The notes beneath the pieces are model-generated. The model ran no database searches. It was not told the DNA's origin and saw only the letters and a list, made by a program, of their open reading frames with translations. This document shows positions 1 through 64,000 of a DNA stretch of 64,000 nucleotides, piece after piece. Made by a program: the position numbers and the translations under genes. Positions within the stretch are counted from its first letter, which is position 1; each line of letters begins with the position of its first letter. Source of the stretch: Seriola aureovittata (Eukaryota > Chordata > Actinopteri > Carangiformes > Carangidae); the NCBI RefSeq assembly GCF_021018895.1, contig NC_079373.1:24379376-24443375 (forward strand), given 5' to 3'.

Positions 1-1920
1 GAAACTAGAGCAAGACTTCAGAGTCCAGTAGCAAATTGCATGGCAGTTGAAGTCCCGGCACCAGGCTGTCAGGTGTCCCCGCCGATTTTTCTTTCGATGT
101 TTAATCTGGCAGATAATTGCATCCATTATTAGAAATGATGCATAACGTCTGTCTGAGATCTGGTTGCGACTGTTTTTCATGAATCCTCATCAAAATTTCA
201 TATTTTCAATATCAGTGGGAAAGCGATGCGTTGAGGAGAATCTCTCATCAAAGCTTGTCATATTCATCTCGCTGAGATCTGAGTTAATATTAGTGATTGG
301 TCCCCAAGTCACGTTCAGCCCCATCTTTTCATTCCAGCATCTGGATTTAATTGTTGCTACGCAGTAAAGCCACAGCTGCTCTGCCTGTTAGGACAATAAA
401 TTACCCCAATTAGGACTCGAACAAAGGAGGCTGTCTGACACCGCAGCCCGCTGCCATGCCTGGAGATGGGAATGCAATGGAATGAGGCTCCTTACTGACA
501 CGAAGCCATACGAGAACACCTGCCCCATCATCTCTCTGATCAAAACACAGTTCCAGTCCAGTGGATATATAGAGCAGGAGGAGATTGCTTTGCATGGCCT
601 GCAGCTCGCTGCACCCTCAGTCGCGGGAGCTGCCGGTGTGTAAACGAAGTAGAAAAGGTGTCACCGTGTTCGGAATCAACGGGAGGTGTGTGTTGCGTAA
701 TATGCCGGGCAGATGATTAATTGTTGTTTTGATGATGAGTTGTGGATACATCCAGGTTTTCTGGCAGCCACATGCCGTATCGATGGCACCGGTAATGAAG
801 GCAGTAATGAGGGAAGGTTTAGGAGGACGTGGAATGGGAGGAACAATAGGAACATCTGTGCCTCTCTACAGTTAGAGTATAATCGAGACCATATTTCATT
901 TTCCTCTCTGAAAGCTAGTACGCACAATACTCGCTGTCTCCTTCCCTGAAAGATGAGACATATTTATTTGCCCAGTGTAACGCATTCAGCAGCTTCAGCA
1001 ACTCAGGTGGTCTACCTTTTGAGAGGAATGTAGGGTAGCCGCCTCCGTGACGACGGCCTCCGTCTTGATCGGCACTCCCTCCACGTCTCCGCCTGGCCAC
1101 GCCATCCCTTTGTCTCACCACTTGCTGTGAACACGCCATTAAGCCAGCCGGAGTTTGACAAGAAAAATTAAGTGTGCTATTTCCTGTGGCCTCGAGTGTC
1201 TTCCTGAATAATGAGCGCTTTGTCTGGACCCCCCCTCTCCTCTTGTCCCAACCCACTCCGTGCCATCGGTTTTACTCTTCCCCTTGAAGTTCCAGTCTGC
1301 TGAGAGAGTGAAGGGGTCTGTAGGTTGGCACTTGTCTCTGGAAAAGAGAAAAAAAAAAAAAAAAGAAAAGTGGCCATGCAAGACCTGTCAAACTAAATCT
1401 GGAAAAGCCAGAAAAAGAAAGAGGATTAGATGAATGAAGTGGATTTTATTGATGAAATCCTCATCCCATGTCACGGTATTAAAGAATGCAGAGTAGGGCG
1501 TACTGTATCTGAGGAAATATCCATTATGATAGAGCATCATGAGCGGGTGCAAACAGCTGCAGTTGTGTGAGCCAAATTAATTGGCACTGTTTCCCATATC
1601 ACTTATTATTTCCTTGCTTTTTCTTTTTCTTTTTTTTTAAAGCACGTCAATGGCTCAGCTGCACCACTGGATCAGAGCAAAAGAAAAACGCTGCTTCTCA
1701 CACAGCGAACCACTGAGAAGAAAGGGGAAGCTCCAGCGCCAGTTCCTCGCCCAGCCTTATTTCTCCCAATTACCAGCGTGTGAGCAAACAGTCTGACACG
1801 ACTGACCTCCTCTCGGAGAGCCGCGGTCATGACTGGAAGGCTCTCCCTGCTTATTATGACAGAAGTGTTATGGAAATGGAAGCAAAGTCTGCACCGTGGC
1901 GATAGCACCGCAGGAACGGA
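1..1920. other. Non-coding stretch, nothing recognised
   Basis: No reading frame here is long enough or has splice-like borders good enough to call a gene. The only obvious structures are short homopolymers: an A run at about 1349-1364 and a T-rich tract near 1620-1638. The base composition is mixed and no dispersed repeat is recognised. It could be intron or intergenic DNA. Confidence 0.6.
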
Positions 1921-1922
1921 TA

Positions 1923-2084
1923 GCCTATTATCCACCACTGTGTGGTTGGTAGTAATGGTGAGAGAGAGGGCATCCTATCCGTTATGGTGATGATGCATTT
2001 TGAATGGCTAGTGTCTATTATATATTACTGGATGATAATGGCAGGAGGGAGCATCCTCTGGGTTATGGTCATGATGCCAAGGAA
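1923..2084 (+). repeat. Diverged tandem duplication, about 81-bp unit, two copies
   Basis: Two adjacent blocks align at an offset of 81 bases. CATCCTATCCGTTATGG starts at 1971 and CATCCTCTGGGTTATGG starts at 2052, and similarity continues to either side (CTATTAT near the start of each block, ATGATGC near the end). The copies differ at many positions, so the duplication is not recent. No coding role is visible. Confidence 0.55.
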
Positions 2085-2086
2085 AT

Positions 2087-2634
2087 GCTAAAGGTCCCAC
2101 TCAGAATTTGCAGTGTGTGCCGTCTTGGTTTTTATGGTGATGGATTGAATGGAGGCAGTGGTGGGGTTTTTACGCTCTCTGTTGTAATAACGGCGGGCCA
2201 GTCCACGTGTTCAAAGAGCATGAATATCAAGGGAAGGCAGCGACAATGATGAGTGCATGTGCGTGCATGTGTGTGTGTGTGTGTGTTCCACAAACAAGAA
2301 GCGCGCAGTAGGAAGAGAGCCTTAGTTAGCTATCTGCTTGGCGCTTCGCCGCCCCTGTGATGTATGTTTATGGCCCATCATCTCTAGCCAATTACCCTGC
2401 CTCAGTGTGGGAGCGCCGCACCTTCCCATCACAGGCGTCAGTGTCTGAGCGTGGAGGGGAGAGGCAGCAAGTTAACGTTCCTGGACATCCCTGGCAAAGC
2501 GCTGTTTTCCTTAAGGGGGGGCTCTGGAGATTCATCTTTAAAAGTAAGCCACTGGGTAGAAGAGTCTACCGAGTCTACGGCTGCTTTGGGAATTGCAGGC
2601 TTGTTTACTGTGTGTTAATGCGAATGTGTGTGTC
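2087..2634. other. Non-coding stretch with a short TG microsatellite
   Basis: No gene is supported. A pure TG run lies at about 2269-2286. A 115-codon frame spans 2357-2704, but its end is made entirely of the TG microsatellite that follows, so it is not taken as coding. Confidence 0.6.

Positions 2635-2678
<44 letters not shown>
2635..2678 (+). repeat. (TG)n microsatellite
   Basis: An almost uninterrupted TG dinucleotide run of about 22 units, preceded by an imperfect GTGTGTGTCGG segment. Tracts of this length are often length-polymorphic. It creates cysteine/valine or histidine/threonine pseudo-ORFs on the two strands. Confidence 0.95.
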
Positions 2679-2680
<2 letters not shown>

Positions 2681-2907
2681 TACAGCGTGGGTGTTGTAAG
2701 TTAGCAAAGTATGTGTGCAAACTTTGTAAATCTCATACTGTACATACACTCTTTGCGTGGTGTGGATCATGTAGATCACTCACAGTTCGCTCGACACGCT
2801 CATGTGTGCATGCGGTTCGATGCTGTAAATGATGTGTGATCATTGCATTCACACTGAGAAGCCTCACAGCTGTGAAATAACCCTGACATTGTCTCTTTGT
2901 CTCCTAG

Positions 2908-2991
2908 ATACAGCTGAGGCAGACATGTTCATGTATCCCGTCCAGGTCGACCTGCAGACTCTCTCCCACAAACACATCTGAATTTAACAAG
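2908..2991 (+). other. Candidate small internal exon (84 nt), product not recognised
   Basis: A pyrimidine-rich tract (TTGTCTCTTTGTCTCCTAG) ends in AG at 2906-2907, and a donor-like AAG|GTAATC follows at 2992. The 84 nt between are a multiple of three and open in the frame starting at 2908, with a cysteine-containing stretch that includes CSCIPSRSTC. The third frame reads to a stop at about 2978-2980 and could instead be a terminal coding end. No protein family is recognised. Matches to splice consensus this short arise by chance in a 64-kb window, so the call is weak. A UTR exon or nothing at all are both possible. Confidence 0.25.
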
Positions 2992-3297
2992 GTAATCTTT
3001 CTCTCTCTCTCTTTTGTTTCTGCTTCTGAAGAACATGTTTTGTGTGAAATTATACTTTATTTGTCTCGTTCAGAGCAGCTGTCTCAGATTGCTTTCCCAT
3101 AAAATGTTCTCCTGTGGAGAAGTGACGTTAGGAAAGGTAAACCAAATCAAAGTCGCGGCGCAGCAGCCACAAAGGCTAATTTGCTTGGAGCAGGGAGTTA
3201 TTTTTAACCCTGTTGACACTGACGAGGAGTGTGACTCCATTAAACTTCACATTTAGATGATCTGAGAACTGAGAACACAGAGTGGCAAGACAAGGGT

Positions 3298-3313
3298 TTA
3301 TATATATATATAT

Positions 3314-3367
<54 letters not shown>
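3298..3367 (+). repeat. (TA)n microsatellite with CACATACA interruption
   Basis: An alternating TA tract interrupted once near 3314-3321 by CACATACA. Long TA tracts can extrude cruciforms and are prone to length change. Confidence 0.95.
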
Positions 3368-3369
<2 letters not shown>

Positions 3370-3817
3370 TCTCTGGCTCCATATTCACACACTATGACAG
3401 ATTGAAACTGCAAAGCTGTGTTTGTGTTGGCTAAATGAAGGAACGCTCCTGCCCAGAGGGTTTATCAGGAAGAGAAAATATTGACCGCCAACAGTTGCAC
3501 TTTGGTGGTGTTATTGCTTTTCACACTTGTGTGATACAGACAGCAGTCGCCAAGCACAACAATTGTAAAACCCGAAGCCATATTGACAGCCGCATTGCTC
3601 TTCTGTGCAGGGTAGCATATCCAGCTTATGGTGTTTACTTTTTAGCTTATTTCACTGAAGTGCTTTCTGCAGACAAATAATATTAAAAAAAAAAATTCCA
3701 GAACAAGGGAGAAGGAAGGAAAATAATTACTCTTTAGGTGAGATGCAAAACCCAGAGGGGCCTCTAAATTTGCCTCTAAATTAAGACTGCAAAACACACT
3801 GACAGAGCAGCAGCTGA

Positions 3818-3818
<1 letters not shown>

Positions 3819-3852
<34 letters not shown>
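3819..3852 (+). repeat. (TG)n microsatellite
   Basis: A pure TG run of about 17 units, followed by GAGACC and a T tract. It has no visible relation to a gene. Confidence 0.95.
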
Positions 3853-3854
<2 letters not shown>

Positions 3855-3869
3855 ACCTTTTTTTTCAAT

Positions 3870-4316
3870 ATGCTGTAGCATTTGACTTGCTCTGCCAGCC
3901 ACTGGGATTCTCGGTTAGCGCACAGTTCAAGTCGGTTCATCACCTCAATATGAGAGGGCAGCTCTGAGAAATTGGCTATCGCTGCAGCTCTACATGGACC
4001 CCTGTTATTGTAATTATAAACTCACCAATATCTTATTTCAGTGTTTACTTGCAGCTAAAAGCAAGAAGTGACAGATAATTGTGGCCTTTGCCAATCACAC
4101 TGGAGGCAACCCAAACAAATAGTTATTTCTGGCAATAATTTAATATTGTAACATCTTGCAATGGATGAAATTGTGATGCTTGTGATCAGACCATCTTATC
4201 CTTTTACAAAATTCCCTCGGTCTAAATGAATGAGTCCAAGTAAATTTTAGTTTAAAAATAAAGAGAATCTATTATTTCACTTCTTTGTTACATTTTGTTT
4301 AATGTAAAGAAGACGA
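3870..4316. other. Non-coding stretch, nothing recognised
   Basis: AT-rich single-copy-looking sequence between the TG microsatellite and the dispersed repeat that starts near 4317. No reading frame or structured element is supported. Confidence 0.55.
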
Positions 4317-4978
4317 AGGATTTCAGTCGTTGGACATCTGGATCATTGGACATCTGGATCTTAAGTATATCAGAGAAAGAAGCGAATGAGCAAATGTTAG
4401 ACAGCTCAGCTCTGAGTCACTCTGACACATCCAGTGTCCGCTAAAGAGCATCAGTGAAACACTGACTTAAGTAGTTTCACTTAAAATAAAAACAGTGTTT
4501 TTTACCAGTTTTAATCGGCCGGTCCATTTGTTATGGAGAAGAGGAGACCTCTGTGGATAATTCAGCTCCTGGTAAAACCCTCCTGTACGTCCGGTTCATA
4601 AATTATCAGTGAAACAATCAAAATAAAGGTTAGCAGCAGTCTCAGCTCCCAACCCTTCCCTGACATCTCGTGTCCGCTTTATACCATCGGCCATGATTAA
4701 GTGTGAAACTACTTTATTCAGTGCTTTTGACGATTTTAATCACCGGATCCATTAGTTATGGAGAGGAGGAGACCTCTGTGGATAATTCTGCTCCTGGTAA
4801 AAACCTCCTGAACGACTGACACTGAAGGAATCAGAACCGGGAGAAGCTTATGGTGATGGTGGTGAGGACGACAACTCCCATGATCCCACATTATTTCAAG
4901 ATGTCACCCGATGCCGTCTATTGTTATTGTTTTGATTGAGCCTACCTTAGAGGCAGAAGTTACACACTGTGCGTTTAA
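4317..4978 (+). repeat. Dispersed repeat with internal duplication, copy 1
   Basis: This block shares long stretches with 19100-19701, so it is a dispersed repeat family. Inside it, two monomers about 225 bp apart each carry GGAGACCTCTGTGGATAAT (4543 and 4768) followed by GCTCCTGGTAAAA, and each is preceded by a region with AGTGTGAAAC-like or GTTTCACTTA-like text. A short direct duplication, TTGGACATCTGGATC, lies at 4330-4360. The right edge is near TTACACACTGTGCGTTTAA, and TTAA at 4975-4978 could be a target-site duplication. The left edge is uncertain. There is no coding capacity, so it is probably a non-autonomous DNA transposon. The family name is not known to me. Confidence 0.65.
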
Positions 4979-5061
4979 AGGGGGCAGATGACATGTTGTG
5001 ACAATTTAAGGAGATGACATTTCACATGCCTTTGTCAAACATTAATAAATAATTAGCGCTA

Positions 5062-5310
5062 ATGGACTGCACTATAGCTCTTTTCTAGTCTTATGGACCA
5101 CTCAAGCCACATTCACCCGTTCACACACGTTCATACAGCGCTGTTTCCTACACATGTAGTGCTTTTCTACCACACACACACTCTCACACACTATTGACAG
5201 ATCGGGGGCAATTTGGGGTTCAATATCTTGCTCAAAGATACTTTAAAACCAAGGCTGCAGGAACCACTGACCGTCCGGTTAGTGGCTCTACCTCATGTGC
5301 CACAGCCGTT
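5062..5310 (-). mobile_element. SINE-like dispersed teleost repeat, reversed
   Basis: Read on the minus strand, the element starts with a tRNA-like head: GGCTGTGGCACATGAGGTAG resembles an A box (TGGCTCAGNNGGTAGAGC), and CGGTCAGTGGTTCCTG resembles a B box. The body that follows, read on the plus strand, includes TGGACTGCACTATAGCTCTT, ACCACTCAAGCCACATTCAC, and GGGGCAATTTGGGGTTCA. I recognise this text as very common in fish genomes. The copy is degenerate, with box mismatches and deletions, so it is not expected to be active. No target-site duplication was resolved. Confidence 0.65.
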
Positions 5311-8300
5311 AAAATAGCCATATGAACTTTAAGTGTATTGCCAAACCTTATAGTGGATGAAGGTGATGCTATATTTTGCAAAGCTGTTCCTGCACTCTCA
5401 GTAGTTTCCTGTGCTGCGCTGATGAAGGAGCTCGGGCTGCTGTTTCTGTTTTTCTGACCTATAACATTTTTAAGTGTTTCACTCCAGTGAATGAGATGTT
5501 TGACATTCTGAATGGCGGGGCCTTGAAACAGCTTAAATCAAGCATTGATGTGATCCTCCACATTCTCATCTGCTTCAATGGCATGCCAGTGTGGGCGTGC
5601 ATTAAAGATTCATGCAAACAGCTGTTTCTTCTACAGGACAGCATGGTACAGAGCAAGGGCTGTGTGCTTCGATTTCAAATCAGGGAGTTCCTAAAGGAGC
5701 TGGGTTTGAAATAATATCACAATGCAGCGCGGGGCGCTGTGTTAGGGTAGGAAATTAACACATGCTTGTCGCAAAAACTGATAATGCCTCCCTGAAACTC
5801 TTGAGCAGAAGTGCGAATAATAGCCACAGGCAACAAAATAAACTGCCTTTGAGTTTCGGTAAAACCTAAATTTGCCATGAAGAAGCAGCTCCCTTCTTAA
5901 TACACAATAAGTCTGATCCAAAGCCAGAGCGAACCATATCAGTGGAAGCAGGATGAGTTGATGGGTTTCGAATCAGTCATTTCCATATAACGTTTTGCTT
6001 TGACATTTACCTAAACAAGCATGACTGTTTCTATGAAGCACCACAGACATAGCAGGCTTGAAAGAAAATGCACTCAAGCTGACATTTGTAGGATATTTAA
6101 TGATAGATGCAGTGATAATATTTGCCAGCTCCTGACAAGCTGTGCAGCCACTGAATGCAGAGGCTGAGTTATGTATGTGCGTCAGGTATGAGACGCCTAT
6201 TCAGGGTGAGCGTGTTGCTGCCATCATCCTCTCTCCTTTTCAGGCTTACATTTGCTCTGTCTTTTTTATTTATTTTTTGGCCATCTTTTGTCAGGAGAGA
6301 CTGAGGTTTTTCCTGCAAAAGAAAGCCTCATTAAATATTTTCATGTCTGCTGCATTGAAATGGATTCAGAGGGTTCCCTGCATCCCTGGAAAACACGTGG
6401 AAAATGAGAGAAAAAGTAAAACGTCCTGAAAAATATTGTGTTGTCTTCGAAAATTATTTCAATGTTCTCCTATTTTCTTGCAGAGTTATGTTCAGGATCA
6501 TGTTGATGTTCGAATAGTAGGCCAGTTTATGGAGGACAGTATTTTTGAATAGGCTGCTATCGGTTCTGTTTGGCAATGCTGTGAACGCACCCCAAACTCT
6601 TCCCTTAAATATACTTAAGTCACTGCTGGCTGCCAACTGTGGTAGTTGTTATTAGGGGTATAGACTAACGTGTTCTTCCCAACTTTATTTTAAAAGTTTA
6701 AAACAGTTTGAAACAGTTTTCAAACAGTTCAACAGTTATAATGGGTTAGCATGTTTGGTTCAGTTGCTGAAGTTGACGTGCTTGCTAGCTTGTTTTACCT
6801 GTAGCTAAAGGTTTAAGGTTTGTGATTTAAAGGGTTTTAAATGTGAGTTGGTTCATTGCTGAGAGTTGAATAATAATAAATGGGAAGCCGGGGTGAATAC
6901 AATGAATGGGAGCTCGACTGCATGTTAGTCAAACACCAGCTACATACTCGCTAACAGCACTTTTTACTATGCTAGCATCTTTGTTTGCGCCACTGCAAAC
7001 CCAATGCTGCATTGCTCAGGTAAAACAGACCATAACACGACATGAAATGTTTAACTTTTGTGGCAGAAGGTCACAGTGGGTTTGATGAAAGGAGCTAAAG
7101 TGTGATAAACTGATAAGACCCAGTGACAGTCAATAATCTTACCAAATTCTACTGTGAATCGAACATTTAGCTGTAAAGTTCAGTCTAGATTTGTCATTAG
7201 GGAAAATTGAAGGCTAATATTTAGTAACTGGTGTTCAGACAGCAAAGGTTAATTAATTCCTAAGCAAAAAGTGAGTCAGGTTAGTTCTTGGGATCAATTT
7301 GTCATAATTTATCATAATTTCATGATGAATTAAGCATGTAATACATGATTTTATAGATAAGCATATAGAAGGCACTTATTTTAAATCAGACTTCCACAGA
7401 TAGGAACATATTGATGTTTGCTGTGATTCCTGTCTGTCATTGGAGCTAGAAAAATGATCTCCAGAGAAGAGTAGGAACCCTGACTAAACAAACAAATACA
7501 GCTGGAATTGTGAAGTGCATGTGCCTGCGTCTACTACTATATGCTCCATGCCTCACAGAAGTAAATAATCTGTAATAGTATGGCACAATACCATTCTCTC
7601 TCCTCTGCTGAGACAGGCCATGACCCCCCTCATGGGAGCTCTACAGTGACCATTTGAATGGTAATGTGACAGGCTGAATGACAATTTACAGCCCACACAA
7701 AAGCATTGCCTCACTGAATCAAAAGACAGCTCTGTAATAACAAACACAAACAATACGGTGAGCTCCAACCGTATGCTATCTGCTGTTTTTTTTCTCTCTC
7801 TCTCTCTTCCTCTTCAAAATTATACTATCAGTCACAGTGTCTGGAAAAGAAAATGAGTGAAAGCGGCAGTGGCTGAAGCGAAAAAGACAGGGTTTTCACC
7901 TATCAACACAAAGTCGCACCTCTCTCAAAGCCGGCCCGCTTCTTTCGCTGGTAAAATAACGCAGCGGCGAGCTATTCCTGCCGGATATTGCGGTAATAAG
8001 CAGATGATCCCCTTTAGAAATAACAGCTGTCCATGTTTTTTCTAATGGTGAGACTCCATCACTGCCCGTCACTCCTCGTTCATCAGCAGCTGTTAGCCAT
8101 GCATCCTATGTGTAATTGCTCTCACTCTGTGCTGTAGTGCATTATTTTTCACCTGCACTTATGAGTTGGATAAATGCGCCATAATGCAAGCATTAAGGTG
8201 GCTCAGTGCGATTTGTTGCACATCTGCTTTGCTTGCAAGTTGATGAGGACTGGTCAGCTGGAAAACACCGGTGGTTTCCGTCGAGGTTATGATCTGTGGG

Positions 8301-9704
8301 AGCTTGAACGCAGCCTCAACAGAATATTCAGTGTTTCCTGCTGCAGACTGACACATTCTGAGGGGATTTCTCAATGATGTAGCATTTTTCTTCCATCATC
8401 TCAAATTGTATTACCTTAATAGATCTCTCAATCTTACGTTGCTTTTCTAAAGACTCATCAGAACCCCTGCATCTATGTACAGCTTTTCATTTTCTAATTA
8501 ATTTTAAACCATAACAGTGGGGAGCCTAGCTTAAGACTGCAATATGTTCTGTGTTTGGCATCTTTGTTTAGCGTAATCATTGCACACCAAAAATTGCCTC
8601 CAAATCTTAAGAAGATTCCTTTTTTTTCTTTCCCAATCCACTCTTAAGCGTTGTAATAATTTGTTCTGTCGTGTCTGGAAATTTGCAGTGCAGCTAATAG
8701 AGTTTTATGAAATGTTGTCTGCTGTCAGTCTGACACCCTCATGCGTGCCATCTGATTTTTTTTTGGTGTCAGTCCCTCAGAAACTGAGACTAAGGACTTC
8801 TGTCTGAACTCATCCACACACACAGTCAACATTCACACAGAAAGAAATCCATTATAGACGGTGTAGAAATAAATGTTTTTGCACCAATTGTAGGCTCATG
8901 TAGTCTCCTGCTGGGTATTTGAAAATCTGAACAACACGACCTGTTACAACAGTTTTACTTTCTCACCTCACAACAAGAGGAGATGTCTTTTTTTATACAA
9001 GGTCATTTCAGGATATTTCTAACTAAAACAGAAGTTGAAGAAACAAGTCAAGGGCACAAAAATAATTAATTACAACTTTTCGTCAGCAAATAACATGAAA
9101 ATTTCACAGTATCTCCATTTCTGGGCATATTAAAAGGTGGATTTTTTTCCTGCAAAACTTGGATGTGCACATCAGAGATGTGTAAAGCTTCCCCCTGAAT
9201 TGTTGGTATGGCACTATCTTTGGCTTACACCCACATGGTATTTTTCTGCACGCTGGAAACCCACTCAGCTTTTTATATTTCTCTCAGTTTGGTTGCGAGA
9301 GGAGGCTCAACAGTGCCAACCCCACGGGATGTCGATTCTCACCAATGCTGGTGGACTTACAGTAACATTTCGCCCCAGTGTCAGGGAAGAGGAGAGGAGA
9401 ACCAGAGCGAAAGAGAGAAGACCATGAGCTTAATGTAGATCTGTCATCAGCTGGCTGCAGATCAAAAGAGCAGCATTGGCAGGCGGAGCACAGAATCCAC
9501 TGGAGCCTCCTTTCTGTGCCAAGCTCCAGCTTCTCTGAGGTAGACGAGCACAGAGGGGCCTGGCTCTAGGCGAGGAGTGTGTGTATCTGCTCTCTACGTG
9601 TGTGTATGTGTGTGTATTTTAGGGGGCGGAGAGGTGTGGGCACGCACACATTGTCTCAAGGCAAGGATCTGGCACTTTGAAAATGTCACCAAAATCCCAG
9701 CAAC
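5311..9704. other. Non-coding stretch, about 4.4 kb
   Basis: No gene is supported. The longest frame, 5376-5714 (112 codons), has no recognisable domain and no splice-like borders. Around 6650-7060 the sequence is rich in AAACAGTTT-type and GCTAGC-type text and looks like an old transposon remnant, but no second copy was found in the window. Pyrimidine-rich CTCTCT tracts near 7794-7815 are short. No RNA gene was recognised. Confidence 0.5.
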
Positions 9705-9725
9705 AAAAAAAAAAAAAAAAAAAAA
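9705..9725 (+). repeat. Poly(A) tract
   Basis: A run of about 21 A residues. No SINE or LINE body was recognised immediately upstream, so it is called only as a homopolymer. Confidence 0.9.
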
Positions 9726-9808
9726 CGAGGCGAATGGAGAAAGTGTGATGAACAGACGTGCATGCTCAGGGAGGTGTGGGATTTAGAGACTGTGGAAGGC
9801 AGAATCGT

Positions 9809-9833
9809 TCTCTCTCTCTCTCTTTCTCTCTCA
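9809..9833 (+). repeat. (CT)n microsatellite
   Basis: A CT-rich run interrupted by one extra T, about 12 units long. Confidence 0.85.
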
Positions 9834-10465
9834 GAGTGGGAGATTGGGAGGAATAAAAATGATGGCACAAAGACAGAAAGATGCAAGCAGGCTTTCTTGA
9901 CTGTACACCTCTGCAATATCAGTGTACAACTGTTAAGTGGGTTCAAGGACATATCGAAATTGCAGCCTTCGGAGGTTTGTTAAGTGCTTTTTTTTTTTTG
10001 GAAATGCTTCTCACTTTTGACAGGAGCATGATGCTTGAACATGTTTCCCTGTACACTTGTGCAACTGTGAGCAAAAATATTTTGTCATTTTAAATCAGCT
10101 GTACCAGCACATGTTTTGTGTGTGTCTACATTCACTATTGCATTTCATTATTAGGCTGAATATTAAATATTGAATGGTTTGCTCTAGGCCATCACTCAGA
10201 GTTTCTGCCCATGATGGAGCCTGTTTCATGCACTTTTTTGGTAAACATTATAAGAACATTTCACACATCTTTTTAGTGAGGCAGGTGCATAGTGGCAGGA
10301 TGAATGGCTCCAAAGTAGCAATTTAAAAATTTGGCACACTGTCTAACTTGCAATAAACATTTTTTTTTGCAACGTTTTGGAGCACCGAAATATTATGAAA
10401 GCAGGCTCGGGCTGATATTTGATAATAATCTATATAGTATATTTCATGCCATGGGCAATATATGG
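9834..10465. other. Non-coding stretch, nothing recognised
   Basis: AT-rich sequence with short T runs near 9990 and 10362. No supported frame, repeat copy or RNA gene. Confidence 0.55.
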
Positions 10466-10468
10466 GCA

Positions 10469-10513
<45 letters not shown>

Positions 10514-10524
10514 TTTTTTTTTTA
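10469..10524 (+). repeat. (AT)n microsatellite followed by T tract
   Basis: An AT dinucleotide run with one ATGT interruption, ending at about 10507, followed by a T run to about 10524. It is preceded by two copies of ATGGGCAATAT about 13 bases apart. Confidence 0.9.
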
Positions 10525-11243
10525 GTTTGACACATCTTTGTGACATTTCCTGTTATATCTTACCCATTTGAGATATCAAGATGCTCCAGCTTTAGATGGA
10601 TGGATGTCTCACTCCCTTGTGTTCTCTGGAATCAACCATTGCTTGTAGAAATTATTTGTATAGGTTTCTCAGTTACATCTCTTGATGACTTATGTTCACA
10701 TGCAACATTTTTTTTTTTTTTATTTCATCAGATGGAGCGCTTCTAATTAACAACATTTCTTCATCTGCTCCTTTTGTCAGACTGGATGCTGCAGCCACTG
10801 CCCCGACTGCCCCACACAACTACACTGTCACTGCAGATCGTACTATTGGCAGCACATCTCTAATTACCATGATTATTTGTCAGATTGTCAGATGCAACGA
10901 TCTTTTTTATTTATTTTAACTTTTTTTAATTTGTTTTGTAGAATAAGCATTTAGAAAATGGCCCAAAATTATGAGACATGTTTAGTGCTACTCTGTTCAA
11001 AACACTGAAATGCACGGTACGAAAATCTTTAGGCAAATGACAGCAGCAAATACTAGAAGGTGAAAACCTCATCCGACAACAAAGGTGTGTGGAGTCTTTG
11101 CTTCATATGTTTATCTCCACAGCCTACAGAGCTTCTAAAGACAGGCCTGACCTTGCCAATCTTGCTCCCAAGTGCAAAAAAAAAAAAAAATCAGACCGAG
11201 TGAAGATGCACATCTCTCTCTCTAACTTCTAAGGTGTTTTCTT
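10525..11243. other. Non-coding stretch with an unconvincing exon-like segment
   Basis: Contains T tracts (near 10708-10721) and an A tract (near 11177-11190). A segment after TTTATCTCCACAG at 11112-11124 stays open for about 20 codons but runs into the A tract and has no donor site. No gene is called. Confidence 0.55.
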
Positions 11244-11287
<44 letters not shown>

Positions 11288-11306
11288 TGTGTGTGCACGC
11301 GTGTGT
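11244..11306 (+). repeat. (TG)n microsatellite, compound tail
   Basis: About 20 TG units followed by GGGTGTGTGTGTGCACGCGTGTG. The tail is an imperfect alternating purine-pyrimidine tract of the kind that can adopt Z-DNA. Confidence 0.9.
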
Positions 11307-11810
11307 TCTTGCGTTTACACGAACTCAATGTCAAACCTATTTCCAAACTACTGATTCAGCGAGTTGTGAAGATATACAGTGGAGCTGCCAGTGCTAACCT
11401 TTAGAGATTACAGTGACATTAAAAGCTGCATATGGTGAGCGGGGAGACCCGAACCATTGGGTGCCTCATCTGATGCAAATGTCCTCTTTCACCTCTATCA
11501 GCAAAAGTAATTATGGCAAACCACTGTGACATCTCAGGCTGTGCAAGAGAGGGGGAGGGGGGGAGTACCTAGTATAGGTCATGGAAATACACCCATGTCT
11601 CTGGGTAAGGAGGAGACAATTATCTTTTCCTGCGGAGAGGCAGCGTTGAGGGAGGAGCCTTCCAACACCCCCATCACCACCACCACCCTCACCAACGCAG
11701 CTCCTCAACCTCAAGTATCTTTTGTGCCTGCAGCCTTGAGGGACTCAGGCAAGAAATTGACACTGCTGTTAGTATGCTCAGGGCTAAAGAGATGCATCGG
11801 TATAGCTGCA

Positions 11811-11811
<1 letters not shown>

Positions 11812-11854
<43 letters not shown>
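11812..11854 (+). repeat. (CT)n microsatellite
   Basis: An uninterrupted CT run of about 21 units. In translation it gives a serine-leucine ladder, which explains the two overlapping pseudo-ORFs that cross it. Confidence 0.95.
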
Positions 11855-11858
<4 letters not shown>

Positions 11859-12194
11859 CTCGACTTGGGGCCTCATTAATATGTCGGCAAACATGTGTTT
11901 GGTCCAGATTTTATAATGTATTTCTACAGTCACTGCACAGATATGAAAATGACATGCACATTGGCAGTGTGTCCGCTACAGTAGTAATAGGATGTCAGTT
12001 GATTCTCACACACACTTTCTCTCAGAATAACAACAATAATAATGACGTTTATTGTTTTTTCTGTTTTCTTTATCTTACATATGTTGGTTCTAATTTCCAC
12101 TATGCTACGTTTTCTTTTCTTTTTTATTACTAATGGTAAATCTTATGTGCCTTCTTGATGAACACATCTATCAGAAAGATAGACAAAACTTAAC

Positions 12195-12325
12195 ATAACA
12201 GTGGCCACATGTAGTATATATATATTTTTTTATATGAAGTTTTGATATCCATAAGAAGATGCCTTTCTTCTGTTTTCTGAGTGATGGAATAAAATACAGC
12301 AGATTTCTTTATACAATATGGGACC
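12195..12325 (-). mobile_element. Internally deleted copy of the TTAA-bordered MITE
   Basis: The right end here, TATACAATATGGGACC followed by TTAA (12326-12329), is the reverse complement of the left end of the MITEs at 27318 and 52884. Upstream, TGAAGTTTTGATATCCATAA with AGAAGAT matches the reverse complement of the sub-terminal segment of those copies (ATCTTCTTATGGATCAACAC with TTCAAG). The roughly 400 bases that lie between these parts in full copies are missing. The outer left end is not resolved, since TTAA at 12190-12193 is not followed by a good terminal repeat. Confidence 0.55.
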
Positions 12326-12329
12326 TTAA

Positions 12330-13826
12330 AGCTGTGTGATTTAGAAAAATCCCATGTTGCAACCAGAATCTTTTTTTTTCTCTTTTCATGATTTTTTTCT
12401 CCCCCTCTCTCTTTGTCATGTTTGTGTTGTTGATGTGTCTCTCTTCAAGTGATTTAACTTGCAGAGGGGTCTTGCAGCCCCACAGCTAACGCTGTTGTTC
12501 AGAGTCAGTGGGCTGCGGTGGCCCAGAGCGGCTTACGCTAACCTCTAACCCCCTGGCAGTCGCTGCTGGCTTAGCTCTGCTGAACAAGTCAACTGGGCTT
12601 TGTGCCCGAAACAGTCGACCTGCACGAGTGTCATCTGGCCCTGTAGCGAGATCCCCTGCACCTCAGGGTGAGACCCACCACATTATCCAACGCACTCCTG
12701 AGACAAGGGGGCATGGCACTTGCTAACGCTGCCCCTCGTTCAGAGACCTTTCAGCAGTGGATGTACTTAACATCCATGTAAATGTAAATTCATGCAAATA
12801 ATCCCACCTTATTTATAGTTAAATTGAATTATGCAGAACTTCTTCAGGTTTGCATTAGGATCAGGTTTGCCACTTACAGTATCTACACATTAGGGCTGTC
12901 AACAAATATTCTAAATTAAATTATGTAATCTAAAAAATGTCTGTCTCATGACTTCTCACATGGGCCTGCACTAAATGCACTGCATGACGGATAGGAGTCA
13001 CACAACATCACTTTCACTGATAGAAAATGACATTTTGGATTATAATGTGTCCTTGGGTGTCTTGAAAGGCACTTCTAATAAAATGAATGAATGTATTATC
13101 ATTATTATTACTTTCATTATTACACGTAAATCACGAAATGAGAATCTAATTCGGCAATAACCACGAGTTAATGATGGCACAACCCACCTTGGCTGCAGAG
13201 AGAGTGAGTTGCACTGCGAGCTATCTAAAATTGCCTTTTGGAAATATTTCAGATTTCATTCAGTATACAGTAAAATTGTGGAACCTCAAGATAAAGTTGT
13301 ATGTAAGCTATCTAAGCTAGAGCTAGCCTAACCAGCAACCTGAAGGTACATCTCAAAAAAAAGCATCTATACAAGTAGTTATGTCTCTCATTGTGTCGGT
13401 TTGATCTCTTATGGACATAATGCTCATTCGAACCTATGTGTTATGTCATTTTTTTGCTAGAATATGATGCAGTGATTTAGCTGCAGCGTCTCTTTTGTTG
13501 TTGATTCCATCCTTTGCTGCGATTAACATAATCAGATTAATGTCCTGAATCACCAAGACTGTGTCGACCAAATTGCTCCTCAGCTGTCAGGTACTAAGTT
13601 TGTATACATATTCAGTGATTACATAATGTCTTTAAGTGCACAAATAACACTGTTGGCAGTGACCTGTGCTCTCTGCACCGAGCAAATCCTCATTTAGATC
13701 CTCATTTATACTATTGAAAATATCACACTAATCGCAGATGCAGCCTGCGGTAAGAGGCAGAACGGACGTGAAACCCTGAACTAGAGAGCGAAATGAAACA
13801 CTGCTTTTCAGCCAAGTTTTTCTTGT
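12330..13826. other. Non-coding stretch, nothing recognised
   Basis: No gene supported. It contains an ATTATTATT-rich patch near 13095-13110, and GCTAGAGCTAGCC near 13317-13330, a short dyad. No repeat copy shared with the rest of the window was found. Confidence 0.5.
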
Positions 13827-13870
13827 TCTTATATATTCTTATTTATTCTTATTTATTCCTATTCTTATTT
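13827..13870 (+). repeat. Short tandem repeat of a TTCTTATTTA-like 10-mer
   Basis: Four to five imperfect units of a decamer (TATTCTTATT and variants) in a row. Too short to be called a satellite. Confidence 0.7.
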
Positions 13871-15479
13871 GGCCTTTCCAGAAAATACAATTGCCGGCAG
13901 CCTCCATAGTATAATTGGCAATCTGCAATGCTGACAGTGAAAAGATTTTATCATGTGCTCGTTGTTTGTTTCTATACAGTGTTAGGAGGACAGGAGTTGT
14001 GAATACGTTCACTGTCCATTTGCTTTGTGAAAGGATTCAAGAGAAAGAAACAGATGAATGAATCATGTTTCGTCAAAGGAGAAATCAAAACATCAGACGC
14101 TTTCCTTTTGTCTTACTCCAGTTGAAAATGAAATGAGCTCACTGGTGAGTAAGATGGAATAGGCTAACTTTTCAAAGCTCTTCAACCTGCTTTCAGTTTC
14201 TTATGAAGTGAAATGCTAATGAAGGCAGAAATACCTTTATTAAGTAAAATCATTTAGGTGAGGATATGTTCTGGTTCTGGTTTGCTTTAGTCCCTTATGG
14301 AAATTTAGGTTAAGTTGGTGATGGAAAGGAAAACAACTGAAATCAGATGAATTTATTATTAATTCGTTATTAGAGTGAATTTCAATGATCCATAAAGCAG
14401 TGTACACCCACTTTATCAGTGTCACAAGTGAAGAGAGTTTTCTCATATTCAGGTTGTCAGTTGTAAACAAAGAACTTGCCATAGTAATTTTGGGTGTGTG
14501 GGTGGGGAGGGGGCAATCAGCCGGTCTGTGCAATTAGTTATTGCACTGAGGGAGGAAAAGAATCACATTCATTATGTGAAAATATGGCCACCAAGAAGGA
14601 GCCTCTTGAATTGTAATGAAGGAGGCCCCTTGATAACCATGAATTCACCAATTAAGGTTCTCATATAACATTCAAATTATGTGCATTTTAACAAGTAGTT
14701 TTGCCACAGAAACACTTGCATTTTCCTTTGGTTTCAAGGAGCTTCCCTGCTTGCAAATGTACAAGTAATTAAGATAATTAAAGCTTTTGATGTTCCACAT
14801 TTAATCCAATGCACAGCAATAGTGAGGAGATGCGGGAAAAAAAGTTGTAATGAATTTCAAGGCTTTGTCCTCCTCTGTTCCCTCCCATTAAGACAGCTCT
14901 CATTGTCTGCAATTCCATTTTCTTTTAGTGAAACGGCTCTTACATAAGTCGGGGAGAAATTGGCTGTTTCATTTTGCAGAATTAACGACTTTGTCTCCTT
15001 CACATGTCAACTTTGGAGCTGAAGAGCAAACTTGTCAAAAGAAATGTTTTTAGGAATGAAATGGACATGAATGATACATGAACTAACCCCTCTGTAAAAG
15101 CCTTCATAAAAGCTGATAATGTATAGATAGAAATTAAACTGGAAAGTCTGGTGCATCAAGTGTTTGAGAAAAAGAGCCTTTAAACATACATATCGTAAAA
15201 TTCCATACATTTTTGTCGGAAAACGCTTTTTGCAGGCACAGTATCCGATACAAAGGAAAAGACCATTTTTGGATCCAATAATGTTTTGCAAGAGAGAGAG
15301 CTTTACAACGATACCTGTGATGGCTTGTTGCAGACAACGATCGCTGTGCGGCATGTTGCGTTAGAATGCAAACCTTTAGTGAATTTAGGGGAAATCTATG
15401 AACGGAAATGACAAACCTAAATGTAAATCATATTATATTATAGACTAACAGAAGACATTATGGAAGCAAAATAGCCCAA
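13871..15479. other. Non-coding stretch, nothing recognised
   Basis: AT-rich sequence without supported frames. The 115-codon minus-strand frame at 15007-15354 overlaps two other frames in the same place and shows no domain, so it is not called. Confidence 0.5.
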
Positions 15480-15879
15480 AATCTCATCTTTTTACCTGCC
15501 ATGTGTCGCTAACGTTAGCATTAACACCTGTTTACTTATTAATGTTGTGAGTTCAGCATCAAACTTCTCCTTCTCCTTTACGCTCCAGGAGCTGTCTCCA
15601 GTAATGGAAAGCAACACCAGTGTTTACTCTTCTCTATCATGCATTTTGTTCTACTGAAGTTAGCACGCTAACCAGCTAGCCCCAGCCCATAGCAGCTCAC
15701 TGTAGCCTCCAATCTGCCCTGAAGATGTAGAACTGCTCAGAGGGTGTATTATAACCTCTTGTATTATAAAGACAACAATGGCCGAAGATCTTGTGGAGGG
15801 TTAGGACGTGGGTTAGGGTTAGGGTTACCTGAAACCATGCTCAGCTGCAGAGAAAAGTTACAAATAGCTCCTTTAATCA
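15480..15879. repeat. Probable old transposable element remnant with telomere-like triplet
   Basis: The text (GCTAACGTTAGCATTAACAC near the start; ACAAATAGCTCCTTTAA at the end, 15863-15879) resembles non-autonomous elements of fish that end in TTAA next to GTTACA-type termini. A telomere-like run GGGTTAGGGTTAGGGTTA lies at 15810-15827. No second copy exists in the window and the left end is not defined, so both the type and the borders are tentative. Confidence 0.3.
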
Positions 15880-16262
15880 AACATACTGAAAAACATTCTC
15901 AAAACATTTAGACAAAACAGAAAACAAACAAAAAAAAAGGTCTGAGCAATATCTCTGATCATTCATGTGGATAGATTTTCATGGTGTGTTGATTGAATCA
16001 ATATTTTTTTTCTCTCTGTTTTAAATGCACAATACCCAGATGTCCTCTGGCAAGAAGCCTGTTTACAAAAATCCCGTTAGGCCTGTTGTCTGCCAACATC
16101 ACGGAGGGGTTGAATCTTAATACAGCCTGATGCTTGTCGAGCTCCCAATCTGCTACAGATTGCAGGGCTGTCGGTGAGAGTAATGAGAGACTGGTTCTGC
16201 CACAGAGATTTCCTGAAAGACCGCTGGATTAGGAATTCACAGGAGGCGCTGCTTCTGCAAGA
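15880..16262. other. Non-coding stretch, nothing recognised
   Basis: Contains a short A run near 15930 and a T run near 16003-16010. No supported frame or element. Confidence 0.5.
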
Positions 16263-16281
16263 CACCCCCCCCACACATACC

Positions 16282-16322
<41 letters not shown>

Positions 16323-16333
16323 CCCCCCCCCCC
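16263..16333 (+). repeat. Compound microsatellite: (C)n, (CCCA)n, (CA)n, (C)n
   Basis: A CCCCCCCC run, then CCCA units, then about 15 CA units, then about 13 C residues. The C block means the minus strand carries a long G run next to a TG tract. Confidence 0.95.
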
Positions 16334-16339
16334 TTCTTT

Positions 16340-19098
16340 TCTCTGCAAATCAATTCTAATTTTACTCTCCGTGTCGATATCATGCTCATGGCTCTCTTTC
16401 ATTCTGGCTTAACTTGCCATTTCCCATCATCCAGTTTTTCAGCAATGTTACTTTGGTTAACTTGCTAACAACCTCTGCGGTTATCAGGACGTGGGATGGC
16501 GTATAATTATGTTTAGCAATAGCTCCTGTGTACCGATCTACCCAACAAACAGCCTCTCACATTGCTGAGTGGGAACCTCTTTAGTCAGTATTCTGCTGCT
16601 TATCTTACAGTCAATCAAAAAAAGTTTTTGTACTTGAAGAACGTCCCTCAACACTTTCATATACCCGCCGTCCTCCTCCTATGGATGTCTCCAAGCGTTG
16701 TGTTGGTTTACTGCATTTTTCTTCTTGGCCTTCGCATGATGTTGTCAGGCTACCAGTGTCAATGAGCGAGAGCACGTTATTGCAGCAGAGAAACTGCCTG
16801 AGGCAACGTATTAAAACAGGGTCGCAGGCTGGCTCTCCCCAGGGCTGCCTGTCAAATTTTAGTTTTGATGCAACAAGAACATTTCAGGTGAGGGTGAGAT
16901 GTATGTGGAGGACCCTCCCATCAGAATTAGAAATGCTGATGTTTAGAGTCTGACTCCATCAGAAAATTAACTGCAGATACTTTAATTGAACTTGAAAAAA
17001 CAAGTCGCATTTTTAGCAGCAATTAGAGAAGTACAGATTCAAGAAAGTTTGTTCTATAACAGCTTCTTTATACAAGTCATGAAGACGAGCGCATATCTTC
17101 AACAACTCTTCAGTCCTTGTAGCTTATACTTTGTTTTTCTCTGTATGTTTTTCCATCATTGTCCAACATGTATTAGAGATGGATGAACCTTGATATCCAA
17201 ACAGTCACACATGGAAAGGTGCAGTTGAATTCAACCCACTGGGTTGATGCAGTAACCCCATCAGTCTAATCGCAAAATAATCACTTAGGGCCCCACCTGC
17301 TTTCAAGGAAACCAAAACTTTCAACAACTCTTAGTACACCACCTTGTCCTCCGGCTACCATTTACTTCCCCCAGAACACAGAAATCAGTAATTGCTGGAC
17401 CATATTTGTAGGATGAAAGGATGAGGGTCACTTTCAGGAGTGACATTTGTGCAAAAAAGAGATGGCCAATGTAGCCCTTAAAAGGGCAGATGTGCCTGCT
17501 ATCAAACGCCAGAATGTAGCCATCAACCCCATAATCACTAAATTGTCCTCAACAAAGGCAGCCAATGTTTTTTTTTTTTGTCATTTCCTGTAGGTTATGA
17601 GTAGCCGAGTATAGATAATAGTCTGGCACAGAGTTGTAGTTACGTACCTGCTTCTGTATCACCTCTGCCCAATTATTTTGTTTGCTGGAGCCCATTTCTA
17701 GGCTTCCTCTGACTCACCCGGTTTCATCAGATTTTCTGGATGGGGGCTTTTATCACAATAGCACTAATCACTCCCACTTCCTCATTCCACAGTAATGCAA
17801 CGCTAACGAGATGACAGGTGGGGAATCTCGAAAGTGGATGTGAATTATGATTTGGAGCAAAATAGATAGCAGATTCCAAATTAAGATTGTGTTACAGTGC
17901 ACGAGTACCCAAACAACCACTGATGTTAACATAAAATTAAATCCCCTTTTTTCATTAAAAATATCACATATTTGACCTCTTTTGTATCGTAGAGCAGCTT
18001 GAAGGCACCATAACCATTTACTGTAGTTGAAGGTGAAGATGAGGCTGTCTGTACCCACAGGTGACTAAACCAGCAACCTTTGTCATTGGACCAGATTTCC
18101 TCGACAAGAAGAACAGGGACAATGGACACACACTCTGTCCCAAATGCTTTGTCTCAGGAATATCTAATGCGCTGCTTTGCTGGAGAGAGGCCAGATAATA
18201 AAGCTCAGTCAGGATCAGTGAAGCCGGTCTCCACTGACTCTACCCTCATTGTTGGATGCCTCGCTCCCTGGGAGTCGCTGTACGTTATCAGTGATCATCA
18301 AAGGCACTGTCAGGGAAGTGTGGAACTGGGGCTTCCACAGGCTGTCCGAGACGCTAGACACATCCAAATGAGACAGGCTTATTAATTCTTCAAAAGCCAC
18401 ACGGCTTCCTTTTCCCCAAGACTCATTTTGGTACATTTAAGGATGATAAAAGCTCAGCCAGGGAGCTCTCCCGCCTCTTTCCGCTGTCTCTCTTTTCCTT
18501 TCTCACACATACATCATACATAATGCAGGCACATGCATTGATTTGATCTCAAGAAGATATTACTTCTTGCTTTAAAATAGCTGTCATGTTTCAAAGTCTT
18601 TTGTATGAATGGAAATAAGGACATTTCAGGGACAAAAATTCGGCTAAAAGAACACACGGTGAAACCTGTGGTTTGTAGCTACTGAACTAGATGCTATGTA
18701 TGTTTTTCATGGCTTTCTGCTTTTTTTCTGCTGTCGGGGGCCAAATAGTCGAGTCAGGCGGCTCTCAGTAATAAATGTTTTTATGATATAACCATATGTC
18801 AAGAGGGCCAGTGATGGAAAAGTGTATGTGTGCTCAGCAAAACCATCCGCAGAAACAGGAAATTTAAAAGAAAACATGATGATAGTATTTTCTGATTTAT
18901 GGCATGATATAAAGAGATATTTACAAAATCCCCTCTGTAAAAACCTTTGACTCTGATATGTCAACAAAATAAAACAATTTTGAACCTGGCTTTCTCCAAT
19001 GTTGAGATTCCTACTCTAGAAATGTCTGCACATGATCACATATTAAAGTAGAAGTCTATTAATAATTTTCTTTAACAATATTCTATTCTACAGCTATA
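16340..19098. other. Non-coding stretch, about 2.8 kb
   Basis: No gene supported. Frames of up to about 100 codons (18080-18385 plus, 17768-18058 minus) overlap on both strands and show no domain. One T run at about 17569-17579. No copy shared with other parts of the window. Confidence 0.5.
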
Positions 19099-19099
19099 A

Positions 19100-19701
19100 T
19101 CATCGGCTGTCTTCATCTTAAGTTATCAGAGAAAAAAGCCAAGCAAATGTTGGACCTGTGTCCATGAACAGTGTCAGTCAATCACTGATTTTTAACATGA
19201 AACTGCTTTATTTTATGTTTCTACTGTTTTAAATCCTGGTTTTAATGGTTATGGAGAGGAGGAGACCTCTGTGGATAATGTGGCTGCTGGTAAAAACCTC
19301 CTGAACATCTGGATCATAAGTTATTAGAGAAAAAAAAATCAAAACTAACATCAGCAGCAGTGTCAGCTCCCCACCCTTCCCTGATGTACCGTGTCCGCTT
19401 TATAGCATCGACGAAACTCTGACTTTTAGTGTGAAACTGCTTTACTCAGTGTTTTTACTGGTTATAAACCCCTGGTATGTTTGTTTTGGAGAGGAGGAGA
19501 CCTCTGAGGATAATTTGGCTCCGGTACAAACCTCCGAATGACACTGAAGGAATCAAAAACAAGAGAACAAGATGGCAATATTGGTGAAGACAACAAATTC
19601 TTTGATCCCATGCTGCTCTCACGACATCACCAAACATCATCTTTTGTTATTATTTTGATTGAGAGACCCAAAATGGCAGAACTTACACGCTGTGAATTTA
19701 A
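19100..19701 (+). repeat. Dispersed repeat with internal duplication, copy 2
   Basis: Aligns along most of its length with 4317-4978. The two internal monomers again carry GGAGACCTCTG (19261 and 19496, 235 bp apart), followed by GCTGCTGGTAAAA or GCTCCGGTACAAA. Shared landmarks include CACCCTTCCCTGATG with CGTGTCCGCTTTATA, and ACACTGAAGGAATCA. The right edge ends in GTGAATTTAA, with TTAA at 19698-19701, the same relative place as in copy 1. Divergence between the copies is substantial, so both insertions look old. Confidence 0.65.
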
Positions 19702-22074
19702 TGTATGTAATCAACTGGGAATGTTTCATGGTGATATCTATTACTCTATTCACCTGTAATGTCTTGTCTTAAAGTACACATTTAACATTAAGTCAGCCTT
19801 ACTGCTGGAAGGAGAGAGGCCTAGGCTCAGCTACTCAGCAGAAAGTTGTTTTTTTAATCCCCTGTCCCCCATAGTGTTAATTGGACAGCAGGTCCACAAC
19901 AGCAGACACAACTCCCTCCACAGGAGCTTTAGTGCAAGGCTGCAGGGAAGCAGTGAAATCTAAACTGAAGTGACACTTACTGACTGGGCCGAGGGGAAGG
20001 GAAAATGAGCTTTTCCTGGGGAAAGGGGAAACCTTTGAATAGGCAGATTGACAGGTTGAGCAGTCGAAGGAGATGGAAAGCACTTGTAGCTGCTCGGACG
20101 CGCCGAGGGGTCAGATGCCAGGGCTGGCAGCTTTGCCGTAGTGGCGGCGGTTTTCCCTGTGACATTCTTGTCAAACGTTTGGCAGCGGGATCTCTCACAA
20201 CAAACACAGTTGGAAGTTGACAGTTAATCTAATTTCACCAGCCCCAATCATGTGCACGGCCTCGCGGGGGGTGGGGTTGTTTTGCCTCAACAATATGTTA
20301 GAGGGTATGTAGACAGAAGTCTTGGCTTCGCTGTGCTCTTGGGTGGGGTTTCTTTGAGGGGACACCTTCAGAGTAATACAAAGAGGTATACAGTAAAATG
20401 AAAAATTCACCGCTTATCACTCCTGTATGTCAGACTGTGTAGATACCACAGAGGAAATTACTTTTATCTTTGCAGCACCACAAGCAATGCAGCACAGAGA
20501 ACGAAGGAAAATCATGACACGTGTCACTTAGAGCAGAATACAGCAGCAATATAAAGAAAATTACCATCAGTGCTAGTGGCAGCCTGTGCCCATTTCACAG
20601 CTTCAACATGTAATAATACCTGTTTAAACTAAAAATAGCAATGGAATACAGTGTGAATATTGGACTTTACTACTATCAAGTGTGCAGAAAATGTGCTGTA
20701 ATGGGATGATAACGTTGCTCTGCTTGTGGTGGATGAACCCTTAGCTAACATGATCGTCATAGCAACTTTTCAAGCCTGAGCTCTCCTGGCACCTAGACGC
20801 TACAAAACGGTTAGTAAAAATGTATCATCATCGTTAGTTAGTTAACATTTGCTGACTTATAGGCTTAGGCCATATCCGAAATGTAATATCAGGAAAACAG
20901 TGTGTGTGTGTCTATATTATGATATATTATAATGTTATGAAAGAAAATTGCACATGGCAGGAAATATCGTGATATGCAATGTCATCAAATATTGGCTGAA
21001 GGCTGCCAACTTATTCAACATACTTAGGTTGGTACTGCATGGAAGGTATTAGCAAAATATCAACAGATCACTTGTCACTCAGTTGTCATAATTGGGTCAC
21101 ATCTGCCCTTTGAGGCAGGGCAGAGGAAGAACATAAACAAAGTAATTATGCTTCAGTTTAGACTATTAAGTTTAGACTTAATAGTCTGCTATTCCAGCAG
21201 ACCTGCCAGGGGATGTTTGATAAACAGCAATGAGACGTCGGCTCCAGGTTCATTTGATACAGCTCTGCCTCACCAGCCTTCACTTTGAAATGAGCTGATA
21301 GCAGGACTGGATGTTGTTCTCATAATTTATAAAGCCTCCATTAGGTTGTGTTCTTGACAGGATGTGCCTTGAAATTGTTCCCTTGGCCCTGCCCCAGCGG
21401 TGGAAAACATATTTTTCAAATGGCAAATACTCCTAAATATGTAACTGCATCTCTCCTATCTTTTTTGTATTATGGTGTGCACAGTTCAATGTTAAACACC
21501 TGATCCTTTATCTAAGAACAAGAAAACACAAGGATAGTGGAGGGAAGGAGGTTATATTTCACTATCAAAGTGAATTAGTCACCCGCTGATAAATGAATTA
21601 CAGACACTCAAAGCAGGAGGTCTTTATCTTTCATTCAACTTAGATGTTAGATGATTTATTTTCATCTTGTTGGTAAACATTGGAAAAATTTAGCTGAGAT
21701 AAATGTGTATTGACTGGATTGAAAACATGATTGTGGAAAAGATATTTTTTATCTACCATGCAACATGTGCTGTTGAGAAATATAAGAATTAATATGCATA
21801 ACTGATGTACTCACAAAATCCCAGATTGGCATTTTAATGTTCCCATTATCTGCTGAGGGAGAGTCAGCTCCCACATGCAGCTGATCTTGCTGACTGGTGT
21901 ATATCTACCAATGCTAAGACTAGATGGAAAAACTCAGACGGGAGGGCTAAAAAATAAAATCATGGAAAGTGCTTAATTAATAAATGAAACACAGTTCGTG
22001 CTTCAAGTTTTTATCTTGACTCAAATTATTATTTAGAGATTCAACCACTGATTTACAGTGTGTCAAATGTTACG
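19702..22074. other. Non-coding stretch, about 2.4 kb
   Basis: No supported frame. A GC-richer patch lies near 19980-20220, where short frames overlap on both strands without domains. A partial inverted arrangement, TAGACTATTAAG / CTTAATAGTCTG, is seen near 21159-21188 and forms a small hairpin. Confidence 0.45.
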
Positions 22075-22620
22075 TTCTGATTAAAATGCAGTTCAGACCC
22101 CAGAGCAGATTGAGGCACAGAACAACCAGCAGTGTTTAAACTGAAGTTCTTTAATGGTGATCACTGAGGGAGGGAGTTCTGGGGGAATGTTGGAGGGCTG
22201 AAGGATCTAGGTTGTAGCAGGAGGAGCGTGGAGGTGGATGGCTGGTGTGGAGCAGGTGAGTGGTCTGAGCGGGAGCAGCAGATTCAGCAGGAGCAGACAG
22301 CAGCACTGGAGCAAGCATAAACTGAAGGCAGAGAGAGACACTGGTGAGGAGAATATTCCAAGACAACGAGAAGTAAGCAATCACAATTCAAACGTTTTAG
22401 TGGCCTGGAGAGTTACCACACATAGAGTGGTAATGAGAAACAGGTGAGCCAGGTAGCCAGTGCTGTGCCACGCCCCTGCTGAGAAACACACACATACACA
22501 CACAGAAAAAGGGGAGGAGTGACAGGGAAAGACAGATGGGGGAAAAAACACAGGAAACACTGGGGAAACTCCTGGAGTCACAGACGGGCTGTGACTTCAC
22601 ATCCGGACAGACTCTTTGCA
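22075..22620. repeat. Possible dispersed repeat: G-rich spacer-like block
   Basis: The text is strongly purine-biased on the plus strand (GGGAGGGAG, GGAGGAGCGTGGAGGTGG, GCAGCAGATTCAGCAGGAGC) and ends with CACAGGAAACACTGGGGAAA and CAGACGGGCTGTGAC. This style of sequence resembles untranslated parts of common fish retroelements. No reverse transcriptase, integrase or LTR pair was found and there is no second copy in the window, so the identification is only by resemblance. Confidence 0.3.
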
Positions 22621-22624
22621 ACAG

Positions 22625-25600
22625 TTAGCATTTTTTAGCAATCATCTGGGATCCACTCAGTTTTTCCATTCATTCCGAGTCATACGAGCTCTTACAAAAG
22701 CATGGACTACAACTGAGGCATTTAACAGCACAATTAAATTCCAATGGCCTAGTATCTATTGAGCAATTAACCTTTGGTAAACCAATTATTATTTAGTACG
22801 TGATGACAAAAGTAAGGTCCTAGAGGAGCCATGTCCTGTTTTAATAGACGGTCTTATGCCCTATAAAAGATGGAAATGTGGGGCCATTTTAGTGCCCTAT
22901 TAGCTTAGCAGTGCTGAAACACTGCCAACTTGCTTCATCCGCAAGTATTGATTAATTGGCACGGAATAGTCTCACTGTCTGGGTTGGCGAGAAGGAGAGA
23001 ACAAATGGATGAAAACGGATTAGGCCAAACTAAGGAAAACGTCGGAGGTGTCCAATCCGTCGAGAGCAGGTATATAATTAACAGGATTCAGACCGGCGTC
23101 CTCAGATGGTCCACATGCAGCCTGTAGTGAGGCCTCAGGACCCCTCTCACCTGCTAGTTCTGTGAAGCAGCTGTTCCATAGCCTGTCCAGCGCCATCCTG
23201 TTGCTACCGTGCAAGGTTTCCAGGGCAACTCGCATCGAGTGACCCAAATCAAACCCACACCAACCCTGTATTCTTTACAATCATTCTGGAAGTTTGACAG
23301 CTCACCGTGCTGCCTGTCTATCCATGCAGCTATGTGTAAATATATAATGTGTTGATTGCCATTAGAGCCCACTTAGTCATTTGAATGACGCCGTAAATGA
23401 CGTTGTTGATTTGTCACTGGAGGGTCATTTGTCATTTTAGTTGTGACTCCAACAATCTGGACCATTCTCAGCCCGTTATATCCTTCATGGAACATGAAGC
23501 AGCTCAGCCATAAATTTATCACAGGCAATGCCATTACCTTTAGCTTGACAGCCCTCAAGCAAAGGCAGTGCAATAATAGAGAATAGATTTTATCCTGTAT
23601 GGAACCCAGCCTTTCGCTTGTGCTTTATTTCCTCCTTCCAGCCTCCAAGATAAAGGAGAAAATAAGGTAGCCACTGAAGTGTTATACCTACCTTAATGAA
23701 AGGTTTTAAACTGATACTGGTATTGACTCAGACGCCCCAGGTGCATGCCTGTATATCAGATGCTCTGTCATAAATGAAGATCAACAATCCTGTTAACTTT
23801 CCCTTACACTAACCTAGAGGAAAACCAAATCAAGCGCCGTATTGATGAGTCTTATAATTAGATTTTCTATTGCGATACGATGATTCTCCAGCCAGATCAT
23901 AGAAGAGATGATGAAATGCCTCAGATGATGAAAATATCAAACCTGATCATGGTCTTAGGCAGCTCGCAGTATCTCTCGCAAGTACGGGAACTTGGATTCT
24001 CGCTATAAAGAGACCAAGTTAAGTAGTGGCTGATTTTTGATCCCCCTCCTGATTCGCTTGCTGATCAATAATGATAATGCGGGCTGATCAATAGCTTACC
24101 CCCTGAGGGACCACGTGGCAGAGTCGGCGACTACTTGAGATGCATTGTGTGTGAGATGTCATCCGGAATACTGATATGAGCGCTCATTTCCTGTGTACCA
24201 CCGATGCTTTGGTGACGGTGTGAGCTGTTAATGAAAAAATCAGCAGGGCTTGTCAACTGTCATCATGACCAAATGAGGCAGAAAGAGAGGGTGGGGAGGA
24301 GGAGACGAAAGATAAAGCACAAATTTCTCTTTCCTCAAACATGAAGCCTAATCAGAGTTTTAAAAAAAAAAACTTATGCTCATATTTTTTTGGAAGAATT
24401 AGCATAGAGCGCTGTCAACACAATGTGAAACTGCTAAGGCACACATTTTTCTGCCAACACAAATTATGACATCTCAGCTGGATTAGGACGCATCCTTTCA
24501 TTACTTTATTTGATTTTCTGACTTCCTTTTTTTCTTGTGCTCACATTTTCGAGGGAAGTTTGCTAAAAGGCTTTGGATGTGCAGTGATTAGACGATGGCG
24601 GTGTAAGAAACTGTGCTTCTGGGGACTGTATTTTGATTATTTTTATATGGAAAAGACCATTTCCTCTAGTCTGTTAATGTTCCTGCCATCATTATCTCTA
24701 TTTGTCATTCTTACTACAGTGTCTACCATCCTACAAAACACAGTTCAGATGTATTTGTCCCCAAATTATCTGATAGGGGCAGGAAAGATGTTGCCCCCCG
24801 AGCCACCAAGACCACAAAAAAATGTACTCTCCTTCTCACACTTCTGGCTGGTTTATTAGCATAAGCTCATTTGTTTCTCATTAATTATGCACTAATGTCA
24901 ACCTACTAATGAAGGCAAGGTCAAGACATTGGAAAAAGATGCCTGGAGTGAATGTACCCTTAAGGAGCTGAAGAATTTCAAAGAAGTGAGTGCTGAAATA
25001 TTTTTCACATTTGGTGACTTGGCCGGTGCATCCGAGTGGAGACATCATTGGATGATGGGTGCGCTTGTTAAAGGTTAAAGGTGGCGCAGAGCTACTGGGC
25101 TTACCCTAATCACACGACCCTGTCCTCCCTTTCTTCTCTCTACCTCCCGCACTCCTTTTTCTCGCAGTCTCTCTGGTCCTCGACTCAGTGCAGAGCCTTT
25201 GCTGCTGAGCCCTAGCCCGAGAACAGCACGACTCCCCTCCCCCCTACACCTCTACACCCTCATTATCGGCCACCATCTGCCCGACCTTAGCCTCACATCA
25301 CTCCTCTCCAACCGGCAAGCCCATCAACACTCCTCTCTCACTCTCAACTGGCACCTTGGCTCACAAGCATGCCACAGCTGCCATCTCTCTCCGAGTTACA
25401 CATTTGTCCTCTTCGGCCATGTTTTATGCTCTGTAATCCCTCTGTCTTGAGTCCTTCTTACATGAACAAGCTGTGTGTAAGCCACTCCGTCAGAAACACA
25501 GATCTCTCAAGAAGTCTCAAGACCTTTTGTCAATACTCTTGAGTTTCCAAACACTGTGTATGCTCTTCCAGGGGTCAGATAAGGTAATGCGGAAGAGGAA

Positions 25601-27313
25601 ACTGTCTGCATTTGCAAAGATAGTGGTCTAAGATAGCGAGAAACCACCCACAACTTTCTTAGAATGCAGTTTGATAAGTTAGGAGTACTTCAATTTATTA
25701 TAGGCGAAGAAAGTCTAAGTTAACCTCGAGCACTTCTTTCAAAAGAACATGAAAGTCAAATCTAGTCTTCTGAGTTTGAGCCTCTGCAGTCGTGGGTAAG
25801 CCACAACTGATCGAACCTCTTGGTGTCAGGAGTGTTGATGGCACAGCCAGTTTCGCTATCAGGCCTGTCTTTCTGTCTTCATGTCGTCTAAGACTTTGTC
25901 TGCCCAGAGAGCTTACAGGCAGAGCTGGGAGAGAATGGTGGGCTACAGCCGCTCGTCTTGACAGATAAACAGGATTTTGTGTCTGGCAAGCCTAAGATTG
26001 TCAGCTCCAATCTCTTGAGAGAATTACAACCGGCAGTCAATGCTGGGACACTGGCTCAACAGACAGAGCATCAGACCCTTTGTACCGATGAGTGGGAGAT
26101 GCCGACTCCTTCATCACGATAGCACCGCATGGTTTATTCATGGCTGACGGAGCCACGGGTACAGTTCAAGGTTTCCGAGAGCTCTGTTTTTCAGTGGCAA
26201 AGTGGCCTCTTCGTAAACATGTCATAAAAAGACAGAATGTAAATGTCAGTGGGTCTGTGTAGAAAGCATAATAATTGTAGGTTGAATTCAAGAGAATGGG
26301 TGGGTGACAAGGCATCTGAGTGAATGCTTCATGATTTATGAGCTTTTTACATTTTCACCTTTCTTATAAAAGATCGCCTCTTTATCTCTGGCTTTCCCTG
26401 TGCCGCCGAGTCTGCACTACAGTGGTAGTAGGGGAACAAATTCTTTAATTGCATAACTAGCATCAACATTTGACAAATACTCTTAACAGTTGGAGCTGTT
26501 CTCTCCCAGCTTGTGAGATCCCAAGTCCAGCTTTTGACCTTTCTGCTCTGAATGGAGCCCCGGAGGTCACATTGTTGTCTTTGTTAAATGTCAGCGGTTA
26601 GTGTCTCAAAGCGATGCTAGCAGTTTAAAGCATGTGGGCTGGATAAAAGCCACCTCTCTGCCATCAAGTGCTTCAACCAGGTTGGTATTCCCTTTCGTAA
26701 AGAGGGCAGGTTCTCAATGCTCGCTAAATCAATTGGAATGAGCCGGCTGCAAGGCCCCTTTGGCGTTGAGCGGCATTACCCAGAGATAAGGGAGCTCAGA
26801 CGTGACGAGCCATATTAACCAGCCAGCTCCCCTCCTGTTTGGATCATTGCTGTGCTGCTCGCCTGCAGGAGGGAGCTCGGCAACTAATTGAACAGTCTGC
26901 CTTTCTGTTGACAAGACTATAATTTCTACATATCACCAAGGAAAACACTTGTCTTGTTTTTCTGCCTGTGTGCCGAGGTTCGGATGTAGGAGGAGGAGAG
27001 GATTGAGGGGAAAGGGAGCTCTGTAATGGAGGGATGGGGAGGGGGGTCTGTGGACAGGGTTAAGTGGATCAATGTCCATTTCTTTAGCCTACCCAAAGCT
27101 TAGATGTTAATCTAATTTAACGTCTGTGGGAAGAGGGTGCACAAAATAGAGAGAGAATGAATTACATCAGATGTCAAGGGGAACATGACTAAATAATTCA
27201 GTTATCTAAGTGTGGAATGACATTTATTTGATTGTGACTATAAATAGTACAAAGGTTAGGCTGAAAGGAATGGTACCCTTCTTGTTAATACCAATGTAAA
27301 TTGGTATTGCGTA
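22625..27313. other. Non-coding stretch, about 4.7 kb
   Basis: No gene supported. The region is free of microsatellites and of repeats shared within the window, and so could hold conserved non-coding elements, which cannot be judged without alignment. A pyrimidine-rich block at about 25110-25450 gives a low-complexity proline/serine/leucine frame. A tRNA-Lys-like fragment is described separately at 26050-26110. Confidence 0.45.
26050..26110 (+). other. Weak tRNA-like fragment (possible old SINE head)
   Basis: TGGCTCAACAGACAGAGCAT, followed by CAGACC, resembles the D-arm and anticodon 5' side of a lysine tRNA (A box TGGCTCAGNNGGTAGAGCATCAGAC). No B box (GGTTCRANYCC) follows at the expected distance, and no acceptor stem can be drawn. 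It could be a chance match or the decayed head of a tRNA-derived SINE. Confidence 0.15.
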
Positions 27314-27317
27314 TTAA

Positions 27318-27798
27318 AGGTCCCATATTGCAAGTGAGATTTCCATGTCTTTTAATTATAAAGCAGGTCTAGGTTCCATATTGATACTGTGAAAGTATCA
27401 AAGCCTCAGTCCACAGAGAAATGCACGTGGTCTGTATTCAGAAACTGAGCCTTAAAACCAGCCGTCAGGACTTCTGGAACGTGATGTCACAACAAAGCAG
27501 TCAGCACTTTCAGCTACACCCCAAGCCAGGCCCACAAGAACCCACCGTCCAACCTTTGCAGGATTCGGTTTCTCTGAGTGTTTACTCATAAGACAGTCAA
27601 CCATTGAGAAGAGAGGCTCAGAGCGTCTTCTCCTCTGACTGGCTCAATGACCTGTGGTTGCTAGAGCTCCAGAGAGAAGCCTGAGAGAGAAGATGTAAAA
27701 CTACACTGAGATGGTTTTTGGTTCTTAAAACCACAAAAACATCTTTATATGGATCAACACTTCAAATAAAACAAAGGAAAAGTGTAAAATATGGAGCT
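27318..27798 (+). mobile_element. TTAA-bordered MITE, copy 1
   Basis: The element is flanked by TTAA on both sides (27314-27317 and 27799-27802) and has imperfect terminal inverted repeats: AGGTCCCATATT at the left, and AATATGGAGCT, the complement of AGCTCCATATT, at the right. It is about 481 bp with no coding capacity. The interior holds an imperfect hairpin at about 27594-27652 (TTGAGAAGAGAGGCTCAGAG region against CTCTGACTGGCTCAA). Two other full copies occur at 52884 and 60179. A TTAA duplication points to the piggyBac superfamily; a three-base TTA/TAA duplication (PIF/Harbinger) cannot be excluded. Confidence 0.8.
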
Positions 27799-27802
27799 TT
27801 AA

Positions 27803-28649
27803 AAGCAAACATTTCATTACATGTCCTCTGGTTTAAGCTAACCTTTTTAGCTTCTTACCCCCCTGAGATAAAGTAATATCTTGTTGTGATGCATCATCAG
27901 ATGTTGTGGGTCCCTGGGTTAAGAAGTCAAAGAACGTTTTTTCCTCTGTTTTATTTAAATAATTTTCTAGATAAGAAAAAATGACACAGTGCTTTCTTGC
28001 CCTTTTAATTGTCTCACAACCTCTCAGGTCTATGGTGCAGCCTCTCAGGAGATCCCAGCCGATATGGTGATAAAGCCAATCTGCTCTGTTTCTAACAATG
28101 AGGCAAAGACATACAATGGGGAAATGTTACATACAGTAAATGGTTTGTGTTAAAGTGCACTTTGAATCTTAATGACTGTTTCCGCTGATGATTTATGGAA
28201 TGGTGGCATTTACAGCCCTTGTTCACGTTTCAGTTGTTTGACCAATGAATCTCATTCTCAGGCATTACAATGCAGTGGATTATGGTTAATGGATAACTGT
28301 GACAGACTATATTTCTGTTTAATTACCATTGATTAGAGGTAAAACGAACAGGCAAGCCTTTTCGAACACGTTTAAACATCAGGTCTGTTGTTTTAATCAT
28401 GCAGCTACTGAGATGTTGTTTTCGTCTTGATGCTGGCTTTTTATGTGGTTATTTATTTCAAGCCATTTTCTTCACTCTCGAAATTACTAGCTGAACATCA
28501 AACTGGTTGACAAATTTACTTTTATTTTAAAGTTGTGAAAAAATTTACATCTGTTTTGTTGGGAAAGATTTAAGCTTTATTTTGAATAATAGAAGAATTT
28601 GAAAGACACATCATTTTCTGTCATTGACCTCGACCCCACACAAAGCTGT
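27803..28649. other. Non-coding stretch, nothing recognised
   Basis: AT-rich single-copy-looking sequence with no frame or element supported. Confidence 0.5.
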
Positions 28650-28862
28650 ATATTTGTGAGGGGTCGACTGATTATCGACCTGCTATGTTATTGGATCTGA
28701 TGTGATACTGTGATGTCCAGGTGTTGCTATTATTTGTTTTTATTCACTGAATTCGTCTATGTGTATTGGTATCTCGGTTCAAATATCGGTAATTGGTCTC
28801 CTTGATTATAATTAATCGGTATCTGAATCAGCCCTAAAAAAAAACATATCGGTCTACCTTTA
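28650..28862. repeat. Degenerate dispersed repeat of the ATCGGTATC-rich type
   Basis: Contains GGGGTCGACTGATTATCGAC at the left, then repeated CGGTA/TATCGG text (TATCGGTAATTGG, AATCGGTATCTGAATCAGCC), and ends with CATATCGGTCTACC. Elements with this pattern of GACCGAT/ATCGGTC text are common in fish genomes. The copy is heavily decayed and its borders are approximate. Left (GGTCGACTGAT) and right (ATCGGTCTACC) ends are loosely complementary, which would suit a DNA transposon. Confidence 0.45.
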
Positions 28863-28864
28863 AT

Positions 28865-30380
28865 GTGCATATCCAGAACTGATGCAGTCAAAGAAATCCT
28901 TGCTCTGCGACTGTCACAGTCAAGAATGAAAGCTATCAGCAGCATCAGACTACTGTGTCTAAAGCAATGTTTCAATATTTTGCATGCTCCAGCCCCCATA
29001 TGGTGTATTTCATTTCCTCCTTGAAGAGCTCACCATGCATATTATTGTCTTCTATTTTGAGACACTCCATGCCGTGCAGTGTGTAGAGTGAAATGTAGGG
29101 GGTTTTACCAAACGTCTGTGCCCACCAGGGCCAGCCACACAGCAGCTGTGACTGATAAAGCGAATCCTCTCCACGAGAGGGAAAAAAAAAAAACTTGTTC
29201 TCTGCTCCCTCTCGACTCTCAACCCACAACTCCTGTCCTGTCCCTGAGGCGCAAACGTCCAACTTCCAAATGCCAACTCAGTCAGGAGTTATCACCACTA
29301 TTTCCCCAGCGAAAAATGTCAGATGGATGGTGATTTTCTGCTTTATGATTTCACAGGAGTGGTGACCGTACAGTGCGAGAGGTTTTCTGTCCCAGTTTGA
29401 TAAGTGGGGCATAATAATGAAAATGGCTTTTTGAAAACTAAGGTAAAGCCTCATTTCAGCCCTGGCAGGTCAGCTGAAACTGCAAAGGACAATGTTTAGT
29501 ACACTGTTGAAATGATTGTTCTCCATTTTCTTCCATCCTCATGCTCTCATTACTGTACTGTGTGCAAACTTAATTTGTTTGCATATCTTTGTTATAAATC
29601 ATCCAAAATGTACTGGTGCCTCACACGCACATTGAAAACATCCATCATGGGCTGAGCTGTCTTTCATTTTGTTCATTTGGGGTGTATTTCACAGCCAGTG
29701 AGACACAAACGAGAGACTGAGCAGACCATGGCTCAGCGCCCATTGTCACTCTTCCTGAACACAAGGCAATAATCACCCATGCATCTCCAATCTGAGCTGA
29801 GAATAAAACAAGGTGAGAAAATGAGCACCACAGCACCACTGCAGGGGGAGAAAGTGCGAAAGGACGCTCAATGACACGCCTAACACGTTCAACATCATGG
29901 CACTTTTTTTTTAAATCTTGAAAAATTGTATATTTGATGTCAAGGGCAGTCAAGTCCAGCAGCATTAGCCCAGGAAAAACAATCATGATGGCCATGGAGA
30001 GCGAAGCGGTCACAGAGTCAAGAGCTCAAGGAAGTGAGTGGAGTCATTTGACTGTGGGTTGATGCGTATAGTGTCAGAGTAGAAGCTCCTTAAAGCTGTT
30101 ACAGTGAGATTTGACTGCCATTTGTCATATTTCCTTTTGAGTCGTGAATGGAGCAGAGAGAAGAGGCTTATAGGATATTTTTAGACTCTCTTTGATGGCT
30201 TATTAGCTGGACTGGAACACTTTGACTCTCTTAAAACCAAATATAAATACATCACAATGATGGCAAAGGACCAAGAATAAATCACAGTTTCTATGACTAT
30301 TAGTGACATGATGGAAATTAATGGGATAGATGCCCTCACTATGAATCTCTCACCTCCATATCATACATGGAACATGACGG
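28865..30380. other. Non-coding stretch before the satellite array
   Basis: No gene supported. The 122-codon minus-strand frame at 29645-30013 has one hydrophobic N-terminal stretch, but no domain, no splice-like borders and no recognised relative, so it is not called. A short A run lies at about 29181-29192. Confidence 0.5.
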
Positions 30381-33091
30381 AAATATGACTTTTTATAATG
30401 AACTATACTATGACGTTTTTATGAATTTATATGCCTCAGTATACTATGATGTTTTTATGCCTTAGTATACTGTAACATTTTATGACTTTTATAACGAACT
30501 ATACTGACTTTTTTATGGTTACTGTACTATGACTTTTTTATGACTTTTTATTCCTCACTATACTATGACATTTAATATCTTACTATACTATTACTTTTTG
30601 TGCCTTACTATACTATGACATTTTTCTGACTCTTTATGCCTTACTATAACTTTAACGTTTTTATGACTTTTTATGCTTCACTATACTATGACATTTCATG
30701 CCTTACTATACTATGACGTTTTTATGCCTTACTATATTATGACTTTTTGTGCCTTACTATACTATGACATTTTCATGCGTTACTATACTATGACATTTTT
30801 ATGCCTTATTATACTATGACTTTTTTATGACTTTTTATAACGAACTATACTATGACTTTTTTATGCTTTACTATACTATGACTTTTTTATGCCTTGCTAT
30901 CTATACAATAACGTTTTTTATGACTTTTTATGCCTCACTGTACTATGACATTTTCATGCCTTACTATACTATGACATTTTTATGCCTTACTATACTATGA
31001 CATTTTTATGCCTTACTATACTATGACTTTTTTATGACTATTTGTGCCTTACTATACTATGGCATTTTTATGGCTTAATATACTATGACTTTTTTATGCC
31101 TTGCTATCTATACAATACAGTTTTTATGACTTTTTATGCCTCACTGTACTATGACGTTTTCATGCCTTACTATACTATGACTTTTTGTGCCTTACTATAC
31201 TATGACATTTTTATGCCTTCCTATACTATGACTTTTTTATGACTTTTTGTGCCTTATTATACTGTGGCATTTTTATGTCATACCATAGTATGACTTTTTT
31301 ATAACTTTTTATGCCTTTCTTTATTATGATGTTTTATGCCTCACTATATTAGGGCTTTTTTATGCCTTGCTATCTATACAATGACATTTTTATGACTTTT
31401 TACGCCTCACTGTACTATGACGTTTTCAGGTGTTACTATATTATGACGCTTTTATAACTTTTCATATCAAACTATACTATGGCATTTTAATGCCTTAGTA
31501 TACTATGAGTTTTTATGAGTTTATATGCCTTATTATGCTATGACGTTTTCCTGTCTTACTATGCTATGACGTTTTTATGCCTTACTGGACTATGACATTT
31601 TTATGCCTTACTATACTATGACTTTTTGTGCCTTACTACACTATGACTTTTTTTATGACATTTTTTAATGCCTTACTATACTATGACATTTTTATGACTT
31701 TTTGTGCCTTACAATACTATGGCATTTTTATGGCATACTATAGTATGACTTTTTTATAACTTTTTATGCCTTTCTATATTATGACATTTTATGCCTTACT
31801 GTACTATGACATTTCTATGCCTAACTATAGTATGGCTTTTTATGACTCACTATACTAGGACTTTTTTATGCCTTGCTATCTATACAATGACGTTTTTATG
31901 ATATTTTACGCCTCACTGTACTATGATGTTTTCATGCGTTATTATATTATGACGCTTTTATAATTTTTTTATAACAAACTATACTGTGACATTTTAATGC
32001 CTTAGTATACTATGAGTTTTTATGAGTGTATATGCCTTATTATGCTATGACTTTTTATGCCTCACTATACTATGAGGTTTTTATGACTTTTTATGCCTCA
32101 CTGTACTATGACGTTTCATGTCTTACTATGCTATGACGTTTTTATGCATTACTATGCTATGACATTTTTTTGACTTTTTATGCCTTACTATACTATGACA
32201 TTTTTATGCCTTACTATACTATGACTTTTTTATGACTTTTTGTGCCTTACTATACTATGGCATTTTTTATGGCATGCTATTGTATGACTTTTTTATAACT
32301 TTTTATGCCTTTCTATATTATGACATTTCATGTCTTACTATGCTATGACGTTTTTATGCATTACTATGCTATGACATTTTTTTGATTTTTTATGCGTTTC
32401 TATATTATGACATTTTATGCCTTACTATACTATGACATTTTTATGCCTTTTTATGCCTTACTATACTATGACATTTTTAGGCCTTACTATACTGTAACAT
32501 TTTTATGACTTTTTATACTATGACATTTTTATGACTTTTTGTGGCTTACTATACTATGGCATTTTTATGCCTTACTATACTATGACATTTTTATGCCTTA
32601 CTATACTATGACATTTTTATGACTTTTTGTGCCTTACTATACTATGGCTTTTTTTATGGCATACTATTGTATGACTTTTTTATACCTTTTTATGCCTTTC
32701 TATATTATGACATTTCATGTCTTACTATGCTATGATGTTTTTATGCATTACTATGCTATGACATTTTTTTGACTTTTTATGCCTTTCTATATTATGACAT
32801 TTTATGCCTTACTATACTATGACATTTTTATGCCTTACTATACTATGACTTTTTTATGACTTTTTGTGCCTCACTATACTATGGCATTTTTATGCCTTAC
32901 TATACTCTGACATTTTTATGACATTTCATAACGAACTATACAATGACTTTTTTATGACTTTTTTATGACTTTTTGTTCCTTACTATACTATGGCATTTTT
33001 ATGCCTTACTATACTATGACATTTTTATGCCTTACTATACTATGACTTTTTTATGACTTTTTGTGCCTTACTATACTATGGCATTTTTATG

Positions 33092-33105
33092 GCATACTAT
33101 AGTAT
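33092..33105. repeat. Perfect 14-bp palindrome within a satellite variant (example copy)
   Basis: CATACTATAGTATG reads the same on both strands. It appears in the variant unit that begins GGCATACTATAGTATGAC, at this place and repeatedly elsewhere, for example near 31734, 34166, 34226, 34286 and 34746. A second form, CATACTATTGTATG, has a mismatch at the centre. The dyad is a property of the satellite variant; any protein-binding role is speculative. Confidence 0.7.
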
Positions 33106-35506
33106 GACTTTTTTATAACTTTTTATGCCTTTCTATATTATGACATTTCATGTCTTACTATGCTATGACGTTTTTATGCATTACTGTGCTATGACTTTTT
33201 TATAACTTTTTATGCCTTTCTATATTATGACATTTTATGCCTTACTATACTATGACATTTCTATGCCTAACTATAGTATGACTTTTTTTTTGACTTTTTA
33301 TGCCTTTCTATATTATGACATTTTATGTCTTACTATGCTATGACGTTTTTATGCATTACTATGCTATGAAATTTTTTTGATTTTTTATGCGTTTCTATAT
33401 TATGACATTTTATGCCTTACTATACTATGACATTTTTATGCCTTACTATACTATGACTTTTTTATGACTTTTTATGCCTTACTATACTATGACATTTTTA
33501 GGCCTTACTATACTGTAACATTTTTATTACTTTTTATACTATGACATTTTTATGACTTTTTGTGCCTTACTATAATATGGCATTTTTATGCCTTACTATA
33601 CTATGACATTTTTATGCCTTACTATACTATGACTTTTTTATGACTTTTTATGCCTTACTATACTATGACATTTTTAGGCCTTACTATACTGTAACGTTTT
33701 TATGACTTTTTATACCTCACTATACTATGACATGTCATGTCTTACTATGCTATGACGTTTTTATGCATTACTGTGCTATGACATTTTTTTGACTTTTTGT
33801 GCCTTACTATACTATGGCATTTTTATGGCATACTACAGTATGTCTTTTTTATAACTTTTTATGACTTTTTTTATGACATTTTTTAATGCCTTACTATAAT
33901 ATGATGTTTTTATGCCTTACTATACTCTGACATTTTTATGACATTTCATAACGAACTATACAATGACTTTTTTATGACTTTTTGTGCCTTACTATACTAT
34001 GGCATTTTTATGCCTTACTATACTATGACATTTTTATGCCTTACTATACTATGACTTTTTTATGACTTTTTGTGCCTTACTATACTATGACATTTTTATG
34101 CCTTACTATACTATGACTTTTTTATGACTTTTTGTGCCTTACTATACTATGGCATTTTTATGGCATACTATAGTATGACTTTTTTATAACTTTTTATGCC
34201 TTACTATACTATGGCATTTTTATGGCATACTATAGTATGACTTTTTTATAACTTTTTATGCCTTACTATACTATGGCATTTTTATGGCATACTATAGTAT
34301 GACTTTTTTATAACTTTTTATGACTTTTTATGCCTTTTTATATTATGACATTTCATGTCTTACTATGCTATGACGTTTTTATGCATTACTGTGCTATGAC
34401 TTTTTTATAACTTTTTATGCCTTTCTATATTATGACATTTTATGCCTTACTATACTATGACATTTCTATGCCTAACTATAGTATGACTTTTTTTTGACTT
34501 TTTATGCCTTTCTATATTATGACATTTTATGCCTTACTATACTATGACATTTTTATGCCTTACTATACTATGACTTTTTTATGACTTTTCATAACGAACT
34601 ATACAATGACTTTTTTATGACTTTTTGTGCCTTACTATACCATGGCATTTTTATGCCTTACTATACTATGACATTTTTATGCCTTACTATACTATGACTT
34701 TTTTATGACTTTTTGTGCCTTACTATACTATGGCATTTTTATGGCATACTATAGTATGACTTTTTTATAACTTTTTATGCCTTTTTATATTATGACATTT
34801 CATGTCTTACTATGCTATGACGTTTTTATGCATTACTGTGCTATGACTTTTTTATAACGTTTTATGCCTTTCTATATTATGACATTTTATGCCTTACTAT
34901 ACTATGACATTTCTATGCCTAACTATAGTATGACTTTTTTTTGACTTTTTATGCCTTTCTATATTATGACATTTTATGCCTTACTATACTATGACATTTT
35001 TATGCCTTACTATACTATGACATTTTTATGCCGTACTATACTATGACTTTTTTATGACTTTTTATGCCTTACTATACTATGACTTTTTATGACTTTTTAT
35101 GCCTTACTATACTATGACTTTTTTATGACTTTTTATGCCTTACTATACTATGACTTTTTAGGCCTTACTATACTGTAACGTTTTTATGACTTTTTATGCC
35201 TTACTATACTATGGCATTTTTATGCCTTACTATACTATGACATTTTTATGCCTTACTATACTATGACTTTTTTATGACTTTTTGTGCCTTACTATACTAT
35301 GGCATTTTTTATGGCATACTATTGTATGACTTTTTTATAACTTTTTATGCTTTCTATATTATGACATTTTTATGACATTTCATGTCTTACTATGCTATGA
35401 CGTTTTTATGCATTACTATGCTATGACATTTTTTTGATTTTTTATGCGTTTCTATATTATGACATTTTATGCCTTACTATACTATGACATTTTTAGGCCT
35501 TACTAT

Positions 35507-35742
35507 GCCATGAGTTTATAATGGGCTCACTAGGTGGTACAGTGGTTAAGGTTGTTGCTTTATAATAAGAAGGTTGTGGGTTTGAATCCTGGGACATTTG
35601 GTGTGGACATTGAGAGTTTTTATGCCTTACTATACTATGACATTTTCTTGAAGTTTTTATGTCTTACTATACTATGACTTTTTTATGACTTTTTGTGCCT
35701 TCTCGTTCTATAATATTTTTATGCTTTCAAATAGTATGACAT
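35507..35742 (+). repeat. Cassette block alpha, copy 1 (tRNA-like plus spacer)
   Basis: The block begins GCCATGAGTTTATAATGGGC and contains a tRNA-like segment (about 35521-35615): GGTGGTACAGTGGTTAAGG resembles an A box, and TGTGGGTTTGAATCCTGGGA contains a B-box-like GGTTTGAATCC. It is followed by a shared tail, CATTTGGTGTGGACATTGAG. Further on come TTCTTGAAGTTTTTATGTCT and GTGCCTTCTCGTTCTATAAT, unlike normal units. Compared with the other four alpha copies, the middle of this one has been replaced by ordinary satellite text. It is a tRNA-derived repeat fragment, not a functional tRNA. Confidence 0.75.
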
Positions 35743-38448
35743 TTTTATGCCTTACTATACTATGACTTTTTTATGACTTTTTGTGCCTTACTATACTATG
35801 GCATTTTTTATGGCATACTATTGTATGACTTTTTTATAACTTTTTATGCCTTTCTATATTATGACATTTCATGTCTTACTATGCTATGACATTTTTATGC
35901 TTTACTATACTATGACATTTTTATGACTTTTTTTTGACTTTTTATGCGTTTCTATATTATGACATTTTATGCCTTACTATACTATGACATTTTTAGGCCT
36001 TACTATACTGTAACGTTTTTATGACTTTTTATACCTCACTATACTATGACATTTCATGTCTTACTATGCTATGACGTTTTTATGCATTACTGTGCTATGA
36101 CATTTTTATGACATTTTTATGCCTACTATACTATGACATTTTTTTGACTTTTTATGCCTCATTATACTATGAAGTTTTTATGCCTTGCTATCTATACAAT
36201 AACATTTTTATGACTTTTTATGCCTCACTGTACTATGACGTTTTCATGCTTTACTATACTATGACATTTTTATGCCTTACTATACTATGACTTTTTGTGC
36301 CTTACAATATTATGACATTTTTATGCTTTACTATACTATGACATTTTTATGCCTTACTATCTTATAACTTTTTATGCCTTACTATACTATGACATTTTTA
36401 TGACTTTTTGTGCCTTACTATACTATGGCATTTTTATGCCTTACTATTACTATGACATTTTTATGCCTTACTATACTATGACTTTTTTATGACTTTTTGT
36501 GCCTTACTATACTATGGCATTTTTATGGCATACTATTGTATGACTTTTTATACTATGACTTTTTTATGCCTTTCTATATTATGACATTTCATGTCTTACT
36601 ATGCTATGACGTTTTTATGCATTACTATGCTATGACATTTTTTTGACTTTTTATGCGTTTCTATATTAAGACATTTTATGCCTTACTATACTATGACATT
36701 TTTATGCCTTACTATACTATGACTTTTTTATGACTTTTTATGTCTTACTATACTATGACATTTTTAGGCCTTACTATACTGTAACGTTTTTATGACTTTT
36801 TATACCTCACTATACTATGACATTTCATGTCTTACTATGCTATGACGTTTTTATGCATTACTGTGCTATGACTTTTTTATAACTTTTTATGCCTTTCTAT
36901 ATTATGACATTTCATGTCTTACTATGCTATGACGTTTTTATGCATTACTATGCTATGACATTTTTTTGATTTTTTATGCGTTTCTATATTATGACATTTT
37001 ATGCCTTACTATACTATGACATTTTTATGCCTTACTATACTATGACTTTTTTATGACTTTTTTATGACTTTTTGTGTCTTACTATACTATGACTTTTTTA
37101 TGACTTTTTATGCCTTACTATACTATGACATTTTTAGGCCTTACTATACTGTAACGTTTTTATGACTTTTTATACTATGACATTTTTATGACTTTTTGTG
37201 CCTTACTATACTATGGCATTTTTATGCCTTACTAGACTATGACTTTTTTATGACTTTTTGTGCCTTACTATACTATGGCATTTTTTATGGCATACTATTG
37301 TATGACTTTTTTATTACTTTTTATGCGTTTCTATATTATGACATTTTATGCCTTACTATACTATGACATTTTTATGCCTTACTATACTATGACTTTTTTA
37401 TGACTTTTTGTGTCTTACTGTACTATGACATTTTTAGGCCTTACTATACTGTAACGTTTTTATGACTTTTTATACCTCACTATACTATGACATTTCATGT
37501 CTTACTATGCTATGACGTTTTTATGCATTACTGTGCTATGACATTTTTTTGACTTTTTGTGCCTTATACTATGAAGTTTTTTATGCCTCATTATACTATG
37601 AAGTTTTTATGCCTTGCTATCTATACAATAACATTTTTATGACTTTTTATGCCTCACTGTACTATGACGTTTTCATGCTTTACTATACTATGACATTTTT
37701 ATGCCTTACTATACTATGACTTTTTGTGCCTTACAATATTATGACATTTTTATGCTTTACTATACTATGACATTTTTATGCCTTACTATCTTATAACTTT
37801 TTTATGACTTTTTGTGCCTTACTATACTATGGCATTTTTATGGCATACTACAGTATGTCTTTTTTATAACTTTTTATGACTTTTTTTATGACATTTTTTA
37901 ATGCCTTACTATAGTATGATGTTTTTATGCCTTACTATACTCTGACATTTTTATGACATTTCATAACGAACTATACAATGACTTTTTTATGACTTTTTGT
38001 GCCTTACTATACTATGGCATTTTTATGCCTTACTATACTATGACATTTTTATGCCTTACTATACTATGACTTTTTTATGACTTTTTGTGTCTTACTATAC
38101 TATGACATTTTTAGGCCATACTATACTGTAACGTTTTTATGACTTTTTATACCTTACTATACTATGGCATTTTTATGCCTTACTATACTATGACATTTTT
38201 ATGCCTTACTATACTATGACTTTTTTATGACTTTTTGTGCCTTACTATACTATGGCATTTTTTATGGCATACTATTGTATGACTTTTTTATAACTTTTTA
38301 TGCCTTTCTATATTATGACATTTCATGTCTTACTATGCTATGACGTTTTTTGCATTACTATGCTATGACATTTTTTTGATTTTTTATGCGTTTCTATATT
38401 ATGACATTTTATGCCTTACTATACTATGACATTTTTAGGCCTTACTAT

Positions 38449-38689
38449 GCCATGAGTTTATAATGGGCTCACTAGGTGGTACAGTGGTTAAGGTTTTTGC
38501 TTTATAATAAGAAGGTTGTGGGTTTGAATCCTGGGACATTTGGTGTGGACATTGAGAGTTTTTATGCCTAGCTATACTATGACATTTTCTTGAAGTTTTT
38601 ATGTCTTCATATAGTATAACGTTTTTATGTCTTTTTGTGCCTTCTCGTTCTATAATATTTTTATGCTTTCAAATAGTATGACATTTTTA
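38449..38689 (+). repeat. Cassette block alpha, copy 2
   Basis: Same order of parts as copy 3, with the tRNA-like segment at about 38463-38557 and then CATATAGTATAACGTTTTTA and CTTTCAAATAGTATGACATT. It differs by single bases (GGTTTTTGC for GGTTGTTGC). It is followed directly by ordinary units and not by block beta. Confidence 0.75.
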
Positions 38690-38999
38690 TGCCTTACTAT
38701 GCTATGACTTTTTTATGACTTTTTGTGCCTTACTATACTATGGCATTTTTTATGGCATACTATTGTATGACTTTTTTATAACTTTTTATGCCTTTCTATA
38801 TTATGACATTTCATGTCTTACTATGCTATGACGTTTTTATGCATTACTATGCTATGACATTTTTTTGATTTTTTATGCGTTTCTATATTATGACATTTTA
38901 TGCCTTACTATACTATGACATTTTTAGGCCTTACTATACTGTAACGTTTTTATGACTTTTTATACCTCACTATACTATGACATTTTTATGCCTTACTAT

Positions 39000-39240
39000 G
39001 CCATGAGTTTATAATGGGCTCACTAGGTGGTACAGTGGTTAAGGTTGTTGCTTTATAATAAGAAGGTTGTGGGTTTGAATCCTGGGACATTTGGTGTGGA
39101 CATTGAGAGTTTTTATGCCTAGCTATACTATGACATTTTCTTGAAGTTTTTATGTCTTCATATAGTATAACGTTTTTATGTCTTTTTGAGCCTTCTCGTT
39201 CTATAATATTTTTATGCTTTCAAATAGTATGACATTTTTA
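39000..39240 (+). repeat. Cassette block alpha, copy 3
   Basis: Nearly identical to copy 2, only about 550 bp upstream, so the two look like a recent local duplication. The tRNA-like segment is at about 39014-39108. It is followed directly by block beta (39250-39566). Confidence 0.75.
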
Positions 39241-39249
39241 TGCCTTACT

Positions 39250-39566
39250 ATGGTATGAGTTTTTATAATTTACAATGCATTTAGTGTATTAGGATGACTG
39301 GGTGGCAGAGTGGTTAAGTCCAATGCTTCCCGATGAGAAGCTCGCAGGTTCAAACCCCCACACCTGCAAACTTTTTATGCCTGACTATACTATGTCTTTT
39401 TTATTACTTTTCATGCCTTCCTATTTTATCACGTATTTATACCTTACTTTACTAAAACGGTTTTATTATTTTTTATGCTTTAATATACTATTACGTTTCA
39501 ATGCCTTACTAATATGACATCTTTATCTTTCATCCTATTCCTGGGACCTTTGGTGTGGACATTATT
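39250..39566 (+). repeat. Cassette block beta, copy 1 (serine/leucine tRNA-like)
   Basis: The tRNA-like part at about 39292-39370 has an A box matching TGGCNNAGTGG exactly (GGGTGGCAGAGTGGTTAAGT) and a B box, GGTTCAAACCC, differing by one base from GGTTCGANNCC. The GTGGTTAAG text is typical of serine and leucine tRNAs with a long variable arm. No full cloverleaf can be drawn, as the acceptor ends do not pair. The spacer that follows (CTTCCTATTTTATCACGTAT, then TTTATCTTTCATCCTATTCC) is unlike ordinary units, and it ends in the shared tail CTGGGACCTTTGGTGTGGAC. Confidence 0.75.
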
Positions 39567-39770
39567 GTTTTGATGCCTGACTATACTATGACTTTTCTAT
39601 GACTGCTTTTGAGCCTTACTATACCATGACATTTTTATGCCATACTATACTATGAGTTGTTTTTTTTTACGTTTTTATGCCTTCTCATGCTATGCTGTGC
39701 TTTGAAATAGTATGACATTTTTATGCCTTACTATGGTATGACTTTTTATACTTTACTACGCAATTGTTAA

Positions 39771-39869
39771 TTGGCTGATTAGGCAGTACAGTGGTTCGGT
39801 CTAATGCTTCCCAATAAGAAGGTTGTAGGTTCAAATCTTATTCGTGGGACCTTTGATGTGGACATTATT
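39771..39869 (+). repeat. Cassette gamma, copy 1 (tRNA-like)
   Basis: GGCTGATTAGGCAGTACAGT, then GGTTCGGTCTAATGCTTCCC, then a B-box-like AGGTTCAAATCTTATTCGTG, and the shared tail GGGACCTTTGATGTGGACAT. It is an intermediate form: the start resembles alpha and the middle (AATGCTTCCC) resembles beta. Its near-identical partner lies at 43670-43768. Confidence 0.7.
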
Positions 39870-41248
39870 GTCTTGATGCCTGACTATACTATGACGTTTT
39901 TTTACGTTTTTATGCCTTACTATAGTATAAATTTTTTTTTTTTTTATGCCTTCTCATACTATAATATTTTTATACTTTCAAATAGTATGACATTTTTATG
40001 CCTTACTATACTATGGCATTTTTATGCCTTACTAGACTATGACTTTTTTATGACTTTTTGTGCCTTACTATACTATGGCATTTTTTATGGCATACTATTG
40101 TATGACTTTTTTATAACTTTTTATGCGTTTCTATATTATGACATTTTATGCCTTACTATACTATGACATTTTTATGCCTTACTATACTATGACTTTTTTA
40201 TGACTTTTTGTGTCTTACTATACTATGACATTTTTAGGCCTTACTATACTGTAACGTTTTTATGACTTTTTATACCTCACTATACTATGACATTTCATGT
40301 CTTACTATGCTATGACGTTTTTATGCATTACTGTGCTATGACATTTTTTTGACTTTTTGTGCCTTATACTATGGAGTTTTTTATGCCTCATTATACTATG
40401 AAGTTTTTATGCCTTGCTATCTATACAATAACATTTTTATGACTTTTTATGCCTCACTGTACTATGACGTTTTCATGCTTTACTACACTATGACATTTTT
40501 ATGCCTTACTATACTATGACTTTTTGTGCCTTACTATATTATGACATTTTTATGCTTTACTATACTATGACATTTTTATGCCTTACTATCTTATAACTTT
40601 TTTATGACTTTTTGTGCCTTACTATACTATGGCATTTTTATGGCATACTACAGTATGTCTTTTTTATAACTTTTTATGACTTTTTTATGACATTTTTTAA
40701 TGCCTAACTATACTATGATGTTTTTATGCCTTACTATACTATGACTTTTTTATGACTTTTTGTGTCTTACTATACTATGACATTTTTAGGCCTTACTATA
40801 CTGTAACGTTTTTATGACTTTTTATACCTTACTATACTATGGCATTTTTATGCCTTTCTATACTATGACATTTTTATGCCTTACTATACTATGACTTTTT
40901 TATGACTTTTTGTGCCTTACTATACTATGGCATTTTTTATGGCATACTATTGTATGACTTTTTTATAACTTTTTATGCCTTTCTATATTATGACATTTCA
41001 TGTCTTACTATGCTATGACGTTTTTATGCATTACTATGCTATGACATTTTTTTGATTTTTTATGCGTTTCTATATTATGACATTTTATGCCTTACTATAC
41101 TATGACATTTTTATGCCTTACTATACTATGACTTTTTTATGACTTTTTATGTCTTACTATACTATGACATTTTTAGGCCTTACTATACTGTAACGTTTTT
41201 ATGACTTTTTATACCTCACTATACTATGACATTTTTATGCCTTACTAT

Positions 41249-41489
41249 GCCATGAGTTTATAATGGGCTCACTGGGTGGTACAGTGGTTAAGGTTGTTGC
41301 TTTATAATAAGAAGGTTGTGGGTTTGAATCCTGGGACATTTGGTGTGGACATTGAGAGTTTTTATGCCTAGCTATACTATGACATTTTCTTGAAGTTTTT
41401 ATGTCTTCATATAGTATAACGTTTTTATGTCTTTTTGTGCCTTCTCGTTCTATAATATTTTTATGCTTTCAAATAGTATGACATTTTTA
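41249..41489 (+). repeat. Cassette block alpha, copy 4
   Basis: Same structure as copies 2 and 3, with the tRNA-like segment at about 41263-41357. ACTGGGTGGT replaces ACTAGGTGGT in the head, a difference shared with copy 5. Block beta follows at about 41500. Confidence 0.75.
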
Positions 41490-41499
41490 TGCCTTACTA

Positions 41500-41812
41500 T
41501 GGTATGAGTTTTTATAATTTACAATGCATTTAGTGTAGTTGGGTGGCAGAGTGGTTAGGTCGAATGCTTCCCGATGAGAAGCTCGCAGGTTCAAACCCCC
41601 ACACCTGCAAACTTTTTATGCCTGACTATACTGTGTCTTTTTTATTACTTTTCATGCCTTCCTATTTTATCACGTATTTATACCTTACTTTACTAAAATG
41701 GTTTTATTATTTTTTATGCTTTAATATACTATTACGTTTCAATGCCTTACTAATATGACATCTTTATCTTTCATCCTATTCCTGGGACCTTTGGTGTGGA
41801 CATTATTGTTAT
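41500..41812 (+). repeat. Cassette block beta, copy 2
   Basis: The tRNA-like part is at about 41538-41612, with A box GGTGGCAGAGTGGTTAGGTC and B box GGTTCAAACCC. It lacks a few bases just before the tRNA-like head (TAGTTGGG for TAGGATGACTGGG). After the shared tail at 41781-41806, an abrupt TATTGTTAATACTGTGCTAT joins it to ordinary units, so the gamma cassette that follows beta in the other two duplications has been lost here. Confidence 0.75.
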
Positions 41813-42898
41813 TGTTAATACTGTGCTATGACTTTTTTATAACTTTTTATGCCTTTCTATATTATGACATTTTATGCCTTACTATACTATGACATTTCTA
41901 TGCCTAACTATAGTATGACTTTTTTTTTACTTTTTATGCCTTTCTATATTATGACATTTTATGCCTTACTATACTATGACATTTTTATGTCTTACTATAC
42001 TATGACTTTTTTATGACTTTTTGTGCCTTACTATACTATGACCTTTTGTGCCTTACTATACTATGACATTTTTATGCCTTACTATACAATGACTTTTTTA
42101 TGACTTTTTATGCCTTACTATACTATGACATTTTTAGGCCTTACTATACTGTAACGTTTTATGACATTTTATACTATGACATTTTTATAACTTTTTGTGC
42201 CTTACTATACTATGGCATTTTTATGCCTTACTATACTATGGCATTTTTATGCCTTACTATACTATGACTTTTTTATGACTTTTTGTGCCTTACTATACTA
42301 TGGCATTTTTTATGGCATACTATTGTATGACTTTTTTATAACTTTTTATGCCTTTCTATATTATGACATTTCATGTCTTACTATGCTATGACGTTTTTAT
42401 GCATTACTATGCTATGACATTTTTTTGACTTTTTATGCGTTTCTATATTATGACATTTTATGCCTTACTATACTATATTATGACTTTTTTATGACTTTTT
42501 GTGTCTTACTATACTATGACATTTTTAGGCCTTACTATACTGTAACGTTTTTATGACTTTTTATACCTCACTATACTATGACATTTCATGTCTTACTATG
42601 CTATGACGTTTTTATGCATTACTGTGCTATGACTTTTTTATAACTTTTTATGCCTTTCTATATTATGACATTTTATGCCTTACTATACTATGACATTTTT
42701 ATGCCTTACTATACTATGACTTTTTTATGACTTTTTGTGCCTTAGTATACTATGATGTTTTTATGCCTTACTATACTATGACTTTTTTATGACCTTTTGT
42801 GTCTTACTATACTATGACATTTTTAGACCTTACTATACTGTAACGTTTTTATGACTTTTTATACCTCACTATACTATGACATTTTTATGCCTTACTAT

Positions 42899-43140
42899 GC
42901 CATGAGTTCATAATGGGCTGACTGGGTGGTACAGTGGTTAAGGTTGTTGCTTTATAATAAGAAGGTTGTGGGTTTGAATCCTGGGACCTTTGGTGTGGAC
43001 ATTGAGCGTTTTTATGCCTAGCTATACTATGACATTTTCTTGAAGTTTTTATGTCTTCATATAGTATAACGTTTTTATGTCTTTTTGTGCCTTCTCGTTC
43101 TATAATATTTTTATGCTTTCAAATAGTATGACATTTTTAT
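42899..43140 (+). repeat. Cassette block alpha, copy 5
   Basis: Same order of parts as copy 4, with the tRNA-like segment at about 42913-43007. It carries GGGCTGACTGGGTGGT and CTGGGACCTTTGGTGTGGAC, both closer to cassettes gamma and delta than the other alpha copies are. It may therefore be the least altered alpha. Confidence 0.75.
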
Positions 43141-43149
43141 GTCTTACTA

Positions 43150-43467
43150 TAGTATGAGTTTTTATAATTTACAATGCATTTAGTGTAGTAGGATGACTGG
43201 GTGGCAGAGTGGTTAGGTCGAATGCTTCCCGATGAGAAGCACGCAGGTTCAAACCCCCACACCTGCAAACTTTTTATGCCTGACTATACTATGTCTTTTT
43301 TATTACTTTTCATGCCTTCCTATTTTATCACGTATTTATACCTTACTTTACTAAAACGATTTTATTATTTTTTACGCTTTAATATACTATTACGTTTCAA
43401 TGCCTTACTAATATGACATCTTTATCTTTCATCCTATTCCTGGGACCTTTGGTGTGGACATTATTGT
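43150..43467 (+). repeat. Cassette block beta, copy 3
   Basis: Near-identical to copy 1, with the tRNA-like part at about 43191-43270 and the shared tail at 43438-43465. It follows alpha copy 5 at the same spacing as beta copy 1 follows alpha copy 3. Confidence 0.75.
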
Positions 43468-43669
43468 TTTGATGCCTGACTATACTATGACTTTTCTATG
43501 ACTGCTTTTGAGCCTTACTATACCATGACATTTTTATGCCATAATATACTATGAGGTTCTTTTTTACGTTTTCATGCCTTCTCATGCTATGCTGTGCTTT
43601 GAAATAGTATGACATTTTTATGCCTTACAATGGTATGACTTTTTAGTCTTTACTACGCAATTGCTTTAT

Positions 43670-43768
43670 TGGGCTGATTAGGCAGTACAGTGGTTCGGTC
43701 TAATGCTTCCCAATAAGAAGGTTGCGGGTTCAAATCTTATTCGTAGGACCTTTGGTGTGGACATTATT
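43670..43768 (+). repeat. Cassette gamma, copy 2
   Basis: Matches 39771-39869 with a few substitutions (GTTGCGGGTTCAAATCTTAT for GTTGTAGGTTCAAATCTTAT; CGTAGGACC for CGTGGGACC). The two copies are about 3.9 kb apart, equal to the offset of the alpha and beta blocks before them. Confidence 0.7.
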
Positions 43769-43918
43769 GTTTTGATGCCTATACTATGACGTTTTTTTAC
43801 GTTTTTATGCCTTACTATAGTATAACATTTCTATGTTTTTTTATGCCTTCTCATACTATAATATTTTTATACTTTCAAATAGTATGACTTTTTATCCTTT
43901 AGTATGCATAAATCCTAA

Positions 43919-44019
43919 CAGGCTGACTGGGTGGCATAGTGGTTATGTGTATTGCCACCCAATGAGAAGATTGTGGGTTTGAATCCCCAAAGCTGAGACC
44001 TTCTGAGTAGACATTGAAT
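43919..44019 (+). repeat. Cassette delta (tRNA-like), single copy
   Basis: GGCTGACTGGGTGGCATAGT, then GGTTATGTGTATTGCCACCC, then GATTGTGGGTTTGAATCCCC with a B-box-like GGTTTGAATCC, then a tail CTGAGACCTTCTGAGTAGAC. It differs from alpha, beta and gamma in the anticodon-side region and has no duplicate in the window. It marks the right end of the cassette-bearing part of the forward arm. Confidence 0.65.
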
Positions 44020-46324
44020 GGTTTTATGACTGCTTTTATGCCTTACTATACCATGACATTTTTATGCCATACTATGATTTCTTTATGCCTTACTAAAGTA
44101 TGACATTTTTATGGCTTTTTTGTCTTACTATACTATGATGTTTTTATATCTTTTTATGCCTTACTATACTATGACTTTTTATGACTTTTTGTGCTTTACT
44201 ATACTATGACATTTTATGCCTTACTATACTATAACATTTTTCTGACTTTTTATACCTCACTATACTTTGACATTTCATGTCTTACTATGCTATGACGTTT
44301 TAATGCCTTTCTATACTATGACATTTTTATGACTTTTTGTGCCTTACTATACTATGACATTTTTATGACATTTCATAACGAACTATACTATGACTTTTTT
44401 ATGACTTTTTGTGCCTTACTATACTATGACTTTTTTATGCCTTACTATACTATGGCATTTTTTATGGCATACTATAATATGACTTTTTTATAACTTTTTA
44501 GGCCTTTCTATATTATGACGTTTTATGCCTTACTATGCTATGACATTTCATGTCTTACTATGCTATGACGTTTTTATGCCTAACTATACCATGACATTTT
44601 TATGCCATACTATAATTTCTTTATGTCTTACTAAAGTATGACATTTTTATGGCTTTTTTGTCTTACTATACTATGATGTTTTTATATCATTTTATGCCTT
44701 TACTATGACGTTTTTACGCCTTAATATACTACAGTATGAATATTTATTCCTTACTTTAGTATGACATTTGATGCCTTACTATACTATGACTTTTTTATGA
44801 CTTACTTTAATATGACTTTTTATGACTTTTTTTGCCTTACTATACTATGGCATTTTATGCCTTACTATAATATAACGTTTTTATGACTTTTTATACCTCA
44901 CTATACTTTGACATTTCATGTCTTACTATGCTATGACGTTTTTATGCATTACTATACTATGACATTTCTATGACTTTTTGTGCCTTACTATACTATGGCA
45001 TTGTTATGCCTTACTATACTATGACATTTTTATGCCTTACTATGCTATGACTTTTTTATGACTTTTTGTGCCTTACTATACTATGGCATTTTTTATGGCA
45101 TACTATAATATCACTTTTTTATAACTTTTCAGGCCTTTCTATATTATGACGTTTTATGCCTTACTATACTCTGACAATTTTTATGACTTTTTTATGCCTT
45201 ACTATACTATGACTTTTAATGACTTTTTGTGCCTTACTATACTATGACATTTCATGTCTTACTATGCTATGACATTTTTATTCCTTATTATACTATGACG
45301 TTTTTATGACTTACTATACTATGACATTTTTATGCCTTACTGTACTATGGCATTTTTATGGCATACTATAGTATGACTATTTTAAAACTTTTTATGTCTT
45401 TTTATATTATGACGTTTTATGCCTTACTATACTATGATGTTTTTATGTCTTACTATACTATGACATTTTTATGACTTTTTATAACAAACTATACTATGAC
45501 GTTTTTGTGCCTTACTATACTATGACTTTTTTATGACTTTTAATAACGAACTATTCCATGACGTTTTTATGCCTTTCTATACTATGGTGTTTTTATGACT
45601 TTTTAACCAACTATACTATGACGTTTTTATACCTTACTATAATATGACATTTTTATGCCTCACTATACTATGACTTTTAAGGACTATTTGTACCTTATTG
45701 TGCCTTACTATGGCATTTTTATGGCATACTATAGTATGACTATTTTATAACTTTTTATGCCTTTTTATACTATGACATTTTATGCCTTACTATACTATGA
45801 CGTTTTTATGTCTTACTATACTATGACATTTTTATGCCTTATTATACTATGACTTTTTGTGCCTTACTATATACTATGACTTTTTTTATGACTTTTAATA
45901 ACGAACTATATCATGACTTTTTTATGCCTTACTATCCTATGACTATTTTATAACTTTTTATGCCTTTGTATATTATAACGTTTTATACCTCGCTATACTA
46001 TGACATTTCATGTGTTACTATGCTATGACATTTTTATACCTTATTATACTATGACGTTTTTATGCCTTACTATACTATCACTTTTGTATGCCTTACTATA
46101 CTATGGCATTTTTATGGCATACTATAGTATGACTATTTTATAACTTTTTATGCCTTTTTATATTATGACATTTTTGTGCCTTGATATACTATGACTTTTT
46201 GTGCCTTACTATACTATGACTTTTGTATGACTTTTTATAACAAAATATACTATGACGTTTTTGTGCCTTACTATACTATGACTATTTTATGACTTTCAAT
46301 AACGAACTATACCATGACATTTTT

Positions 46325-46337
46325 ATATATATATATA
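46325..46337. repeat. (TA)n tract at the strand-switch point of the array
   Basis: A pure alternating TA run sits between the last forward-oriented unit (ACTATACCATGACATTTT, ending at about 46324) and the first reverse-oriented text (AAGGAATAAAAACTCAC from about 46337). It is therefore at or within a few bases of the inversion point. TA runs extrude easily as cruciforms and are frequent breakage sites, but whether it caused the inversion or formed afterwards cannot be read from the sequence. Confidence 0.8.
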
Positions 46338-49300
46338 AGGAATAAAAACTCACAAATAAGTCATAATATATTATTATTATAAAAACTTCATAGTATAGTT
46401 AGGCATAAAAAGTCATAAAAGTGTCACAGTACAGTAAGACATGAAAACTTCATAGCATATTAAGTCATTAAAAAATAGTATAGTAAGGCATAAAAAGTCA
46501 TAAAAAAGTCATAGTATTGTAAGGCATAAAAAGTCATAGTATAGTAAGGCATAAAAAGTCATAAAAATCTCATAGCATAGTAAGACATGAAAACTTCATA
46601 ATACATTAAAGAATTAAAATGTGATATCATTGTAAGGCATAAAAGTAATAAAAAAGGTCATAGTATAGTATAGTAAGGCATAAAAACTTCATAATCTAGT
46701 AAGGCATAAAAAGTCATTAAAAAGTCATAATACACCAAGGCATAAAAAGTCATAAAAAGCATAGTATAGTAAGGCATAAAAAGTCATAAAAAAAGTCATA
46801 GTATTGTAAGGCATAAAAAGTCATAGTATAGTAAGGCATAAATAGCCATAAAAAAAAGTCATAGTATTGTAAGGCATAAAAAGTCATAGTATAGTAAGGC
46901 ATAAAAAGTCATAAAAAAAAGTCATAGTATTGTAAGGCATAAAAAGTCATAGTATAGTAAGGCATAAAAAGTCATAAAAATGTCATAGTATAGTAAGTCA
47001 TAAAAAGTCATAGTATAGTAAGGCATAAAAGGTCATTAAAAAGTCATAGTATAGTAAGGCATAAAAAGTCATAGTATATAGTAAGGCATAAAAATTCATA
47101 GTATAGTAAGGCATAAAAAGTCATGAAAATGTCATAGTATAGTAAGTCATAAAAAGTCATAGTATAGTAAGGCATAAAAAGTCATTAAAAAGTCTTAGTA
47201 TATCAAGGCATAAAAAGTCATAAAAAGCATAGTACAGTAAGGCATAGAAGAGTCATAAAAGATTCATAGTATAGTAAGGCATAAAAAGTCAAATAAAAGT
47301 CATAGTATATCAAGGTATAAAAAGTCAAAAATTATGCAGTATAGTATGGCATAAAAACTTCATAGTATAGTAAAGGCATAAAAAGTCATAAAAAAGTCAT
47401 AATATTGCAAGGCATAAAAAGTCATAGTATAGTAAGGCATAAAACCATTATAGTAAGGCTTAAAAAGTCATAAAAAAGTCATAGTATAGTAAGGCATAAA
47501 AAGTCATACTATACTAAGAAATAACAACATCATAGTAAGGCAAAAAAAGTCATGAATAAGTCATAGTATAGCAAGGCAAAAAAAGTCATAAAAAAGTCAT
47601 AGTATGGTAAGGCATGAAAACATCTAAAAAACGTCATAGTATGGTAAAGTATAAAAAATCATAAGTCATAGTATAGTAAGCCATAAAAAGTCATAAAAAA
47701 GTCATAGTATATCAAGGTATAAAAAGTCAAAAATTAGTCAGTATAGTATGGCATAAAAACTTCATAGTATAGTAAAGGCATAAAAAGTCATAAAAAAGTC
47801 ATAGTATTGTAAGGCATAAAAAGTCATAAAAAAGTCAAATTGTAGTAAGGCATAAAAATGTCATAGTATAGTAAGGCATAAAAAAGTCAAATTATAATAA
47901 GGTATAAAAAAGTCATAGTATAGTACAGCATGAAAAAGTCATGATAGTAAGGCATAAAAATGTCAAAAAACGTCATATTATACTAAGGCATAAAAATGTC
48001 AAAAAACGTCATAGTTTAGTAAGGCATAAAAAGTCATACTATACCAAGGCATAAAAACATTATAGTAAGGCATAAAAATATCTAAAAAAAACATAGTATA
48101 GTAAGGCATAAAAAGTCATAAAAAAGTCATAGTATAGCAAAACATAAAAAGTCATAAAAAAGTCATAGTATAGTAAGGCATAAAAAGTCATGAATAAGTC
48201 ATAGTATAATATGGTATAGAAAAGTCAAAAATAAGTCCTAGTATAGTAAGGCATAAAAAGTCATAGTATAGTAAGTCTTAAAAAGTCATATAAAAAGTCA
48301 TAGTGCAGGAAAGCATAAAAACATAATATTATAGTATGGCATAAAAAGTCATAAAAATGTCATACTATAGTAAGAAATGAAAACTTCATAGTATAGTGAG
48401 GCATTAAAATGTCATAGTATAGTAAGACATATAAAGTCATAAAAAAAGTCATAGTATTGTAAGGCATAAAAAGTACATAGTATATTAAGGTATAAAAAGT
48501 CACACTATATTAAGGCATAAAACGTCATAGTAAGGCATAAAAAGTCATAAATAAGTCATAGTATAGTGAGGCATAAAAACATCTAAAAAAACATTTTAGT
48601 AAAATAAGGCATAAATACATGATAAAATAGGAAGGCATGAACGGTAATAAAAAAGACATAGTATAGTCAGGCATAAAAACACTCAATGTCTAACCCGAAG
48701 GTCCCTGGTGTGGGGGTTTGAACCCAAAACCTTCTAATTGGGAAGCATTAGACCGAACCACTCACCCACCTAGACAGCCCACTAGAACAAATGTATAGTA
48801 AAGACTAAAAAGTCATACTAAAGTAAGGCATAAAAATTTCAAGCTTTTTGAAAGCATAAAAATATCATAGAATGAGAAGGCACAAAAAGACAAAAACATT
48901 ATAATATAGTAAAGCATAAAAAAATCATAAGTAAGTCATAGTATAGTAAAGCATAAAAAGTCATTAAAAAGTCATGGTATAGTAAAGCATAAAAAATCTA
49001 AAAAAATGTCATAGTATAGTAAGGTATAAAAACATCTAAAAAAAGGTCATAGTACAGTATATTAAGGCATAAAAAGTTATAAATAAGTCAAGTTATAGTA
49101 AGGCATAAAAATGTTTAAAAAAACATCATAGTATAGTAGGGCATAAAGCCGTCATAAAAAAGTCATAATATAGTCAGTTATAAAAACCTCATAGTATAGT
49201 AAGGCACGAAAAGTCATAAGTAAGTCATAGTATAGTAAAGCATAAAAAGTCATAAAAAAAGTCATAGTATAGTATGGCATAAAAACTTCATAGTATATTA

Positions 49301-49540
49301 AGGCATAAAAGTTTTATAGTATAGAAAGGCATAAAAACATTAAAAAAAATGTCATAGTATCGTAAGGCATAAAAATTCATAAAACAGTCATAGTATTGTA
49401 AGGCATAAAAACGTCAAAAAAACAGCTTGGTATAGTAAGGCACAAAAAGTCGTAAGTAAGTCATAGTATTGTAAGGTATAAAAACGTCATAGTATAGTAA
49501 GGCATGAAAATTCATATTATAATAAGGTATAAAAAGTCAC
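46338..49540 (-). repeat. AT-rich satellite array, inverted arm (about 3.2 kb)
   Basis: From here the plus strand shows the complement of the unit in the forward arm: GTCATAGTATAGTAAGGCAT followed by AAAAA. The arm includes one tRNA-like cassette (48683-48782), also inverted. Units here are more irregular than in the centre of the forward arm (GTCATAGTATTGTAAGGC, AAAAACTTCATAGTATAG, AGTATATCAAGGTATAAAAA). The array fades out at about 49540 into unique sequence beginning CAATAAATCTGAGATC. Confidence 0.95.
48683..48782 (-). repeat. Cassette epsilon (tRNA-like) in the inverted arm
   Basis: On the minus strand it reads GGGCTGTCTAGGTGGGTGAG, TGGTTCGGTCTAATGCTTCC, AGAAGGTTTTGGGTTCAAAC, then CAGGGACCTTCGGGTTAGAC. 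The CGGTCTAATGCTTCCCAA core ties it to gamma, and its minus-strand downstream flank (TTTTTATGCCTGACTATACT) matches the flank of beta/gamma in the forward arm. Its direction relative to the satellite unit is the same as for all the forward-arm cassettes. Confidence 0.75.
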
Positions 49541-52500
49541 CAATAAATCTGAGATCTATGTCTTTAAGAGGAAGCCGATATTCTCAGAGAGAACACACGC
49601 AATTGCTTGCTAGGTATCAAATACCAAATATGAATATGTAGTTCTTTAAAAGCTGCCAGCTTCCCATTTGTATCGAGGTTATCTGTGTCCACTCTTAGTG
49701 ACAAAACTAAGCTAAAACATGTCTTTGATGTCTCTCAACAGTGCTTCACATTCTCAGACTCAATGACCACTGACAACTTCCAAGTATAACCACAATGTCC
49801 TACTGTTAGCTGCTGAGGAATAGGTGTTGATGACAGAAGCAGCAGAGACTAGGAGGTATATCCAACAGTCCTGAGATCTGATCTAACCACAAACCCTTTT
49901 TAGAGGTGATTTAAGCCAAAGATGTTTCTGTGTTCTGTGTGACGGTATAGCTCATAATCACTGAGACCTTTTTAGTTTGCCCAGTACAATCTTATTACCT
50001 CTCATTCTGCGAATGTCTCCCTGAATACCAAGCAATCTGTAGATAGTACGGGTCAGACAGCACAACATGGGGTAACTAGCCATCCTCCGCTTTTCTTTGT
50101 TGTGGAGCAACCTTCATGCTAAGATAATGTGAAGACACCCCCTACATCATCTGCCACACATCCATCCTCCCACTTTCCTGTCTGAATAGCAGATGAGGAT
50201 ATAGTGCCTACACAGTCAAACACAGATGCACATACAGACTGCACATCATTGGGAAATAGGTACATTAACTCCATGTGCCAAAGACTGCACACACAGTGGA
50301 GGTCATGAATATTTGACAGGAGCTGCACAAACCTTGGAGAACTTTAAGCTCAACTCGCTGGTCACCATGCATCTTTAATCAGGTCTGCCCCTCTTGTCCG
50401 ACATCAGGAAAAGAATAACTGCTGGGACCCGGAGTTTGAGAAAGTAGCTGGCCCTCTCTCCACCTTGATGAATAAGTAAACACATTCAACCAGGCAGAGA
50501 TGCAGTCTGCTGGCTTTGAGTCGATAACAAGTAGATTTGTTTTCTTCTGAAAGCAGCGCTGTTTACAAGCTACCGATTACCCCTCAAATTTGATCCATCT
50601 CTCAACAGTTTTCACTGAGCTTTGACACGACCTGGCTCTCAGTCTGACCACACACTCTCTGCCTCTCCTCTCGACGTGTCCAAGCAGAGCCTGTGAAAGG
50701 TGTATTTCATGGTGTAATAAAAAAGAAATTAGGTTGTGCCTGCGCTGAGCTTCTGTTTATGAGCTTCCCATAAATATTTTCCATCTAAATTTGTGTCAAT
50801 TTCAGAGCAGCTTCCTCCTATAGAGACAAACTTGATTTTCCTGAGTTACTGTAATATTCATTGCATACACCTGAGACTGCTTCAGTGCTCAAGGTTATTT
50901 TCAATAAGAAGCTGTTTAATGTTAGCAGCTATGTATAAACTACTGAAAAACAAAACACATGTGAGTGCACCTCTGCTTGTGTAACAATAACTACTGGCGG
51001 CTGCACAACACAAGTTAAAAAGTGTGTTTTCTTTACATCAAACATTGATACTTTTTTTTTTTTTTAAATGCAATCTGTTCCATTGCCTGCATGTCATCAA
51101 ACAAATAAACAATAATGTTTACCAAATGGCTTTGTTGTACAACATACCCGCTTATTAAAATGGCATCTCATTAGAAGCATTGAGCAGCCGTTTTACATGA
51201 GATTAATTGGGTTTTTTTTAAAGCACTTTCTCTTCATTATCATTCTGTCTTGCAAATGGATTCAGTGCAAAAGGCAATGCATATTCATTTTACAGGAAGC
51301 TTGAAAATTGTTCGGAAATGAGCCAAAGGTGGAGCCGGGCTGGTGTGCCGACTTAGGCTGAATAATAAACACAAGAGCCTCTGCGCTGGAGGTGAAAGAG
51401 AACGGCTGTGTCTGTGGAATACATTTGGAGACCTGCTGAAAACACGTCTCTTACCTTCAATGAAGATTTGTAGTTAATTAGCATTAGATCTAAAACACCT
51501 CTTAATGATAATTATTATTAAAAACATGTAAATGGCACACATTAGATATGTTCATACCCAAAATGAGGAACAGGATGGATGTGTTTTTGATTCCCATGCT
51601 GCCAGGTAAAGATTTGGATGTAAGGCGAATTCTTGGCTACCTCTTTCACTCTAGTGGCATTAATAATGCACACAGACAAGCTTTTACTGGATTCTGATTT
51701 GCTATTTCAAAAAGCAGGAGGAAATGTGCAGCATACTCTCTTGATAGAGTGGTCTAGTTGCACTTTAATGAAATGAATAGGGAAGATTCTTCTTTTTTTC
51801 TTTGACATACTATTTTGTATGTGTAATGTGTATATTTCAACATCAGAGGAGCTCACTTGGTTTGAAAGCCAGCCTGAGGCTGGGAACCAAACAAAAAGTT
51901 TTCCTTTTTGCCAAGTTATGGACTCTTTTACCTGAGGCAAGATGAAGCACTTCAAAGGCAAAGGGCATCCTTTGTCAGCATCTCAAACTGACAACAAGAG
52001 ATCCACCTCAAGAGTAATTGCAGACAACCGCTATTCAAAAGAAACAGTCCCTTTGGCTACACATCCAACAAAACAAGAGACATCATTTCACAGAGCTGCG
52101 ATCCGTCATTAACCTTAACAGGGTTAATGGGGGATCTATCATCAGTAGGAAAAAAAGTAAAAGAGCATGTCTACGTGTAAGTTTGTAAATTGGACTAATT
52201 AACATGTTGACATGCTAGCATGTATTAGTCAGTATAAATATATTTTACTAAAAATTAATTTAGAGTAGAATGTCACAGCCTTTCTTGACTTTAGGACAAA
52301 TTTGCCATCAGCCTGAGTCTAATTGATTTTCCAGAAGACGAATAAAAAGGAATAAGACCTGAAATTAGCCAGTGTCATTTTTGTGGAGACATCCTTCGTC
52401 TTTAGCTCTGAGCATAAATGTCACTGAACAGTAAAACACTCGTTAATTAAAGTGTAATTGTGTTGCAGTTGGTTCGGTGCCTCATTTAGTTCTATCTGAT

Positions 52501-52879
52501 TATAGCAATAAACTGCCACTGCAGCTTCCGATACAAGTGACAGAAAAGAGCCATATACTGCAGACACTGAGTGAAAGCATTGAGTTATAATATAACTATA
52601 AATCTAATGAAATGATCAGCATCATATTGCATTGCATGGGGCACCTGGTTGTGGCCCACAACAACCACAGCACTTTACTGTTTGCTGATGAGCAGCTACA
52701 TAAGAAGGGGTAGTGATTAAAGGTGCACTTTTTTGGTGTCACCTTTCTTGTCTTACAGGCGGTTTCATACATCTGCAGGGGTTGATGGAGTCGTTGATTG
52801 ATACAATAACCCAACAATTTCATGCTCTGGGACAGGTGCTTAAATTTCTAGCCTTCAAAAGTCAACAACCGTTTAACCT
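49541..52879. other. Non-coding stretch after the array, about 3.3 kb
   Basis: No gene supported. Near 51241-51300 the sequence contains TTGCAAAT and ATGCATATTCAT, which resemble POU-domain (octamer-type) sites, in a TAAT-rich context. Such motifs are common by chance in AT-rich DNA. A T run lies at about 51052-51065. A small inverted repeat, TTAACCTTAACAGGGTTAA, is at about 52109-52127. Confidence 0.45.
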
Positions 52880-52883
52880 TTAA

Positions 52884-53389
52884 AGGTCCCATATTGTATA
52901 AAGTGAGATTTCCATTTCTTTTTTGATTATAAAGCAGGTCTAGGTTCTATATTAATACTGTGAAAGTATCAAAGCATTCAGTCCACAGAGAAATGCACAC
53001 AGCCTTTATTCAGAAACTTAGCCTTAAAAGGAGCCGTCAGGACATCCTGTAACTTTGTGATGTCACAACAAAGCAGTCGCCCACCTGAACCCATCATCCA
53101 ACCTTGCAGGATTTGGTTTCTCTGAGTGTTTACCTGAAATCTGGTATATTTCTTATTCAATCACTTAGAAAACAGTTAGCCTCACCGACCTGTTGCTACT
53201 AGAGTTCCAGAGAGAGGCCTGAGAAAGGAAATGTAAAACGACATGGGGATGGTAGATTTTTGTATTCAAAACAAAAAGAAACACAAATATAAACAAATAT
53301 AAACCACACAAACCAATAAACCACAAATGTATCTTCTTATGGATCAACACTTCAAGTAAAAGACTGGAAAAGTATAAAATATCAGACCT
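52884..53389 (+). mobile_element. TTAA-bordered MITE, copy 2 (hairpin lost)
   Basis: TTAA flanks it at 52880-52883 and 53390-53393. The left end AGGTCCCATATTGTATAAAG and the right end TATAAAATATCAGACCT are imperfect inverted repeats. It follows copy 1 along most of its length (AGCAGGTCTAGGTTC, ATCAAAGCATTCAGTCCACA, GTCACAACAAAGCAGTC). In place of the central hairpin of copies 1 and 3 it has a direct junction, AGTTAGCCTCACCGACC, at 53174-53190. It also carries an extra AAACCACA/ACAAATATAAAC-rich segment near 53270-53330. It is non-coding. Confidence 0.8.
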
Positions 53390-53393
53390 TTAA

Positions 53394-54915
53394 CCACTAT
53401 TTCAATACTTATTCCAATCTTATTAGTTGTGGATATAAGAGGAGGAAATGTAATAGTTTCTTAACAGTGAAAAAATTGTTCAGCAGCAAGATCATTAAAA
53501 GGGTATGGAATTAAAGTAAAGTTTTTATGAGGACCTGAGAGCGCATTTCTGTCATCACACATGCCACTGTATTTTTCAAGGTTATAAAATAATAGGCTGA
53601 TGATAGAAAACTCAAGGTCTGACGAATGACCACTGAAATTTGCTGAACACACTGTAATGTTGCTGTGGGGCGAACAGGGTCGTTAAGGTTGAATAAGTAC
53701 AGACTTTAAGTCCCAGAATAGCTAATTAATGTACACCATGTGCTCTTGGAGGCTCATGGGAGGCCAGACACAACAAGCGCAGGCAGGCGAGATCTTATAT
53801 TGAGCTGCATTGTATTATTCTGTGGTGACAAAATATGAATGTAATATTTAAAAAAAAAAAAAAAGAATGTGTCTGGCATCACATATCAGATTTTAAAGCC
53901 TAATGCATTCACAGCATGCAGCAGAGCTAATCTTCCAAACATACATTACAGTGGTATCAATGATTCTCTTGAAAGGGCTTTTTCATCCATGAAACGTTTG
54001 TTTTTGATTACCAAAGGAGAGGCTCAGTGAGGGCTGCCCAGTCAGGGGTATTGGAGATAAATGTCTTTTAGTGATTGGCCATCCCACACATCTCTCATCA
54101 AATATTCATGCTGGAGACTTGGGAGAATTGTGAGGATGCAGGGATATAGGATATTCTCCCATCAGTTTAAAGCTGGGATAGGCAGTGAGTGTCTCAGCAG
54201 AGGGACGCCTCCGGAAGAACAACGCTATTCAAGGCTGGAGAGGCCAGCAGGAAAATTGACCTACTCCTCTGAGGTATCGTGCTGTACATCTGAATTTCTG
54301 CTTGTTGCACAGTCTCCTGCATTCAGGAGGAGAGAATGTGTAATCTCTAGGATTGTGGAGGTTGCTTTTGAAGTATAATCCTGTAAAGATTATGGCTTCC
54401 TTGATTTAAATTGCAAACACTACTGCAGTGAACTTGGAAGGTTTAAACTCAGTAATGCTGACTGGTTTATTTTGCTTTCTAGTGAATTTTTTTGCCTCCA
54501 GGATCCCCACAAGTTGCTATGTTGAATTTTTCAATCTGAACTACTTTTTTAAATTCAAGCTTGATTCATATTTCTGCCTATCTTGTTGTATTTAAAATTG
54601 AATCTATTGGCTGGTTTTTCAGCCAGTAGCTTCAACACAACACAGGCAATTGCTTTGATAAGCATCATCTACAAACTAATCCTGCAGTTGCTACATAGAC
54701 AGTGAATGGTGAGGAAACTGTTGGCCTGCTGCTGGCTGCCACTGCACAACACTACAATACCTTGGGACACTGATGTAATTAAAAGCAGCATTAATCATTT
54801 TTTTGGGGCCACTAAGAACTCCAGAAAAAGCTAACATACATATTACCCCTATAAAGTTGCTTTAGCTTGAACTCACAAAGGGTTACAAACCAATATGAAG
54901 ACAGGACAACATCAC
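53394..54915. other. Non-coding stretch, nothing recognised
   Basis: An A run lies at about 53850-53863. The plus-strand frame 54061-54378 (105 codons) has no recognisable domain and no splice-like borders. No repeat shared within the window. Confidence 0.5.
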
Positions 54916-55218
54916 AGCTTCACAAAAGTGAAGTCAAAACATCTTGATCGCCCCCTGGTGGCTGGCAGCAGCATAGGTCATAAACCCCACCCTCCTCCAT
55001 GTTAGACAGCTGTGATTGACACGATTGGGTCGAGAGGGTTTATGGCCGGCACCTTTTATTTCTGCTGCTTCACTTCCTGTTCACTACTGCACAGACTCTG
55101 GCTCCAAATTACATCACCAGCACAAGATGGCAGCGCTCGCATTGCGGGATATTTTGGCTTCATTTTTGTACAATGTGCGGAAGTGGAGACAAGTCATCCA
55201 TTTTTATATACAGTCATT
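54916..55218. repeat. Dispersed teleost-type repeat
   Basis: Starts AAAGTGAAGTCAAAACATCT, then TTGATCGCCCCCTGGTGGCT, TAGGTCATAAACCCCACCCT, later CAAGATGGCAGCGCTCGCAT and GGATATTTTGGCTTCATTTT, and ends near TCCATTTTTATATACAGTCA. I recognise this combination as a repeat seen many times in perch-like fish genomes. It creates two overlapping plus-strand frames (76 and 101 codons) that are not genes. Superfamily not determined. Confidence 0.6.
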
Positions 55219-55219
55219 G

Positions 55220-57948
55220 TTACAAGCTTACACATCCAGTAGACATGGAGCAATATTATCATATCACTGTTTTGGTTTCCATCAGCTCCTGAGCAACCAA
55301 ACTAAATGTTGTCAACGCTAATCGCTAGCTTTGATGCATAGAGTACGTTAGCTAGATGAAATGCTTTGAAACTTTTACTTTATATGCTACCAAATTATTA
55401 ACATTTCAACAGCACCATCATTTCTTCTCTAGCCAGTAGAATTTTAAAAAGTAAAAACTAAAAAATATTAGCAAATTAGACACTAGGTGGCTGAATTTTT
55501 CTGTTACATATCATGGACATGACATGAATCACGCATTATTAAAGCCCATCAGTCAGACACCTGCAGTTATTACAAATTACAGCAGGACCCCAGGTGATGC
55601 TATTCCCGTACGTGAACAGGGCTTCGAGATTATGGGCACATTTTATGGGTCACAGCTGCAAGCCCATCATTTAAAAAGAAGGATATATCTCACAGAAAAA
55701 AAAAATCTATGAGCCCAGAGTGAGAGATAATTCAGGGTTGATGGACCGCCTCCAAACATTGCCATCTGACGAGATCAATTCATTCATCATTCAAGTTTTA
55801 TTACTCTGATTTGCACCTTAGGGTGACAGTACTACATATTGACTTTGTATCATGATTTCAGTTCAGTTTTGGGATGCATTTTCCTAATGACATTAAAACG
55901 TCTTGACTTAAACTGAAGTAGGACACTGCACCTTTAAATCTACCTGAGTACTTTCTACGTGATTAAATGCAAAATCCAGTTTTGTAAGCCCACAGTCAGT
56001 TCTTTGGCTGTCCAGTCAGCTTGACCAAAAAGCTCATTCCCTAAGAGCACTTCAATGTATGCGCTGTCATACTGGGTGAAACTGGGCCATCTTATTGTGT
56101 TCTCCAGTCCTCACTTCAACACGGAGCCTTTTGAAAAGCCTGCCTGTGCCCCATCCTCCTCTGCACTAAATGTGTAGGGAGGAGATAGTGCATTCTCATG
56201 TTATCTGCCACCGGCCTATTGCCCCTTCAGCCATTTTCTCATTTCACAGATTTGACCAGGAGGTGACCTTGGCTTTTTAAGTGCTTTTAAGGCACAGCCA
56301 AGTCTCCTCTTCCTTTTTCCTGTCTCACAAATGGAGACAGAGAGAGAGTGAGAAGGAGAGGGGATTTCTTTCCGGCCTTTTCTTCACTGGCCTTTTTCCC
56401 CCTCTTTCCCCCCCATCCTCTCTCATGCCCGTAGCCCATGTCCTGGTTTTTTTATTTTTTATTTTCTAGAGTAGACATGATGACAGGCTATTGTCTGCTA
56501 ATTCACGTGGGTCTGTGCTTTTAATGTAGAAAATGGCCTCTGGGGAGCCGCATCATATGTGTATGACACATGACGTCAGCCACAGAGGGCAGTCAGGGAG
56601 CTTGAAGTCAGGGAGACACACACAGTCCATTAGCCGAATGTGATGTAACAAAGAACTAATTGAATATCTTTGCCTTGGAGAGTGTTTCACAATATTCAAA
56701 TACTAATCATCTTGTGTCTGAGATGTAGGTAATAATTTGTATCACCGTCTGCGTCTTCACAACCTCACACAAGGGATGGGGAACAGACAGAGGCCATATG
56801 CACAGGTCTGCATGTGCACAGGGGGCCGTACACATGTCGAGTGTGTTTTCTAGTGGAAATAAGCAGTATCGCAGTCCTCCATCGCCATCGCTCCCAAGTG
56901 CACCTCTGGCGGAGCGCTAATCTGGGTCAAAGTACTAACTGCTTAGAAGGGCCTGGGAGAGGCTCGCTCACATATGAATCATTTCTCACGCCTCCCGTCC
57001 TCATTACGCTCGCCGCGGCCGGAATGGCAAAAGTCTGTCATATTTACCTCTGATGACCTTAAACGTAAACATCCTGACAGCCCTCTGAAAGTACATCAGT
57101 TAACACAGCTCCAATAACAACAACATCCTCGCTCTCTTTCCCTTTTGAGACTGTCAGCGCAGAGAGTCAGAGAAACACCCTCAGCAGTTCTCCGTGATGA
57201 AGCAGGAGCCGTGTATATGTCGCCGCATCATCGGCGCATTATGCACTTTCATTGCACTTAGTTTGTGTTTCATGATAAATGCAGTCTCCCTTTCATTTCA
57301 ATGATGCAGTTAAGGATTGGCCGTCCAGAAATGGCACGGCTCCATTCACAGCTATAAAAGATATGAGACCTTCTCCTCTCCGGCCAAAGTAAGTAGAAAT
57401 CAAATAGGGCGGAAAATATGGACTGATCTGAGGAAGCTCTTTACCGTCACATTTCAATTGCGGCCCGGGCTGGATGATCTGGATGATTATACTGCAGTAG
57501 AGAAAGGGCCAGAGCCGTTTGTTCGGACTGTTTTGATGCTTGATTGCTCTGAAGCTAGCATCAATGGGCGGCATGTGCTCAATATTTCATGAGAGAGTAC
57601 TCCAGTAGCTCACGCCACCTGTGCCAGTGCAGCTCTGGACAAAAAAACAAGCCTTAATGCTGATGAATTCGAAAAGCTTTGTTGATGTCTCCAACACATT
57701 CTGGAATGAGAACAAGGCGCTGTCTAAAGGAAAGGACACTGGGACTGTCCGGAATAGAAAAGGGCTGTTTGGCAGTGTTTGGAAATATTCTTGTATCTGA
57801 GAAGCCGACAGGCCGACTGGCTGAGACCGTTTTGGGTTTTTTATGTTTTTTTAAGGCTTGTCTCGCACACCAACTCCTTATGGGAGAACAGCTGGAAGTG
57901 CCGTTGTCGCTGGAGTGCCTGTTTCTCCCTTGAGGGCCACGGCGGCGG
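55220..57948. other. Non-coding stretch, about 2.7 kb
   Basis: No gene supported. Frames at 57317-57592 (plus) and 57293-57574 (minus) overlap on opposite strands, which argues against either being coding. An A run at about 55695-55705 and a T/C-rich patch near 56380-56465 are low-complexity. The part from about 56500 to 57600 lacks repeats and could include conserved non-coding DNA; alignment would be needed to tell. Confidence 0.45.
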
Positions 57949-57970
57949 TTGGTGGTGGTGGTGGTGGTGG
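57949..57970 (+). repeat. (GGT)n trinucleotide microsatellite
   Basis: About seven GGT units after a GGCGGCGGTT segment. It produces glycine/valine or proline/threonine tracts in the overlapping frames on both strands. Confidence 0.9.
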
Positions 57971-58019
57971 GGAGGGCAGCGCACTTGGACAGTGTGTCCG
58001 TAGGGAGTGCATCACATTC

Positions 58020-58045
58020 AGCACACACACATACACACACACACT
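58020..58045 (+). repeat. (CA)n microsatellite
   Basis: A CA run of about 12 units with one TA interruption. It is followed by CCTCC/ACACCC-rich text up to about 58085 and by a G run (58145-58157). Confidence 0.85.
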
Positions 58046-58159
58046 CTTCCCTCCACTGCCACCTCCACAACACCCCCTCCTCCCATTAGAGTGAGTGAGC
58101 TCAAGCTGCTGACAGCGGTGACAGCCCCAGTGCAGGGAGGCGACGGGGGGGGGGGGACA

Positions 58160-59607
58160 TCTGTTTGGGTCCTTGACGCAGCCTCCTGGCCTCCGGAGTT
58201 TGATGCAGCTGGGATTGGTAAAGCACATCAGGCCTGTGACCATTTTATGATCACAAAGCAGAGCAAAATAAGACTTTGTGTTGCCGCCTCAAATTACATG
58301 ATGACTCCCTTTGGAAGATTACCTTTGTGGAAATGACAGCTCATCAATCTCAGACATGATTGGCTGTTGTGACACATAGGGTTTTACAGGAATTACACGG
58401 TGGAATCTCCCAGTAAGCCAGCTTTCAGGCTTTAATTTACCACACCTCTCATTGATAATGCTCCCATTGACAATTCCCCTCTGCATCCCAATAATTAAGA
58501 TCATTTCCGTGTTCCTGTAAAGGGTGTGGATGTCTGACAAGGGTCGCCAAGTCTTTGTAGATGAAAGATTCCTTTGTCTGGCAGGCTGTAAGAATGTAGT
58601 AATTAGTAAACTGTTTGACCAATTTTGAATTATTAACAAAACAGCCATTTCATAATAAAGGGATTTATTATTCCGCCCAGCGCTACAATTTTGTTATCAA
58701 CAAAAGCCTCTGTTACTCTCGGCTTTTTATCGAGGAAGAAAATCCATTGAAAATGGCTGAAGGCCTGACACAAAGCAACTGCTGAATCCCTGCAAATCTG
58801 CAGGCTTAATTGATTATTTGTGCAGAGCTGTATATCTGCAAGGTGCAGGATACCCAGGGGAAATAATGTAAAACAGATAACAAGATGAAATGTGGGAGAA
58901 TTGCTTTCTGCTGCCCATTTTATTAATCTTTTTCCCTTTTCTTATTCACAATGAGTTTCCCCATCTAGGTTTTTCCCATTACAGGAAACGCAGATTCACA
59001 TTTTAAAAACGGCGTGGCCTAAATCGAAAGTTGAGAGTTGATTCAAGCCGCCAAGAAAAGTGTTTGTTAAGAGGTTATTTTGATTTCTGAATAACACATG
59101 GCAGGACTCAGTGTTGTGTGTACCTGAAACTCCCAGAGGAGAGCATTTTATTTTCAAATCTCATCTTCATTATTCTGTCTTTTCTCAGTTCCTTGCTGGC
59201 ATTCAAAGGAGTGAATTCATTATGCCGATACACTACACAAACAGTTTTTAAAGCAATATATTCAGAGTCAGGTTTACAGTTGTTAGTCCTCAGCGGAGCC
59301 ACGTGCTCTCTGAGGCGTCCTGACACTGTGGTTTCCCTTTTGTGGAAATGACTTTAAAGGAACAACCTTGGGAAGATGGGATGTGAAATCACTGTGGAGC
59401 TCGACTCATGTTTGTGGCATGTCAGTGCCACTCTGCTCAATCCTATACCCTTTTCTTCCCCCATTTACTCTGCTCTTCGCTCCCCCTTTCACAGCTCTCG
59501 ACAAAACAAAAAAAAGGTGGTATTGTTGGCATGCTGGAGGACCGCTTCCACTCGGCAGCAATCAAGCCATTACGAATGGAGAGGGAATGGAAGGCCTTTT
59601 GTTTTGT
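58160..59607. other. Non-coding stretch, nothing recognised
   Basis: Several overlapping frames on both strands reach 70-110 codons but none has a recognisable domain. The region is free of repeats shared in the window. Confidence 0.45.
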
Positions 59608-59647
59608 TTTTCTTTTTTTCCTTTTTTTTTTTGTTTTTTTTTGTTTG
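59608..59647 (+). repeat. T-rich low-complexity tract
   Basis: T runs broken by single C or G bases (CTTTTTTTCC, CTTTTTTTTTTTG). They underlie the phenylalanine-rich and lysine-rich frames that cross this point. Confidence 0.85.
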
Positions 59648-59833
59648 GTGTGATATAGAATTCTTGGCATTAGGTTGCACATCAGGCCAGACCATAATTG
59701 CCTTCTCCTCACTGGGGAGCTTCTTGTTTTCCATTTCAAGTCTGCCTCCGACAGATTTCACCATTAGAGGGAGGGGGAGGAGGGGAGTGTAGCAGGGGGA
59801 AAAGGAAGACAATTCCTGGATCAGTCATCTCAT

Positions 59834-59892
59834 ATGGGCTGCCAGAGAAGCATGGACGACATTGAGGATGAATCCAGAGATAGCTTGCCAAG
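59834..59892 (+). other. Candidate first coding exon end (19 codons plus 2 nt), product not recognised
   Basis: An ATG at 59834 opens a frame reading MGCQRSMDDIEDESRD and on to a donor-like CCAAG|GTACTT at 59893. An upstream acceptor-like tract (TTTCAAGTCTGCCTCCGACAG, ending near 59754) would make an exon of about 138 nt with a purine-rich leader. The peptide is acidic and polar, without a signal sequence or a motif I can name. The composition is more protein-like than most frames here, but there is no independent support and chance is a real possibility. Confidence 0.25.
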
Positions 59893-59894
59893 GT

Positions 59895-60174
59895 ACTTTC
59901 TGTCTGGAACACAGAAGAACTGGGATATTACAAAAAAAAAAGAACATGTGTATAAAAACTAGGCCCTACTTCCTCAAAGATACTGTAATGTATCTAGTGT
60001 TGAAACGATGAGATGCTTATTTATTCATTGAACGTGGGAAGTTGCTGAAATAAAATGTAAATTTTCTTGGTTTTGGGCTGTTAGTCTGGCATAACAAGCA
60101 CTTTGAAGACACCACTTATAGGGCTCCTGAACTTGTGATGGTCATTTTTCAATATATTGTCTAGAATAAATAAT
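59895..60174. other. Non-coding stretch, nothing recognised
   Basis: AT-rich sequence between the candidate exon and the third MITE, with one A run at about 59931-59943. Confidence 0.5.
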
Positions 60175-60178
60175 TTAA

Positions 60179-60676
60179 GGTCCTGTATTTTACACTTTTT
60201 GTGTTTTATTTTAAGTCTTAATGTCCACAAAAAGATATATTTGTGGTTTTAAGAACCAAAAAACCATCTCAATTTAATTTTGCATCTCCTCTCTCAGGCT
60301 TCTCTCTGGAGCTCTAGCAACAACAGGTCAGTGAGCCAATCAGAAGGGGGGAGGCTCTGAGCCTCTCTTCTGATTGGCTGACTGTTTTCTGAGTGACTGA
60401 ATAGAAATATAGATTTCAGGTAAAAACTCAGAGAAACCAAATCCTGCAAGGTTGGATGGTGGGTCTTGGGTGGGAGCTGAAAGTGGTGACTGCTTCGTTG
60501 TGACATCACAAAGTTACAGCAGTCCTGATGGCTCGCTTTAAGGCTCAGTTTCTGAATACATGCTGTGTGCATTTCTCTGTGGACTAAGCGTTTTGATATT
60601 TTCACAGTATATATATAGAACTTAGACCTGCTTTATAATCAAAAATCTAAAATCTTACTTTATACAATATGGGACT
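60179..60676 (-). mobile_element. TTAA-bordered MITE, copy 3 (reverse orientation)
   Basis: TTAA flanks it at 60175-60178 and 60677-60680. Reading the minus strand it begins AGTCCCATATTGTATAAAGT and follows copies 1 and 2 (AAAGCAGGTCTAAGTTC, TAGTCCACAGAGAAATGCAC). The central hairpin is best preserved here: CCAATCAGAA near 60337-60346 pairs with TTCTGATTGG near 60368-60377, and AGGCTC with GAGCCT inside it. It is about 498 bp and non-coding. Confidence 0.8.
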
Positions 60677-60680
60677 TTAA

Positions 60681-62555
60681 ACAAAAAATACATTTATTTT
60701 CAAATAAATCTTTATTTGTAGCTCTAAAGACACTAAAACCTTTTCAGCTACAGGATCTGAGTGATGGGTGTAACATGAGTTCAACTCAACCTCAAGCTCT
60801 GTACGCGATGCTCTTAATTGTACAAGGCACTTTGTGGTAATGCTGGGAGCATTAATTTTTCATCTTCATTCTGGGACTAGTTTACACAGAGCTCTTCACG
60901 TAATCTTCCAATTCCTTTGTTTCTCGTTTTCACTCCCTGGTGCGCTCGTCTTCCTGCACAGCAAGATAATAACCCTGAGCGTGCTGTGACGTCAGGGGCT
61001 GATGGGCAGAAGGCTTCCAGCTGAAAGCCATTTCCAAACCCTGAGGTACCTGTCACGCTGTGATACTACCAGGTGATAATTTCCTTGGAGGATTTTATAT
61101 TATCTCTTTGAGGAGCAACTGTGGGAACAATCAAAAGGAATTTCTGGCATCTAGGTAGGGTGTGATTGTTGAAAATGGTGGAAAATGACAACAAAATAGT
61201 CTAAAGTCTAATAGTCTATTGAATTAACAAATTGCAAGGCTTGAAAAATCTCGAACAAAATTGAACGTTTAGCCACAAGAATGAAAATCTAATTGAATTC
61301 AAGAGGTCCTCACGGCGAGCACACTCAGCTTTTGTCACAGTTTTGTTGCCACAGAGCTCCCTTTATGTCAATATAACAGGATTTTAACCTTTCACTGCGA
61401 GCACGCTTTTCAAAAGAGTTCGGTACAAGACAGTTGATGTGAGTTAAGTGCACGACATGCTGCCAGGGAAAAAAAAAAGTGAGGAGAGAGGCGGCGTTGT
61501 GGTTTATTTGGTCCAGTTCACACACACAGTGCATAATGGATATTTAACAGCCCCGGCCTGCTGGAAGTGTGCTGTGTCCTGAAATGGCGCTGGGGACATC
61601 TGAGGGAGTGTGTGACTGCCAGGATGACACACCCATTAAAACACACTTAGGTTCATTTCGCTGCTACAGTTCTGCCCTGGATTCATGCCAAAATAATGAA
61701 CACAACAATACACATATGCTTTCCTCGTGTTAATGGACTTTGCAGTGAACTCATAGCATATTCCAAGAATATACTACTACTGTAGACTGGAAATAAGGAT
61801 GATGATGTTTTAGGTGTTCTGATGTGCATCTTCGTCACAGTTAAATCTGGGGTAACAGTAGCAACCATGTTTCCCAGCTGCGCCTTTGGCAGGTGGAGCA
61901 TCTCATCCTCTTCCTGCTCTGAGCCCATCTTGAATAATTGAAACAAGAGAGGCGCCTCGTTTTGTCTGGTATCATCACGATAGACGCCCATGACTCCAAT
62001 CTGAGAGATCAACTCTTCTCCCGAACACGAAGCAGAAAAGTTGTTTAATTGCAGCCTCCCACTGGATCACACGAAGGTAATTGTAGGTCAGCGGTCTCAA
62101 CATAGCTTATGCGGATGCAGAGGGAAAGAGCTGCTGCTGAGTTCTCACAATAGAAGGCGAGGCAGGCGCTAAGAAGTAAGAGCTACCTGAGCCGTGGTGT
62201 CAGGAGGACTCTTGCGCTCGTAGCCATCAACTGCGATGCCTCCAGAGTCCCTCTAATGATTCTCTCATCATCATGCTGCACTCAGCTTTCTCCAGCAGAA
62301 CTCTGCAGCGCGGACACGCCGCGTATGCAATGGGATGTAATGGGACATATTCAGCTTCAGCAGTAGTTCTTTGAAGCTCAAGTAACTTAATTTTGAGTCT
62401 TACCACCTTAGCACATACGTGGTATTCAGGGAATTTCCTGACAGTATAATATAATGTCCTGTTCATCGTATCATCATAATCATAGCTTGCCAATTTAGAT
62501 TTTGTGCCTCAGGGTCTCTATGTAGGTCGCTGTCCATTATCATCCTCTGCTGCAC
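60681..62555. other. Non-coding stretch, nothing recognised
   Basis: No gene supported. The 109-codon minus-strand frame at 61683-62012 has no recognisable domain. CTACTGTAGACTGGAAATAA at about 61779-61798 resembles the start of the repeat at 62557 and may be a very short fragment of the same family. Confidence 0.45.
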
Positions 62556-62556
62556 C

Positions 62557-62702
62557 CATAGACTGGAAATAAAGATGGACGTAGCCTCAGTCACGTCACC
62601 CATAGGTGTCTGCAGAGTAGGCTGCTCTGCTGCCGCCATCTTGGCAGCACCTGAATCGCTTTTCAAGTGGCCATTTGAGGAACTGTAGTTTTTGGCAGTC
62701 AG
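62557..62702. repeat. Dispersed teleost-type repeat fragment
   Basis: Contains CATAGACTGGAAATAAAGAT, GGACGTAGCCTCAGTCACGT, CACCCATAGGTGTCTGCAGA and GCTGCCGCCATCTTGGCAGC. The pattern CATAGACTG...GATGGACGTAGC...GTGACGTCACCCAT...GCCATCTTGG is one I recognise as very common in fish genomes. The copy is short and its far end is not defined. The minus-strand frames across it are by-products of the repeat. Confidence 0.6.
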
Positions 62703-64000
62703 CTGTAATAATCTCAAGTCTAATATCTCTAATATCTAATATCTGATTGTCGTCACATTGACCACCTTGCATGTTGCTGTAGAAAGATGTTCTTAACATC
62801 TGGCATAATCCAATCACACAATGTTTTTGTTTGCTGATTTTTCTGACAGAAGACTTGAAGATCCACAGTGTGAAGTTCTTTTTACTTCTTCTATGACAAT
62901 TCTTGTGAATGAACCTTTACTACGAATGAAGCCTTATAGGGATATTTTAGGGGATTATGCTAATGGTCAAATCTCACAAATGCACAACCTCCTCATGCAC
63001 AGGTTAGTGTTCATCAGTGTGTATTGAGCAAGTTACGCCAAGTTCGATTGGTTTGGGGAATCTGACTTGGAACACTCCTAAAAACAGGCGTCACAGAAAA
63101 AAAGTATGAGAAATTTAGGACGAGATTGCGAAAATGTTCTGGCATAACGTCCAATGGCTCGCGCAGTGTATGACAGATAGACTATAATCAGATAATCTAT
63201 AGACTACATTATCGCGATATGTATAGGGAAGATCAGAGTTTGCCATTAAATAGAAGATGTAGAGACCCGCAGGTTAGATTTAACCAGCTTTGGTCTGGTT
63301 CGTTCCTGTCCGTCAAACTGTTAAAACAAAAGATTTCCATCACAAACAGAGAGACGTGGCACATGTTTTTAAAATTTATGATTAATATAGTTGATATAAA
63401 AATTGCAACAACTAACCATTTCATAACTAAAGCTAATTTGTTCATGTACTCCATGCAGTTAAGCCTATTTGGCTTGTTACACTGTTTAAATAGAAGAAAA
63501 ACAGCTCAAAATGTCAAAATAACTGATAATTGCCTTCCACATTAAACCACAATGAGTTGAAAATTGCACAGAACAGGCCACGGTGGATGGATATGTTAAT
63601 TTCAGTTTTCAAGTGTGCACAAAGAGGTATTGACTGGCTGAATCCCAGATGAGGCCGACTCCTGGTGCGAGTGATCGATGTGTGTGTGGTCATTGAACTG
63701 AGTTTAGAGGTAGTTTGTATTCTATTAGGCATCTCCAGGGCTTTGCAGCAGTAGAACAAAAGCACACGCTGATGCCTAATTGCTGGCAAAGAAAAGACCA
63801 ATGCCATTGTTACATCTGTAGGGTGCTGCTGCCGCCTGTTCATGGGCTTTTTCTCCCTCAGTCAGTCGCTGTCGTACAGTTGCCAATCCTGTTGCGGCTG
63901 AGCCCCGTACATAAATCTGCTCTATCAGCTTTCATTGCTGCTAATAAGCCTCCTGCATATACAAGTTTAGCTATCAACGTCAGGAAAGGCTTTGGCATTT
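62703..64000. other. Non-coding stretch at the window end
   Basis: No gene supported. Frames at 63219-63545 (plus) and 63514-63843 (minus), about 110 codons each, show no domain and no splice-like borders. Confidence 0.5.

Follow-up and report, generated by a model that had tools for sequence, protein, structure and literature searches.

What accounts for the single polarity of tRNA-like heads in the sampled arrays of a fish satellite: a shared ancestor, an insertion target that favours one strand, or selection against Pol III reading through the satellite? The window analysed here is a stretch of 64,000 nucleotides of the Seriola aureovittata genome (contig NC_079373.1), and its coordinates count from the first letter. 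In a satellite of short units the heads are rare landmarks, and their order, divergence and junctions make readable, in an array otherwise hard to read, a history of capture, higher-order amplification, block duplication and inversion. It is probable that V-SINE-type heads, decayed and 3′-truncated, lie here in an AT-rich, strand-asymmetric satellite, and that one founder in the window was amplified as a composite with the satellite, duplicated and partly inverted.

The satellite array and its heads

The features of the array are collected in Table 1. The k-mer map sets the limits of the plus arm at 30365-46333 and of the inverted arm at 46325-49546, with lengths of 16 kb versus 3.2 kb. Runs of four or more T are extremely strand-biased: 641 unit-sense versus 5 antisense in the plus arm, and 407-1243 versus 0-63 in four other arrays. 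The satellite is common genome-wide (17,710 exact 31-mers) and present on many chromosomes. In the k-mer map of C1, the main minus-strand array (density 0.81-0.84) is overlain by weak plus-strand blocks (0.40-0.45, one 0.50), which we read as palindromic words of the satellite. Words of the satellite occur in one unrelated paper of the literature library searched, in which no printed account of the satellite was found.

Table 1. Positions of the array, its head cassettes and related features in the window
Feature	Positions	Strand	Basis or extent
Whole satellite array with cassettes	30384-49537	two arms, + then inverted	~19 kb
Satellite plus arm, AT-rich, 10/11-nt and 15-nt subunits TATGACTTTTT / ATGCCTTACTATAC	30384..46330	+	TRF, anchor spacings, k-mer map
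Satellite inverted arm	46360..49537	-	TRF, self-alignment duplications, k-mer map
Inversion point within AT-rich sequence	46331..46360	.	read in sequence
Cassette alpha1, head and tail	35524..35611	+	head/tail matches, both boxes
Cassette alpha2	38466..38553	+	head/tail matches, both boxes
Cassette alpha3	39017..39104	+	head/tail matches, both boxes
Cassette alpha4	41266..41353	+	head/tail matches, both boxes
Cassette alpha5	42916..43003	+	head/tail matches, both boxes, V-SINE reference comparison
Cassette beta1, head only, without tail	39292..39370	+	head match, both boxes
Cassette beta2, head only	41535..41611	+	head match, both boxes
Cassette beta3, head only	43191..43269	+	head match, both boxes
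Cassette gamma1	39773..39866	+	head/tail matches, both boxes
Cassette gamma2	43672..43765	+	head/tail matches, both boxes
Cassette delta	43921..44015	+	head/tail matches, both boxes
Cassette epsilon, unit-sense in inverted arm, flanks as beta	48685..48779	-	head/tail matches, flank test
Tail-only remnant 1	39543..39563	+	tail pattern
Tail-only remnant 2	41784..41804	+	tail pattern
Tail-only remnant 3	43442..43462	+	tail pattern
Marker spacer unit between alpha3 and beta1	39191..39227	+	<=8 mismatches of 37
Duplicated block alpha-beta-tail-gamma, copy A	38888..39991	+	96.2% to 42787-43888
Duplicated block alpha-beta-tail-gamma, copy B, then delta	42787..43888	+	duplication alignment
Duplicated block alpha-beta-tail, copy C	41137..41810	+	97.5% to 38888-39569

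The initial annotation had described at least twelve tRNA-like segments of one polarity, and twelve heads were found, in its classes and numbers (five alpha, three beta, two gamma, one delta and one epsilon). All 12 are unit-sense, 11 on the plus strand and epsilon on the minus strand inside the inverted arm. A common tail, also claimed, is present on 9/12 heads (alpha and gamma at 0-1 mismatch, delta at 5, epsilon at 4) and missing from the three beta heads; three tail-only remnants lie in the array. The exact tail 20-mer has four copies in 647 Mb, every one inside the window. At 6 mismatches the tail pattern has one extra match outside the array, at 17542 (-). The heads are unevenly spaced over 19 kb, at distances of 247 to 4755 bp, adjacent neighbours being 247-275 bp apart. 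Since heads are 95-100% identical within a class and 69-83% between classes, the twelve cassettes are not independent. Polarity alone is thus weak evidence inside the window, because five classes would point in the same direction by chance with a probability of 1/16.

Scored against the general box consensus, all 12 window heads have an A box and a B box 44 nt apart with 0-1 mismatch each. At <=2 mismatches the array holds 55 box pairs, a count in which some heads are paired more than once and some pairs are antisense, versus 4-12 in ten dinucleotide shuffles. B box decay follows class, with TG in alpha and delta and CA in beta, gamma and epsilon. ARAGORN found no tRNA in the window sequence, and Rfam gave no match at gathering, none at E<=5 in 30300-49600 and none at E<=0.1 across the window. 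The epithet 'tRNA-like' thus stands for the boxes and not for tRNA models: the likeness holds only at box level. By their sequence, the cassettes look like 3′-truncated heads of a V-SINE-type SINE. The heads fit a V-SINE reference sequence, set down after the cassettes had been seen, with z of 21.2 for alpha5, 14.6 for delta, 11.7 for gamma2, 10.8 for epsilon and 4.0 for beta3, beta being the poorest fit; for the tail alone z is 3.4, 4.9, 2.5, 0.8 and -0.1, respectively. Window copies hold approximately the first 20 nt of the body (the V domain), and several relatives in the same genome run further, with a longer GGGCCTTTCTGTGTGGAGTTT-like body that fits this V-SINE reference. By eye, window copies are without a LINE-derived 3′ end and pass straight from the tail into satellite; they are SINE fragments rather than complete SINEs. 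Read by eye for target-site duplications, the cassette edges have near-repeats of the satellite itself on both sides.

Flanks, block duplications and descent within the window

Strong evidence on the history of the window comes not from polarity but from flank homology and block duplications. Against 400 random places in the array, several flank pairs exceed the satellite background, none of the random places reaching them: in 5′ flanks beta-epsilon (z 5.1-5.4), beta-delta (3.0-5.6) and beta-gamma (2.4-4.3), and in 3′ flanks alpha-gamma (6.4-7.4) and beta-epsilon (3.8-6.0). In the same test the 5′ flank of alpha matched no other class, the 3′ flank of delta matched none, gamma and delta did not match in 5′, and the 3′ flanks of beta or epsilon were unlike those of alpha or gamma. 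For 5′ flanks of epsilon, the likeness to delta was equalled by 35/400 random places and that to gamma by 5/400. The 5′ junctions of beta, gamma, delta and epsilon are similar (p 0.0013 for epsilon-beta and epsilon-gamma). Because epsilon has both the 5′ and the 3′ flanks of beta, the head-satellite composite is older than the inversion, as the initial annotation had proposed. Spacer identities (5′ 81-89%, 3′ 75-90%; heads 74-83%) are uninformative here, as values of 85-88% also occur in pairs that lack flank homology.

The marker spacer agrees with a single founder, all eight of its window matches adjoining cassettes (35698, 38640, 39191, 39949, 41440, 43090 and 43846 on the plus strand, 48844 on the minus strand). 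Duplications of 1108 bp (96.2%), 744 bp (96.4%) and 682 bp (97.5%) keep the order alpha-beta-tail(-gamma); a further one of 963 bp (95.5%) holds one alpha only, and cassette-free block duplications are likewise frequent. Self-alignments at a loose score (570 rows, 75-90% identity) mostly reflect generic satellite likeness and were not taken as ancestry. In the tree, window cassettes split from all others with moderate support (89/90, below the star of the program), and the single satellite-free SINE included (C22) falls outside the window group. Descent of the window cassettes from a single founder is well supported by these sequence comparisons, in keeping with the one or few captures and co-amplification first proposed for the window. 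That the classes alpha to epsilon were instead separate SINE insertions is very improbable: their limited identity, the differently decayed B boxes and the poor V-SINE fit of beta would suit it, but class flanks are homologous, four classes have similar 5′ junctions and the cassettes form one group in the tree.

Under the single-founder reading, a tRNA-derived V-SINE-type head would have been caught in the AT-rich, strand-asymmetric satellite and, with neighbouring satellite, have become a composite higher-order unit that diverged into alpha to epsilon. The composite may then have been multiplied by block duplications of 0.7-1.1 kb and partly inverted. Amplification was presumably at the DNA level, by unequal exchange or similar, with the heads as likely passengers. 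In the window the first T4 run lies 69-113 nt past the A box start, and if Pol III reads a head, satellite T runs should soon end the RNA.

Other arrays and the single polarity

An alpha5 search of the same genome gave 27 matches, 19 outside the window, of which 18 are in or beside the same satellite. No beta or epsilon was recovered, so the reach of this search is limited and the loci are not a random sample. Mixed orientations, named at the outset as contrary evidence, were sought in nine fetched stretches, one of them the window, that had been picked by likeness to alpha5: 75/75 cassettes (E<1e-3) have the polarity of the satellite, with none in the reversed-sequence control, by an HMM trained on 13 of the counted cassettes. 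The counts omit 10 of 86 HMM rows whose E fell between 1e-3 and 1 (3 tail remnants, 3 C17, 4 C3), all of them also in satellite polarity. Among the cassettes counted, the second C3 10.374 Mb copy had its polarity judged by eye. A 10-kb piece of the satellite taken without choice by likeness (C1 0.297 Mb) yielded no match to the head HMM at E<=1. Genome-wide, the head-beside-satellite pattern had 26 matches versus 4 in the reversed control, counts that cover the same polarity and this control only (the opposite-polarity form is GTCATAGTN{8,38}GTACAGTGG).

Several arrays have amplified heads of their own, which follow satellite polarity wherever examined. In the C17 array the spacings 307-294-245-187/188 occur three times over. 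The window cassette order, whose recurrence elsewhere had been raised as a check, is not repeated in other arrays by spacings or tree. Two cassette lineages are present at C3 11.31-11.32 Mb, of which one joins C17 (93/92); the C6 17.23 cassette groups with the free C22 SINE (91/77). The 5′ junction is common to some loci and different at others. Some arrays probably share common ancestry.

The alternative that survives best, although we hold it only tentatively, is several independent captures genome-wide, with the single polarity resulting from insertion machinery that prefers one strand of the asymmetric satellite. It is consistent with the differing junctions of C17, C11, C21, C10 19.43 Mb, C12 and others, with the two lineages at C3 and the C6 grouping, and with the extreme T-run bias. 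However, a rare junction, TATRAC[AT]TTGT, is common to loci on C1, C3, C6 and C15, making up 7/1757 TATRAC in five array regions with junction copies counted in. Moreover, by the general logic of TPRT, an A-rich tail primed on the T-rich strand would place SINE sense on the A-rich strand, the opposite of what is observed.

Less likely, polarity is kept by constraint, only heads that face satellite T runs (Pol III terminators) surviving, so that satellite and promoter form one unit after one or many captures. In the window the first T4 run lies 69-113 nt past the A box start, and if Pol III reads a head, satellite T runs should soon end the RNA.

We also consider it improbable that SINE and satellite are one mobile composite, inserted whole and its repeats expanded later. 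Small copies lie in otherwise unique-looking DNA (C3 10.374 Mb twice, C11 ~0.8 kb, C10 16.715, C6 1.343 Mb), and a head is near the 5′ end of the array in C3 11.32, C6 17.23 and C11. Against this, copy ends vary by eye from one to another, the C1 0.297 Mb stretch is cassette-free, and window-array flanks have no inverted match (128/200 shuffles as good) and a borderline direct match (8/200 shuffles), 150 and 80 nt off the edges. Neither a whole-array mobile unit nor a foldback transposon found support at the array edges: the longest word common to both edges is 5 nt, with no inverted match above chance. Scans of viral contigs, prokaryote genome contigs, phages and plasmids gave no matches, as expected for animal DNA, and a protein search left none of 10 candidates at E<=0.001.

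That heads are kept in one polarity because they serve as Pol III sites, with the satellite terminating their transcripts immediately, is, judging by sequence, quite doubtful: under automatic placing, which misplaced epsilon, A and B boxes have <=1 mismatch in 69/76 and 70/76 cassettes and lie 44 nt apart in 69/76, the A box and the first T4 run past the B box are a median of 86 nt apart (56-232), and the opposite polarity would meet few T runs, but box conservation (0.773) hardly differs from the rest of the head (0.734; 19/65 mask shifts as high), folds are ordinary in 12/12 window cassettes (z -1.05 to 1.17) and most B boxes have lost CpG. A functional RNA was rejected on the same fold and conservation results.

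Relation to known tandem families

In bovine satellites, foreign inserts are co-amplified as part of the higher-order unit, and the heads described here would similarly have become part of one. The V-SINE superfamily (HE1, DANA, Lun1) has a tRNA-derived head followed by a body (PMC3747384, PMC2873951). The cassettes are like it in the tRNA-related head and, against the V-SINE reference, in the longer body of own-genome relatives, and unlike these published descriptions in that window copies end ~20 nt into the body, without a 3′ end.

The initial annotation knew of no described family of satellites with built-in Pol III box-like motifs; as a kind they are described, among the families reviewed in PMC10702118. 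Tandem repeats with tRNA-like segments and satellites derived from SINEs are already known, and the window array is a variant. In squamate SINE-derived satellites (sSat), head parts including box B form tandem arrays, some alternating subvariants and the longer ones more homogeneous; the repeat unit is the SINE piece itself, 67 nt of Squam3 in snakes (PMC10702118). SINE head parts within tandem arrays are common to both, whereas the basic satellite unit here shows no similarity to the SINE head by the head HMM in 10 kb at C1 0.297 Mb, and the head is a likely passenger in higher-order units, unlike sSat as that review outlines it. Xenopus OAX (satellite I), newt PolIII/TAN, Rana/polIII and Hydromantes Hy/polIII are tRNA-like tandem families whose tRNA-like segment belongs to the tandem unit (~200-360 nt, OAX longer), and PolIII/TAN is reported to be transcribed in vitro (PMC10702118). 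The window array likewise is tandem DNA with a tRNA-like segment, potentially read by Pol III. Unlike in those families, as the source summarizes them, the segment is not in each unit but in 12 heads spread unevenly over 19 kb.

Cassettes and their polarity

The window (C10:24379376-24443375, in a genome of 647 Mb and 31 contigs, C1, C3 and so on) contains an AT-rich satellite array with tRNA-like front ends, or heads. The initial annotation held that all of these cassettes, epsilon of the inverted arm included, share one polarity, and indeed 12 of 12 follow the sense of the satellite unit. Its common tail is found after nine heads but after none of the three beta heads; three further tails stand without a head. 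No head was detected in the window outside the array, either with the head pattern (≤6 mismatches) or with an HMM on both strands (E≤1).

Counts of the satellite 31-mer across the genome are 8996 forward and 8714 reverse, versus 0 for the reversed-word control. The fetched stretches contain 75 cassettes in or beside satellite at E<1e-3 (C17, 40; C1, 13; window, 12; C3, 4 and 2; C6, 1 and 1; C10, 1; C11, 1). Every one of them is oriented like the satellite at its locus, the loci having been picked by likeness to alpha5 and hence being no random sample; the alpha5 search missed even beta and epsilon. Mixed orientations were not seen in the arrays checked. An array on C1 taken without this choice has no cassette in 10 kb; degenerate TTAGGG-like repeats and an apparent second tRNA-type SINE, in reverse, were noted by eye at its edge, near the start of C1. 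A pattern search gave 26 same-polarity satellite-head neighbours, the reversed control 4. By eye, four of the 26 seem due to chance (C3 8.34, C14, C19 9.95, C23); the others are on C1, C3, C4, C6, C8, C10, C12, C15, C19 and C21.

Strand asymmetry of the satellite is extreme. In the + arm (30384-46330), 641 runs of four or more T lie in unit sense and 5 on the opposite strand; four other arrays (C17, C1, C3, C6) have 407-1243 versus 0-63. Since such runs come roughly every 25 nt in unit sense and are almost absent from the opposite strand, any putative Pol III transcript would be short. Cassettes showed neither box conservation above the rest of the head nor unusual RNA folds, the folds being ordinary. 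DNA-level tandem amplification of a passenger head would be enough to account for the arrays.

Features in the window and elsewhere in the genome (L, fetched stretch)
Feature	Location	Orientation	Remarks
Satellite array	window 30384-49537	+ to about 46.33 kb, inverted on to 49.54 kb	10/11-nt + 15-nt subunits
Short (AT)n run	window 46327-46345		array inversion falls here
C17 array	C17:10967416-10990043 (L033-L035)		22.6 kb, 40 cassettes
Cassette-free array stretch	C1 0.2967-0.3065 Mb
Edge of cassette-free array stretch	C1:296501-296700 (L051)
SINE body past tail	C3 10.374 Mb
SINE body past tail	C10 16.715 Mb
SINE body past tail	C11 20.009 Mb
SINE body past tail	C3 11.323 Mb
SINE body past tail	C1 18.56-18.58 Mb
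Smallest SINE-satellite chimera seen	C6:1342986-1343137 (L049)		satellite piece <100 nt
Satellite-SINE-satellite, two copies	C3:10373700-10375015 (L042)	same polarity	~1 kb apart
SINE head without satellite	C22 1.622 Mb
MIR8562 match	L050 5397-5574		E 0.00088

Relationship to V-SINEs

In the window cassettes the A and B boxes lie a constant 44 nt apart, and tRNA models gave no match to the cassettes. Together, head and tail look like the 5' portion of a V-SINE, with z from 21.2 (alpha5) down to 4.0 (beta3) against a V-SINE sequence; the name V-SINE for the source denotes this resemblance. In relatives elsewhere in this genome the tail is followed by a longer, more or less decayed SINE body with stretches like GGGCCTTTCTGTGTGGAGTTT. 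The two small C3 copies differ in the amount of this body; on C6 a head is fused directly to satellite in otherwise unique-looking surroundings. Directly 3' of the satellite-free C22 head is a weak match to the miRNA family MIR8562, far below the gathering score and perhaps due to a repeat-derived nature of that family.

Proposed founder, captures and inversion

We consider it quite probable that 3'-truncated V-SINE-type heads, from one founder in the window, were co-amplified with the satellite and later partly inverted. Cassettes are 95-100% identical within classes and 69-83% between them. Relative to 400 random places in the array, the upstream flank of beta matches those of epsilon, delta and gamma, and downstream flanks match between alpha and gamma and between beta and epsilon; no excess was found for alpha upstream, delta downstream or gamma-delta upstream. 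All eight matches of a distinctive spacer unit adjoin a cassette. Strict self-comparison yields duplicates of 0.7-1.1 kb, 96-97.5% identical, that keep the order alpha-beta-tail(-gamma), a 963-bp duplicate (95.5%) carrying alpha1 and alpha2, and further ones that contain no cassette. A tree built from 45 distinct sequences out of 76 cassettes splits those of the window from all others with moderate support (89/90; C17 group 90/80, C1 group 96/96). Flanks, ordered blocks and tree group together sustain, for the window, the proposed capture and co-amplification. Raw spacer identity was dropped as proof of ancestry because satellite aligns with satellite at 85-88% regardless; this and the moderate clade support lower our confidence slightly. 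On C17 the spacing series 307-294-245-187/188 is seen three times, a further instance of in-order block duplication. Since epsilon matches beta beyond background on both flanks, the composite is older than the inversion of that arm, as had been proposed.

Several independent SINE captures across the genome are a less probable but serious alternative, made somewhat more likely by two cassette lineages at C3 11.3 Mb, one grouping with C17, and by the C6 17.23 cassette, which groups with the free C22 SINE. That free SINE falls outside the window group in the tree. The 5' junction TATRAC[AT]TTGT is rare (7 of 1757, some being junction copies, in five array regions); it occurs at cassettes on C1, C3 and C6 and at C1 18.54, C3 12.67 and C15 14.55 Mb. 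Of 136 junction pairs compared, epsilon with C1 is the best match (p 0.0003), and C1 matches C3 10.37 (0.028) and C3 11.32 (0.044), where chance level is indicated by a C17 junction also matching the free C22 SINE flank (0.014). Junctions of C17, C11, C21 and others differ. Common ancestry is likely for part of the arrays and may extend to all of them.

Comparison with known tandem families

The initial annotation knew of no described satellite family with built-in Pol III box-like motifs; as a kind these are not new, since tandem families with tRNA-like parts are already in print, as are SINE-derived satellites (both in PMC10702118). In a literature search, mostly of papers outside subscription, no description came up of a short, strand-asymmetric satellite that carries SINE heads as co-amplified passengers of one polarity. 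We rate this arrangement as a variant on the known tRNA-like and SINE-derived tandem families.
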